Program-made: the position numbers and the translations under genes
Source: Zanthoxylum bungeanum
Lineage: Eukaryota > Streptophyta > Magnoliopsida > Sapindales > Rutaceae
Length of the DNA: 64,000 nucleotides
Direction: 5' to 3'
Assembly: GCA_019454045.1 (NCBI GenBank)
Contig: SKCR01007556.1
Span: forward strand, 1 to 64,000
The notes under the pieces: model-generated
What the model was told of the DNA's origin: nothing
What the model saw: only the letters and a program-made list of their open reading frames with translations
Databases searched by the model: none
Shown here: positions 1-64,000 of the stretch, in pieces
How positions within the stretch are numbered: position 1 is the first letter of the stretch
Layout of the letters: the number at the start of each line of letters is the position of its first letter

Positions 1-395
1 ATGAATGCTGACAGCTCCTTCATTCTTAATTTCAGCACTGAACAATTCCTTAGACCTCCGATATATTTCGATTTCTTAATTTACCTCAAACAACTCCTTG
101 AGTGTTCTCATAATGCTCCAAGTATCTGGTACCTCTATGTACTATCTGAGCAAATCTGGAACCATCGATCTTAAAATGTAGGATTTCACCCTAAGGTTGT
201 CATCCTTCCATTTTTCAAAATTTTATCGCTCTTTAAGAGTGGAGTCAGGATCAATTTCAACAAGTAGTGGATTGATAATTGCATGGGGTCAACTTTTCAA
301 ACTCCAAGACAAGGCGGATGTTCATTTCCCATTCGAAATAGTTCTCGGCTCCTTTCAGTTTATTGGAATCCAAAAGTCGAGTTAATGTATTTGCG
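1..395 (-). pseudogene. Copia gag N-terminal fragment (element B1)
   Basis: Read on the minus strand from an ATG at about 395, this gives a start beginning MAAANTLTRLLDSNKLKG, followed by YFEWEMNIRLVLEF. That is the start of a Ty1/copia Gag (UBN2-type), the capsid protein that packages element RNA. After about 65 residues the frame is broken by stops and shifts. Later in-family pieces remain, such as RSYILRSMVPDLL-like and PDTWSIMRTLKELFEV. The gene runs off the left edge of the window. It follows the leader and PBS of B1 in the expected order (LTR, PBS, leader, gag, right to left). It is non-functional as it stands. Assignment to copia gag is by recognition of family wording, not by a search. 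Confidence 0.7.
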
Positions 396-1153
396 GCAGC
401 CATCTACAAGACAACAATTAAACACTAGCATAATATTTTTCATTTAAAAATAAAAAATACTAATTGATTATGGAATTTTAAATCTATTAGTGCCATCCCA
501 CTACTTTACATAATTCTGGAATCTCCCTTAACGGAAAAATAGAAATTTGACTATCAAAAATTCATAGCGGGAAGTGGATCCCATGACATTTACTCCAGCC
601 TCGCAATAATGACGGTCTTGGCCTTTATAAATTCATTAGTTAGACCTCCAAGGTCGATCACATTCATATGACTCCTAGTTTGGTCCTGAACTATTTCTTA
701 TCCTCGCAATAATGACAATATTATATTAAGACGTATTCTAGGTGTACACTTGTCAATGTGCACTAACGTGCTTCGTATGTACACCCTCACAATAATGACG
801 GTATTGGGTGACTGTGTTAACTCATCACGCTATATCTAAAGTTTTACTGGAGAAGCCTACGTTCTGAGCACTTATACCCTCACAATAATGACGGTCTTGG
901 GCATAAATAGTAAGAACTCATTCATCTTCGTATTGACAAGACAGACCTTCCAATAATACTCTAATATTAATAATATTTATTACTTAAAAGTAATCACCTA
1001 ATCATGATAGATCTATAACAATCAAGCCATTAACATGATTTGGTCAAAATTAAAATTTTAATTTAAAACATGCAATGCATATCCAATATGACTTATGCAT
1101 AATTAAATTACAGTGACATAGATTCAAAAACATGTGTTGTGTGGTAAAGACCT
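396..1153 (-). other. Untranslated leader of copia element B1
   Basis: About 760 bases between the PBS and the gag start of B1, AT-rich and without a usable reading frame. It contains four copies of a 24-nt motif, listed separately. Confidence 0.6.
599..901. repeat. Four dispersed copies of a 24-nt motif in the B1 leader
   Basis: The motif CCTCRCAATAATGACGGT plus a few further bases (TTGGG) occurs at about 599, 702, 784 and 877, spaced 80-105 bases apart. The second copy is degenerate. Spacers between copies are unrelated. Nothing in the sequence says what it does. Confidence 0.75.
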
Positions 1154-1165
1154 GCGCTGATACCA
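1154..1165 (-). other. Primer-binding site of B1 (initiator tRNA-Met type)
   Basis: The plus strand reads GCGCTGATACCA, the reverse complement of TGGTATCAGCGC. This is one base off the plant tRNA-iMet PBS TGGTATCAGAGC. It lies three bases from the LTR edge, as expected for the 5' end of a minus-strand copia element. Confidence 0.8.
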
Positions 1166-1168
1166 TTC

Positions 1169-3658
1169 TGTTGGGGTGGATGTGGAACCCCTAGGGTCGG
1201 ATCGGAGCCCCACGTAATGAAAATAAGTCTAACATATGGAAATAAAGCATGAGTGTAATTTTAAATAATATAATAAAATACTATATAATAAAATCAGGGC
1301 TGAATAGGAGTCCGGAAACTCCATAACGAGAGGAAATAAAATTGAGTGCGCCCACTGAGCACTGAAATAATTTTTTTTTATTTGATTTGTTTCTTTAGCT
1401 TTTGCCTTCAGCTCTCTAGAAATAGATAGCCGAAGGAATTAGAGTTTTTAACCCTAATTGCTTCTAACCTTCCTTAAACACTTTCAAAATACTCAAAATT
1501 AATTTTAACATCAAAACCAACATCAACACATATTATAGAACAAAAATCAAGTTTTTCAAAATATCAAAAATTTCTACAAAACATAAATTTATTCTAAATA
1601 CGCACTTGCGTAAATTTTGAATCAAAAATATAAACCAAATTAAAATCCCACAATGAAGTGACTCGGGAACAATTATAGGTCACTCAAAGGTAGTCAAGTG
1701 ATTCTAGAATGGTAGCCTTAGCTCCAAGCTATTATCTAGAGTTTCAAACGCTAATTTTATGTCTTTGTCTAACATTAACATTTTGACCCAATTACAAGCA
1801 TATTGTGTTTATACTTCCAAATCATCCTAACACAATTAATTAGCCTAATTTCAACATTACGTATCTAATACATAATTCATCACTATATGTCTCACTAATG
1901 AAAAAACTAACTAAAGAAAAACATAGCTTTTGGAGAAGATCAAACTTACCTAGAAAGGTTGATTCAAAGATCCAATCTGCTTCTCCTTGTTGAAATATTG
2001 TGGAGAAAATCCAAAGTTACCAAGCTTGACTCCAAGATCCAATCTTGATTCCAATGCCAGCAAACTTCACTCCAAGATCCAATCTTGATTTCTCTTAATT
2101 GAAATGTTGTAGAGATCTCACAAAGCTTCTCTAAACACTTCTCTAACTTAGGCTAATTTCTCTAATTCTTGCTTGTATTTAGCTTTCTCAAGCTTGATTA
2201 AAACCTTTGCTCAAGCTTGCTATTTATAGCAAAACTTAGGTAGTTTTTAATTAATAAAAGTTTTAATCAACTTTTATATGGACTTAATCTAATTTGTCCA
2301 AATATGTATAATTATGTGTGACTAATCACCTTTCTCTACCACTTTGATTTCATCCAATTAAATCAAGAAAAAATTTAATTAATGGATTAATTACATGTCT
2401 TCCACTTTGATTTAATCCAATTAAATCAAGCTGAAAATACCTATAATTACATACTTGCAATTACCATAATATCCTCAAATGGTAGAGATAATTATGAAAT
2501 TATGATAAAGCCCTTGTGTAAATATTAAATTAATCCAATTAATCTAATTAGGTCAAAGTAAATAATAAATATTATCCAATAATACTTGATTATCTTAGTT
2601 GATAATTATGAAATCGAATATTATCTATTATCAAAAATAATCGGCTACACAAGTGTTTAATGAGTACACTTCATATTGTGGGACTCTCTAAGTCCAGACA
2701 CGTTCGTCATATAAACCTCGCTAGTATGTACGCAATTCGGCCACTTACGAATTCATGAAGAACACGAACGACCTTTCTGAACTATACAAGTCAATATCAT
2801 CACAAATGTTTATTAATCCCTCTGTCATAGACTATCCGAGTTGTGCTTAGGAAACACATAATACACCTTCAAGTTTTTGAGGCGCACATCTCATATCGAC
2901 ATGTCCACGATTCTTTACAACTGATGCGATCCACCCTAGGTGATCGGCTTTGGCCAAAGTCTTAAGAATCGTGACTTACTCACATGGATACCTAAACCCC
3001 TTATGGTACACATACGGGCCGACGGATCCTATCTTGCTTCGCACTTGATTACTGAGTGCATCGGTCCACACCCAACGAACATCTAGAGGCCAGACCATGA
3101 AAGGTTTCTGACATACACGACATTAAAGTTTGTAGGATCTCACACAAAATCAATGTTATCATATATTCAAAGGATTACATGTGCTACTCGACTCAAGGAG
3201 ATTCCTATTGACGGTGGTGTGTACTTCCAACTATTAGGAATTACCAGTGAGTCGTTCAGTATTCGATCCAACCAATACTCACACGTCTATACGAGCTTCC
3301 AAAGCTCATGGTACATCGGGTTAAACCATTGGAACTTCAATTCCAATATACGATATGTGTTAGTCTTCTAGGTTATAGGAATTCGACCATATTCCAAAAC
3401 CAACGACTAGAAATATATATACTTTAAGAATAGTTTATAATAGTAATAATATGTCAATGTCAGACCACCTAGTGTCTAGTATTACTACATGACTATTCTA
3501 AGGTCGATGTTATTCTTAACATATTTATACATCAATCTAATATGCATAATGTCATTACTATTAATAAGGTTTGAAATGAAAATCTAGTTATTTTATCAAT
3601 AAATAATAAAATACACATCACATTATTCGGATTGGCGCTCTAAGCACCAACTCCAATA
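1169..3658 (-). repeat. 5' LTR of copia element B1
   Basis: It starts TGTTGGGG and ends CTCCAATA on the plus strand; the intact family end is CTCCATCA, seen in B2. Its right 2 kb aligns closely with B2. The rightmost segment (about 2690-3658) matches B2 at 19990-20633 and 24812-25097. A TATA-like TATAAATA lies on the minus strand at 2221-2228. About 500 bases at 1201-1707 have no counterpart in B2. The flank right of the LTR is pol of gypsy element T0. Confidence 0.8.
2221..2228 (-). promoter_or_regulatory. TATA-like box of LTR B1
   Basis: TATAAATA on the minus strand, inside the LTR and in the sense orientation of the element. The same box is kept in B2 at 19545-19552. Confidence 0.45.
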
Positions 3659-3663
3659 ATATC

Positions 3664-4880
3664 TTCTCAGTATCTCTGCATTCCAGAGCTTCTTGGGTAG
3701 GGTACCATCCAGCTGCTCTAATAGATAGGCACCCGACCTGATGACCTCGACTACTTTATACGGTCCCACCCATTTGGCACCCAAATAACCCTACTCGGGC
3801 ATTCTCGTATCTAAAGTAACTCGTCTCAGGACCAATTCTTCGGGGAGGAAAGATCTTACCCGAACCTTCTTGTGGTAGAAATGTGTCATCCTTTACTGAT
3901 ACACTGTCATTTTGATTGTCGACCTCTTTTTTTTCTCTTCTATCAAATCAAGGTGGTGCTTGATAAGTTCTTCATTCTGCCTTTCTTCAAAATACCGTAC
4001 CCGATGGGTCATTGCCCCAAACTCTACCGGGATGACCGCTTCATATCTATAAGCCAGAGAGAAAGGATTTCCCCCATGGAGTCCTTGTAGGTCATCCGAT
4101 GTGCCTATAAAACTTCTGGCAGCTCCTCGACCCACAAACCTTTATCGGACCCGAGCCTTGCTTTCAAGTTACTCTTGATGGTTTTATTTGTGGCTTCCAC
4201 TTACCCAATGGACTTCGGATGAGCAGGCGAGGCGAACCTCAGTGCAATCTGGAGATCCTTACAAAACTTCATGAAGCCTTTACTGTCGAACTGTTTTCCA
4301 TTGTCCGTGATGATGGCATAGGGGATCCCGAACCGGCATGAAATATTCTTCCTGACAAAATATGTTGCCTTCTTCTCAATTATCGTGGACAACGGTTCAG
4401 CTTCTACCCACTTGGTGAAGTAAGAGATTGTAACAATGGCAAACTTGGCTTGACCCCGACCCGGGGGCATCAGCTCACTGATATCTATACCCTACTGGGG
4501 AAACAGCCAAGGACTTGATAATATGATTAGCTGCTCGGGGGCTGTTGAGGTATGTTAGCATTCCTCTGACATCCATCACATGCCCGGGCAACCCTAGCCC
4601 CGTCCTGGTGCATCGTTGGCCAGAAGAAACCTTTTTTTAAAGCCTTATGAGTGATTGACCAACCTCCACCATGGCTTTCATATATTCCCTCACGAATTTC
4701 TCTAAGTACATAATCTGCCTCCTCGAGTCCCAAAAACCATAAGTACGACATCGTGTACCCTCTACGATAAATGATTCCGTCTATCAAATAAAATCTTGCA
4801 CTCCAATATTTCAGTTTCTTTGCCTCTTTCTTCTCTTCGGGCGCATCCCCGGTCTCCAAGTTTTTCTTGATTGGATCCAT
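3664..4880 (-). pseudogene. T0 integrase (broken)
   Basis: Integrase of the gypsy element T0, which would insert the cDNA into host DNA. From right to left: a zinc-finger region (EGIYESHGGGWSITHKALK, later CDGCQ, at about 4580-4700); the catalytic core with FAIVTISYFTKWVEAEPL and ITDNGKQF (4201-4470) and a VEATNKTIK glutamate motif just after a stop near 4200; then a C-terminal part with FSLAYRYEAVIPVEFG and, at about 3680-3860, LGAKWVGPYKV. The first zinc-binding His is replaced by Arg (REG instead of the usual HEG). In-frame stops and shifts at about 4200, 4470-4530 and 3890 make it inactive. Confidence 0.85.
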
Positions 4881-4976
4881 TCAAGATGCCTCTCTTTCGG
4901 CATCTACCTCCATTACATCTAGCATCCCAACACTTCTTGATTGCAAGCACTCTAACGGAATGGTCCGAGGAATTTT

Positions 4977-5520
4977 TTACTTGATGGATGATACAAGCCG
5001 AGCAAACAAGTCTGACTGCTGGTTGTTCTCCCATTTGAATTGCTCGAATGCCACATTCCTCATTCCTTCAGCTAGCTTCATCACCTCGGCTTTATAGGCA
5101 ATCATGTTTGGCTCCTTTGTTTGGAATTCACCATTCAGTTGCTGAACGACCAACTGAGAATCGCTTTTCACCACTATATCTCTGCCTCCATCTGCCATGC
5201 AAAGTCTCAATCCTACTAGAATGGCCTCATATTCTGCCTCATTATTCATAGCTTCAAAGCAGAATCTCAGGGTATAGCTCCACTCCTCTCATTCGCTAAT
5301 TTTGAGGATAATCTAGGCCCCAAAACCTTATGTGATGACCGACTCATCAACAAACAGCTCTCATTTAGCTTCCTCCACTGCCATAACCAGAGGCCTAGTG
5401 AATTCTACAACAAATCGGCCAGTGCTTACCCCTTTATCGACACCCTAGTTAGGTAGGATATGTCATACTCACTTAGCTCTACGGACCATTTCACTAAACG
5501 ACCCAAGACCGCAAGCTTGT
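4977..5520 (-). pseudogene. T0 RNase H (broken, 3' block)
   Basis: The segment next to the T1 insertion encodes LGRLVKWSVELSEYDISY, the RT-RNase H connection. It continues with stops to NNEAEYEAILVGLRLCMADG and VVKSDSQLVVQQLNGEF, a type-1 RNase H with the typical AEYEA and SDSQL motifs (about 5010-5250). RNase H degrades the RNA strand during reverse transcription. Stops near 5250-5430 and 5310 break it. Confidence 0.85.
5516..5520. repeat. Left target-site duplication of T1 (CTTGT)
   Basis: CTTGT directly precedes the TGTAG end of T1 and is repeated at 15095-15099 after its CTACA end. With one copy removed, the RNase H region of T0 becomes continuous. Confidence 0.9.
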
Positions 5521-7660
5521 TGTAGACAACAGAAATCGGCGACGCTGTTCTAGGCTCGCGGCCTAGTTGGGAGTACGGAGTAGCCCACGGGGGAACTAAA
5601 CCGGAGAAATAACATGGAGTCGCCACCCGGTCTGAACCGGGAAAATGATTTAAGGCCGCACTCACCCCTCGCAAGGGAAGACCTCAAACCGTTGGGTTCG
5701 GAATGGTCCCTTACTTATGCCACTTGTAATGAAAAGATTTGTGCAATAACTTAACCGAGTCTACGCAACATATTCAAGAATAACATATACATAGTTTGCA
5801 TTCAAGAGAATAAACCCTATGTCTAAGTTTGCATGCTTTGAAAGTAAGTCATTATAACGGCAAGCATACAATATCACACAATGAGCATATTGAACCATTC
5901 AATACAAAAATAAACAAATAATCATTTAAGCACAAACGTAAACTAAAATCCTAATGCGAAAGCAAAGAACTAAATCATGCATAAAGAAATAACATAATCA
6001 TACTTAAAATAAATAACGCACTAGACTAAATCATGCTTAAATAATAAATAACATACTAGCAACCTAATCATGCTAAATAATCTACTAGACTAAATCATGC
6101 TCGAATACAAGGTTGGATGAAATGAAATACGTGTGTCTCTCAAGTGGTACGTGGCATTGTATCCTGAGTACAAACCGCACTACCGTCCTTTCAGATTCGG
6201 CTATGGAATTTACGTCCGGGTTTCCATCCGATTTACCGCAAGAGAGAACAAATATTCCGTTCATCCGAAAATCACATCATGCACCAATCCACAATACTCA
6301 TATGAAATAAAGTACTAAAATAAATAAAAAATAAAGGATAATAAATAAAGAAGGTGCCCTCAGGTCTAACCTCTTTTATCATCTATCGAAAGTGCGGTAC
6401 GCGGTTGTCGGAAGGGTTGATGCTCCGCAACTCCTCTGGTTCATTGGTTCAATGTTTTCCTTCGTTGTTTCGCTGTTTGGGCTGCTATTTTTACTCTGTT
6501 TTGCTGTTGTTTTGCTGCTATTTTTTAGTCATTATTTTTGCTATATTAAGGGACTGTTTTTACAGTTATTTAAGGGTTTGGGGCTGAATTTTCTGGTGTA
6601 GTTTTGCTGCGAATTTTGGACAGTTTTACTGCAGTTTCTAGGTAGTTTTCAGTGGTGTTTTGCGGTAGTTTCTAGGGATATTTGCGGCGGTTAAAAGATA
6701 TAGTTCAGAGGAAGTTTTTGTGGGGATAAAAGGTGCAGTGCAGAGGGCGATGAGCAGTACAGTTTTGGCATGAATATAGGGCTGTTTCTGGGCAGAATTT
6801 GGGACTGTTTTTTGCGTGAATAAGTGGCTGATTTCTGGGCAGTTTATGCGTGGATGGATAGGTTATTTTTGGGTAGTTTATGCGTGAATGGATGAGTGAT
6901 TTTTGGGTATGTTTTCAAGGTCTTTGCTTGGGCAGTGAAGGGTGGTTTTTGGGTATAGTTTCACGGTAATGAAGGGTGGTTCCTTGGGCGTGAGTGCTTA
7001 GGGAGGTGAGGGGGGCGTGAATGCTAAGGTTTTCTTCTTTGTGTTTTTGTGAGAATGAGCTAGGGTCTCTAAGGTTGAGTTTAATGTTTCTTTTTATAGG
7101 CAAAGGGTTGGGGTTTACCTTGTTTGAAAAGGGAAAGGATTTGTGTAATTATGAGAGATTTTAAATTAGTGTGTGATAAGGAAAGATCTTTTAATTAGGG
7201 AAGTGATTTGATTTTTATTTGATTTCTTCTCTTTTAGTTAGGGATATGATTTGGTTTTGATTAGGAAAGGGATCCATGGGATTTCTTTAATTTAGGAAGG
7301 GGATTTGGCTTGATTTATGCATGTGTTTAATGTGTGATTTTTGTTAATTTGGAATGTGAATGGGCGTGACTTAGAGTGGCTTGGGCGTGAGTTTGGTCCA
7401 TTTTGGTGGGCTTGGGTGTTTGATTTGGTGATGTGTGGGCTTGGTGTGTGGTTTGTGGGGGTTTGGGCTAAGGGTGTGTTTTAAAACGGAGGTCCAATAA
7501 GCAAACCCGAAGCATAAACAAACGAATTAATTCCAACATTTTGTCAATTCTTGACTCTTCTCTTCCGACGTCCGTTTCCCGCGGCTTCATCAATTAAAGA
7601 GGTAGTGTCTCCATGTGAGACTCATCATCGGGACTTATATGCAAAAATGCAGTGCCTACA
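5521..7660 (-). repeat. 3' LTR of T1
   Basis: 2140 bp, TGTAGACAAC...GTGCCTACA. It matches the 5' LTR at 13089-15094 along its whole length, except for an extra stretch of roughly 180 bp around 6340-6530. A minus-strand TATA-like box (TATAAAAA) is at 7091-7098. No reading frame in it is credible; the short ORFs here are chance frames. Confidence 0.85.
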
Positions 7661-7800
7661 GTCGCCCTCACTTTGATGGGACTTGTGCAGTGTGTGATAA
7701 TGACAATCCTATCAAAGTTATGCAATGAATTTTTACTTACCTGGCTCACCAGCTACCACCTGACTTGCCTGCTACTTCGAACTGAATGATTTGATGGTGC
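7661..7800 (-). other. T1 polypurine-tract side of the 3' LTR
   Basis: Immediately inside the 3' LTR the minus strand reads CAAAGTGAGGG (plus-strand CCCTCACTTTG at 7665-7675), a short purine tract in the position of the plus-strand primer. The rest of this stretch shows nothing recognisable. Confidence 0.4.
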
Positions 7801-8640
7801 CATACCCGGCGTGCTAAACCTCATACCCGAGGTGTCGCGGTAGTGTCTCCATACCCGGCGTGCTAAACCCCATACCTGAGGTGTCGCGGTTGTTTTGAAT
7901 TGAGTTGATCTGATTGTGCCATACCCGGCGTGCTAAACCCCATACCTGAGGTGTCGAGGTTGCGTCTCCATACCTAGAGTGTCGCAGTAGTGTCTCCATA
8001 CCCGGAGTGTCGTACCTGGCATGCTAAACCCCATACCCGAGGTGTCGCGGTTGCGTCTCCATACCCACAGTGTCGCAGTAGTGTCTCTATACCCGGAGTG
8101 CCGTACCTGGCATGCTAAACCCCATTCCCGAGGTGTCACGGTTGGGTCTCTATACCCAGAGTGTCCTAGTAGTGTCTCCATACCCGGAGTGCCGTACCTG
8201 GCGTGCTAAACCCCATACCCGAGGTGTCGCGGTTGCTTCTCCATACCCAGAGTGTCGTAGTAGTGTCTCCATACTCGGAGTGCCGTATCTGGCATTCTAA
8301 ACCCCATACCCGAGGTGTCGCGGTTGCGTCTCCATACCCAGAGTGTCGCAGTGATATCTCCATACCCGGAGTGTCGTACCTGGCATGCTAAACCCTATAC
8401 CTGAGGCGTCGCTGTAATATCTCCATACTCGGAGTGCCGTACCTGGCATGCTAAACCCATACCTGAGGCGTCTCTGTAATATCTCCATACCCGGAGTGCC
8501 ATACCTGGCATGCTAAACCCCATACCAAGGCGTCCCATACCCGGAGTGACGTACCTGGCATGCTAAACCCCATACCCGAGGCGTCGCTATAATATCTCCA
8601 TACCCGGAGTGCCTTACCTGGCAAAAATGATATTGATGTT
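7801..8640. repeat. Tandem array with 91-bp period (T1 3' region)
   Basis: The landmark CATGCTAAACCCC recurs at about 8020, 8111, 8202, 8293 and 8384, an exact 91-base period. Each unit carries three sub-repeats of the type CATACCCGGAGTGCC, so the array has a nested roughly 30-bp structure. Units become shorter and more diverged at both edges (7801-8018 and 8450-8640). Because 91 is not a multiple of 3, similar ORFs appear in rotating frames; they are not genes. Confidence 0.9.
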
Positions 8641-8850
8641 GATGCGTCTCCATAACCGGAGTGCCATACCCGGCAAGACTGATATTGATGTTGATGTGTC
8701 TCCATACCCGAAGTGTCATACCCGGTAAGACTGATACTGATGCTAATGTGGGCCTCGCCCCCAAAGTGCCACAACCAGCAATACTGATACTGATGACGTG
8801 GGTCTCAACCCTGGGACTCATCTCTAAAACTGATACTAACACCGTGATGG
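8620..8850. repeat. Mixed tandem units with ACTGATACTGATG motif (T1)
   Basis: Units that join the CATACCCGGAGTGCC motif to CTGATATTGATGTTGATG. They mark the change from the 91-bp array towards the GTGGGCCTC...CTGATACTG type of repeat, which is also found at 9690-9860 and forms a large array in T2. Confidence 0.75.
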
Positions 8851-8879
8851 TATATACTGTACTGCCTCTCACGAGATAA

Positions 8880-9600
8880 TTCTGATAGCTAAGCATATTT
8901 CCGTCCTCAACGGATGCTTCACGTCAGAACCAGAGAACCTTCAAAGTACTTTAATACACTCAGCTCTGATCATCTAAATGAGTGATCTGAACTAGACTCA
9001 TAGTGTGTGTATGCCAAGGCTCTTTCGCAGCTTAATCCTTAAATAAGCCAACTCGATGATTTTGTCTCGGAGAATCGGATCGGTGGGTCTAACCAACCTA
9101 GATGTCTTGATCACACTCTATGATTACTTCGTCATACTCAACATGATATGGTCTTCTTCTTTTTCCTCTTGTCTCTTTCTTTTCATTCTTTTTTCTTTCT
9201 TTTTTTCTTTTTTTCTTTTCTCTTTTCTTCTTTGACACACTACCTTTAAGGTAGCATTTCTCCTCATGGTGGTCCTAATACTCGCCCATGGATAGCTTCA
9301 CGCTTATCGATTATAGGCGATCTATTTTTCTTTTCTTTTCATTGCATAGACTTTTTCTTTGCTTCCAACCATATCATATATCGTAGCATAAATAAACCAG
9401 GGTGGACATCCAGGCAAACGGTCATTCATTGATCCATCATCTCTTCAACTAGTCATCTCGCCAACTACTCAGGCTTCTACTGTTGAGATCCCGTAATCAA
9501 ATGCTCGTGAGTCTAGCCGAGATCAATCCATTCAGAATACCGGATTAGAGCAAATCTTGCACTTATCGTTTCTAAGGTTTCTCCCTACAACAAACAGTGT
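8880..9600. other. T1 3' untranslated region, non-coding
   Basis: About 700 bases without tandem structure or a convincing frame. The one notable feature is an almost pure pyrimidine stretch at about 9150-9235 (C/T-rich, mainly runs of T separated by C), which is purine-rich in the sense of the element. Confidence 0.5.
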
Positions 9601-9689
9601 CATCACCGGACATATGTTTAATTATCAAAGACTTTTTTTTTCACTCATTCATTTTATGGAATTCTTCCTTTCGACTACTGATAATGTGG

Positions 9690-9860
9690 GTTTCGCGCCC
9701 TGAGATTCCTTCCTGGGACCTGATACTGGCGTGGGCCTCAACCCTGGGACTCATCCCTGAAACTATACTGATATGGGCCTCAACCCTGGGACTCATCCCC
9801 GAAACTGACTGATATGGGCCTCAACCCTGCGACTCATCCTCGAAACTAATACTGATTCGT
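9690..9860. repeat. Short tandem array, about 48-bp units (T1)
   Basis: Three to four units of the type GGGCCTCAACCCTGGGACTC followed by ATCC(C)TGAAACTGATACTGATAT. This is the same module as in the large array of T2 at 28820-29600, but with CAACCCT in place of CGCCCC. Confidence 0.85.
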
Positions 9861-10064
9861 TTCTTAAACTGACTGTACTGTTACTGCTTCTGATTGGCTT
9901 GTCTTTGCCGATTTCTCTTTTTCTTCTTCGAAACCTGTGAATACAAAAACAAAACAACACACAAAAAAGAATGCAAATACGTTACGTGTATGCATGCATG
10001 CATGAATGAGTTCCTATCCCGTTGGGTCAGGTCTTCTGCCGGTGACTACTCGGTCTTCTCTTCC

Positions 10065-11372
10065 TCAAGCAAAGTACTCTTTCAACCTGTCCACATTGAT
10101 CGGCTCGGTGAACTCATTCCCTTCCAGGTCTGACAGTCTCACTGCTCCATTTCCCATTACTTTCTATACAATGTAAGGTCCTTCCCAGTTTGGTCTAAAC
10201 TTTCCTCTCGGGTCTGTTGTCGACGACTTCGACTACTTAAGCACCACATCACCCTTCGTGATCTTGGTAGGACTCACCTTCTTATTGAATGCTCGAGCTA
10301 ACCTTTTCTAGTATATCTGCATATGATGCAAGGACTTCATCATCTTCTCATCCATCAATGCTAACTGTTCAAACCTCTGCGAGGCCCATTCTTGTTCAGG
10401 CAATTCTGCTTCTGCTAATAACCGCATGGACTGTATCTCAACTTCCACCGGTAATACAGCTTCCATTCCATAGACCAAAGAGCAAGGCGTGGCTCCTGTT
10501 GCCGTTCTTACCGAAGTTCTGTACCCCCACAAGGCATATGGTAGCTTATCAGCCCAATCTTTGTAATTCTCTGTCATCTTTGCTAAAATCATCTTTATTG
10601 TTTTATTGGCTGCCTCGACTACCCTATTTGCTTGCGGCCTGTAAGGTGACGACTTGTGATAGCCTATTTTGTACTTCTGTAACATCACATTTGTTTCTCC
10701 CTGAAACTGGACTCCATTGTCCGTGACCACATGGTGTGGCATACCATATCGACAAATGAGATTCCGAGCTATGAACTTTGCCATTTGCTTTGCTGTAACA
10801 TTGCGGAATGACTCGGCTTCCACCCATTTTGAAAAGTAGTCCACTGCCACTACTATAAAGCGATGTCCATTCGATGCATTCGGTCGAATCTCTCCGATCA
10901 TATCAATTCCCCATGCTGAGAAAGGCCACAGCTCTGACAGCCCATGCAACTCTGTGTGCGGTAAATGATTCAAGTTACCATGCGCTTGACAATCATGACA
11001 GTGCTTTACCAGCTTCGCACAGTCAGCTTCCATGGTCGACCAGAAAAAGCCTTGTCTTACTATCTTACGAGACAGATTCAACCCATTCATATGCGGTCCA
11101 CATACACCAGCATGTACTTCTTCCATTACCTTCTGAGCCTCTTCTTTTCTCAAACACTTCAGCTGAATACCATTTGCTTGTCTCTTGTACAGTTCTCCTT
11201 TCAAACTTACATAGTGAGAAGCCAACTTCTGAATGGCTATTCTATCATTTCTGCTCGCTTCCTCAGGGAGTTCCCCATGTTCTAAGTACCGCTGGATATC
11301 ATGATACCAAGGTTTTCCATCGTTGATGTCTATTTCCAAGATTCTCTCTATCTCATAAATAGGTTTTCCCAA
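10065..11372 (-). pseudogene. T1 integrase with C-terminal domain (one stop from intact)
   Basis: An open frame of 354 codons (10308-11372) continues after a stop to a natural end at 10065 (LKEYFA then stop). Domains in order: the HHCC zinc finger (VHAGVCGPH, later CHDCQ); the D,D(35)E core with GIDMIGEI, VTDNGVQFQG and VVEAANKTIKMIL; YGMEAVLPVEVE; then after the stop GKFRPNWEGPY and DRLKEYFA, typical of Tat/Ogre integrase C-termini. The core residues are all present, so decay is mild and limited to the C-terminal part. It would act in the nucleus to insert element cDNA. The start is not real: it was a polyprotein continuing from RNase H upstream (right). Confidence 0.88.
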
Positions 11373-11441
11373 GTTGTGGCTAATGTTGCCAATGCGTCTA
11401 CCATCTGATTCTCTTCTCGCGGCAAGTGCTGGAATTTGCAG

Positions 11442-12290
11442 TCAGGGATAACCTGTGCCAGATTTCTGAGGTAGAAAAAGTAAGGCTTCAACATGTTCTT
11501 CTTTTAACTCCCATTCTCCTTGCATCTGTCGGATTACCAATATTGAGTCTCTGTAAACTTCAACATTCTTAGCTCTCAAGGCTATCAATGCAGTCAACCC
11601 AAAGGCACATGCTTCATACTCGGCCATGTTGTTAGTTACTCCGAACGTCAACCTCTTGGCCATAGGCAAGGTTTCTCCCTCAGGAGTTACTATTACGATC
11701 CCAATTCCGGCCCCTTTGTAGTTCAAAGCTCCATCGAAATATATTTTCCACCCCTGGACTGTTATAGCTTGGATTTCTTGGTCGGGGAACTCAAACTTGT
11801 ACTGATCCCCTTCAACGGGTTGCAACGCTAGGAACTCTGCCACAGCTCGCCCTTTGATCACCTTAAAAGTAAGGTACTCGATATCAAACTCTGTCGGCAA
11901 CACTAACCATTTCCCAACTTTCCAACTAGCAAAGGCACTGAATGCAGGTACTTCAAAGGATTCTCATTTGCTACCACTTGGATCTTGTAGGATTGGAAGT
12001 AATGGCGTAATTTCCTGGACGCCTATACTACTGCCAAATAGATCTTCTCCACTTCCTGATAGCAGGCTTCGTATGGAAGCAACTTCTTACTAAGGTAATA
12101 GACTACATGCTTACTCCAGTCTCATATACCTGTATCATCATTGCCCCCAGCGCTTCGGGTTCTATGGCCAAATACAGTACCAAGGGTTTGCCCGGTCTTG
12201 GAGGCTTCAAGATAGGAGGTTTCACTAAGTATTCCCTTGTCGAAAGCTTCTTGGCATTGCTCATGTTCTTGATATATCCCTTATTCGCGG
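11442..12290 (-). pseudogene. T1 RT-connection and RNase H
   Basis: From the right: REYLVKPPILKPPRPGKPL and LVLYLAIEPEALGAMMIQ, the first RNase H-like (connection) domain of a gypsy RT. Then, after shifts, a stretch ending LPTEFDIEYLTFKVIKGRAV. Then an open frame (11442-11903) with IYFDGALNYKGAGIGIVI, NNMAEYEACAFGLTALIA and YRDSILVIRQMQGEWEL, a type-1 RNase H with its D, E and D residues. The real polymerase part of RT (the YxDD box) is absent because the element is deleted to the right of about 12300. Confidence 0.85.
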
Positions 12291-12299
12291 GGTGGTAGA

Positions 12300-13068
12300 C
12301 TGGTCGCCCCAGACTTGTCTTTCTTTCCTTGCCGTAAATTTTTTTGTTTCTCGATTTCCTTTTCCCCGATACCCATGTTTGCTAAACCCTTCTTGAGAAA
12401 CTTTTTATTTTTTTAATCTCTAACCCAACGGATATCTATGATGGCTTTTAAGACACAGGGGTTAACATGATGCATGTATGCATGAGATGCGTGCGATGCA
12501 TGGAATATATAAGTTAGCCCATTATCATTCTAAAGCATTCAATCATACTATTACGCGGTGCAAACTTGTCCCAGTTGAAAAGGCCCAACATGTTTACACT
12601 TTTGCGATAACATGAATAAATAACTTCAACTGGTTGCCCACACTAAGTCTCCCCACTCAAGGGTCCGAGCGACCAAGTGAGCATACCTTTTTTATACATT
12701 AAGGTATGTGTCAATGAGTTATGGTGCGTGACTGACTGTCAAATGGATTTCCCGTTGTAGATTCCCCAGAGGGAGGGTGGAACGAACTCTCTTAAATACA
12801 CAAGCCTCTTAGGCTCTTATCGCTTGGTGACAGAAATAAACAAGGAGTCCTCCAAATTAGTCCATCACGGTAAGCTACGATTATATGATTATCTAGGTGC
12901 CTTCACAGCTTTTCCTTATAGAAAAGTAGTGAAGGAAAGAAGACACCAAACCATTACCTAGCCATAATAATGCCTTCGATTAAACCCCTTTCAACCCACG
13001 GTAGGCACGGTTAATTAAAGCACAAATCACAAACAATACAAGGCATTATTTCGGGGCCGATTCTCTGT
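12300..13068 (-). other. T1 leader region beyond a large deletion
   Basis: The stretch from about 12480 to 13068 is non-coding and matches T2 at 34034-34862 almost throughout, so it is the 5' leader of this family. gag, protease and RT, which should lie between this leader and RNase H, are missing. The break is near 12300-12480. Confidence 0.7.
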
Positions 13069-13085
13069 CCCCAGTGGAGTCACCA
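13069..13085 (-). other. Primer-binding site of T1 (tRNA-Arg)
   Basis: The plus strand CCCCAGTGGAGTCACCA is the 3' end of a plant tRNA-Arg (with CCA) except for one base (CACCA for CGCCA). It sits three bases from the LTR. The homologous site in T2 (34863-34879) keeps CGCCA. A tRNA-Arg primer is typical of Ogre/Tat elements. Confidence 0.88.
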
Positions 13086-13088
13086 GAC

Positions 13089-15094
13089 TGTAGACAACAG
13101 AAATCGGCGATGCTGTTCTAGGCTCGCGGCCTAGTTGGGAGTACGGAGTAGCCCACAGGGGAACTAAACCGGAGAAATAACATGGAGTCGCCACCCGGTG
13201 TGAACCGGGGAAATGATTTAAGGCCGCACTCACCCTCGCAATGGAAGACCTCAAACCGTTAGGTTCGGAATGGTCCCTTTACTTATGCCACTTGTAATAA
13301 AAAAGATTTGTGCAATAAATTAACCGAGTCTACGCAACATATTCAAGAATAACCTATACCTAGTTTGCATTCAGAGAATAAAACCCTATGTCTAAGTTTG
13401 CATGCTTTGAAAGTAAGTAATTATAACGGCAAACATACAATATCACAAAATAAGTATATTGAAACCATTCAATACAAAAATAACAAATAATCATTTAAGC
13501 ACAAACGTAAACTAAATTCCTAATGCGAAAGCAAAGAATTGAATCATGCATAAAGAAATAACATAATCATACTTAAAATAAATAACGCACGAGACTAAAT
13601 CATGCTAAAAATAATAATAACATACTAGCAACCTAATCATGCTAAATAATCTACTAGACTAAATCATGCTCGAATACAAGGTTGGATGAAACGAAATACG
13701 TGTGTCTCTCAAGTGGTACGTGGCATTATATCCTGAGTACAAGCCGCACTACCGTCCATCGGATTCGGCTACGGAATTTACGTCCGGGTTTCCATCCGAT
13801 TATACCGCAAGAGAGAACACATATTCCGTTCATCCCGGAAAATCACATCATGCACCAATCCACAATACTCATATGAAATAAAGTACTAGATAAATAAAAA
13901 ATAAAGGATAATATACGCAAGAGCAAGAGAGAACACATATTCCGTTCATCCGGAAATCACATATTGCTACTGTTTTTTAGTCACTATTTTTGTTGTTTTA
14001 AGGTCTATTTTACGGTTATTTAAGGGTTTGGGGCTGTAGTTTCTGGTGCAGTTTTTGGGCGAATTCTAGACAGTTTTACGGTAGTTTGGGGCAGTTTTCA
14101 GTGGTGTTTTGCCACAGATTCTGGGGCTATTTACGGCGGTTAAAAGATACAGTTTAGAGATAGTTTTTATGGGGATAAAATGTGCAGTGCATGGGGCGAT
14201 GAGCAGTGCAGTTTTGGCGTGAATATAGGGCTGTTTCTGGGCAGAATTTGGGACTATTTTTTGCATGAATAGGTGGCTGATTTCTGGGCAGTTTATGAGT
14301 GGATGGATGGGTGATTTTTGGGTAGTTTATGCGTGAATGGATGGGTCATTTTTGGGTATGTTTTCGGGATCTTTGCTACGGCAGTGAATGGTGTTTTTTG
14401 GGTATGGTTTCATGGCAATGAAGGGTGGTTCTTTGGGCGTGAGTGCTTAGGGAGATGAGGGGGGCGTGAATGCTAAGGTTTTCTTCTTTGTGTTTTCGTG
14501 AGAATGAGCTAGGGCCTCTAAGGTTGAGTTTAAGGTTTCTTTTTATAGGTAAAGGGTTGGGGTTTACCTTGTTTGAAAAGGGAAATGATTTGTGTAATTA
14601 TGGGAGATATTTTTAATTAGTGTGTGATAAGGAAAGATCTTTTAATTAGAGAAGTGATTTGATTTTTATTTGATTTCTTCTCTTTTAGTTAGGGATATGA
14701 TTTGGTTTTGATTAGGAAAGGGATCCATGGGATTTCTTTAATTTGGGAAGGGGATTTGGCTTGATTTATGCATGTGTTTAATGTGTGATTTTTGTTAATT
14801 TGGAATGTGAATGGGCGTGACTTAGAGTGGCTTGGGCGTGAGTTTGGTCCATTTTGGTGGGCTGATGTGTGGGCTTGGTGTGTGGTTTGTGGAGGTTTGG
14901 GCTAAGGGTTCGTTTTAAAACGGAGGTCCAACAAGCAAACCCGAAGCATAAACAAACGAATTAATTCCAATACTGTGTCAATTCTTGACTCTTCCCTTCC
15001 GACTTCTGTTTCCCGCGGCTTCCACAATTAAAAAGGTAGTGTCTCTATGTGAGGCTCATCATCGGGACTTATATGCAAAAATACAGTGCCTACA
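13089..15094 (-). repeat. 5' LTR of T1
   Basis: 2006 bp, TGTAG...CCTACA. Compared with the 3' LTR it lacks about 190 bp near 13910-13980. At that point it carries a second, rearranged copy of AGAGAACACATATTCCGTTC (first at about 13811, again at about 13926), which looks like a repair scar. A TATA-like box (minus strand) is at 14540-14547. Confidence 0.85.
14540..14547 (-). promoter_or_regulatory. TATA-like box of the T1 5' LTR
   Basis: TATAAAAA on the minus strand, conserved at 7091-7098 and at 36934-36941 in T2. Its position inside the LTR and its orientation fit the RNA polymerase II promoter of the element. Confidence 0.45.
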
Positions 15095-15099
15095 CTTGT
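15095..15099. repeat. Right target-site duplication of T1 (CTTGT)
   Basis: Second copy of CTTGT, matching 5516-5520. Confidence 0.9.
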
Positions 15100-15111
15100 G
15101 CAGTATCTGTC

Positions 15112-15690
15112 TCAATGGATGGTCGGTATATACCCCGATAGGGTGGGCTTGAAAATAGGGGCGCAACTTCCTCGCCGCAGTGACCAAGGATAAAGCCACC
15201 AGCTCATGAGTTGGGTACTGAGTTTCCTCATCCAATAGGTCTTACTTGTATAATACACTGGCCTTTGGATTTCATCCACTTCCTGCACTAACACCGAACT
15301 CACAGCATACTCAGAGACAGCTAAGTATAGAAACAATGTCTCATCTGGGATCGGTTTCGCCAATAGTGGAAGTTGGGCCAAGTACTCTTTGAGTTGTTGG
15401 AATGTATCCACACACTCAGTTGTCCAGCTGACTTCTTTTCTGGCCTTCTTGATCAGTTGGAAGAAGACATGACACTTGTTGGTGGCTTTAGAGACGAATC
15501 GGTTTAGTGCCGCCACCTGACTCGTTAAACTATGTACTTCTTTGACCATCCTCAGGGTTTTAAGTCCAATACTACTTTGATTTTCTGCGGGTTTGCTTCG
15601 ATGACTCGTGCACTGACTATGTATCCCAGAAAATGGAATTGTGGCCCTTGCCCATATAGTAGTTACCAAAAGTAGCATGGTTTAATGAGG
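15112..15690 (-). pseudogene. T0 RT thumb/connection (broken)
   Basis: Right-hand block of T0 pol. It shows FLGYIVSARVIEANPQKI (RT thumb) in one frame, then LTSQVAALNRFVSKATNK and VSWTTECVDTFQQLKEYL (connection), then FLYLAVSEYAVSSVLVQE and RPVYYTSKTY (start of the RNase H fold). One frameshift lies near 15560 and another near 15240. The reading continues after the T1 insertion at 5520. The palm with the YxDD box should lie further right and is not present. Confidence 0.85.
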
Positions 15691-15699
15691 TTAGAAAAC

Positions 15700-16414
15700 A
15701 TGGAAATTCATGGGGGAGTTAGAACGTACCAGTCTGTTTGGACTAGGGGGAGGAGTACTCAGAATGAGACCCGAGTCAGCCAGAGCCGAAGGTTTAACGA
15801 GTCGCAATAGTGGCCTCTATATTCAAATGTCTTCTTTACCCTGGCTCAGGCTTCGTAGTGGACTTTTGGGATATCACCCCCAACAGGCTGCAAATGACAC
15901 GAATGTTAGAAGGTTATGCAAATCAGTCTAAAGGAAGAGATAAGATCAATTTATTACCTCATACTTGTAAATGTTTGGGACTACGAAGCCTTCACTGCCT
16001 CAGGGATATTAAATCTTTCACTTAGCTACTACAAGCCAGCTTCGTTTATTGATGAGGCTCAATCCATGTCTATGTTTACAAAGTCGAGCTCGGGGTGGTG
16101 GTGGTTTGGCTTAGGTCGGGTGACCCTTTTTGGTGTCTTGTCTTTCTTCTTCTGATGCGGTCGGTGTGGTGTTGTAGTCATCGGGACTTTCTGATCCTAA
16201 GTTGTGCACGACCTCGAGCCTCAGTGGCATAGTGGGAGGAAATGTGTTAAGTGGAGTGAGGGAGAAAGACTCGGAGTCTGACATTCCTAGCAAGGCATGA
16301 CCCGAGGCGAGAAGTTAGTTCACAGACTAGATTAATAATGCACATTAAAATTAGGGTAATCATCTTAATCCCTACCGAGTATATAACCCTAAAAAAACTC
16401 TAAAACGCTATAAT
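15700..16414. other. Unassigned sequence between T0 and solo LTR A1
   Basis: No element ends, no convincing protein. A minus-strand frame at 16111-16293 (SESFSLTPLNTFPPTMPLRL) and a neighbouring piece (LSERFNIPEAVKA, about 15990-16030) have codon-like texture and might be remains of a gag-like ORF. I cannot assign them. The sequence continues at 18620 after the A1 insertion. Confidence 0.4.
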
Positions 16415-18624
16415 TGTTGAGTTCCTAATTAGGTCCCAAGAATCATCCAAATCAAGCATAAAATCGCATGAATACATCAAGGAATAATGGCGGAAACATA
16501 TACTCACAATGATTGGTTTGAGATGCAAAGAACACAAGTCTTTTTCTTCCTCCATCAAGCTCGGTTTTGGCCATCTTGGAGCTACTGAACTGCACGGTGT
16601 TGGGCTGTGAAAATCCTCAAAATTTCGGCCATTAAAGACCTCCATTAAAGCTCCAAGCTTTGAGATTCCAAGCTCACAAACTCACTTCCCTATCACCTTA
16701 ATATAACCCATATGGTGTGCTAGCACAAGGATCTTGCAACAAGATCATTAGCTTCTCCATTTTGTGTGTCCAAACCAGAAAAATGAAGAAGAATCGGCCA
16801 AGGAGACCGTGAGAGAGAGAGAAGCTTTTATTTTTGTCCAAAACAAAACCCTAAAACGTGGACTTAGAGAGAGAAACGTGAATCTCCCTTTTTAAACCCT
16901 TATTTTCGAATATAATAAAGAAAGAGAGAAAGTGTAAATGGTTTTAATAATTTCAAAAATTAATAAAAGCAATTACCACCTTTTACTTTCAAAAAGTAAA
17001 GTCAAAAGGTCAAAAGCAAAAGCAATAATGCTTTTCCATCACCTTTCACTTTTACTTATCACATCAAGTCACTTTAATAAAGTGACAACATGTCATGTCA
17101 CATCACATCACTCAAAGTGACAAGTGATTTGACAATTGATGCGACTAGCGATTTGACGCTTGATGTGACTTGCGTGTCGCGCTCGAATTCGAAATACGAA
17201 TGCGCTCGCAATCACTCTCGGGCTCGGGTTCGCTAATTCCAAATTAACGAATTTTTCCGTCGCGTCGTAATTAAATGATTACGCCTAGCGAATTCACTAT
17301 TCACGTCGCTAACGAATTAATTCTAAATTAATTCGTTCGCCCGAATTAAAATCTAATTTCAATTCCGCGTCGAAATCTAATTTCATATAATATATCGAAT
17401 ATATTATTTTATCCGATTAATTCTAAATTAATCGTTCTCTCTCTTTAATTAATATTTTATCCCAGATAAAATATCTTCGTAATTAATCCCAGATTAATTT
17501 TCTCTCTCATCAAATTAATCATAGATTAATTCTATCTCTCTCTTCTAATTAATCCCAGATTAATAAAGTGCGAGTCATACGTCATCGGTGAATCTTCAGG
17601 AAGCGACCCATGAGATCTCCGGATATATTGGCAGTAAATACGGTCGTCGGACTATCCGAACACGTAAGTACCTCGTACTACGTTTATACCAATTTACAAG
17701 ACAAGGTTGGCTTCTAGCAAAGTGCCATGCCTACCCAATTCTCCAGAAATATTCTTACAGGAATATATAGATCTGTATCAAGCGTAGTATACCGTAGTAT
17801 TGCGTATATCGGCCCAGTATCGGATAGTCACGTGCTAGGGCTGGGGTTGGATAAGTGTCTGCCCCGTCCGAAGCACATATCGGATGTCTGGTAACTAGTC
17901 TCTATAATCGGATATACATGACCTTGTCATAATATCCCGATGGCCGGCTAGCACTTAAGAGCACTAATACCGTATCCTGCGTGACATCATCTCCACTATG
18001 ACTGGAGTGATACTTCCGTCTCGACATCACACCCAATACACTACGACTCTCTGATAAACCCAGAAGTGGTGTACGCAGAACCGGTTAAAGCCCTGTACCA
18101 CCAAGACCAAAGTCTACCGATTATCGCAAGTATTAGCGATGTAAGTCTCAGGTTAAGACTATACACACCTACCTTGATTTCGGCCTCCCATAGACACATA
18201 GTCATAATACCAATGGGATTCCGAGGGGTCTATCCAGAGCGAAGCTGTTTCCCGTACCATCGGTGAAACACGACCTCCTATCGCACTTGCATAAGTATCC
18301 AATACTTATATATATGAGAACTATGCCGTTGTGCCCTCACAACGCGCACAAGTACAATACTAGCCTATTCCGCATTATCGATATCCAGTCTCGATAATAC
18401 TCCGGCTAGGGATATTTAATGATTAAACCTTTGGGGACTTATACTGTCTCATATCATTCTCAGTCCAGGAACTAATCATAGGGACCTCTCTTCATTTATA
18501 TATCTAAGGTGATCTAATCACAAATGATGAGATTACAATCTCCTTTGTCACATAGTTAATTTGTACAACAACACCGTGATCTGTACAAATAGTGACGCTA
18601 TGGGTCATTTTGTCCAACAATAAT
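16410..18624 (-). mobile_element. Solo LTR A1 with ATAAT target duplication
   Basis: LTR at 16415-18619 (2205 bp), TGTTGAG...TCCAACA, flanked by ATAAT at 16410-16414 and 18620-18624. Its right end carries the family sequence GGGTCAT...TTGTCCAACA. It holds several copies of the palindrome-like TTAATCCCAGATTAA around 17480-17570. No internal element sequence remains, so it is a solo LTR left after LTR-LTR recombination. A5 shows that the family is copia. Confidence 0.9.
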
Positions 18625-19057
18625 AATGGCGGAATAGTAAGCTTTCAAGCATAAACATATGAAATGCATCCACAAAATCAAGAAACGCATGCCTCTTATA
18701 CCTAACAAACCCCGAAAGAGCATACCCACACATATATACAAAAATAATATACATACACCCGCATACATAAGCCCACCCTCATACCACCATTATCGTAAAA
18801 AATCCCAAGAAACCAGGCACAGACACGAACATTCAGAGCAGCACAAGTAACATAAACATAAAATTAAGGAGAGGGATGTTCAAGAAGAACTTACTTGTTT
18901 GGCAAAATAAAGAGAGTCATCAACAAGCTACAAATGGTGTTGAAGGACCGAGTTCCAGATAATAAGAGAATCTTTGGAGTTCTTTGAAGAAGACGAAGTT
19001 ACTAAAAGAGGACAATGGCGTTCAATTGTCTTCTAAATAGACGGCTCAGGTTGATCT
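18625..19057. other. Unassigned sequence between A1 and B2
   Basis: About 430 bases, AT-rich, no recognisable gene or element end. It continues the sequence interrupted at 16414. Nothing further can be supported. Confidence 0.5.
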
Positions 19058-21595
19058 TGTTGGGGCAGTTATGGAATCCATAGGGTCGGAATGGTAGCCA
19101 TAGCTCTAAGCTTTAATCTACAGTTCCAAACTCTAATTAATTGTTCCAAGTCCAACATGAACATTTTTTACCTAAATATAAGAATGTTGTGTTTATACTT
19201 CTAAAGTATCCTAACACAATTGATTAGCCTTATTTCAACATTAAGCTATGTGATCATGCATCTAATACACAAATGAACTTAGCTTTTGAGAAGATCAAAT
19301 ATTACCTAGTAAGCTTGATGCAGGATCCAATCTACTTCTCCTTTGTTGAAATTGTTGGAGAACCTCCAATGTGTTTCTAATGCTACCAAGCTTCACTTCA
19401 AGATCCAATCTTGATTTCTCCTAAATGAAATGTTGTAGAGACCTCACAAGCTTCTCTAAACACTTCTCTAATTTAGGCTAATCTCTCTAAGAATTTGCTT
19501 GTATTTTTACTTGTACTTGTAATTAAAACCTTCATAAAGCTTGCTATTTATAGCAAAACTTAGGCAATTTTTAATTAATAAAAGTTGTAATCAACTTTAA
19601 AGTGGGCTTAATCTAATTTGTCCAAATATGTATAATTAGGTGTGACTAATCTCCATTGTCTCCCACTTTAATTTAATCTACTTAAATCAAGCCATTGATT
19701 AGTTAAATGTTTGCCACCTTGATTTAATCCAATTAAATCAAACCAAAACCACATATTATTACATACTTACAATTACCATAATATCCTCAAATGGTAGAGA
19801 TAATTATGATTTTACAATTAAGCCCTTGTGTAATTATTGAATTAATCCAATTAATCCAATTAGGTTAAAGTAAATAATCAATGTTATCCAATAACACTTG
19901 ATTATCTTAGTTGATAATTACAATATCAAATATTATCTTTTATCAAAATTAATCGGCTACCCTAGTGCTCAACGAGTATCTTCATATTGGGACTCTCTAA
20001 GTTTAGACACATTCGTTATATAAGCCTAGCTAATATGTAAGCAATTCGGCCACCTCTGAATTCGTGAAGAACACAAACGACCTTTCTAAACTATACAAGT
20101 CGAGGTCATCACATATGTTTAATAATCCCTCTGTCGTAGGCTATCTGAGTTGTGCTTAGGAAATATAGAATATATCGTCAAGTTTCCAAGGTGCAAATCT
20201 CATGTCGACATATCCATGATTCTTCATAACTGATGCGATCTACCCCAGGTGATCCACTTTGGCCAAAGATTTAAGAATCGTGACTTTACTAACATGGATA
20301 CCTAAACCTCTTTTGGTATAAATACGGGCCGATGGATCCTATCTTGCTTCTCACTTGATTACTGAGAGCATCAGTCCATACTCAACGAACATCTAGAGGC
20401 CAGACGATGAAAGGTTTCAGACATACATGCATCAAAGTGTGGAGGATCTCACATAAAATCAATGTTATCCTATAGTTAAAGGATTACATATCCTACTCGA
20501 CTCAAGGAGATTCCTATTGACGGTGGTGTGTACTTCCAACTATTAGGAATGACATGTGAATCATACAGTATTCACTTCAATGAATACCCACATGTCTATA
20601 CGAGTTTCCAAAACTCATGGTACATCGGGTTAATGTTGGTTTCTACTATAGTCCCAAGATCATATTTAAGCAATGAAAAGATTGAATACTCAAATGAAAT
20701 GATGCGGAAACACACTTACATTGAACGGATTTGAGATGTGTTGAGAAGAAAAATGAACTCCAAGAATCCTTTATGGTATTCGGCCAAGGTCCAAGGTCCA
20801 AGTCCAAGCTCCAAGCTTTGTCTTTGTGATTCCAAGCTCCAAGGTTGGTTTCCCTATCACCTTGTATTGATTCTTGAATGTGCTAGCAAGAGATGAAAGA
20901 AAACAATTTCCTTTCCTTGGTGGAGAAGCTCACGACTTGAGCAAAATGGGAGAGAGAGAGAGATTTCAATTTTTTTGTGTATTTGTTTTCTAAAAACAAT
21001 AATGAAAAACCTTTACCAAATTTTGGTATATCTTTCAAAAAGTCAAACCAAAAATTTGGAGCCAAAATTTGCATTAAAGCCTCACAACCACTTCTTTCAT
21101 GAATAGTGACTGCATGTCAATCACCAAAAAGTGAGTTGACATCTATCATTTGAATGACGTGCGATGTGACGAGCGATGTGACTTGTGGCCGCACTTGATT
21201 CTAAATCAAAGTGGCCTCGCAAACACATCCCGGGCTCGGGTTCGTTAATTCCGAATTAAAGAATTTTCCGTTGCTACATAATTAAATCAAATTTACTTAA
21301 ATAATTATGCCAAGCAAAATTACTATTCATGTCGCTAGCGAATTAACTCTAAATTAATTCGTTAGCCCGAATTAAAATCTAATTTTAATTCCGCGTCGAA
21401 ATCTAATTTCGTTTAATATATCGAATATATTATTTTATCGATTAATTCCAAATTAATTGTTTCTCCCTCTTCAATTAGTATTTTATCCCAGATAAAATAT
21501 CTCTGTAATTAATCCAAGATTAATTATGTTCGAATCATACGTCATCGGTGAATCTTTGGGAAGCGACCCAAGAGATCCCTGGATATGTTGGTGAC

Positions 21596-23827
21596 TGTGG
21601 GAACACAGGATCTGGGGCGACGCATCGGCCCGGTCGGGAGTACGGAGTAGCCACGGGGGACTAAACCGGAGAATAATGGAGTCGCCACCCGGTGTGAACC
21701 GGGAAAATGAGATTTAAGGCCGCACTCACCCCTCGCAAGGGAAGACCTCAAACCGTTGGGTTCGGAATGGTCCATTACTTATGTCACTTGTAATGAAAGG
21801 ATTTATGTAATAATTTAATCAAGTTTAAGTAACACTTATTTCCAACAGTATCATTCTTCTAAATTCACATGCATGAAATTAATCATCACAACATACAACA
21901 TCACATGGCAATCTCATGAACATATTCCAATCATATGATATGGAAAACTAAGAACAACCTAATCATGCTTGAGTACTATCTCATGAATACATCGAATGGA
22001 TAAATGCAGGAATACAAATAATATGATTGGCTACATAATGCAAGGGAGATCACCCAATAGGCAATTGTGCATGAAATATGATGAGACAGACTCAGTTCAG
22101 TGTGTGTGCGTTCGTAAACGCGTTCGAACGGTGAACAGAAGGTTCGCGTTCATGTAGCGTTTGATAACGTGTTCGAACGGGACCAGACCTGATGATACAA
22201 AATGCATGCGCGTTCGAGTAGCGTTTGATAACGCGTTCGAATGGTAAACAGAAGGTTCGCGTTTGAGTTGCGTTCGATGACGCGTTCGAACGGGAACTGG
22301 CAGATTGCATACATTCATATGGTTTTAGATACGCATTCAAACAGGATCACAACAACGACATATCTAATCACATGGATCTAAATCATGCATAAAGATTAAC
22401 ATACTAAGGACTAAATCATGCTTAAGAATAAATAACGCACTAGGCCTAATCAGGCTAAATAAATAAATAACGTACTAACTACATCATGCTCAAACAAGTT
22501 TGGATGAAACGGATATATGTATCTCTCAAGTGGTACGTGGAGTTGTAACCCGAGTGCAGACCGTACTACCGTCCATTCGGATTCGGCTACGGAATTTACG
22601 TCCGGTTTTCCATCCGATATACCACAAAAGAGAACATGCATTCCGTTTATCCGGAATTCACATCATGCCTCAACAAAATGAATCTCATGCAATAAAAAAA
22701 TATATCAAAATAAATAAAAGACAAATGAAAGATAATAAATACAAGGTGCCCTCAGGTCTAACCTTTTATGTCGTCTCTCGGTAGTACGGTGTACGGTCGT
22801 CGAAAGGGGGGAATGCTCCACAACTCCTCCGGTTCACAGGTTCACACCTTTCCTCGCTGTTCCACTGCTCAAGCTACTCTTTTGACTCCGATTCGCTGCT
22901 GTTTTGACTCCGATTCGCTGCCGCTTTGCTGGTGTATCTTAGTTACTGTTTTTGGGATGTTTTGGCTACTGTTTTGTGTGTGATTTTCGGTGGTGTTATG
23001 GTGTGGTTGGGGGGCTGTTTTGATGAGGTAAAGGGGCTGTTCAGGATGTGTTTTGGTCAAGGCAATGAGGGTTCTTTGGTTTGTGATCTTCGGTTATTGA
23101 GAGTGAGGGAGAGTTGTGTCAATAAGCTTGGGTGTTTCTTGTGTGAATGAACTAGGAGAGGCTTTTCTTGTATGAATGAGCTAGGGGCCATCATGTCTTG
23201 GTTAGGGGTTTTTTATATAGAGAATGGCTAGGGTTTCACCTTGTCTCACAAGGAATGGATTTGATTTTGTGTTGAGCAAGGAAAGTCAAAGATTGAGGGG
23301 GGGACAAATTTGGGCTAGATTAGGAATACAAAATATTTAATTTGTTATAATTGATTTTAATTAGGCATGACATCTTTTTAATTTAGTATGTCATTTTGTT
23401 TAGTTAGGAAGGAATCTTGTGTAATTGGTGGGTGAATATTTTAATTAAGGAATTAAAATATTTGATTGATTTTAATGTTTATTTAATTTGGTATGTGATT
23501 TTTAGATTTGTTCTGATTTCACCATGTGTTAAATATGTGTTTTAAGTGGGCTTGGGCGTGTGGGCCAAGGCTTGGGCGAATTGGGCTTGATGTGAGGCTA
23601 GCAGCAAAACCAGAATTACCGACACCGTTCGAACGCGGCACGAACGCCCGCAATCTGTTTGGCATTCGAACGTATACACGAACGCAGCACGAACGAAAAC
23701 AATGAACCTTGTTTATTCTGAATTTCCCCTTCCGATGTCCGTTTTCCGTGACCTCCGTGACTTAAAAGGTAGTGTCTCCAAATGAGACTCATCATAGGGA
23801 CTTATATGCAAAAATGCAGTGCCTACA
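21596..23827 (-). mobile_element. Tat-type solo LTR T3 inside A2
   Basis: 2232 bp, TGTGGGAACACAGG...GTGCCTACA. It shares with T1/T2 LTRs the blocks around 21620-21790 (TCGGGAGTACGGAGTAGCC, GGAGTCGCCACCC, AAGACCTCAAACCGTTGGG) and 22500-22640, and the end at 23780-23827. Unlike T1/T2 it carries repeated CGTTCGAACG motifs. It splits A2 between GGATATGTTGG and GCAGTAAATCC, sequences that are contiguous in A1 and A3. No clean 5-bp duplication is visible at the junctions. Confidence 0.8.
22100..22300. repeat. Repeated palindromic CGTTCGAACG units in T3
   Basis: Four units of the type GCGTT(C/T)G-N2-AACGCGTTCGAACG, spaced about 48-63 bases. The core CGTTCGAACG is a perfect palindrome. Related CGTTCGAACG motifs reappear near 23625-23690 at the other end of T3, and five units occur in T4. 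Confidence 0.85.
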
Positions 23828-25097
23828 GCAGTAAATCCGGTCGTCGGACTATCCGAACACGTACGTACCTCGTACTATGTTTTTACCGATTTACAAGACA
23901 TGGTTGGCTTCTAGCAAAGCACCGTGCATACCCAATTCTCTAGAAATATTCTTAATGGATTATATAATCTATATCAGGTGTAGTATTCGTAGTATTGTGT
24001 ATAGCGATCCAGTATCGGATGTCACATGCAAGGCCTGGGGCTGGAATAGTGTCTACCCCGTACGAAGCATATATCGAATTACAAGCAACTAGTCTCTTTA
24101 AATCGGATAATCATGACCTTTTTGAATTATCTTGATGGTTGCAACCATTTAGAGTACCAGTTTTGTATCCCTGCGTGATCATCATCTCCATATGACTGAA
24201 GTGATACTTCCATCTTGACATTACACCCAATACACTACGAATCTCAATAAACCCAGAAGAGGCGTACACAGAACCTGTTAAAGTCCTGGACGACCAAAAC
24301 CAAAGCGTATTGATTGTCGCAAGTACTAGCGATGTAAGTCTCAGGTTAAGACCAAATACACCTACCCTGATGCGGATTCCCATAGACATATATTCATACT
24401 ACCAATGGGATTCTGCGGGGTCTCTCTAGAGCGAAGCTGTTTCCGTACCATCGGTAAACACAACCTCCTATCACACTTGCATAAGTATCCAATACTTAAA
24501 TATATGAGAACTATGTCGTTACGCTTCCATAACACGCACAAGTACGATACTAGTCTATTCCGCATTATCGATGTCCAGTCTCGATAATACTACGACTATG
24601 GATATTTAATGATTGAGCCTTTATGGATTGATACTGTCTCATATCTTATAATCCGGAACTAATCATAGGGACTTTTATCATTTATATATATTAAGTAATC
24701 AAATTACAAAATGATAAAATGCAATTTCATTGCTACATAATTAATTTGTACAAAAACCACAATGTCTTTTACAAATAGTGACGCTATGGGTCATAATTGT
24801 CTAACAGTTAAACCATTGGAACTCCAATTCCAATATACGACATGTGCCATTCTTCTAAGTTACAGGAATTCGACTGTATTCCAAAACAAACGACTAAGAA
24901 TATTTACTTTAAGAATAGTTTACGCCTAGTGTCAAAACTATTCTAAGGTCAATGTCATTCTTAGTATATCTATACATCAATCTAATACGCATAATGACAA
25001 CACCATTAATAAGGTATGAAATGAAAAATGTAGTTATTTTATTATTAAATAATAAAATGTACCATTCGGATTGGCACTCCAAGCACCAACTCCATCA

Positions 25098-25405
25098 AAC
25101 TCCCACTTGCTTAGTGCCAAATTGGATGGTACCGCAGTCTCATCTCTCCTCCATATGTTTATCAAATAACTTAGGAGCTAAGGTCTTGGTAAGCGGGTCT
25201 GCTATGTTTTCTTGTCCTTGAACCCTCAAGACCACTATGTCTTTTCGTTCAATAATCTCTCTAATTACGCGGTATTTCCTTACCACGTGTTTAGACTTGG
25301 AATGCGCCCTCGACTCCTAAACCTGTGCGATGGCTCCGTTATTATCACAGTATAATTGGATCGAATCCGTAATACTAGGCACAATGCCAAGTTCTGTGAT
25401 AAAAT
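25098..25405 (-). pseudogene. Copia RNase H C-terminus (B2)
   Basis: The minus strand gives ITELGIVPSITDSIQLYCDN, NGAIAQV, a stop, SKHVVRKYRVIREIIERKD, then QENIADPLTKTLAPKLFDKH and a stop near 25155. These are the hallmark end motifs of copia pol (DNNGAIAQA, SKH, ADPLTK). RNase H removes the RNA template in reverse transcription. One premature stop and loss of everything upstream make it dead. Confidence 0.85.
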
Positions 25406-25517
25406 TGGGTGATAAAAATTCCGCGACTACTACAGTAATTTCGAGAATTAACTAGAAATTGGGTGATGTGGCAAGATGTGGACCATTCATTAACAACACA
25501 AAAATCAGCCTTTACTC

Positions 25518-25525
25518 TATAAATA
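25518..25525 (+). promoter_or_regulatory. TATA-like box of LTR F
   Basis: TATAAATA at about 115 bases from the LTR start, in LTR sense orientation. Confidence 0.4.
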
Positions 25526-26610
25526 GAACATTATTCATTCATCTTTCTTATAAGTAAAAAAACGTGAGGGAGATGTGGGAAGCCTTCCCCATTTTTTTTC
25601 TCTTTTCTTTTCTTCTCATGCCACTCTTGGAGTAATTGATAATGCTTTCAAGCATACCACATGACAAGTAAGCTCTTTATTCTCTTTTATACCTTCTAAT
25701 TTCAATTTTGGGCAAGAAAGTGAAGCCTTGATTTCACTTTTTATGTTACCCTAATAATGAGAATAGCATAATTAATTTTGGGTTAGTGGATAGCATACAT
25801 TTTGGAGAAGTATTTTGAGAGTATAAACTTGTAATGAGATTTATTTGTATATGGTTATATTGAGGATATTAAGTTTGATAATTAATGATTATGGTTTGTG
25901 CTTGAGTGGAGATATTAGATGAGTTTTGAAGTTTGGAAGAGTGTTCAAGTGTTGGTGATGCATTGAGTAAATTAGGTAATGAAAAGCAAGTTAGAAACCT
26001 GGAAAATCTGGAAAATTTAACATTCGTTTCTGGATTGAGAGCTTCGCGACGTGCAAGTATCTGTTTCGCGACGCGAATACCAAAACTTCCCCAAATTTAT
26101 TTTAATTCATTCCAGATCCACCTTAGCGTGTTAGAGACCACCCTAAGGGTCTCGTATGAGCTCGTATATATACAATACACCATCATATACGTACGTTACG
26201 TTTGGAAGCAATAGAAAGTACTTAAATCGATAAACTTAGTTTAATTCAGAATATATTCCCCAACTCACTTTCTAATCCAGTCATCAACTGTAGATCATCA
26301 TAGGAACCACAAAATATTTCGGCAAAGTGACGCTATTCTAGCGGAACTTCAAATCTGTGAGTGGACAATGTCTTTTATGTTAATTTTCATTATATTATTG
26401 TATATATCATACTTATGTTTCGCTCTTAGGGCGTTAGTCGATTTTATTATAAGTTACATTTTGTTTAGCATGTTTTGAGAATGATTTAGAAATGAAATAT
26501 TTTTAGAACACAAGTTTATGGTTTTCGAGGCATGGGGGAAAACCCACTCAGTATGTAACTTGCTACAGACTTGGAATTGACAGACAGCACATGTGCACAT
26601 ATAGAGGATT

Positions 26611-26832
26611 TGGGGGACGGCGATACGTAACGCCCCCAGATTCTAGTTCAAGACTAGGGAGGACAGATGCCCATAGATCCTAGTTTTCAGAGCTTGAAGG
26701 GTAGCATAGATCCGCACCCCCAGTTCTAGTTCAGTGGCTTGGGGGACGACGATACGTAACGCCCCAAAGTCATGGATCTGCATTCCTGGCTCTAGTTAGG
26801 CGTATGGGGGGAAGGTGATACGTAACGCCCCC
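26611..26832. repeat. Three repeats of GATACGTAACGCCCC in LTR F
   Basis: GGGGGACGGCGATACGTAAC and close variants at 26612, 26741 and 26806, each ending in CGCCCC(C). They alternate with TCTAGTTCA and CATAGATCCGCACCCC-type sequence. Inverted copies of the same module lie in LTR E at about 39890-40090. Confidence 0.85.
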
Positions 26833-27232
26833 ATACGTCAGATTTTTCAAAGACAGATACAGATTAGAGAAATAGTTTTCAGTTACAGTTTACAAAAAAA
26901 GGTTCTTAGAAAAGAAAGTTTTCCGAAAACATCAGTTTTATAAGAAAGAAAAGCAGGTTTAGAAAATTTTTCTAGAAAGAAAGGAAATCGTTTTCAGTTT
27001 ATGAAAGAGAATTTCAGAAAAGATAAGTTTTACAAAAGAGTTTTCAGAAAGATTTTCATAGATAAATTCGGAGTTTTCAGACCAGAAAAGAGATTTTCTG
27101 TTTAAGTTATTTCTGAATTTTGGTTTTAAAACCCAACATCTTCGCAACAGTATTTCAGATTTTATTTTATATTGTCCACTCACTTAGATCGCTCAAACGA
27201 TCTAATCCCCTCCTAGTGTTTTATTTTGCAGG

Positions 27233-27237
27233 ACCCC
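27233..27237. repeat. Left target-site duplication of T2 (ACCCC)
   Basis: ACCCC precedes the TGTAG end and recurs at 37611-37615. Confidence 0.9.
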
Positions 27238-28541
27238 TGTAGAACACAGAAATTGGCAACGCTGTTCTAGGCTCGCAGCCCGGTTAGGAGTACGGAGTAG
27301 CCCACGGGGGAACTGAACCGGGAAAATGATTTCAGGCCGCACTCACCCCTCGCAAGGGAAGACCTCAAACCGTTGGGTTCAGAATGGTCCCTTACTTATG
27401 CCACTTGTAATGAAATAATTTATGCAATAACTTAACCGAATCTACGCAACATATATACTCAAAGATAACCTATATCTAGTTCGCATGCTTTAAAAATAAA
27501 TCATCATAACGGCAAACACACGATAACACACAATAATCTCATGAGCATATTGAACTATCAAACACGAAAAAATAAATAACAACCTAAACATAAATGTAAA
27601 TTAAATTTCTAATGCGAAAGCAAATAAATAAATCATGCATAAAGAAATAACATACTAACGACTAAATCGTGCTAAAAAACAAGGTTGGATGAAATGAAAT
27701 ATGTGTGTCTCTCAAGCGGTACGTGGCATGGTATCCCAAGTATAAACCGCACTAGCGTCCATTCGGATTCGGCTACGGAATTTACGTCTGGATTTCCATA
27801 TGATATACCACAAGAGAGAACACATATTCCATTCATCCCAAAGTCATATCACATACCAATCCACAATACTCATGCGAAATAAAGTAAAAAATAAATAAAA
27901 ATAAAGGAGGATATGTAAGATGGGTGCCCTCAGGTCTAACCTCTTAAGTCATCTTTCGGAAGCGCGTTACACGGCCGTCGGAAGGGTTGATGCTCCGCAA
28001 CTCCTCCGGTTCACTTATTCAACATTTTCCTTCGCTGTTTCGCTGTTTGGGCTGCCATTTTTTACTCTGTTTCGCTGCGGTTTATGGTTGCGGTATTGGC
28101 TCACTATTTTACGGTATTCGGGGGCTATTTTTGGTGACGTTTTGTGGGTTTTATGGGGCAATTTCCGGTGCAGTTTTGTGGGTTTTACTGGACAGTTTTG
28201 GTTGTAGTATTGGCATGAATGAAGGCTGGTTTGTGTGTGAAGCCTGTTAGTGAAGTTTACTTACGTGTTGAAGGGGGCTACCGAAGGTCGGTTAGGGCTA
28301 TGTGTTGATATGTATCACGTGGACAGAGTGAGCAGTTAATCGTGATTATGTGGCGTGAGTCTTGGTCAACGTGGCTGCGCTGGGCGCGAAGAATGAGGGG
28401 CAGTAGCGTGAAGGGTTTGCGGTGAATGGAGGGCTTTTTTTGCGTGAAGGGTTTGTGGTGAATGGAGGGCTTTTTGGTTGACGTGAGTTGAATGAGGGTT
28501 TGTGGTTACGTGGGTGACTTGCGTAGAGGCTAGTGAGTGTG
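27238..28541 (-). repeat. Truncated 3' LTR of T2
   Basis: Matches 34883 to about 36212 of the 5' LTR, then ends abruptly after GGCTAGTGAG and passes straight into the tandem array. About 1.4 kb of the LTR (the part nearest the body) has been deleted. Confidence 0.85.
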
Positions 28542-28826
28542 TCGCTGTGATATCTTCATACCCGGAGTGCCGTACCTGACGTGCTAAACCCCATACCCGA
28601 GGTGTCGCTATGATATCTACATACCTGGAGTGCCATACCCGGCAAAACTGATACTGATGTTGGTGTGTCTCCATACCCGGAGTGCCATACCCGGCAAAAC
28701 TGATACTGATGATGATGTGGGTGTGTCTCCCTACCTGGAGTGCCATACTCGGCAAAATTGATACTGATGTTGGTGTGTCTCCATATCCGGAGTGCCATAC
28801 CCGGTAAAACTGATATTGATGTTGAT
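28541..28826. repeat. Tandem units of the CATACCCGGAGTGCC type (T2)
   Basis: Five or six units linking CATACCCGGAGTGCCATACC with GGCAAAACTGATACTGATG, period about 55-63 bases. Same type as T1 at 8620-8750. Confidence 0.8.
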
Positions 28827-29603
28827 GTGGGCCTCGCCCCCGGGACTCATCCCCAAAACTGATATTGATGCTGATGTGGGCCTCGCCCCCATGACTCATC
28901 CCCAAAACTGATACTGATACTGATGTGGGCCTCGCCCCCGGCACTCATCCCCAAAACTGATATTGACACTGATGTGGGCATCGCCCCCGGGACTCATCCC
29001 CAAAACTGATACTGATACTGATGTGGGCCTCGCCCCCGGGACTCATCCCCAAAACTGATACTGATACTGATGTGCGCCTCGCCCTCGGGACTCATCCCTA
29101 AAACTGATACTGACAATGCTGATGTGGGCCTCGCCCCAGGGACTCATCCCCAAAACTGATGCTGATACTGATGTGGGCCTCGCCCCCGGGACTCATCCCC
29201 AAAACTGATACTGACAATGCTGATGTGGGCCTCGCCCCAGACGGATATTGATGTGGGCCTCAACCCTTACTGATACTGATGTGGGCCTCGCCCCCAAACT
29301 GATGCTGACGTGGGCCTCGCCCCAAATTGATACTAATGTGGGCCTCGCCCCAAACTGATACTAATGTGGGCCTCGCCTCCAAACTGATATTGATGCGGGC
29401 CTCACCCTCAAACTGATACTAATGTGGGCCTCACCCCCAAACTAATACTGATGGTGGCCTCGCCCCCAAACTGATACTGACGTGGGCATCGCCCTCAAAT
29501 TGATACTGATGCGGGCCTCGCCCCCAAACTGATACTGACGTGGGCCTCGCCCTCAAACTAATATTGATGCGGGCCTCGCCCCCAAACTGATACTGATGTG
29601 ATA
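28827..29603. repeat. Tandem array of two unit lengths, about 48 and 29 bp (T2)
   Basis: The landmark ATGTGGGCCTCGCCCC recurs about 21 times. The first nine units are 47-54 bases apart and contain GGGACTCATCCCCAAAACTG. From about 29250 the spacing drops to 27-32 bases because the GGGACTCATCCCC module is missing. The array ends where copia leader A3 begins. Confidence 0.9.
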
Positions 29604-31983
29604 TTGCATATCAAATAAAGTAACTTATTAGTTTCCAGGACCATCCTGAAAATTATTCCCAATTTGAAAATTAAACCATTTAAATACATTTTCCCTAGGA
29701 TTATGTCTTAAATGTCAATCTTTCAATTTTATCTTGATTCTAATAGTCCAACTATTTAATCAACGATTTCGGTACTATTTATTATATTGATTATTATAGT
29801 CCAACTATATTAATCAACTATACTTTAATTGTTTGAATATAGTCCAACTGTTTTATTAAAACAACAATTTAAATATTAGTCCAACTAACATTTAATATAT
29901 TTGACGAATGATATTTGTTTTGAGCGCGTATGGCTTGTAATTAAACGAATATTGCAAATTTAATTCTTGCCTCCCACTATTTTTCGGCGAGCCTCTAACC
30001 CTCTGTCGAGTACTCGGGAAACCGTGTTTCCTAGCGGGCTAGGATCCCGTTAAATATCACACAATCTTGACTTTGGCCAACAAATTGTATGATAATTAAC
30101 TAGGTAGATCTCTAAGATCAATTGGATCCAATCCAATTCCTAGATCCAGTAGGGGGACATCCAAGTCCGAAACATATATACAATATATATGCCAATATAT
30201 CCAATATATTGCCTAACCTTTTTTCCTCTGAATCAACTAAGCATTGGCTTTGGCACAACAAACTTAGTGATCCCAGTTAAGCGCGACCCATTGACCATGG
30301 AAAGCTTCGTAATCAATGTCGATGGACAAGAAGTGGTCTTGACTTTGGCCAACAAACCACAACTTGGACAAGACACCGATATGGAAAAAAGCTCTCGTGA
30401 TTCAAACACATCATCGACGGACAAAGGCCTTGACTTTGGCCAACAAGCCAATGCCAGTCTTGGATCTTGAGTAAGAATCACTCAATGGAAGGAAAAACGC
30501 TTAATATTTTACGAGGGTTTTTCGAGTGCAAATTGGCAACCAATTTATTATCTTTGTTAAGGTCTCATCATCATACACCCTTAAACATGCATTCTAACAC
30601 ATAATAAAGCACGTATAATAAAATAATAATGATATGCGGATGGATACTTTACACATTGATCCTATATCAAATCTCTAACTTTCTCTCTCTCGCTAGCACA
30701 TGTATTACTTCTACCCGTTGCACTACACTTCTAAAGAAACCTCATTTACATTGAGTGGAATAAGTGAGAAGAGAATACAAAGAATAAAGAGGTAATAAGG
30801 CTGGACACGCAGGTCCAATTAATAAATTCCAAATTTATTACAACAATTTCTAAAATTGCCCCACCCATCTAATATCCATCCGATATACATTATTCATGCA
30901 TCGCAACCATGTATTCACAAAGCATGTTATCAATCAATCTAATCAACCATCCAATGTTCAAACAACGATTTGATTTTGCTCGAGTCAAACTCGTTTTGCG
31001 AATAAGTACTCAAAATACGAATTCTTGAATTAAATTAAATTACATAATTAAATCCAATTCAATTTGTATTTAATACTAATCCATTTACTTAATTCAAATT
31101 AAATATCACACTTTATTTACCGAACCCTTACGATTTAAATTCCAAATTTAATCGTTACGGGTCTCAAAGCCCGATTAACGTCCAACATTTATTTAATTAA
31201 AGTCCAATGGGCTTTTAATTAATTTCTTAAGGTGTGGACTTTCGGTCAACTCGGGTCAAACCGATAACCAAAATCCAATCCGGGAGTTACCCCATAAGCC
31301 CAGAAATCAATTTAGGCCCATTAGGCCCAATTAAACTTTAAAGGTCCATTAGTCGCATTTGGACTTTATGGAAGCGGTTTTGGGCCCAATTGGATCCAAC
31401 CAATTTTTCCTAAACCCAACTTAGTACAACCAAGCCCAATAAGTCCATTTACAACTTTCAAAGTCCAATTTCCAAAATTAGGCCCAAATAATTAAATTAC
31501 CAGATTCCAAATTCCCAATTTAATTACCTAAAGTGTATAACATAATTAATTACCCAATTAACATTTCCAAAACACCAATTAGCCTAATTAATCATGCTCA
31601 TCAATAACAAAACATGTCCAACACATTCTATCAAAAAATCAAACCCAATCATGCTTATATTGTTCTCGGCAATTTGGGGATATTTATATCCGATTCGGTT
31701 TCAATCCAATTAAATCCACAATCGACATAAATCAACATACCCAACATGATTCAAACTCATCCAATGATTAAAATCAAAAATTCACCAAGTCAAATTTGGG
31801 CATGACATTCGGCCAACACAAAAATTTGAGGAAATTTGTTCCAAACAACATTTCATCAAATTGATCCAATCAATCTTCAATTAAAACATATTTAATCATA
31901 CTAATTCATCCAATTTCATTAAAACATTCTCAAATACATTTACCCAAATTTTAAGCCCTAATTAAATTTCATGCTTTTCAATC
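29604..31983 (-). other. Long leader-like body fragment of copia-type element A3
   Basis: Sequence between the tRNA-Met PBS of A3 and the T2 tandem array. It is AT-rich, with no recognisable Gag or Pol. A short minus-strand frame (30233-30481) is not recognisable. The sequence CTTGACTTTGGCCAACAA occurs three times at about 30066, 30340 and 30432. The other LTR of A3 is absent, so the left end is a deletion or rearrangement point. Confidence 0.5.
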
Positions 31984-31995
31984 GCTCTGATACCA
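31984..31995 (-). other. Primer-binding site of A3 (tRNA-iMet)
   Basis: Plus strand GCTCTGATACCA, the exact reverse complement of the plant tRNA-iMet PBS TGGTATCAGAGC, one base from the LTR. Confidence 0.9.
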
Positions 31996-31996
31996 T

Positions 31997-34033
31997 TGTT
32001 GGAGTTTCTACGGCCCCAAGGATCGAATATAAAGCAAGAAATATAAGTGGGAATACATCGAGGGAGTTACGGAATACTCACATCGATCGGTTGAGCGACG
32101 CGGGAGGCAACAAAAATTCGGTTTTCTGCCTACTATCATGCTCGGCAATGAGCTGCTGCAGTCCACCATTTTCGGCCTTTTGAGGTCTTCCATCAAGCTC
32201 CAAGCTTCATCAAACGATTCCAAGCTCATGGGTAGACTTCCTATCACCTTCGCATGTCTCTCGGAGTGCTAGCTCTCTTGATTTTTGCCACAAAAACCAA
32301 ACACTTTTGCTTCCTATCTCATGGTTTTTGCAAACCAGAAACAGAAGAAAATTTTCAGCCCCTTGGGCGTGTGAGAGGAAGAAGAAAGAGAAGAGAGAGA
32401 GTTGGAAAAATGTGTAAAAAAAGGTTAATTGATTCTCAAATCAATTCAACATATACCAAATATTAATAATAATATATGTCTATCAAGCTTTCAAAAAGCT
32501 TTCAACCACTTCCATAAAGTCACATCACTCAATCAATCAATGTGACAAGTTGTCACATCACTCAAAGTGACTAATGATTTGACGCTTGATGCGAGTAGCG
32601 ATTTGACGCTTGATTTGACTTGCGTGCCGCACTCGAATTAGAAATGTGAATGCGCTCGCAAACAATCTCGGGCTCGGGTTCGCTAATTCCAAATTAACGA
32701 ATTTTCTATTGCGACGTAATTTAATGATTATGCCTAGCGAAATCACTATTCACGTCGCTAACGAATTAATCCTAAATTAATTCATTCGCCCGAATTAAAA
32801 TCTAATTTTAATTCCGCGTCGAAATTCAATTTCGTTTAATATATCGAATATATTAATTTATCGATTAATTCCAAATTAATCGTTTCCTCTCATTAAATGA
32901 TATTTTATCCCAGATAAAATATCTCCGCAATTAATCTCAGATTAATTTCCTCTCTCGTCTAATTAATCCCAGATTAATTAAAGTGTGAGTCATACATCAT
33001 CGGTGAATCTTCGGGAAGCGACCCATGAGATCCCCGGATATGTTGGCAGTAAATACGGTCGTCGGACTATCCGAACACGTAAGTACCTCGTACTACATTT
33101 ATACCGATTTACAAGACAAGGTTGGCTTCTAGCAAAGTGCCATGCCTCCCAATTCTCTAGAAATATCCTTACAGGAATATAAGGATCTATATCAGGCGTA
33201 GTATACGTAGTATTGCGTATTTCGATCCAGTATCGGATGATCACATGCAAGGCCTGAGGCTGGTACAATGTCTGCCCCATACGAAGCATATATCGGATTA
33301 CGAGCAACTAGTCTCTTTATTATCGGATAATCATGACCAAGTCATATTATCCCGACGGTTGCAACCTTTTTAGAGAACCAGTTCTGTATCCCTACGCGAT
33401 CATCATCTCCATATGACTGGAGTGATACTTCCGTCTTGACATCACACCCAACACACTACGATTCTCAATATACCCAACAGAGGCGTACACAGAACCTGTT
33501 AAAGCCCTGGACGACCAAAACCAAAGTATATTGATTGTCGCAAGTATTAGCGGTGCAAGTCTCAGGTTAAGACCAAATACACCTACCCTGATTTCGGACT
33601 TCCATAGACACATAATCATACTACCAATGGAATTCCGAGGGGGTCTATCCAGAGCGAAGCTGTTTCCCTTACCATCGGTAAAACACAACCTCCTATTACA
33701 CTTGCATGAGTATCATATACCCAAATATATGGGAACTATGATGTTGTGCCCTCACAAACACGCACAAGTGTAATACTAGTCTTTTACGTATTTATCGATG
33801 TCCAATCTCGATAATACTCTGACTAGGGATATTTAATGATTCATCCTTCGTGGACTGATACTGTCTCATATCATTCTTAATCCAGGAACAAGTCATAAGG
33901 ACCTCCTATCATTTATATATCTAGGTGATCTAATCACAAATGATAAGAGTGCAATTTCCTTTGTCACATAGTTAATTTGTACAACACCATGATCTGTACA
34001 AATAGTGACGATATGGGTCATAATTGTCCAACA
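31997..34033 (-). repeat. LTR A3 (5' LTR of a minus-strand element)
   Basis: 2037 bp, TGTTGGAG...TTGTCCAACA, closely matching A5 (59896-61934) over its whole length. It adjoins a PBS on its left, so it is a 5' LTR. To its right the T2 leader resumes. Confidence 0.9.
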
Positions 34034-34862
34034 TGAGATGCGTGCGATGTATGAGATATATAAGTCAGTCTCTTGTCATTTTAAAGCTTCAATCACATTA
34101 TTGCAAGGTGCAAACTTGTCCTAGTTGAAAAGGCCCAACAAGTTTACACCTTTGCTATAACATGGCTAAACAACTTCAATGATAAGGGGCCTAAACACAG
34201 GATGGCCCATCGGCATTTTAGAAACCTTTAGCCTAATTGTCATAATATACGCACTCATCCCAGTTTAAATGGCCCAACAAGTTCGATTTTCTGACAAGAA
34301 GTCTAACTGAGTCCAAATGATGATGGTCCATAAACGTAAGCACAAGGAAATAGTTTCTATTGGTCATACAACTATGGTCTACGTGTGGGTTTACGGGAGT
34401 GTAGACAAAGGCTCTCGCTGGCGAAGGATTGCCCACAACTAGTTCTCCCCACTCAAGGGTTCGAGTGACTAAGTGAGCGCACCTTTTTTATACCTTACGG
34501 TACGTGCCAACGAGTTATGATGTTTGACTAACTGTCAAATGGATTTCCTATTGTAGATTCCCCAGAGGGAGGGTAGAGCGAACTCTCTTAAATACCCAAG
34601 CCTCCTAGGCTCTTATCGCCTTGGTGACAGGAATAAACAACAAGTCCTCCAAATTAGTCTGTCACAGTGGGCTATGGGTAATGATTATCTAGGTGCCTTC
34701 ACAGCTTTTCTTTATAGAAAGGTAGTGAAAAAAAGAAGACACCAATCCATCACCTAGCTTTAATAATGCCTTTGATTAAACCCATTCAACCCACTATAGA
34801 CACGGTTAACTAAGTACAAATCACAATCACTACAAGACATTATTTTGGGGCCGATTCTCTAT
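34034..34862 (-). other. Leader of T2
   Basis: Non-coding, parallel to T1 at about 12480-13068. It includes the shared block CCCCAGAGGGAGGGT.. near 34560. About 190 bp at 34190-34440 have no counterpart in T1. Confidence 0.7.
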
Positions 34863-34879
34863 CCCTAGTGGAGTCGCCA
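34863..34879 (-). other. Primer-binding site of T2 (tRNA-Arg)
   Basis: Plus strand CCCTAGTGGAGTCGCCA, the tRNA-Arg 3' end with one mismatch, three bases from the LTR. Confidence 0.85.
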
Positions 34880-34882
34880 GAC

Positions 34883-37610
34883 TGTAGAACACATAAATCG
34901 GCGACGCTGTTCCAGGCTCGCGGCCCGGTTGGGAGTACGGAGTAGCCCACGGGGGAACTAAACCGGAGAAATAATGGAGTCGCCACCCGGTGTGAACCGG
35001 GAAAATGATTTGAGGCCGCACTCGCCCCTCGTAAGGGAAAACCTCAAACTGTTGGGCTCGGAATGGTCCCTTACTTATGCCACTTGTAATGAAATAATTT
35101 GTGCAATAACTTAACCGAATCTACGCAACATATATATTCAAAGATAACCTATATCTAGTTCGCATTCTTTAAAATTAAATCATCATAACGGCAAACACAC
35201 GATAACACACAATAATCTCATGAGCATATTGAATTATCAAACACGAAAAAATAAATAACAACCTAAACATAAATGTAAATTAAATTCCTAATGCGAAAGC
35301 AAATAACTAAATCATGCATAAATAAATAACATACTAACGACTAAATCGTGCTCAAACAAAAGGTTGGATGAAACGAAATATGTGTGTCTCTCAAGCGATA
35401 CGTGGCATGGTATCCCAAGTACAAACCGCACTACCGTCCATTCGGATTCGGCTACGGAATTTACGGCTGGGTTTCCATCCGATATACCACAAGAGAGAAC
35501 ATGTATTCCATTCATCCCAAAGTCATATCACATACCAATCCACAATACTCATGCGAAATAAAGTAAAAAAATAAATAAAAATAAATGAGGATAAGTAAGA
35601 TGGGTGCCCTCAGTTCTAACCTCTTAAGTCGTCTTTCGGAAGTGCGTTACACGACCGTCGGAAGGGTTGATGCTCCGCAACTCCTCTGGTTCAATGGTTC
35701 AACATTTTCCTTCGTTGTTTCGCTGTTTGGGCTGCCGTTTTTTACTCCGTTTCGCTGTGGTTTCTGTTGCGATGTTGGCTCACTATTTTGCGGTATTCGG
35801 GGGCTGTTTTTGGTGACATTTTGTGGGTTTTACGGGGCAATTTTTGGTGCATTTTTGCGGGTTTTACTGGACAGTTTTGGTTGTAGTGTTGGCGTGAATG
35901 AAGGCCGGTTTGTGTGTGAAGCCTGTGAGTGAAGTGTGCTTACGTGTTGAAGAGGGCTGCTGAAGGTCGGTTAGGGCTATGTGTTTATGTGTATCACGTG
36001 GCCAGAGTGAGCAGTTAATCGTGATTGTGTGGCGTGAGTCTTGGTCAACGTGGCTGCGCTGGGCGTGAAGAATGAGGGGCAGTAGCGTGAAGGGTTTGCG
36101 GTGAATGGATGGCTTTTTGCGTGAAGGGTTTGTGGTGAATGGAGGGCTTTTTGGTTGACGTGAGTTGAATGAGGGTTTGTGGTTACGTGGGTGACTTGCG
36201 TGGAGGCTAGTGAGCGTGGCTTTATTTATGAAGGACATGGTCTATGACTTGGCTTGTGCGTTCGCTATTTTGCAAGGGATGTGGCAGTGCCTTAGGGTGG
36301 ATTTTGTCGATTTCTTAGGGGCTTAATGTGTGGAGAGGGGCATGGCTTATTTGGTTTGTTTTGTCGCTGTGGGAGTAGTGGTTATATGTTGTGGGTGATG
36401 AGTTGATGAGTGGTGTAAGGTCGGTTTGAGGGCTTTCATTTATTGTGAGTGCGCAACCGATGTGGGAATTTGCATAGGGTTTAAAGGCTGCTGGTCGTGA
36501 GGGCTTTGAAGGGCAGTTTATGAGTTGTGTGATGTTAAGTGAGTGATGGGCTGTTTGCTGATCGATGTGGGAGAGGTGAAAGAGGGAATAAGGTGCGTGA
36601 AGGGTAGTGTGTGTGAGGGGTTGTTTGCTGATCACGTGGAGAGCTGGTTTATGCGTGAAGTGGAGGCTGATTTGTTGGGTCAGAGGTGTGAAGTAGTGGC
36701 AGGTGCGAGGGGTCTATTTTGGTGGGTGTTACCGTGAGCGGTGTGTGTTCATTGTGGCTTGTTCTCGGCAGTGAGTGGGGAGGGTGTTTGCTGGTCAATT
36801 TGGGAGAGGTGAAAGAGGGAATAGGGTGCGTGAAGGCTTGCTGTGAATTGCTCTTGGTGCGTGAATATGTTGGCTTATTTTCTTGGTGTTTTTATAAGAA
36901 TCAGCTAGGGGAAGGATGGATGAATTTTGGTCCTTTTTATAGGAAAATGTTGGTGCATTAATTGGGTAGGCTAGCATTGATGAAGGTTATTAATTGGGAG
37001 GCTAAATCTTTGTAGTTTTGTGGATGATTGATGTTGAAAATGGGATGTGAGGTGGCTTTGTTAAATGGCGTAGGGTTTGTGTGGGTGGAGGCTTGATGTT
37101 ATGTTTGACTTGGTTGGGGGAGGCTATTTATTAGGAGGTGGCTTTTGTGGAGGCTATTAAATGGCTTGAATAAGTTGGTGGAGGGAGGTTATTGTTGTTA
37201 ATGGGCGTGGGCTTTGGCTAGTGTGTGTTGTGTGCGTGAGTGCAAGGTGTGAGGGGCTGTTAGTGTGTGCTGTGTGCGTGAGTGAGAGGGTTGCCTGCAA
37301 GGTATTTGCGCGAGGTGTTCAAGAAATAGGCTGGGTTCTTGGCAATGGGGGAATTCTTGGAGTATTTGGGCGTGGGGTTGATCTCTTGGTGGGCTTACTG
37401 TGGGTTGCGGGGGTTTTGGGCCAAGGATAATTTTGAAACGGAGGTCCAACGAGCAAACCCGAAGCTAAACAAGCGAATTTAATCCAACAAGATGCAATGT
37501 CTGACTTTTCCCTTCCGACGTCCGTTTCCCGCGACTTCCGTGACTTAAAAGGTAGTGCCTTCGCACGAGGCTCATCATCGGGACTTATATGCAAAAATGC
37601 AGTACCTACA
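34883..37610 (-). repeat. 5' LTR of T2
   Basis: 2728 bp, TGTAGAACAC...GTACCTACA. It is about 600 bp longer than the T1 LTRs, because of extra GTGAAGGG- and TGTGTGCGTGAG-rich sequence at about 35930-37330. A TATA-like box (minus strand) lies at 36934-36941. Short frames across this G/T-rich stretch are not genes. Confidence 0.85.
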
Positions 37611-37615
37611 ACCCC
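37611..37615. repeat. Right target-site duplication of T2 (ACCCC)
   Basis: Matches 27233-27237. Confidence 0.9.
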
Positions 37616-38699
37616 GGAGGACGAGCTTGAGAGGACGGATACTGATGGCAGTCACTAGGGTGTTTGAGTCCACCAGATCGAGTGTAGAGTTATAGTTCAA
37701 CCAGAGGCAAGTAAAGTTATGAATCATGCATTATGTATAGCAGAGTCTGTACATGAAAAAGATAAAGTGTCCATGAATAGAGTTGTAAACAAAATCATTA
37801 TTGAGTACGCAAGCCATAACTATCAAGTTGCATTTCATGTTATTGTTTCGGGCAAGGTCTCATGCGTGAGTTTATGTTCCAGATAGAGTATTAATGTTGT
37901 CCATAGTCAGAGGCTCAGGGGAATGGGACGACCTATTCCCTACCGGTGGCGTCCCCAGATCAGGGATGTTACAGTCAATCATAGTTACAATGTCAATATT
38001 TTAACATATCTAAACCTTAAAAAATCATTGTTCACGTTAACATACTTGATATCCAATCCTATAAATAAAAAAAAATAAAAAAAATCGTGAACATCGAAAA
38101 TTTCACTATTTACAATTAACAGTGATTTCAGAAAACTTGTGCAAAAAAATAATATTAAAATGGAGATGGGTAAAATACGGACATAAATATGATAAAAATA
38201 AACTTATAACTAGTGTACTAAATAAATCGGAAAAATGTTAGAAAACTGTGACTATTTACGAAAGTCAGTAGGAACTTATCCTTTTTTAGGAAATAATCAT
38301 GGCAAAAAAAACTTTTTAATAATTCTCTAAAAACAAAATCACCTTACGAAAAACCTTAAACGAGAGAAACGAATTTAAAATCGAATTTAATCAAGAACAC
38401 AACTTTTGAAATTAGACCTCGTGAATGTTAACAGAGTTTTTCAAGAAGCCTCTCTTAAATCATTGCTCTTAATTTTCACGTTAGAATAAGACATTGTATG
38501 GGTAACTCAAAGATAATTTACTCCAGAAACATGCAAATCTAAACATAAATTTATAGAATGTCCTACTCATGTATGGAGGTAGGTAGCTTTAAGACCAAAG
38601 AATGTCCTGGAATTTTTCCCCCATTTTAGGGTTTTTTTTTTTAAATAAATAAATAAATTTAGCCTTCAATTTTAGCAATTTTATGATTTTATCTCCTAA

Positions 38700-38701
<2 letters not shown>

Positions 38702-38746
<45 letters not shown>
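38702..38746. repeat. (ATT)n microsatellite
   Basis: Uninterrupted TTA/ATT repeats of about 45 bases. Confidence 0.95.
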
Positions 38747-38748
<2 letters not shown>

Positions 38749-39164
38749 ATAGTTCACTAAAATTATCTCTAATTCCGATGTTGTACCTAATTTCGTATAG
38801 CTAGGTTATTTGCCCACCCTAACCGCAAAATTAATTGTCTATATATACCCAAAACCTCCTATATATTGTTTGCAATTATTAAAAATATTGGATAATGTTT
38901 TTAATAAATTTGACGATGTGAGATGTGCAAGAAAGACGTATTTCTAGAAGAGCTAATTAAAATATAAAAATCGTAGAAGCCATGATAGAGAGGTTCCATA
39001 TTTTGTCTAGTAAATTTCAAAAAGTCAAACTATTCCTTTCAATGTTTGTGTTCTTGCATCAATTGCATGTGTTGCAAGTTTGGATAAAAATGTGTATAGT
39101 TTCACTATTATCCCTTTTTTTTTTTAGTCAAAGTTGTTTATTACTGAATTTTGAGACAACTTAC

Positions 39165-39187
39165 TTTTTTTTTTTTTTTTTTTTTTT
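39165..39187. repeat. Poly-T run (23 T)
   Basis: A pure T homopolymer in AT-rich non-coding DNA. Confidence 0.95.
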
Positions 39188-39887
39188 AAGAACGGATTTT
39201 GAACTCCAATCTTATTGTCCTACCTTCAAACATTTTAGTTTTACAAATTAAACAAACTAGTACCTCCAAACTCAGTTGACTGAGTAATTTATTTGAAGAG
39301 AATTAGCTCATGACATCCAACATCAAATATGATATATATTTTTTGGGAAATTATCAATTTTACACTCAAAAATTGATTAAAGTACAGTAATATTTAAAAA
39401 AAAAATTAAAATGTTCAGTTTTCCACTCGAAGTAAAAAAATGTTCACTTTTCCATCCAAACGTTAACAGCGTTATAATTTTGCTGATATCATAAGGGTTT
39501 TTCCATCATTTCATAATGTCATTGTGGAAAGCTGAATACTCTTTAAATTTCGAGTGGAAAATTGAACACTTTAATAGATATTTTCATATTCATATTTCAT
39601 TTTTGGTTAAAAACTAACGTCTCCAACAGTTATATTTATGGACAACAATTATTCCGGAATTGTATTAATAAAAATAAAAACTAACATCATGATCGAAAAT
39701 AAAATAATTAACTTTTTTATTTATTAATTTTATTATGTTTTTATATTTAGATTATTTTGGATAGATTGTGAATTGTAAATGTTGATTTGGAAGTTAAATT
39801 GACATTATTTAATTAAGAATGTTGTTTTATTTTATTTTAGATGTTTAAATTAAATGACTTCAAATATTTTTAAAAATACTAAAATTT

Positions 39888-41017
39888 TGTAACATCGCCG
39901 TCCCCTAAAGCATGTCACTCATGTCCCTGAAACTGGTGGTCTTGGGGTGTTACATATCGTCGTCCCCTAAGCCACAAACGAGAACTGGGGGTGTGGATCT
40001 ATGCTACCCATCAAGCTCTGAAACTAGGGTCTAGGGGCGTTACGTATCGATGTCCCTCTAGACCTAAACTGGGAGCGTTACGTATCGTCTTCCCCCTAGT
40101 CCTCTACATGTGTACATGTTCTCTGTCCGTCAATTCCAAGTTGTATCTAGTTACATACTGGGGTGGGTTTTTTTTCACATGCCCCTAAACATAAAAATCA
40201 TGTTTAAAACAAATATTTATTTTCTCAATCATTTCTCAAATAAGATGAATAAAACATAACTGATAACAAAACTGGCTATCGCCCTAAAAATAGAAATAGT
40301 AAGTCTAAATTCAAAACTTAATAAATCCAGTTTGAGAAATGAGGTCCACTCACTGTTTGGAGTTTCGCTGGTCTTTCTTCGCTTTACTGGTGAAACCTGA
40401 GGTTCCTGCGACGATCTCATCTTTGTTGAATTCCACCATTATTTAATCTTTGAAAGTTGCCATGCTTCTATTAGCTTTATCTTCTTCCATTTCCTTTCTC
40501 TTTCTCCTTGTTCCTTTCTCTTTTCTCATTTTTATTCTTCCCTCTTCTTCTTCTCTTCTTATTCTTTCTCACGTGTTTTTCTTTTCTTCTTGTTGTTTTG
40601 AGAGACATGAATAGTGCACCCTTTTATACTTGGCCACTAAAAATGAGGAAATGTGTAGAGTTTTCAATAAACTAGTGGAATTTAGTAGAATGCCCCCGGG
40701 TACTATTCATTCGAAATTTTGATCTGTATTTTTAGCCTATTTCTGGTTTGAATTTGGAAACATGTTCAACGCCAAAGTTATATATCTCGATCTTAGTTTT
40801 TCGCTGATATAAAATTCATAAGAATCGGAGTTCGTACGAAAAAGTTACGGCCCAAATACCATGGGATATCCGGAATAGAACATCGTAACATCTAATGTCG
40901 GATTCTCGAAGAATCTACCACTATACATTTCTCGAAGGCATATGTTTCCATACATGGTTTACATTTGGTGACACTCGTCTCACAGTATAATAGTAGTCAA
41001 AAACCCCGGTCGTTACA
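39888..41017 (-). repeat. Truncated 3' LTR of E
   Basis: It ends CGGTCGTTACA at 41017. The left edge at 39888 lies inside a repeat module (TAACATCGCCGTCCCC), so the outer part of the LTR is missing. A TATA-like TATAAAAG lies on the minus strand at 40621-40628. Confidence 0.65.
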
Positions 41018-41675
41018 AATTATCCCCCCCTTAAATAGGATTCGTCCTCGAATCATTTTTAAACTAGCATATTACTCTAGGTCACAGAGTTCAAGGGTCC
41101 TTTCTAATCAATAAGCTTAAACTGACTTCATACTCGTGACCATCTTAATTTCCATCTGCTAAAACTCTTTCTTCATTAATTCATGCTAAAACATTTCATT
41201 ATATGTAGGTGACTAAACGTTCCGTTAAATTGATCATTCATTCTGTTTCCAATGAATACATCTTAGTCGTTCTCTTACCTTAACTTATGTTTCATACCTT
41301 AGACTTTTCGAAGTCTTGATCAAGAGGAAAATTCTCGTCTTGTCATCATAAAATTCTTACTGCTAAATTTTACACTACGGCCGTACTATAGCTCTTATGG
41401 TGCATCAAAGAAACCTCTTCTTAGATTTTTCATTTTATTTTACTTACACATGCTTGTTACTCGTATGCACCATCGGTTCTGAATGGTATTAAATAGTTTA
41501 ATTTCCTTACTGATGATTCAATGTCTTTGTAACATGTTTCGTATAACCATCGAGCTAGATTTTCCCAATCTTTACTTGCCTCATCTTTGAAAGTATTGTG
41601 TGTCATTTAATGGGGTTCCTGACTCGTACCTTAGCTTTGGAAGGCATAAGAATACATCTATTCAAACCATGTTGC
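41018..41675 (-). other. Body of E, left block (no gene)
   Basis: Purine tract, then about 640 bases without a readable frame on either strand. It joins 43688 across the GTTGC duplication of A4. Confidence 0.5.
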
Positions 41676-43687
41676 TGTTGGACAAGTATGACCCATAGCA
41701 TCACTATTTGTAAAAGACATGGTGTTTTTGTACAAATTAACTATGTGACATAGGAAATTGCTCTTTTATCATTTTGTAATAGGATTACTTGGATATATAT
41801 AAATGATAAAAGTCCTTATAATTAGTTCTGGATTAATAAGATATGAGACAGTATTAATCCACAAAAGGTTTAATCATTAAATATCCATAGTCGTAGTATT
41901 ATCGAGACTGGACATCGATAATGCGGAATAGGCTAGTATTACACTTGTGCGCGTTATGGAAGTTTAACAGTATAGTTCTCATATATTTAAGTATTGGATA
42001 CTTATGCAAGTGTGAAGGAGGTTCTGTTAGCTGTTGGACTGGGAACAGCTTCGCTCTGGATGGACCCCTCGAAATACCATTGGTAGTATGACTATGTGTC
42101 TATGGGAATCCGAATCAGGTTAGGTGTATGTGGTCTTAACCTGAGACTTGCATCGCTAATACTTGCGACAATCAATATACTTTGGTTTTGGTCGTCCGGA
42201 GCTTTAACAGGTTCTGTGTACGCCTCTTCTCTCGTTTACTGAGAATCGTAGTGTATTGGGTTGTGATGGTCAAGATGGAAGTATAACTTCAGTCAAATGG
42301 AGATGATGAATCACGCAGGGATACAGAACTAGTACTCTAAATGTTTGCAGCTATCGGGATAGTATGACCAGATCATGATTATCCGATTACAGAGACTAGT
42401 TGCTAGTGATCCGATATATGTTTCGTACGAGGCAGACACAATTCCAGCCCTAGGCCTAGCATGTGACATCAGATACTGGATCGTATTACGCAATACATTT
42501 GTATACTACGCCTGATACATATTATATATTCCTCGTTGAATATTTCTGGAGAATTGGGTAGGCACGGTGCTTTGCTAGAAGCCAACCATGTCTTGTAAAT
42601 CAATGAGAACGTGGTACTGGGTACGCACGTGTTCGGATAGACCGATGACCATATTTACTGCCAACATATCCAGGGATCTCTTTGGCGGCTTCCCAAAGAT
42701 TCACCGATGACATTTGACTCGAACAGAATTAATCTTGGATTAATTATGAGATAGAAAATTAATATGGGATTTATTACGACGGCAGAATTAATCTGGGATT
42801 AATTATGAAAGAGAAAATTAATATGGGATTAATTGCGGTAGAATTAATCTGGGATTAATTTCTAGAATAGAGAACGCGATTAATTTGGAATTAATCGGCA
42901 AAGTACATTTAATAGTTAAATTGGATTTACTATTTAATTTATTTAATTGGCTAAAATAATATATCGGATATATTAATTGAAATTGGATTTCAATACGGAA
43001 TTAAAATTAGATTTTAATTCAAGAGAACGAATTAATTTGGAATTAATTCATAAGCGACTTTCGTTAAAATTTTGTAAGGCATTATTATTTAATTAAATTG
43101 GATTTAATTACGTCGCAACAAAAAACTCATTTAATCAGATTAAACGAACCTGAGCCCAAAGTGTGTTGTACAAGCCAACTTAAATTTGGAATTTAATTGG
43201 GTGGGACCCACATCACTACATCAACTTGTCACTATTTGTGATGGAAGTGGTTGAGCTTATTAATAAAAATTAATTATACAACACGATAACCAAAATCAAG
43301 GTGTGATCGAAGTGGTTGGATAAAGTAATTGGATTTAGTTACAACACAACTACCAAGTTTAAAAGGTAATTGTTTTTGGAAAACACTAACTATTCACATT
43401 TCTTCTCTCTTTCTTCTCTGCTTGGCCGAACAAGCCTCTTCTTGATCTTGAAATTTTGTGTTGCAAAATTTCATCCTTGCTAGCACTTAAGGAGTCAAAG
43501 AAATGTGATAGGGAAACTCACCAATGAGTTTGGAATTCAAAATAAAAACTTGGAGCTTCTACATCCATGGAAAAGTTTTGAACTTCAACCCACACCCAAT
43601 TTAAGTATTCTGCAACCTTCTTTGGTAAATTCACACTTGAATCAATGTTTAGGATCTTTGGCATGTCTTAGAGACACTAATAGTTGC
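41671..43687 (+). mobile_element. Solo LTR A4 in the opposite orientation (GTTGC duplication)
   Basis: LTR at 41676-43682, starting TGTTGGACAAGTATGACCC and ending ...GACACTAATA, flanked by GTTGC at 41671-41675 and 43683-43687. It is the reverse complement of A1/A2/A3/A5. The last bases have mutated from CCAACA to CTAATA. It carries palindrome-like TTAATCTGGGATTAA repeats at 42720-42870. It is older-looking than A3 and A5. Confidence 0.82.
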
Positions 43688-46267
43688 TTATCAATACCAT
43701 TCTACAACTTTTCTTGCCTCTGGTCATCTGTATACCTTAGAACCTTGGAGTGTAGGGTCTGATTCTACATGTACCTCTTGTTCTCTATTATTGATTACCA
43801 ACGAGTTGGTACTAAGGAGGTTTGTTCCGGTAGCTTTTCAGGGACTTAAGTGTATGTATATTGTTGCTTAAACCGCATTTTGTTACTAATTCGAATGGTG
43901 GCGTTCAGCTCTAGTTACAGTTCATACTTTCTTCTTACCCTTACCCTTCCATTGCTACCAAGTTTGGGTACAGTGGTCCAATTTAACCTTGTTCTCTATA
44001 GTTTTAAATGCGGTCAAGGGTCGTTTCTCTTATACATGCAAATATACCATACCTTGAGAATTTATTCGTCATGCTAGTTGCAACTTTATCTTCTCGACTC
44101 CATGATATACTATATATCTACCAAACCACCCAATACATGTGGCTTAGTCCTCCAAACCCGCAATGGTTTGGTCAACTATGATTGGGTTTGAATATTCAAT
44201 GTGCTTTATATGAGGTGACACTTAATGGATCTTTGGTTTCATCCTAATATAAAGAAACTTGGTCGTTTCTCACTTTTATTTTTGCTTATTAGGTATTTTC
44301 TCCTACCATGTTGAACCTAAACGGCTTTATTACTTCCAAACCTTGCACCTGTTAACCTTTTTATCTTTTCATCTGCTCCGTTCTGTAACTGAATCTGTTA
44401 CGGCCTATATCTCTGTCTCTTTATCTGAAAGATGTCATCTCTTACTAATATTTAGTTATTTGTAACGATGTTCTTTCTTTCTTTATTGTTTCTCTAGATA
44501 ACTTCCCATGTTAAAATCTTACTTGGAGCTATTCCCTCTTCTATTCTATCCTTATACTAGTTTCTAAAGGTTTTCTGTTGGTCTCTTTCAACTACGTATT
44601 CACTTGGTTGTGGGAAAATTTTAAGACGAACATCGAAGTGTATCTTCATTGTTATTGTTTAACGAGGGTTTGGGAGGGTGGGTACTTAATATTGAGGCTT
44701 TGTGTGTTTTATGGTGATCTAATGGCACATATTTCGTTCGTCTAGAAATCTAGGATCCTCGTATATATATGTCTGATGTCCTTTCCTACACTAGGGGTGC
44801 TACTGCTAAGACTTGTCTGGCCTGCCTTCTCCAACCTAACTCCTGATCATTTTTTCATCAATTAATCACTCTATATCTTCTGCAAAAACTTTCCAACGCC
44901 ATGTTTGCTAACATCTTCCTCGTATTGCCTCTTTACTCCTTCCTCATTAATTCATGTTGTTTAACTCTCTGAATTAGCTATTTTCTTTCTATGAGTACTG
45001 CTATACTTTCTTAGAAGACTTGTTCTACTATAAGGTTTTCTTCTGTGTCTCAGTTTCTTAAATTCCTTACTTCTTTACTTTTTCTGAAAAACACTATCTA
45101 CTTCGACAACTCAGGACATCTTCTACTAATCTTTGGTCCATGTACTGATCTTCCTAGTCCTTCTTCTCAAATCCACGAATCCCTTTTTATAAATCGATCA
45201 CTATATTCCCAAGAAGAATTCTCATAATCTCTTCGTACTTTTAAGCCTTTACTTCTTCAACGGGTTCCTAATTCTATGATCATCTCCAGACTTAGATCAA
45301 CTTATAGTAGCTTCAAAAACTATTTTATTTCATGCTTCCTATCTATATTTCACTTGAACTTACCATTTAGTTGTCTAATCATCTCGCTACATTTAATTTA
45401 TCCATTACTCTACTTTACTAATTCTTTTCTTTACTAGGCTCTAAATTGAGAATGGATACATGCTCATGTGTTTGGTTCGGTATGTATATGCTTACTAGAA
45501 TCAAGGTTTTTGAAGGAAAGGTCATCATTCATTTTTCATGAGCCTGATCGACTACTCATTGTCTTGGGGTCCCACAACACTATCAATTTTCCACGCTATT
45601 ATCTTCTCACTTGTTATCCATGTACCATGAATGTATCAAATTTCCCTCGTTACTTTCTCGCGTGCTCTTTTACCATTTGGATATCTTAATTCTTTACTTT
45701 TTACCTTGCGACTGAGACTAACAAGTAGATCATTCTTTTATCCTCTGCTTCTTAGATCTCCCTTCAATAGGCTCGCTAATAAATCTTATTTTGGGTCATT
45801 CGATTCTACTGTTCATACTGGTACTCTTTGCCACCCCCCCCCCTAATATCTCCAGCTTCATGGGTCCATTCTTATATGCTCTATGATTTAAACTGACCTC
45901 GTGATTTATCTGTGGGTTTCTATGGCATTTGGTCTATCTTGTGGAACTCCCACTACTCGTGTACCTGGTGCGGACGTGTCCTAATTCAGTGGGTTATTCT
46001 GGTTCTTTTTCTTCAGACCTTCTAAGACCTCCTGAAATTCTTTTCTTGGTTATCTACATGCCCTTGGTCTTTCCATTTCTTAAGATGAATTCTCGTTGGG
46101 TTTTTCTTACGGTCGTCTACATCTATACTGGTAGAAAACTGATTTTAGATCTTTGGTTCATTTTTTTATATGCTAGATGGGCTTCTACATCCTTGTCCTA
46201 GTACTCTTACGTCCTAATGGAGTCTGTTTCTCATATAAGGATAATGGGGGGGGTATGGCGAGATTCC
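43688..46267 (-). other. Body of E, middle block (no gene)
   Basis: About 2.6 kb, rich in C and T on the plus strand. Several plus-strand frames of 60-90 codons are open but have no domain-like content. A C9 run lies at about 45835-45843. No coding function can be supported. Confidence 0.5.
46263..46267. repeat. Left target-site duplication of the Athila-like element (ATTCC)
   Basis: ATTCC, repeated at 57640-57644. Confidence 0.92.
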
Positions 46268-48372
46268 TGACCGGCGTAATCACACACGTATAACGCAAGC
46301 GCACGTTTCGTTCAAGTAGTATAAAAAGTATCGATCCCACGAGGACTTAAAACCTTTTTGTTATTAATTTATGGGGCCAACTGATTACCAGTATCTAACA
46401 GGTTGTTTGATTGATTGATTTGAAATGACGATGATTCTAAATTTAAAACAAGTAAATAAAATTGCTTAAAAGTAGGTTGAGAAAAATCCAAATTTATAAA
46501 AACTATCCAGGGTTGTGATTAATTCCAATATTATTTAGAAGATGAAGTGGTTATCTTAAAGTTGGGTAATATATTGATTTATTAACCTGGAACACTAATT
46601 TATGTAAAAGCCTCTTCCGATGGTCAATTTCAAATACCTAGTATAATCCAATTGAACCATATGTCTATGTCAACCAAATTACCTAGATTCATTAAGATTA
46701 AGTTCCAATTATGGCTACCCCCGCCCGACAGGTATATTCCTATCCTGTAAGGAAATCTATTAAAAGGGTTATCTATCCTCAAGGAAGATCGTGGGTTATT
46801 GAGTCTAAGGTCTTAAACTTAAAATCCCTATGTCTAGTTCATTTTAAGTTTACCTAATCAATTTTATTAATGGCCAGTTAATAAAAAGCATTAAGATTAA
46901 GACTCAATAAATAAATCTTTAAATTACCCAACCTATAATCTAACCCCTTATAAACCGGTTATATTGAAATTCATCACAACCCTAGATACTAACTTAGTTA
47001 CAATACATAGCTATGGCTAATGAAAACTTAAAAGACATAAAATAAAAATGCTAAAAAGTAACTGCGAGAAAGTAAAAGCGGGAAAGTAAATGAAAATAAA
47101 CTGCCAAGATAAAAGGAATTACTTTTACTAATTACTAACTTAGATATCTCCCTTAGTATAACATAATCACTTGTGAGATTAAAACCAACCGACCATATAG
47201 GCGGTACCCTGATTAAGTCAAGTTAAGTCCGACCAGCCATAAAGGCGGTAAAATTTGTCCATGAACCTGCCATGTAGGCGATAAAGAAATAACCACCAGC
47301 CATAAAGGCGGAACCAAAATTAAATTACCAACCGACCAATCTGGCGGTATCCTTGCTTAGTCAGGTTTAACAGTTTAAATTAAATAGCCCACCGACCAAT
47401 ATAGCGGTATTCCTTTTTAAGTCAAATTTTAGAATAGTGAATATGTTGTGTCTAAGGGAGATTAATCTAAGATAGTAACAGTAAAAGAATTACCTTTCAC
47501 CTCGGCAGAGGGAAGTTACCTCCTCATGGTTGAAAAATAAAAACTGAAAAAGTAAAGAAAGGAAAGTGTTATGCGTAAAGTAAATTACGGAAAGTAAAAC
47601 TGAAAAGTAAAGAAAAGAAAGTGCGAAAGTGAAAATTAATTACTGAAAACTAAAAATAAACAAACTAGATACAATCTTTTTATTTTTTCATTAAGGATTT
47701 CAAAGAAGAAAGTATGAATTTTACAAATGAAATGGCTTGGTATTTATAGGCAAAATTTTGCCACCATCAAATCATCAATCAATTTCTCCACCAAATCCAT
47801 TATTAATTTCTCCACTAATTACTCCACCAAATCCATAATTGCTCCACTAATTGCTTATCTTGTTTGGTGGTGATTTGATAATTTTTATTAATTATTTATT
47901 AATTAATATTTTGCTTTGAAAATGATTGATAATGACTTTTAATAATTACACTCCACACACTTCTGGATGGTTCATCAATTTCGGTCATGAAATCATCAGA
48001 ATTTGAAAATATTTTCTCTTTCAAAGTTGTAGATCTTTGAGTTCTTCTTTAATCTGGAACTTGAATCAGCTCAATCCGATATCTGAGTAAAACGTTATGC
48101 CCAAAATACGACAGATGCGCAAAACTGGAATTTCCAAAACTGCACTTCGTCAAAAACGCCCTTTCAAATTTCCAATCTCCAAAATTAATATATCAAGTCC
48201 AATAATTGCCCTTATTTGATCCACATTTCGTCCTAAATGATTTCATTGAGTCCCGATATTATTTTATCTGCAAAATAAAATAAAACATATCAAAACGTTC
48301 ATCAAACCCGAGAAACTAAACAAAATATTAAGTAAAAGGGGCGGTAAATATTGATATATTTTCCGCTCATCA
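46268..48372 (-). repeat. 3' LTR of the Athila-like element
   Basis: 2105 bp. It contains six imperfect copies of a CCRACCATATAGGCGGTA-type motif at 47187-47412, and an inverted repeat (AGGGTTGTGAT near 46510, ATCACAACCCT near 46973). A TATAAATA box lies on the minus strand at 47741-47748. Differences from the 5' LTR are mostly single-base indels in homopolymers. Confidence 0.92.
47187..47412. repeat. Six short repeats ending in GGCGGTA within the LTR
   Basis: ACCGACCATATAGGCGGTAC and variants (CCAGCCATAAAGGCGGTA, ACCGACCAATCTGGCGGTAT and others), spaced 28-59 bases. The same set is present in the 5' LTR at about 56460-56690. Confidence 0.8.
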
Positions 48373-48385
48373 CACCCCCAAACCT
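48373..48385 (-). other. Polypurine tract of the Athila-like element
   Basis: Reverse complement GGTTTGGGGGTG directly abuts the 3' LTR. This is the expected plus-strand primer for reverse transcription. Confidence 0.8.
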
Positions 48386-49707
48386 AACATTTTGCTAGTC
48401 CTCGAGCAAAACAACAAAATAAAATTAAAATTAAACTAAGCCACTTTCGTAGGGATCACGGTTGCATTTAGCGTATGCAACAAGCCTTTAAACCCCTAGG
48501 TGTCCCTAGTGGACGAGTTGTAGTCTCGTGAGGGTTTACAGCAACGATACCCACAAACGTTTTACAAAAGTAAAAAGTTAGTTAAAACTAATGCACACAA
48601 AAGCAAAAAGACAAGAGAAAAGAGAATAAAGAAGTTAATGACTAATCAAGTGAAACTTCTACTCCAAGTTACTAGTTGTTTTGTTTCTTTCTAAACTACC
48701 GAATAAGTAAATTCTCCGATTATATTTACCATTCTCCATATACACAGCCAGCAAAATATTAATCAACTCATTTTTGCCCACAACAGTCACAAGTGCAATT
48801 GATAAGAGAATAATATTTTTGTCCTAAGGTTCTATTAGATTTCACACCTTTTTATAGTAATGGAGTAAATTTTTTTTTTTTCTGATTTTTCTGATTTTTT
48901 TTTCTTTCTTTTTCTCTATTTTTTTATTTATATACAATATCTTCTGTCTATGTAGCGAGCTTTGGGTCGGTGGCTCCCAAACCAGTTGGCTTTAGGGCAC
49001 CAGGTGTTAAGACACCCCTACGGACTTAATTACCCAGACATTAGATATAAATATTTTTGCAACATCCTTGATCCATGTAGCGAGCTTTGGGCCAGTGACT
49101 CCCAAACCAGTTGGTTTTAGGGCACTGGGTGTTAAGACACCCTTACAGACTTAATAACCGGATCTCAGATTTTTTTTTTTTTTTTTTTTTTTTACTCCAT
49201 CACTTTTTGAGATGCTTCCTCCAATTAAACTATAGCACTGAATATTACAAAATTTTCAATTTTAGCTCATGACCGTGTGTTACTATGTATGTTGATAATA
49301 CCTGCCAACGGAGCATATGAAGATCCATTTTAGTCAGATTTATGGAGAATTCACAAATTAAATAATTCAAAAGGAAATAAACAAAAATTAACTTGTTTCG
49401 AAATAGGTTTGAGATACGTCTCAGGAGTGGAAATTCCTTACTCAGCTATCTCTTACCAATTTCACCTTTTTAGTCAAAATAAAAACACAAAAATGCAAAA
49501 TATTTTTGTAATTTTTGAAAATTTTTCAATTTTTTGTATTTTTCCGAAAAATTTTGAACTAAAAATAAAACAACATACAACTAAAAACAAGATATTAATC
49601 AGCTAATTCCCTCCCCCAAACCTAAATGAGACATTGTCCCCAATGTCTTAAACAGTAGAAGAAGAGTTTAGACGATAATACCTGGTTAACTGAAATTCTA
49701 CAGGAAT
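48386..49707 (-). other. Non-coding stretch downstream of the LOG-like sequence
   Basis: AT-rich with no credible frame. In element sense it contains A24 (plus T24 at 49170-49193), about 515 bases after the LOG stop, and A12 (48870-48881). Between the tracts are two 80-bp direct repeats. The two poly-T tracts are bordered by inverted ATGGAGTAAA/TTTACTCCAT (about 48861-48870 and 49191-49200). Confidence 0.6.
48951..49158. repeat. Pair of about 83-bp direct repeats
   Basis: TGTAGCGAGCTTTGGGTCGG... (48951-49036) and TGTAGCGAGCTTTGGGCCAG... (49076-49158), about 88% alike. Each ends GGTGTTAAGACACCC..ACGGACTTAAT, where GGTGTTAAGACACC is itself a small inverted repeat. They are separated by 39 bases. 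Confidence 0.9.
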
Positions 49708-50331
49708 TTAAAGGTTAAGATCCAGATTAACCCGACGTCTCTTACCACGATCGTCCCCAGACCAATTTATCTTTGAAATGAGTTGGTCAATTAGATCCGG
49801 AGCGGTTCTGGCAGTAAATAGAAGTTCTTTTAAAGGTTTTGATATGAACCCATTCCTCCGTGCATCATCAAGAAACACACAAAGAAAATCATAAAATCCA
49901 TCAACATTGTACACCCAATTGGTTTCTGGTGTATGTTCAGGTTCGCCCAAGATAGTACAATAAAATTTTCTCCAATGTACCCAAGCCACCTGGCAAAGCA
50001 ATAAAAGCATCAGCACGGTTAATCATTTCTACCAGTCGTTCAGACATACCTGGCACGATCAGTTCCTCTCCGTTTGATGTTTCAATAAGATTTGCCTCTG
50101 CCAAGGGTTTTGGGATGATTCCCAAAACATGACTGCCTCCTTCCTGTACAGCCTTTGAAACGATCCCCATTAGTCCAAGATTGCCTCCGCCATATATTAA
50201 GTGCATATTCCTTGCAGCTAAGACTCGACCCAATTCCTGTGCTGCTTCTATGTATTGTGGTTTAGTACCACACTACTACTACCGCAAAACACACAAATGT
50301 TTTCAACTCGTCTTCTTGAAGTGGCTTCCAT
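49708..50331 (-). pseudogene. LONELY GUY (LOG)-like cytokinin riboside monophosphate phosphoribohydrolase, captured, intronless, frameshifted
   Basis: LOG enzymes convert cytokinin riboside monophosphates to free-base cytokinins in plant cells. The minus strand begins with an ATG at 50331 (MEATSRRRVENICVFCGSSS). After a shift near 50270 it continues TKPQYIEAAQELGRVLAARN, HLIYGGGNLGLMG, AFIALPGGLGTLEK, SWANLNIHQKPIG, NVDGFYDFLCVFLDDARR and TAPDLIDQLI, ending KRRRVNLDLNL before a stop at 49708. These are the CFCGSS nucleotide-binding start, the YGGG-GLMG loop and the PGG-x-GT-x-x-E motif region, in correct order and full family length (about 205 residues). The last motif has Lys instead of the catalytic Glu. 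Three single-step frameshifts (near 50270, 49950 and 49920) break it. Plant LOG genes contain introns; this copy has none, which suggests capture from spliced RNA. It lies in element sense between pol and the 3' LTR. Confidence 0.88.
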
Positions 50332-50400
50332 TTTTATGTTTTTCTTTCTTAACTCTGAGGATGACTTCAAAGGTGCAATGATGAGTTGAATTTATAATAC

Positions 50401-50496
50401 CTGAAAGGGGTGAGTAAAAATAGCACAAGTATCTTCCAAAGGACGATTAGTAGAACAATAGTAAAATAGATCGTGATAGTCAAAAAGGTCTGGATC
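50401..50496 (-). other. Exon-like 96-nt open island between ORFX and LOG
   Basis: In element sense, a T-rich tract and CCGACAG precede a stretch of exactly 32 open codons (DPDLFDYHDLFYY..., ending THPFQ), followed by GTATTA. The AG|...|GT borders and open phase-0 reading look like an internal exon with its splice sites. I do not recognise the peptide. It may be part of the captured gene, or of an extra element ORF that is spliced. Confidence 0.4.
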
Positions 50497-50597
50497 CTGT
50501 CGGAGAAAATAAAAGAAAACAACAAAACAAATCACAATTATTAGAAAAAGACAAAGAGATATAATATGTACAAGAAAAGTAACGGCTTGATTGACAT

Positions 50598-51157
50598 CTA
50601 TGCGTCAGGGACAAGCTTCCCATCCAATTTTCTTATAAATTGGCAAACAGGGTCTTTTTGAGTCAGATTCCCAAGACTTAACTGTTGTCTTTCTTTTAGA
50701 AATTGTGTATGTAATTTGCGAATGGCTATATGAACATATCCACTGGGATGCGTCTCAAGAGTCGAAGATAGATCATCTAAAGACTCCTTACTCAAGCCAT
50801 CCCTAATGAATTTAATTTTGTCTTCGCGATTATCAGACACCATTCCTAAAGAACGACAACGAGTATTACAATTCCAACGTGCACATTTGAAACAAACACC
50901 CATTTTCTTTGCTCTACGTTTCTTTGATATGTGCTTCTTCCAAATCCAGGCAAATAAGAAGTACAAGAATCAGAATATTCACCTGCTAATCGAACTCGTG
51001 CTTCGATTACCCAACGAATATCATTAGGAATACCATTGATCGTCAGTAGTCTCATCCTTTCCAAGCGAGCTTTGTAAACTTTCATCAGAGATTTTTGAGG
51101 GAGAGAAGGAAATTGCTTGTGAAGATTTACGAGAGCTTCTTCCATCTTAATCTGCAA
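50598..51157 (-). CDS. Unknown extra ORF (ORFX) with a cysteine cluster, one frameshift
   Basis: Begins MQIKMEEALVNLHKQFPSLP about 115 bases after the pol stop, in the same orientation. After about 65-75 residues the reading shifts frame near 50960 and continues to VPDA at 50598, about 185 residues in total. It contains a basic stretch (KKHISKKRRAKKMG), a CFKCARWNCNTRC cluster (C-x2-C-x4-C-x3-C, zinc-knuckle-like), and then an open, mainly polar part (KIKFIRDGLSKESLDDL, HIAIRKLHTQFLKERQQ). Athila elements often carry an extra ORF (env-like) at this place, but no signal peptide or membrane segment is seen here. I do not recognise the family. Captured host sequence is equally possible. Confidence 0.5.
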
Positions 51158-51274
51158 AAACTAAACACACAAAATTAAATCACACAAAATCACAATATAT
51201 ACACAAATTGCATGGGTTGCCTCCCTGCGAGCGCTAAGTTTAAAGTCGTCAGCTAGACGTGACTTTTCGAACGT

Positions 51275-54073
51275 TTAGGCTGGATCTGAAAGTGTGACAC
51301 TTTCTTTTTGTCGCTCCAACGGTTCTCCCCAATAATGCTTAACCCGCTGACTGTTAACTTTGAATGTGTTGTTGGTATTGGGATCCAGTAACTCAACAGC
51401 TCCATGTGGTAAAACCTGAGTGATCACAAATGGACCTGACCACCTTGATTTCAACTTTCCAGGGAAAAGTTTCAACCTCGAGTTGTACAACAACACCTGT
51501 TGCCTTGGTTCCAACTGTCTGTGCACTATTTTTCGGTCATGCCATCTCTTGGTCTTTTCTTTGTACAGTCTGGCATTCTCATAAGCCTGTAGGCGAAATT
51601 CCTCCAATTCATTGAGTTGGTGAAGTCTTTTCTCTCCTGCAGCTTGTGGATCAAAATTCAACTTCTTCAGTGCCCAGTACGCCTTGTGTTCAAGCTCAAC
51701 TGGCAGATGGCATGCTTTCCCAAACACCAATCGATATGGTGACATACCAATGGGTGTCTTGTAAGCTGTACGGTAGGCCCATAATGCATCGTCCAGTTTT
51801 GTAGACCAGTCCCTCCTTGTTGATCCAACGGTTCTTTCCAAGATTCTTTTGATTTCTCTGTTTGAAACTTCAACCTGTCCATTTGACTGTGGATGGTAGG
51901 CTGTGGCAACCTTGTGAGTAACTCCGTATTTGGATAGAAGTGCATCAAAGTATTTGTTGCAGAAATGAGAGCCACCATCGCTGATGATTGCTCGAGGTGT
52001 TCCAAACCGAGTGAAAATGTTCTTTTTCAGGAATTTGATCACCACTTTTGAATCATTGGATGGCAGTGCAATTGCTTCAACCCATTTGGAGACGTAGTCT
52101 ACAGCAACCAAGATGTACAGGTTTCCAAATGATGGAACAAAGGGTCCCATGAAATCAATACCCCACACATCAAATATCTCAACTTCCAGAATGTTTTGCA
52201 ATGGTCCTTCGTTTCTTCTCGAAATATTCCCCATTCTCTGGCACCTGTCACATTGAAAAGCAAAAAGATAAGCATCTTTTAAAAGTGTAGGCCAGAACAA
52301 ACCTGATTGAAGGACTTTTGCTGCAGTTTTGTTTCCGCTGAAGTGTCCGCCATATGGTGATGAATGACAGTGCTGCAAAACACTGTTGACCTCCTCCTGT
52401 GGAACACACCGTCTCAATAATTGATCAGCACACCGTTTGAACAGGTACGGCTCATCCCAGATATAGTGCTTGACTTCTTTGAAGAATTTCTTCCGTTGTT
52501 GAGTTGTCCATTCCAACGGCCATTTTCCTGACACAATGTAGTTGACATAGTCAGCATACCAAGGGGTATCTTGTTGTTTCATGGCAAACAGCTGTTCATC
52601 TGGAAAAGTTTCTTTGATTGACAGTTCTTTGCCAGCTGTTTCTCCATTCTCGATCCTCGATAAGTGATCTGCCACCTGGTTCTCTGTTCCTTTCCTGTCT
52701 CGAATCTCCACGTCAAATTCTTGCAGAAGAAGTATCCAACGGATCAATCTGGGTTTGGCATCTTTCTTCGCGATCAGATATTTGATTGCTGAATGATCTG
52801 TGTAGACTACCACCTTGGGACCCAACAGATAAGAACGAAATTTGTCAAAAGCGAACACAACTGCAAGCAACTCCTTTTCAGTGGTTGTGTAGTTGAGTTG
52901 AGCTTCATTCAAAGTTCTGCTGGAGTAGTAAATGGTGTGGAAAATCTTTGCTTTGCGTTGTCCCAAAACTGCACCTACAGCAAAATCACTAGCATCACAC
53001 ATTACTTCAAATGGAAGGGTCCAGTCTGGTGTTACAATGATGGGGGCAGAAACCAGCTTCTGTTTCAAGATCTCGAAGGCTTCCTGGCATTCTTTGGTGA
53101 AGTTGAAAGGCACATCCTTTTCCAGAAGGTTGCAAAGAGGTTTTGCAATTTTGGAAAAGTCTTTGATAAATCTCCTGTAAAAACCTGCATGTCCAAGAAA
53201 ACTCCGAATGCCTTTGACAGATGTTGGAGGAGGTAGTTTTTCAATTGTCTCGATCTTTGCTTTGTCTACCTCGATTCCCTTTTGTGAGATCCGGTGTCCA
53301 AGAACAATGCCTTCATGTACCATAAAGTGGCATTTCTCCCAGTTGAGTACCAAGTTCGTGTCTTCACACCTTTGTAATACATGTTCAAGATTTTGCAAAC
53401 AATGATCAAATGAATCTCCAAATACAGAAAAGTCATCCATGAAAACCTCCATACTCTGCTCCAACATATCTGAGAAGATGGCCATCATGCAACGCTGAAA
53501 TGTGGCAGGGGCATTACATAGTCCAAATGGCATCCTGCGGAAAGCAAAAGTACCATAAGGACATGTAAATGTGGTTTTCTCCTGATCCTCTGGTGCAATG
53601 GAAATCTGATTGTATCCTGAATATCCATCCAAAAAGCAATAGAACTCATGTCCCGCCAATCTGTCTAACATCTGGTCAATGAATGGCAGCGGAAAATGGT
53701 CCTTTCTGGTGGCTTTGTTCAGCTTACGGTAGTCCATGCATACTCTCCATCCAGTCACCGTTCTTGTCGGAATTAACTCATTCTTTTCATTGGGGATCAC
53801 AGTAATTCCTCCTTTCTTCGGCACACATTGCATAGGACTCACCCAACTGCTGTCTGAAATGGGATAAATGATGCCAGCATCCAACCATTTGATGATTTCT
53901 TTCTTCACGACTTCCTTCATGATTGGATTGAGTCTCCGTTGATGCTCCACAGTGGGTTTGTACTCATCGTTCATCAAGATTTTGTGCATGCAAAATGATG
54001 GACTAATGCCTCGAATGTCTGCTATAGTCCAACCAATGGCTTTCTTGTGCTCTCGCAATACTCTCATCAGCAA
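51275..54073 (-). CDS. pol: Athila-like Pol: reverse transcriptase, RNase H, integrase (open, 932 codons)
   Basis: Polyprotein that copies element RNA to DNA and inserts it. The frame is uninterrupted. RT (about residues 45-340) has [17 protein letters not shown] and the catalytic box FMDD (211-214). RNase H (350-475) has D360, the TTTEKELL glutamate (399/401), D426 (YTDH) and D469 (ADHLSR). The integrase zinc finger has H570, H577, C608 and C611. The integrase core is D640 (WGIDFMG), D699 (IISDGG) and E735 (GQVEVSN), a D,D(35)E arrangement. The C-terminal part ([12 protein letters not shown], 876-887) precedes the stop. All key residues are present. The upstream limit is not a real start: protease lies just before in another frame, with a one-base shift at about 54073-54085. 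Confidence 0.93.
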
Positions 54074-54444
54074 CTTTTCTTCTGTTCCAATGTTAGCGAC
54101 GAAGAAATTATAACAGGTAATTCAGAAGAGTTTCCAAGAAATGCATACCTGAGATGGCTCGGGAGTAACTTCAGCTCCAGCTGCGGTGGTTCTTCAATCG
54201 AGGGTTTGATCCGGTCTGTCTTTGGAAGTTCCAAACTTTCAATTGGTTGTGTCACTTTGAAACGAAACGGCTTGTCAAGATAGTTGATACATTCCATAAT
54301 TTCAGCATCAAGCTCACTGTCAGACATGTTGGTGATGCAAGCTTCAAGTTTGTCTGTGGGAATTGTATCAGTATCTTGAATGATACTATCAACAACATCA
54401 ATTCTGAAACATTCTTCTTCCTTTTCATCGCTCGGGAATTTCAT
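54074..54444 (-). pseudogene. Linker between protease and RT
   Basis: Open frame with DKPFRFKVTQPIESLELP and [18 protein letters not shown], the conserved stretch before Athila-type RT (HLRYAFLG). It ends EQKKSC at a stop caused by a one-base loss in a short homopolymer. The pol frame begins immediately after. Confidence 0.85.
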
Positions 54445-55125
54445 GGCTTTGAAACATTGAAAGTAACTTCTTGGTCCTGAACTTTCATGGTTAGTTCTCC
54501 TTTTTGTACGTCAATCACAGTTCTCCCTGTAGCCAAGAATGGTCTCCCAAGAATGATAGGAACATCTTTGTCTTCTTCCATGTCAAGGATAATGAAATCA
54601 GCTGGGAGAATGAGTTTGTCAACTTTCACCACACAACACATCTTCAACCACTCCTCTTGGAAATGCGAGCGTCCGATCGGCAAGTTGCAAAGAGACAGAG
54701 GTAGGCATTGCTTCTCCAATCTGTAGTTTCCTGTAAATAGAAAAAGGCATCAAGTTAACACTAGCACCTAAATCACATAAAGCCTTACCGATGTAATGTT
54801 CTCCAATGGTGCACGGGACTGTGAAACTGCCAGGATCTTTCAACTTCTGGGGTAGTTTCCTCTGAATGATGGCACTGCATTCTTCCGTCAATGCTACTGT
54901 CTCGTAATCTCCCAATCTTCGTTTTCGTGAAAGAATATCTTTCATGAATTTGACATAGCTGGGCATTTGTTCCAAGGCTTCTGCAAATGGAATGTTGATG
55001 TGCAGCTTTTTGAATACTTCCAGGAATCGAGCAAACTGCTTGTCCAGTTTGTTTTTCTGAAGACGCTGAGGAAAAGGTGGAGGTGGAGTAATCTGTTCTT
55101 TTTCCTTTGCTTCTTTTTCCTCCAT
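54441..55125 (-). pseudogene. Aspartic protease region (frameshifted)
   Basis: Protease would cut the polyprotein. In element sense: a gag-like tail (FARFLEVFKKLHINIPFAEA, MKDILSRKRRLGDYETVAL), the active-site loop ALCDLGASVNLMPFSIYRKL (DLGA in the DTG/DSG position, normal for this lineage), then after one frameshift near 54640 ADFIILDMEEDKDVPIILGR, PFLATGR and ELTMKVQDQEVTF. One frameshift separates the active site from the second half. Confidence 0.85.
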
Positions 55126-55425
55126 CTGTTGCTCTGCTTCTTTGGAACATCTTCAATGGTTGCCTTGATTCCAACATCTTTGTTGATTTCAGTACCACTT
55201 TTCAAAGGGGATGCTTTCAAAGGTGATTGGCTTGACATTCGCCTTCCTCGGTTCCTTGGATTTCGGTGTCTGTCCTCGAGGGGAATTGGTGGTGCAACCT
55301 CCAAAGGTTCAGGTTCCATGTTAACAATTGCTTCTTGGCCTTCTCGCCTTTCCTTCTCACTGTCTGATGGTTCTTTCAATCTCAGGGTCAAGCGATGGAT
55401 TTCAAAGCTTCTGCTCTCTCATTAA
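54942..55425 (-). pseudogene. gag: gag remnant (core missing)
   Basis: Between the PBS and the protease there are only about 400 bases of coding-like sequence. It is polar and Pro/Lys/Glu-rich (PPIPLEDRHRNPRNRGR, WRKKKQRKKNR) and changes frame near 55060. The usual Gag capsid domain of Athila elements, several hundred residues, is absent. A TGTTGCAG|GTTC sequence at about 55433-55440 in element sense resembles a splice acceptor. Gag would have to be supplied by another element for this copy to move. Confidence 0.65.
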
Positions 55426-55529
55426 ATGTCTGAGAACCTGCAACACAATAAACAAAAACAATAAGTAAAAAGAAAATAAGATACAAGTAACGAAACTAAC
55501 CCGTAAACTAATAATGAAAGATAAATAAG

Positions 55530-55547
55530 TCCCCGGCAACGGCGCCA
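55530..55547 (-). other. Primer-binding site of the Athila-like element (tRNA-Asp)
   Basis: Plus strand TCCCCGGCAACGGCGCCA, exact reverse complement of TGGCGCCGTTGCCGGGGA, the tRNA-Asp-type PBS used by Athila elements. Five bases from the LTR. Confidence 0.93.
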
Positions 55548-55552
55548 AAACT

Positions 55553-57639
55553 TGACCGGCGTAATCACACACGTATAACGCAAGCGCACGTATCGTTCAA
55601 GTAGTATAAAAGTATCGATCCCAGAGGACTTAAAACCTTTTGTTATTAATTTATGGGGCCAACTGATTACCAGTATCTAACAGGTTGTTTGATTGATTGA
55701 TTTGAAATGACGATGATTCTAAATTTAAAACAAGTAAATAAAATTGCTTAAAAGTAGGTTGAGAAAAATCCAATTTATAAAAACTATCCAGGGTTGTGAT
55801 TAATTCCAATATTATTTAGAAGATGAAGTGGTTATCTTAAAGTTGGTAATATATTGATTTATTATTAACTGGAACACTAATTTATGTAAAAGCCTCTTCC
55901 GATGGTCAATTTCAAATACCTAGTATAATCCAATTGAACCATATGTCTATGTCAACCAAATTACCTAGATTCATTAAGATTAAGTTTCCAATTATGGCTA
56001 CCCCCGCCCGACAGGTATATTCCTATCCTGTAAGGAAATCTATTAAAGGGTTATCTATCCTCAAGGAAGATCGTGGGTTATTGAGTCTAAGGTCTTAAAC
56101 TTAAATCCCTATGTCTAGTTCATTTTAAGTTTACCTAATCAATTTTATTAATGGCCAGTTAATAAAAACATTAAGATTAGACTCAATAAATAAATCTTTA
56201 AATTACCCAACCTATAATCTAACCCCTTATAAACCGATTATATTGAAATTCATCACAACCCTAGATACTAATTAGTTACAATACATAGCTATGGCTAATG
56301 AAAACTTAAAGACATAAAATAAAAATGCTAAAAAGTAACTGCGAGAAAGTAAAAGCGGGAAAGTAAATGAAAATAAACTGCCAAGATAAAAGAAAATACT
56401 TTTACTAATTACTAACTTAGATATCTCCCTTAGTATAACATATCACTTGTGAGATTAAAACCAACCGACCATATAGGCGGTACCCTGATTAAGTCAAGTT
56501 AAGTCCGACCAGCCATAAAGGCGGTAAAATTTGTCCATGAACCTGCCATGTAGGCGATAAAGAAATAACCAGCCATAAAGGCGGAACCAATATTAAATTA
56601 CCAACCGACCAATCTGGCGGTATCATTGCTTAGTCAGGTTTAACAGTTTAATTAAATAGCCCACCGACCAATATAGCGGTATTCCTTTTAAGTCAAATTT
56701 TAGAATAGTGAATATGTTGTGTCTAAGGGAGATTAATCTAAGATAGTAACAGTAAAAGAATTACCTTTCACCTCGGCAGAGGGAAGTTACCTCCTCATGG
56801 TTGAAAAATAAAAACTGAAAAAGTAAAGAAAGGAAAGTGTTATGCGTAAAGTAAATTACGGAAAGTAAAACTGAAAAGTAAAAAAGAAAGTGCGAGAGTG
56901 AAAATTAATTACTGAAAACTAAAAATAAACAAACTAGATACAATCTTTTTTTTTTTCATTAAGGATTTCAAAGAAGAAAGTATATATATTACAAATGAAA
57001 TGGCTTGGTATTTATAGGCAAAATTTTGCCACCATCAAATCATCAATCAATTTCTCCACCAAATCCATTATTAATTTCTCCACTAATTACTCCACCAAAT
57101 CCATAATTGCTCCACTAATTGCTTATCTTGTTTGGTGGTGATTTGATAATTTTTATTAATTATTTATTAATTAATATTTTGCTTTGAAAATGATTGATAA
57201 TGACTTTTAAATAATTACACTCCACACACTTCTGGATGGTTCATCAATTTCGGTCTTGAAATCATCCGAATTTGAAAATATTTTCTCTTTAAAGTTGTAG
57301 ATCTTTGAATCTTCTTTAATCTGGAACTTGAATCAGCTCAATCCGATATCTGAGTAAAACGTTATGCCCAAAATACGACAGATGCGCAAAACTGGAATTT
57401 CCAAAACTGCACTTCGTCAAAAACGCCCTTTCAAATTTCCAATCTCCAAAATTAATATATCAAGTCCAATAATTGCCCTTATTTGATCCACATTTCGTCC
57501 TAAATGATTTCATTGAGTCCCGATATTATTTTATCTGCAAAATAAAATAAAACATATCAAAACGTTCATCAAACCCGAGAAACTAAACAAAATATTAAGT
57601 AAAAGGGGCGGTAAATATTGATATATTTTCCGCTCATCA
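55553..57639 (-). repeat. 5' LTR of the Athila-like element
   Basis: 2087 bp, colinear with the 3' LTR. I count roughly 40 differences, more than half single-base length changes in A or T runs. Confidence 0.92.
57009..57016 (-). promoter_or_regulatory. TATA-like box of the Athila-like 5' LTR
   Basis: TATAAATA on the minus strand (plus TATTTATA), conserved in the 3' LTR at 47741-47748. It is the likely Pol II core promoter of the element. Confidence 0.5.
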
Positions 57640-57644
57640 ATTCC
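57640..57644. repeat. Right target-site duplication of the Athila-like element (ATTCC)
   Basis: Matches 46263-46267. Confidence 0.92.
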
Positions 57645-58501
57645 ATCAGGATAGCTTCATTGGTTGGCATCACGGAGGGGTGAAGGTTTGAGTTAGTTCG
57701 GGGCCTTATCTATAGGAGTTCCTTGATTAAGGCAACTAATCGTTGTTTCTGTCGTCCTCTATCTTATTTGCCTACGGCCCTGAGTTCGGGAAATCTATAA
57801 TCTCTTCATCCTTATGACATCTCACATCCAACAGTAGTTTCCATGATCAACATTGACTTTCTTGCTTCTTCTACCTTATAGATGTCCTTGGTTATTCGGG
57901 GAAACTCGCTATCTAAGGAGGTGTTCAAGAGATATTGGATCAAATTAGAGGAATTTTTCTGAGGAGGAAAGGAATCTTACTTGAGGAAAAGAAACTTAGC
58001 TTAAATCTTCTCGGCATTTTACTCTTGTTTAGGCTTGATATACCATTCTTTACTGTAAATTCTGGTATTATCCATTATTATCTAATTCTATATGTCTGAT
58101 TCTTACTACTATAGATTTTGGCATTTCTTATCTATCTATCTGCTTCTGTACCTCTATCGTTATTTGCTTCTGATTGCTTAGATATCCTCATTCTATCTTT
58201 TACCTCTCTTCCTAACTTTTTCTTATATTTTACTATCTGATTTCTTAGTATTGTTGTACTTCTGGTAATAAGCTAAATAACTTCAAGAAGATTCCTAACT
58301 TGGATCTAGAGTGTAATTGTTCTCGCGAGGAATACTATTTGAATAGTTTGGGAAAGTTTACTAACCTGTCTAATGATCTTGAAGAAGTACTCGAGGATCG
58401 GATACTGGAGAGTTAGTGCCTCGCATACGAGTATCTCGGACATACTGCGTATACCAGACCCCATCACTCTGCCCACTGCAGTCACTGACTCACTAGACCA
58501 T
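57645..58501 (-). other. Body of E, right block (no gene)
   Basis: Continuation of element E after the Athila-like insertion, up to its PBS. No readable domain on either strand. Confidence 0.5.
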
Positions 58502-58513
58502 GCTCTGATACCA
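58502..58513 (-). other. Primer-binding site of E (tRNA-iMet)
   Basis: Plus GCTCTGATACCA, exact complement of the tRNA-iMet PBS, four bases from the LTR start TGTAACATCC at 58518. Confidence 0.88.
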
Positions 58514-58517
58514 TCTT

Positions 58518-58566
58518 TGTAACATCCCCGATCTGGGAGATGCTACCGGCATGGGATAGACCTTAT
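58518..58566 (-). repeat. Start of the 5' LTR of E
   Basis: Forty-nine bases, TGTAACATCCCCGATCTGGG..., matching the reverse complement of the end of LTR F (37925-37973). Cut by T4. Confidence 0.75.
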
Positions 58567-59117
58567 TGTAGGACACAAAAATCGGTGACGTTGTCTCAGG
58601 CTCGCGGCCCGGTCGAGAGTACAGAGTAACCCTCGGGGAACTAAACCAGAGAAATAAAATGGAGTCGCCACCCAGTGTGAACTGGGAAATGATTTAAGGT
58701 CGCACTCACCCCTCGCAAGGGAAGACCTCAAACCGTTGGGTTCGGAACGGTCTCTTACTTATGCCAATTGTAATGAAAAGATTTATGCAATAGTATAATC
58801 AAGTCTTATGTAACACATGCAAGATAATGTAATCAACACACAAGATTGCGCACCTATAATCGTAAATAAAAATGAAGGCAAAATGCATAATTCATAGACG
58901 TATTAAATGGTGAAGTGCAATAGTGCAACTAATAACAACTATAAAGGCATTAAAAATAAAAGTGAGCACATAATGAACATATCAAATAAATAAATGCGGA
59001 AATATAAATTAAGAGAGTCAATAATGAAATGATATGGTTAATTATGTAATGCAAAAGAGATGACCAAAGAAGCAAACATGCATGAAATGTGATGAAAAGA
59101 AATATGTTCACTGTATA

Positions 59118-59380
59118 TGCGTTCGTGTAGCGTTTGAAAACGCGTTCGAATGGTAAACAAAATGTTTGTGTTCGCATAGCGTTCGGAAACACGTTCGAAC
59201 GGGATAAGACCTGATGCATGGTAAAGCCGAATGCATGCGTGTTCGAGTAGCGTTCGGAAACACGTTCAAACAGAAATAAGACAGAATGCATACATTAATG
59301 TAGCGTTCGGAAACGCGTTCGAACGAAATGAGACAGAATACATATGTTCGTGTAGCATTCGGAAACGCGTTCAAACGAGA
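59118..59380. repeat. Five tandem-like units of GCGTTCGGAAACGCGTTCGA in T4
   Basis: Units at about 59130, 59178, 59249, 59300 and 59353, spacing 48-71 bases, each with the CGTTCGAACG palindrome or a one-base variant. Spacers are partly alike (AGACAGAATGCATACAT). Confidence 0.85.
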
Positions 59381-59632
59381 TTACCAAAGTGGTATCTGAA
59401 ATGACACGGAAACATGTATGAATGTTGCTCAAGCGGTACGTGGAGTTGTATCCCAAGTACAGAGACCGCACTACCGTCCGTTTGGATTCGGCTACGGAAT
59501 TTATGTCTGGGTTTCCATCCGATATACCATTAGAATCAAACACTCAAACATAAACATGGCACGAATGCGAAAATGAAAAGATGTAAAATGACAGCCAAGA
59601 CAAAGACGAATAGCGCAATCAATAGGAGAATG

Positions 59633-59893
59633 GCGCGGTAAAACATCGTGGTAAATGTAGCCTTTTGGCATTTCCCTCGAATGGATGACCTTTAACCTAC
59701 ATGATTATCCCATGCACATCAAGTACCAATACATGAAAAAATAAATAAATAATATGGAACCTTGTATGCCCGATTGAACACATCTCACGTTCAATCAAAC
59801 GTACTTCGTCCGCCGCGGCAAAATATCGTGGTAAAGGTAGCCTTTACGCATTTCCCTCGAATAGAGGACCTTTAATCCACCCTAGTTAGCCCA
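59633..59893. repeat. 80-bp duplication at 180-bp distance in T4
   Basis: ATCGTGGTAAATGTAGCC... (from 59645) and ATCGTGGTAAAGGTAGCC... (from 59825) share about 80 bases, including CATTTCCCTCGAATRGAKGA, at an exact offset of 180 bases. Confidence 0.85.
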
Positions 59894-59895
59894 TG

Positions 59896-61934
59896 TGTTG
59901 GAGTTTGCTAAGGTCCCAAGGATCAATAAACAAGCAAGAATCAAGTGCGAATACAATCGAGAAAGTCACGGAATACTCACATCGATAGTTGAGCGACGCG
60001 CGAGGCAACAAAACTTTTCTGCTTCCTCTTTACTGCATTCGGCAGTGGCTATTTTTGGACTGCTCTATTTTCGGTTTCCTCTCCAAGAATCCAAGCTCCA
60101 AGCTTCGTCAAAAGATTCTCGGCTCATGGGTGGACTTCCCTATCACCTTCGCATGACTTCGTAGTGTGCTAGCACTCCCGATTTTGCCATAAAATCGCGA
60201 CTTTGGCTTCCCATTTCTCTCTTTGTCTCTCGGTTTTTAGACCATAAAATAGAAAGAAATTACAGCCCTCTTGGGCGAGAATGAGAGGGAGAAGTGAGGA
60301 AGAGAGAGATGTGAGATGGTTGGTGGAAAAGTGTATCAAATACACTTAAATGATTTTCCAAATTCATTTCCTTATTTTTTTGCTTTCAAAAAGTCAATCA
60401 ATAAACGCCAACAACCAATCCATCACTATTCACATCATTCAAGTTGTCAAGTCACATCACTCAAAGTGACAAGTGATTTGATGCTTGATGCGACTAGCGA
60501 TTTAACGCTTGATTTGACTTGCGTGCCGCACTCGAATTCGAAATGTGAATGCGCTCGTAAATAATCCCGGGCTCGGGTTCTCTAATTCCAAATTAACGAA
60601 TTTTCCATTGCGACGCAATTAAATGATTACGCCTAGCAAAGTCACTATTAACGTTGCTAACGAATTAATTCTAAATTAATTTGTTCGCCCGAATTAAAAT
60701 CTAACTTTAATTCCGCGTCGAAATGAAATTTCGTGTAACAAATCAAATATATTAATTAATCGATTAATTCAAAATTAATCGTTATCTCTCTTTAAATGAT
60801 ATTTTATCCCAGATAAAATATCTTCGCAATTAATCCTAGATTTATTTTCTCTCTAATCTTATTAATCCCAGATTAATTAAAGTGCGAGTCATACGTCTTC
60901 GATGAATCTTCGGGAAGCGACCCATGAGATCCCCGGATATGTTGGCAGTAAATTCGGTCGTCGGACTATCCGAACACGTAAGTACCTCGTACTACGTTTA
61001 TACCGATTTATAAGACAAGGTTAGCTTCTAGCAAAGCGCCATGCCTACCCAATTCTCCAGAAATATCCTTACAGGAATAAAGGATCTATATCAGGCGTAG
61101 TATACGTAGTATCGTGTATTTCGATCCAGTATCGGATGATCACATGCAAGGCCTGGGGCTGGTACAGTGTCTGCCCCGTACGAAGCATATATCGGATTAC
61201 GAGCAACTAGTCTCTTTAATATCGGATAATCATGACCAAGTCATATTATCTCGACGGTTGCAACCTTTTTAGAGAACCAGTTCTGTATCCCTACGCGATC
61301 ATCATCTCCATATGACTGGAGTGACACTTCCGTCTTGACATCACACCCAATACACTACGATTCTCAATATACCCAGCATTGGCGTACACAGAACCTGTTA
61401 AAGCCCTGGACGACCGCAACCAAAGTATATTGATTGTCGTAAGTTTAGCGGTGCAAGTCTCAGGTTAAGACCTAATACACCTACCCTGATTTCGGACTTC
61501 CATAGACACATAGTCATACTACCAATGGAATTCCGAGGGGGTCTATCCAGAGCAAAGATGTTTCCCGTACCATCGGTAAAGCACAACCTCCTATTACACT
61601 TGCATGAGTATCCTATACCCAAATATACGAGAACTATGTCGTTTTGCCCTCACAACGCGCACAAGTGTAATACTAGTATTTTTACATATTTATCGATGTC
61701 CGATCTCGATAATACTCTAACTAAGGATATTTAATGATTTGTCCTTCGTGGATTGTTACTGTCTCATATCATTCTCAATCCAGGAACAAATCACAGGGAC
61801 CTCCTATCATTTATACATCTAGGTGATCTAATCACGAATGATAAGAGTGCAATATTCTTTGTCACATAGTTAATTTGTACAACAACACCATTATCTATAC
61901 AAATAGTGACGGTATGGGTCATAATTGTCCAACA
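59896..61934 (-). repeat. 3' LTR of copia element A5
   Basis: 2039 bp, TGTTGGAGTTTGC...AATTGTCCAACA, with a purine tract on its right in element sense (GGCCAAGTGGGAGAT, plus ATCTCCCACTTGGCC at 61935-61949). It is the reference copy that identifies the A family as copia. Confidence 0.9.
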
Positions 61935-61949
61935 ATCTCCCACTTGGCC

Positions 61950-64000
61950 TATAGCCAGTCACTCGAGTGTCTGACACTCGAACTATGTACGGTTGGCTCA
62001 AATTGCTGAGAAAAGGCTTTCGTCAGCGGATTTGCATGATTATCGTCTGATGCGATTTATACGATCATCACATCGCCATGATGTATGATCCGAACGAATC
62101 ATATGAATATCGAAGTATGTATCTGGATCGTTGATGAGACCATTTATTCTTTAGCCTGTGCTGACGTCTAGCTCAGCAACTAACAGAATTATATCTAATC
62201 TAATTATATTTTTTATCGACCCAAATGGCTTCTATTGCCGCCTCAGCTACAACAATAACCCCCATTTGTTGTTTATTCGGTAACAGTATCTTGCTTGGAA
62301 GATTTCCAGCTCACTGTTCCGTTATTCAAACTGTATAGTACCGTTTGCGACTTATAGTCATCTTTATCGGTTTAGGAAACTTGCTACAGTGATTCCAGTC
62401 ACTTCAAGTTCTCCTTCTCCGCAGATTACAGCATCCTTAGTTCTCTAAGATACTAACGGATGTTCTTAATATCAATCCAGTGACTATCACTTTGATTGGC
62501 CTGTTTGTGAATCCATATGCTCAAAGCGTATGAGACACCAGGTCACGTATATTTTTCAATGTACGAGTTCTCGGAGAGTTTTTCTCGAAAGCCAAGCTTT
62601 CACCGATTGTTTATATGGGAATATCATTTCCAAGAAATGACATAATTTATATAGGACAGAGTGTGCTCCCACTAACCCTCTTATATACACAAGAATCTTT
62701 TCATTTTGAATTAAATCATACTTCATTATGATAACATCAAAACGATAATTCCAAGAACCTAATGCTTGCTTCAATCCAAACATGGATCGAATAACCCGCA
62801 AACCTTGTTTGCTAGTTTTGGTACGACAAAACCGACAGGATGTTATAAATATCCTCCGAAAGGTTTCCTTTTCAGGAAAGCAATTTTCCCGTTCAGCTGA
62901 CATATTTCATAAATGAAACATGCAGCTTTAGCAAGCATTATCCAAATGGATTTACCGTGGCAACAAGTAAATGGTTGAATCATAATCGACACAATGTTGA
63001 TAACGATACCTTTCAGCTAAAAGCCTAGCTTTATACGTTGGTATGTTGCCATCTATGTATGTCTTCCTTGAAGACTTATAAGTACCAATAGGCACAATGC
63101 CTTGCGGTACATCAACTAGTTCTAAACTAAGTTGATTTACATGGAATCCATTTCAGACTCATGACACTTTGTCATAATAGGGAGTCGATACCTGGTATCA
63201 CTTCCTCATACGTAGTCAGTTGGTATACCTCAATAAGATAAACATCTTTATGAGGTGAGATCAGAAACCAATACCCCAGGTTGTTTTCTGACTCTCTCCG
63301 ACATACGGGGTTCTTGTGTATTCGAAGATTATGGTATAGTTTCATCATTGATGAACTATTTTTGTTCCATTAGGAATCGATGCCTGGAACATTATTACTC
63401 TGATTTTCATCGAGTTTTACTATCCTCCCACTTACCACTGCATATCGGTATTCCTCTTAGGAAAACCACATGGCGAGCAACAATCTAATTGTTCTCTAGT
63501 GAGATGTATAAGTATTATACTTATGTATCCCTAGGATAACCTACAATTGGCATTTATCCAATTTGGGTTCTAGTTTGGTATCATCCAAACATATGCCTAG
63601 CATACCCAAATATTCAGGAATGTGAAACCCGGTTTCTTTCCCATTCATATCTAATATGATATATGTCAAACAGATTTTTATGGAACCTTATTCAAAATAA
63701 GTCATGCATTGTCTAATGCTTATCCGTTGAAGGAAATGGTAGCTTAGAGCGACTGATGATTAACCTTATCATGTCCAACAAAATTCGGTTACTCTAGTTC
63801 GGACACACCACGAGGATGACGTGTTCCGAGAGGAGTCCTCATTGAAAGAATACTATACTCTTTCAAGTATATTAGAAACTTATTGCTTAAGTATTTTCCA
63901 TTACGGTGTTACCGCGACGGTTTAATACTTTAGCCGATCTGTTTGTCTATTTCGTGTCGAAACTGTAAAAGTTTCCGATTTGTATTCTTCAAAAGAAACA
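61950..64000 (-). pseudogene. Copia pol of A5 (integrase end, RT, RNase H; many stops), runs off the window
   Basis: Read right to left. Integrase/RT linker remains: RVRKQPGVLVSDLTS (about 63270) and EVIPGIDS. RT: YKSSRKTYIDGNIPTYKARL (about 63030-63080), then in an open frame at 62556-62903 RVIRSMFGLKQALGSWNYRF (finger/palm) and QSVKAWLS; the YVDD box expected between them is destroyed. RNase H: EAAIEAIWV (about 62230), SHQRSRYILR (about 62130), IHHGDVMIV and HANPLTKAFSQQFE (about 62020-62080), with a stop near 61950. All are standard copia Pol landmarks in the correct order. Frequent stops and shifts show it is dead. Confidence 0.85.

Follow-up and report, generated by a model that had tools for sequence, protein, structure and literature searches.

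A LOG-family domain inside Ty3/gypsy retrotransposons is already known, since Alvarado-Marchena et al. 2022 (PMC9289625, in the part available) report YgdH, a domain known otherwise from LONELY GUY (LOG) proteins, in Gypsy consensuses of Citrus sinensis and Citrus clementina, and in a P. trichocarpa Gypsy consensus once the n5 filter is dropped, a result that they describe as agreeing with Steinbauerova et al. 2011. The locus described here resembles these cases in that a LOG-family domain lies inside a plant Gypsy element; the available text of that paper devotes two sentences to the domain and does not touch on introns, structure, selection, a partner ORF, a tail or an expression signal. A second parallel from the same source is provided by Phalaenopsis Gypsy elements with an ORF for an AlkB-type m6A demethylase, where an extra enzyme gene has likewise been fixed and kept over several rounds of replication; these differ from our elements in the enzyme concerned, and in that ours often carry two extra ORFs, one of them for a putative hormone enzyme. 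Athila and Bagy-2 share with our element a non-chromovirus pol that is followed, before the 3' LTR, by an additional ORF in sense orientation, but here the env-like ORF is replaced by LOG together with an ORF for a nucleic-acid-binding protein (NABP), as far as the available parts of PMC7264820 and PMC6317226 go. Our ORFs of 217 and 182 aa escape the count of extra ORFs in the latter, because its limit there is given as at least 250 codons. In the open-access literature, including the available parts of PMC7264820, PMC11963269 and PMC6317226, no description was found of the pairing of LOG with NABP, of the C-terminal tail or of selection on LOG. Three features therefore look new: the NABP-type partner ORF, a C-terminal tail made of a basic stretch and LxLxL, and a conserved block upstream of LOG. 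We argue that LOG is a selected, standing accessory gene of a retrotransposon lineage, active on cytokinin, and hold this to be the best explanation of the whole, at a probability of roughly 0.6.

A LOG-family gene between pol and the 3' LTR

The window, a stretch of 64,000 nucleotides from Zanthoxylum bungeanum, holds on its minus strand a single Ty3/gypsy LTR retrotransposon that spans LOG, as delimited by LTR comparison and a Pfam scan. The 5' LTR (55553-57639, 2087 bp), which in element sense starts with TGATGAGCGG and ends in CCGGTCA, and the 3' LTR (46268-48372, 2105 bp) are 98.1% identical, with 2069 matches, 14 substitutions (5 transitions and 9 transversions) and 26 gap columns, giving a K2P distance of 0.0068. 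At two substitution rates for plants, this would correspond to about 0.26-0.48 million years, and some of the LTR differences may be assembly error. Copies of ATTCC at 46263-46267 and 57640-57644 bound the element as a target-site duplication, in agreement with an earlier note on this DNA. The element ends TG..CA, a primer binding site (TTTTGGCGCCGTTGCCGGGG, 55531-55550, found by eye) adjoins the 5' LTR and a polypurine tract (TTAGGTTTGGGGGTG, 48373-48387) adjoins the 3' LTR; with the LTRs, the 5-bp duplication and the order RT-RH-INT, these are the features of a Ty3/gypsy element.

Read in the sense of the element, the interior begins with a gag-protease remnant in interrupted frames (54444-55418), from which most of gag is absent by comparison with copy L012. 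It is followed by pol (51275-54073), open in the window copy and matching RVT_1, RNase H, integrase zinc binding and integrase core in Pfam, then by a NABP-like ORF (50598-51145), frame-shifted in the window, whose domain is of the carlavirus nucleic-acid-binding type in the open copy L006 (protein P0122). A conserved block at 50384-50425, consisting of a splice-acceptor-like CTCACCCCTTTCAG^G and then TATAAAT, places its CAG 69 nt from the ATG of LOG. The LOG-family gene itself, a relic here, runs from the ATG at 50331 to a TAA at 49708-49710, and about 80 nt 3' of its stop lies a polypurine tract-like TTTAGGTTTGGGGGAGGGAAT (49606-49626). All of these features are on the minus strand.

According to the available part of PMC6317226, Athila elements are recognised by having neither a chromodomain nor an extra RNase H of the Tat type, and in our Pfam scan pol has neither (its RNase H ends at 453 and its integrase zinc-binding domain starts at 557). 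The Athila ORF-1 domain PF03078, which the same part of PMC6317226 gives for 16% of Athila elements, did not come up in Pfam for pol, LOG, NABP or the L012 gag frame, an absence that carries little weight. The lineage is probably a non-chromovirus, Athila-like Ty3/gypsy.

The window also holds several repeats. Between LOG and the 3' LTR, 48926-49159 is a tandem pair of ~110-nt copies, 83-85% identical at a spacing of 125. Outside the element, 31993-34033 with 59891-61934, and 17103-18619 with 41676-42848 (inverted), are repeats of ~1-2 kb with pairwise identities of 82-86%, LTR-like by length only, and the stretches 7916-8842 and 28535-29600 each have internal repeats and are alike.

The earlier note had read the segment 50331..49708 as a LOG homologue in sense orientation between pol and the 3' LTR, and this is borne out: a 98-aa piece matches Pfam PF03641 at 66.7 bits, the open copy L006 (protein P0001) scores far above the cut-off of the same model, and pol (54073..51275) is on the same strand. 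The accompanying description as full-length, at about 205 residues, does not hold for a single frame, as the longest pieces, of 98 and 102 aa, lie in different frames. Against the unbroken native copies L012, L024 and L028, the window LOG has gained 2 bases near base 60; it has lost single nucleotides at 359 and 418 and, in frame, 30 nt at 551. Frame damage of LOG copies may partly be assembly error, because L009 and L010 (2 of 21 other copies) have single-base indels with zero substitutions against the column majority; the pattern suggests residual long-read errors in the assembly, and the frame status of individual copies is therefore unsafe. No direct repeats of at least 40 nt flanking LOG were found in the element, and as the position of LOG is also constant in other copies, its arrival as a separate nested insertion is unlikely.

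The LOG protein and its partner

P0001 belongs to the LOG family by PF03641 (124.6 bits, cut-off 27) and TIGR00730 (174.7 bits, cut-off 96.35). Its score of 117.6 bits against the NCBIfam equivalog NF058542, for cytokinin riboside 5'-monophosphate phosphoribohydrolase, is below that model's cut-off of 300, which may only mean that the model is narrow, and we claim membership of the LOG family rather than of this equivalog. Of 20 sequences compared, all have E121 and at least 90% have R98; the strict form PGGxGTxEE occurs in 30 of the 44 own-genome copies, from which the other 14 depart. We take the PGGxGTxxE motif, with R98 and E121 as the catalytic Arg and Glu, to be the active site.

A basic stretch and then LxL or LxLxL make up the C-terminus of 79 of the 98 relatives of P0001 with 205-260 aa (89 of the 120 listed, before 22 were dropped by length), and a basic plus LxLxL tail occurs in none of the 120 AtLOG3 relatives listed, a control composed of LOG3-type LOGs only. 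The tail resembles a nuclear localisation signal plus an EAR motif. The listed relatives of the Xanthoceras type end before the LxLxL part and retain the enzyme domain. Three Xanthoceras sorbifolium gene models (P0009, P0018 and P0032; 290-359 aa) each contain two LOG-like stretches, and may be fused neighbouring copies. Judged from its sequence, the LOG gene probably encodes a functional cytokinin-nucleotide phosphoribohydrolase whose EAR-like LxLxL tail would direct it to the nucleus.

The element LOGs are like Arabidopsis LOG3 (PDB 2a33) and LOG8 (PDB 1ydh) in domain, length and active-site motif; unlike these, they are intronless in this genome, multi-copy, and extended by the tail. LOG3 and LOG8 are 40-48% identical to four own-genome element LOGs. 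Considering that eight element LOGs are 44-56% identical to LOG3, and that the best 120 of 7998 AtLOG3 relatives share 73-99% identity with it (80% or more for 118 of the 120), the element LOGs have diverged far more than the LOG3-type LOGs.

The ORF between pol and LOG has 182-183 aa and is open in L006, where the NABP protein scores 28.2 bits against Carla_C4 (gathering 20.9) and 28 bits against Viral_NABP (gathering 23). At E <=0.001, Carla_C4 and Viral_NABP are matched by 13 and 14 of 17 NABP relatives, respectively, and the best 120 of 246 relatives all carry PF01623; Xanthoceras, Populus, Acer and Rhamnella are the named sources among those listed. The likeness to the carlavirus NABP is one of domain, and the differences are the length (182 aa, with 35 residues in the Carla_C4 match) and the carriage by a retrotransposon. 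An AlphaFold model of the protein is poor (mean pLDDT 60.7). Scans of viral contigs for relatives gave no confirmed locus.

Both the tail and the partner lend themselves to a non-hormonal reading, whereby the product would be a nuclear repressor or scaffold of the EAR type, or another nucleotide-cleaving enzyme, with the LOG fold as its carrier. The absence of the basic plus LxLxL tail from 120 LOG3-type LOGs, the strong divergence from LOG3 and LOG8, and the pairing with a nucleic-acid-binding ORF would all suit such a product. However, the residues of the active-site motif are mostly retained among relatives, and the listed Xanthoceras-type proteins have kept the enzyme domain even where they end before LxLxL, so that we regard a non-hormonal product as unlikely, albeit as an alternative to be taken seriously.

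LOG-bearing copies and their surroundings

In a 3.96-Gb plant assembly, a DNA search with the LOG segment matched 39 further places at 92-97% identity (40 scored of 3750 candidates), 38 of them over essentially the whole segment and one over 71-624; the LOG homology of the window is thus not a chance match. The numbers 3750, 68670, 57829 and 40276 in our genome searches are first-look candidates and not copy numbers. Twenty of the 39 were fetched and read at 10 kb, and as they were selected for their LOG match, LOG is present in them by construction and it is their context that is informative. The NABP ORF lies upstream in 19 of the 20 (the exception is L016), pol or its C-terminal end also in 19 (all save L013), and an LTR match in the same sense follows downstream in 18 (all save L021 and L023). 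Most of pol is gone from seven copies (L012, L014, L016, L025, L026, L027 and L028, with L026 and L027 identical in results), which have kept LOG and, in six of the seven, NABP as well. In L012 an open gag-protease frame of 790 aa, matching Retrotrans_gag, is accompanied by open NABP and LOG frames.

The best 150 rows of a protein search with P0011 are all full-length or nearly so, at 71-76% identity, and comprise 91 without stops and 59 with internal stops; with AtLOG3, the best 150 rows all span at least 193 residues, and 145 are without stops. A single search thereby yields at least 150 full-length LOG matches. Around eight divergent LOG copies, NABP is found within 1.3 kb upstream in four (L049, L053, L054 and L056) and is absent from that interval in the other four (L050, L051, L052 and L055), and an LTR start lies downstream of one of the eight (L081), for which reason the LTR context of most divergent copies is not directly evident. 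Further upstream of L050, an ORF in L059 shows a CxxC..H..C pattern, which by eye we take for a gag remnant. In L007 and L013, a LOG copy is close to a piece resembling a receptor-type protein kinase, and L013 has no upstream pol match. A capture private to the window copy, as the earlier note had pictured it, is not supported by these data: an amplified family and divergent subfamilies all have LOG in the same position.

Ten copies from about six LOG clades have in common a TTATTACTCACCCTTTTCAGG-CTATAAATTCAGCTC type of block, which lies about 70 nt before the LOG ATG, with CAG at the acceptor position in nine and TAG in L054. When 300 nt of the 10 copies are aligned, the best 30-column window reaches a mean pairwise identity of 0.86, against a mean of 0.43 and a maximum of 0.73 elsewhere. 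By resemblance, this block would be a TATA box, a 3' splice acceptor or both. On the 3' side of LOG, a ACATTGGGGACAATGT-like stretch and a purine-rich tract, degenerate in some, are present in 8 of 10 sequences (L082 and L086 are without them). In the window, ACATTGGGGACAATGT precedes the tract TTTAGGTTTGGGGGAGGG (49606-49626) just 3' of LOG, which is like the tract TTAGGTTTGGGGGTG at the 3' LTR; the one behind LOG might be a central PPT or the trace of a former 3' end.

Relatives of the element LOGs occur in Populus, Reevesia, Paulownia and Xanthoceras. That they are element-borne in other plants rests on P0117 (LOG) and P0143 (NABP), which probably share one JGI contig of 4511 bases, and on the available part of PMC9289625. 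Could we be looking at a host LOG subfamily, with 217-aa proteins expanded as retrogenes and only secondarily linked to retrotransposons? Some Populus members are named LOGL10 by NCBI, and the LTR start at only one of eight divergent copies would be expected of such a history, but against it stand the constant order pol - NABP - LOG - LTR around the window-type copies, the one upstream block in 10 copies of about six LOG clades, the presence of NABP before LOG in four of the eight divergent copies, and the publication of a YgdH domain in Citrus and P. trichocarpa Gypsy consensuses (PMC9289625, in the part available). Taken together, these make a host subfamily improbable.

Selection on LOG

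Our dN/dS set comprises 44 sequences: four copies (or the neighbour L014b) from the 10-kb set and 40 ORFs from the protein searches, 39 of which were taken from rows without stops among the top-scoring matches. Because of this picking from stop-free rows, the 43 open frames among the 44 reflect choice, and dN/dS of close pairs is biased downward. Over the 946 pairs, the median NG86 dN/dS is 0.41 at dS <0.05 (12 pairs), 0.32 at dS 0.05-0.1 (36 pairs), 0.20 at 0.1-0.2 (78 pairs), 0.23 at 0.2-0.5 (103 pairs), 0.16 at 0.5-1 (128 pairs) and 0.13 at 1-3 (589 pairs), where dS above 1 is near saturation. The value of about 0.13 between distant copies speaks for purifying selection on LOG; sampling bias and dS saturation do not account for proteins that are still 71-76% identical when synonymous sites have diverged so far. 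L012 and L014b, from two subfamilies and both with open frames, differ by a dN of 0.039 and a dS of 0.239. As read from codon substitutions, these comparisons show that LOG has been kept by purifying selection within the element lineage. Selection on NABP is less clear, because dN/dS of its pieces spreads from 0.19 to 0.73 in five short comparisons.

The dN/dS pattern largely refutes the idea of a passenger, i.e. a LOG that entered by template switching and travels with the element without any function. The broken window copy and many others like it, with stops in 59 of the 150 rows against P0011, are what a passenger would leave behind, but neither the dN/dS of 0.13 at dS 1-3, combined with 71-76% identity to a protein of another source, nor the retention of LOG in seven of 20 copies short of most of pol, nor the conservation of tail and upstream block agrees with it. 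We consider a functionless LOG very improbable.

Introns and the origin of the element LOG

The earlier note had contrasted an intronless LOG in the element with intron-bearing plant LOGs, and a host LOG (L088) of the same genome does match in four separated pieces, whereas the open element LOGs run uninterrupted through the candidate intron sites. With a 53-residue piece of AtLOG3, two places, L088 and C2730, stand out (73%, 81.9 bits; next 68.3). In L088, a GT follows the first match, and the breaks fall near LOG3 residues 41, 76-80 and 118. Annotated canonical LOGs have extra residues at LOG3 positions 84 (3 proteins), 117/118 (9), 141 (5) and 41 (1), which is consistent with intron sites. 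Full-length AtLOG3 found only long uninterrupted, element-like matches among the 150 scored in the genome.

Capture at the RNA level is still the simplest origin for a LOG without introns, and to this extent the proposal of the earlier note stands; no donor was found in the genome and relative comparisons, and LOG3 and LOG8, at the 40-48% identity given above, are distant. In a protein tree, the own-genome, Populus, Reevesia, Paulownia and Xanthoceras proteins group apart from LOG3 and LOG8. One single capture of LOG is suggested by this grouping, and no more than suggested, because the tree is rooted on LOG3 and LOG8 and includes no further host LOG.

That the LOG segment mainly feeds small RNAs for the silencing of host LOG genes is scarcely credible: its homology with the LOGs of the host, and its many copies, would serve such a role, but selection acts at the protein level, and the two printed matches of an element LOG to L088, at 49% (41 residues) and 54% (28 residues), are too low in identity for direct silencing of that gene to be plausible.

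Discussion

Returning to LOG as a selected accessory gene active on cytokinin, we envisage that it was acquired from spliced RNA, once or a few times, long ago, and came to occupy the slot of the env-like ORF, usually downstream of the NABP accessory ORF, where it would have diversified along with the element under purifying selection. Expression would probably proceed from an mRNA of its own, either spliced to the conserved acceptor or started at an internal TATA promoter just upstream. The product would probably cleave cytokinin nucleotides, with a tail that is nuclear-localising and EAR-like, and would most likely raise active cytokinin, or shift cytokinin-linked transcription, wherever the element is expressed. 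Dividing or meristematic states could thereby be favoured, and integrations made in them inherited. The earlier note's phrase of a mobile hormone-activation gene is plausible for the open copies, and fails for the broken window copy.

We also posit, tentatively and as something possible rather than probable, that in a lineage of angiosperm retrotransposons the env slot has been turned into an effector cassette, in which a plant-virus-like NABP, possibly a silencing suppressor, and a nuclear cytokinin enzyme would together manipulate the hormone state and the RNA defence of the host, and which would be kept even by copies without pol.

If the preferred reading of LOG as a standing accessory gene is true, we have before us a retrotransposon lineage with a hormone-activating enzyme under long-term purifying selection, and the manipulation of cytokinin by an element, together with what the element gains from it, would become directly testable. 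A practical consequence extends to genome annotation: as element LOG relatives are annotated LOGL10 in Populus, the number of LOG genes counted in such genomes can be too high.
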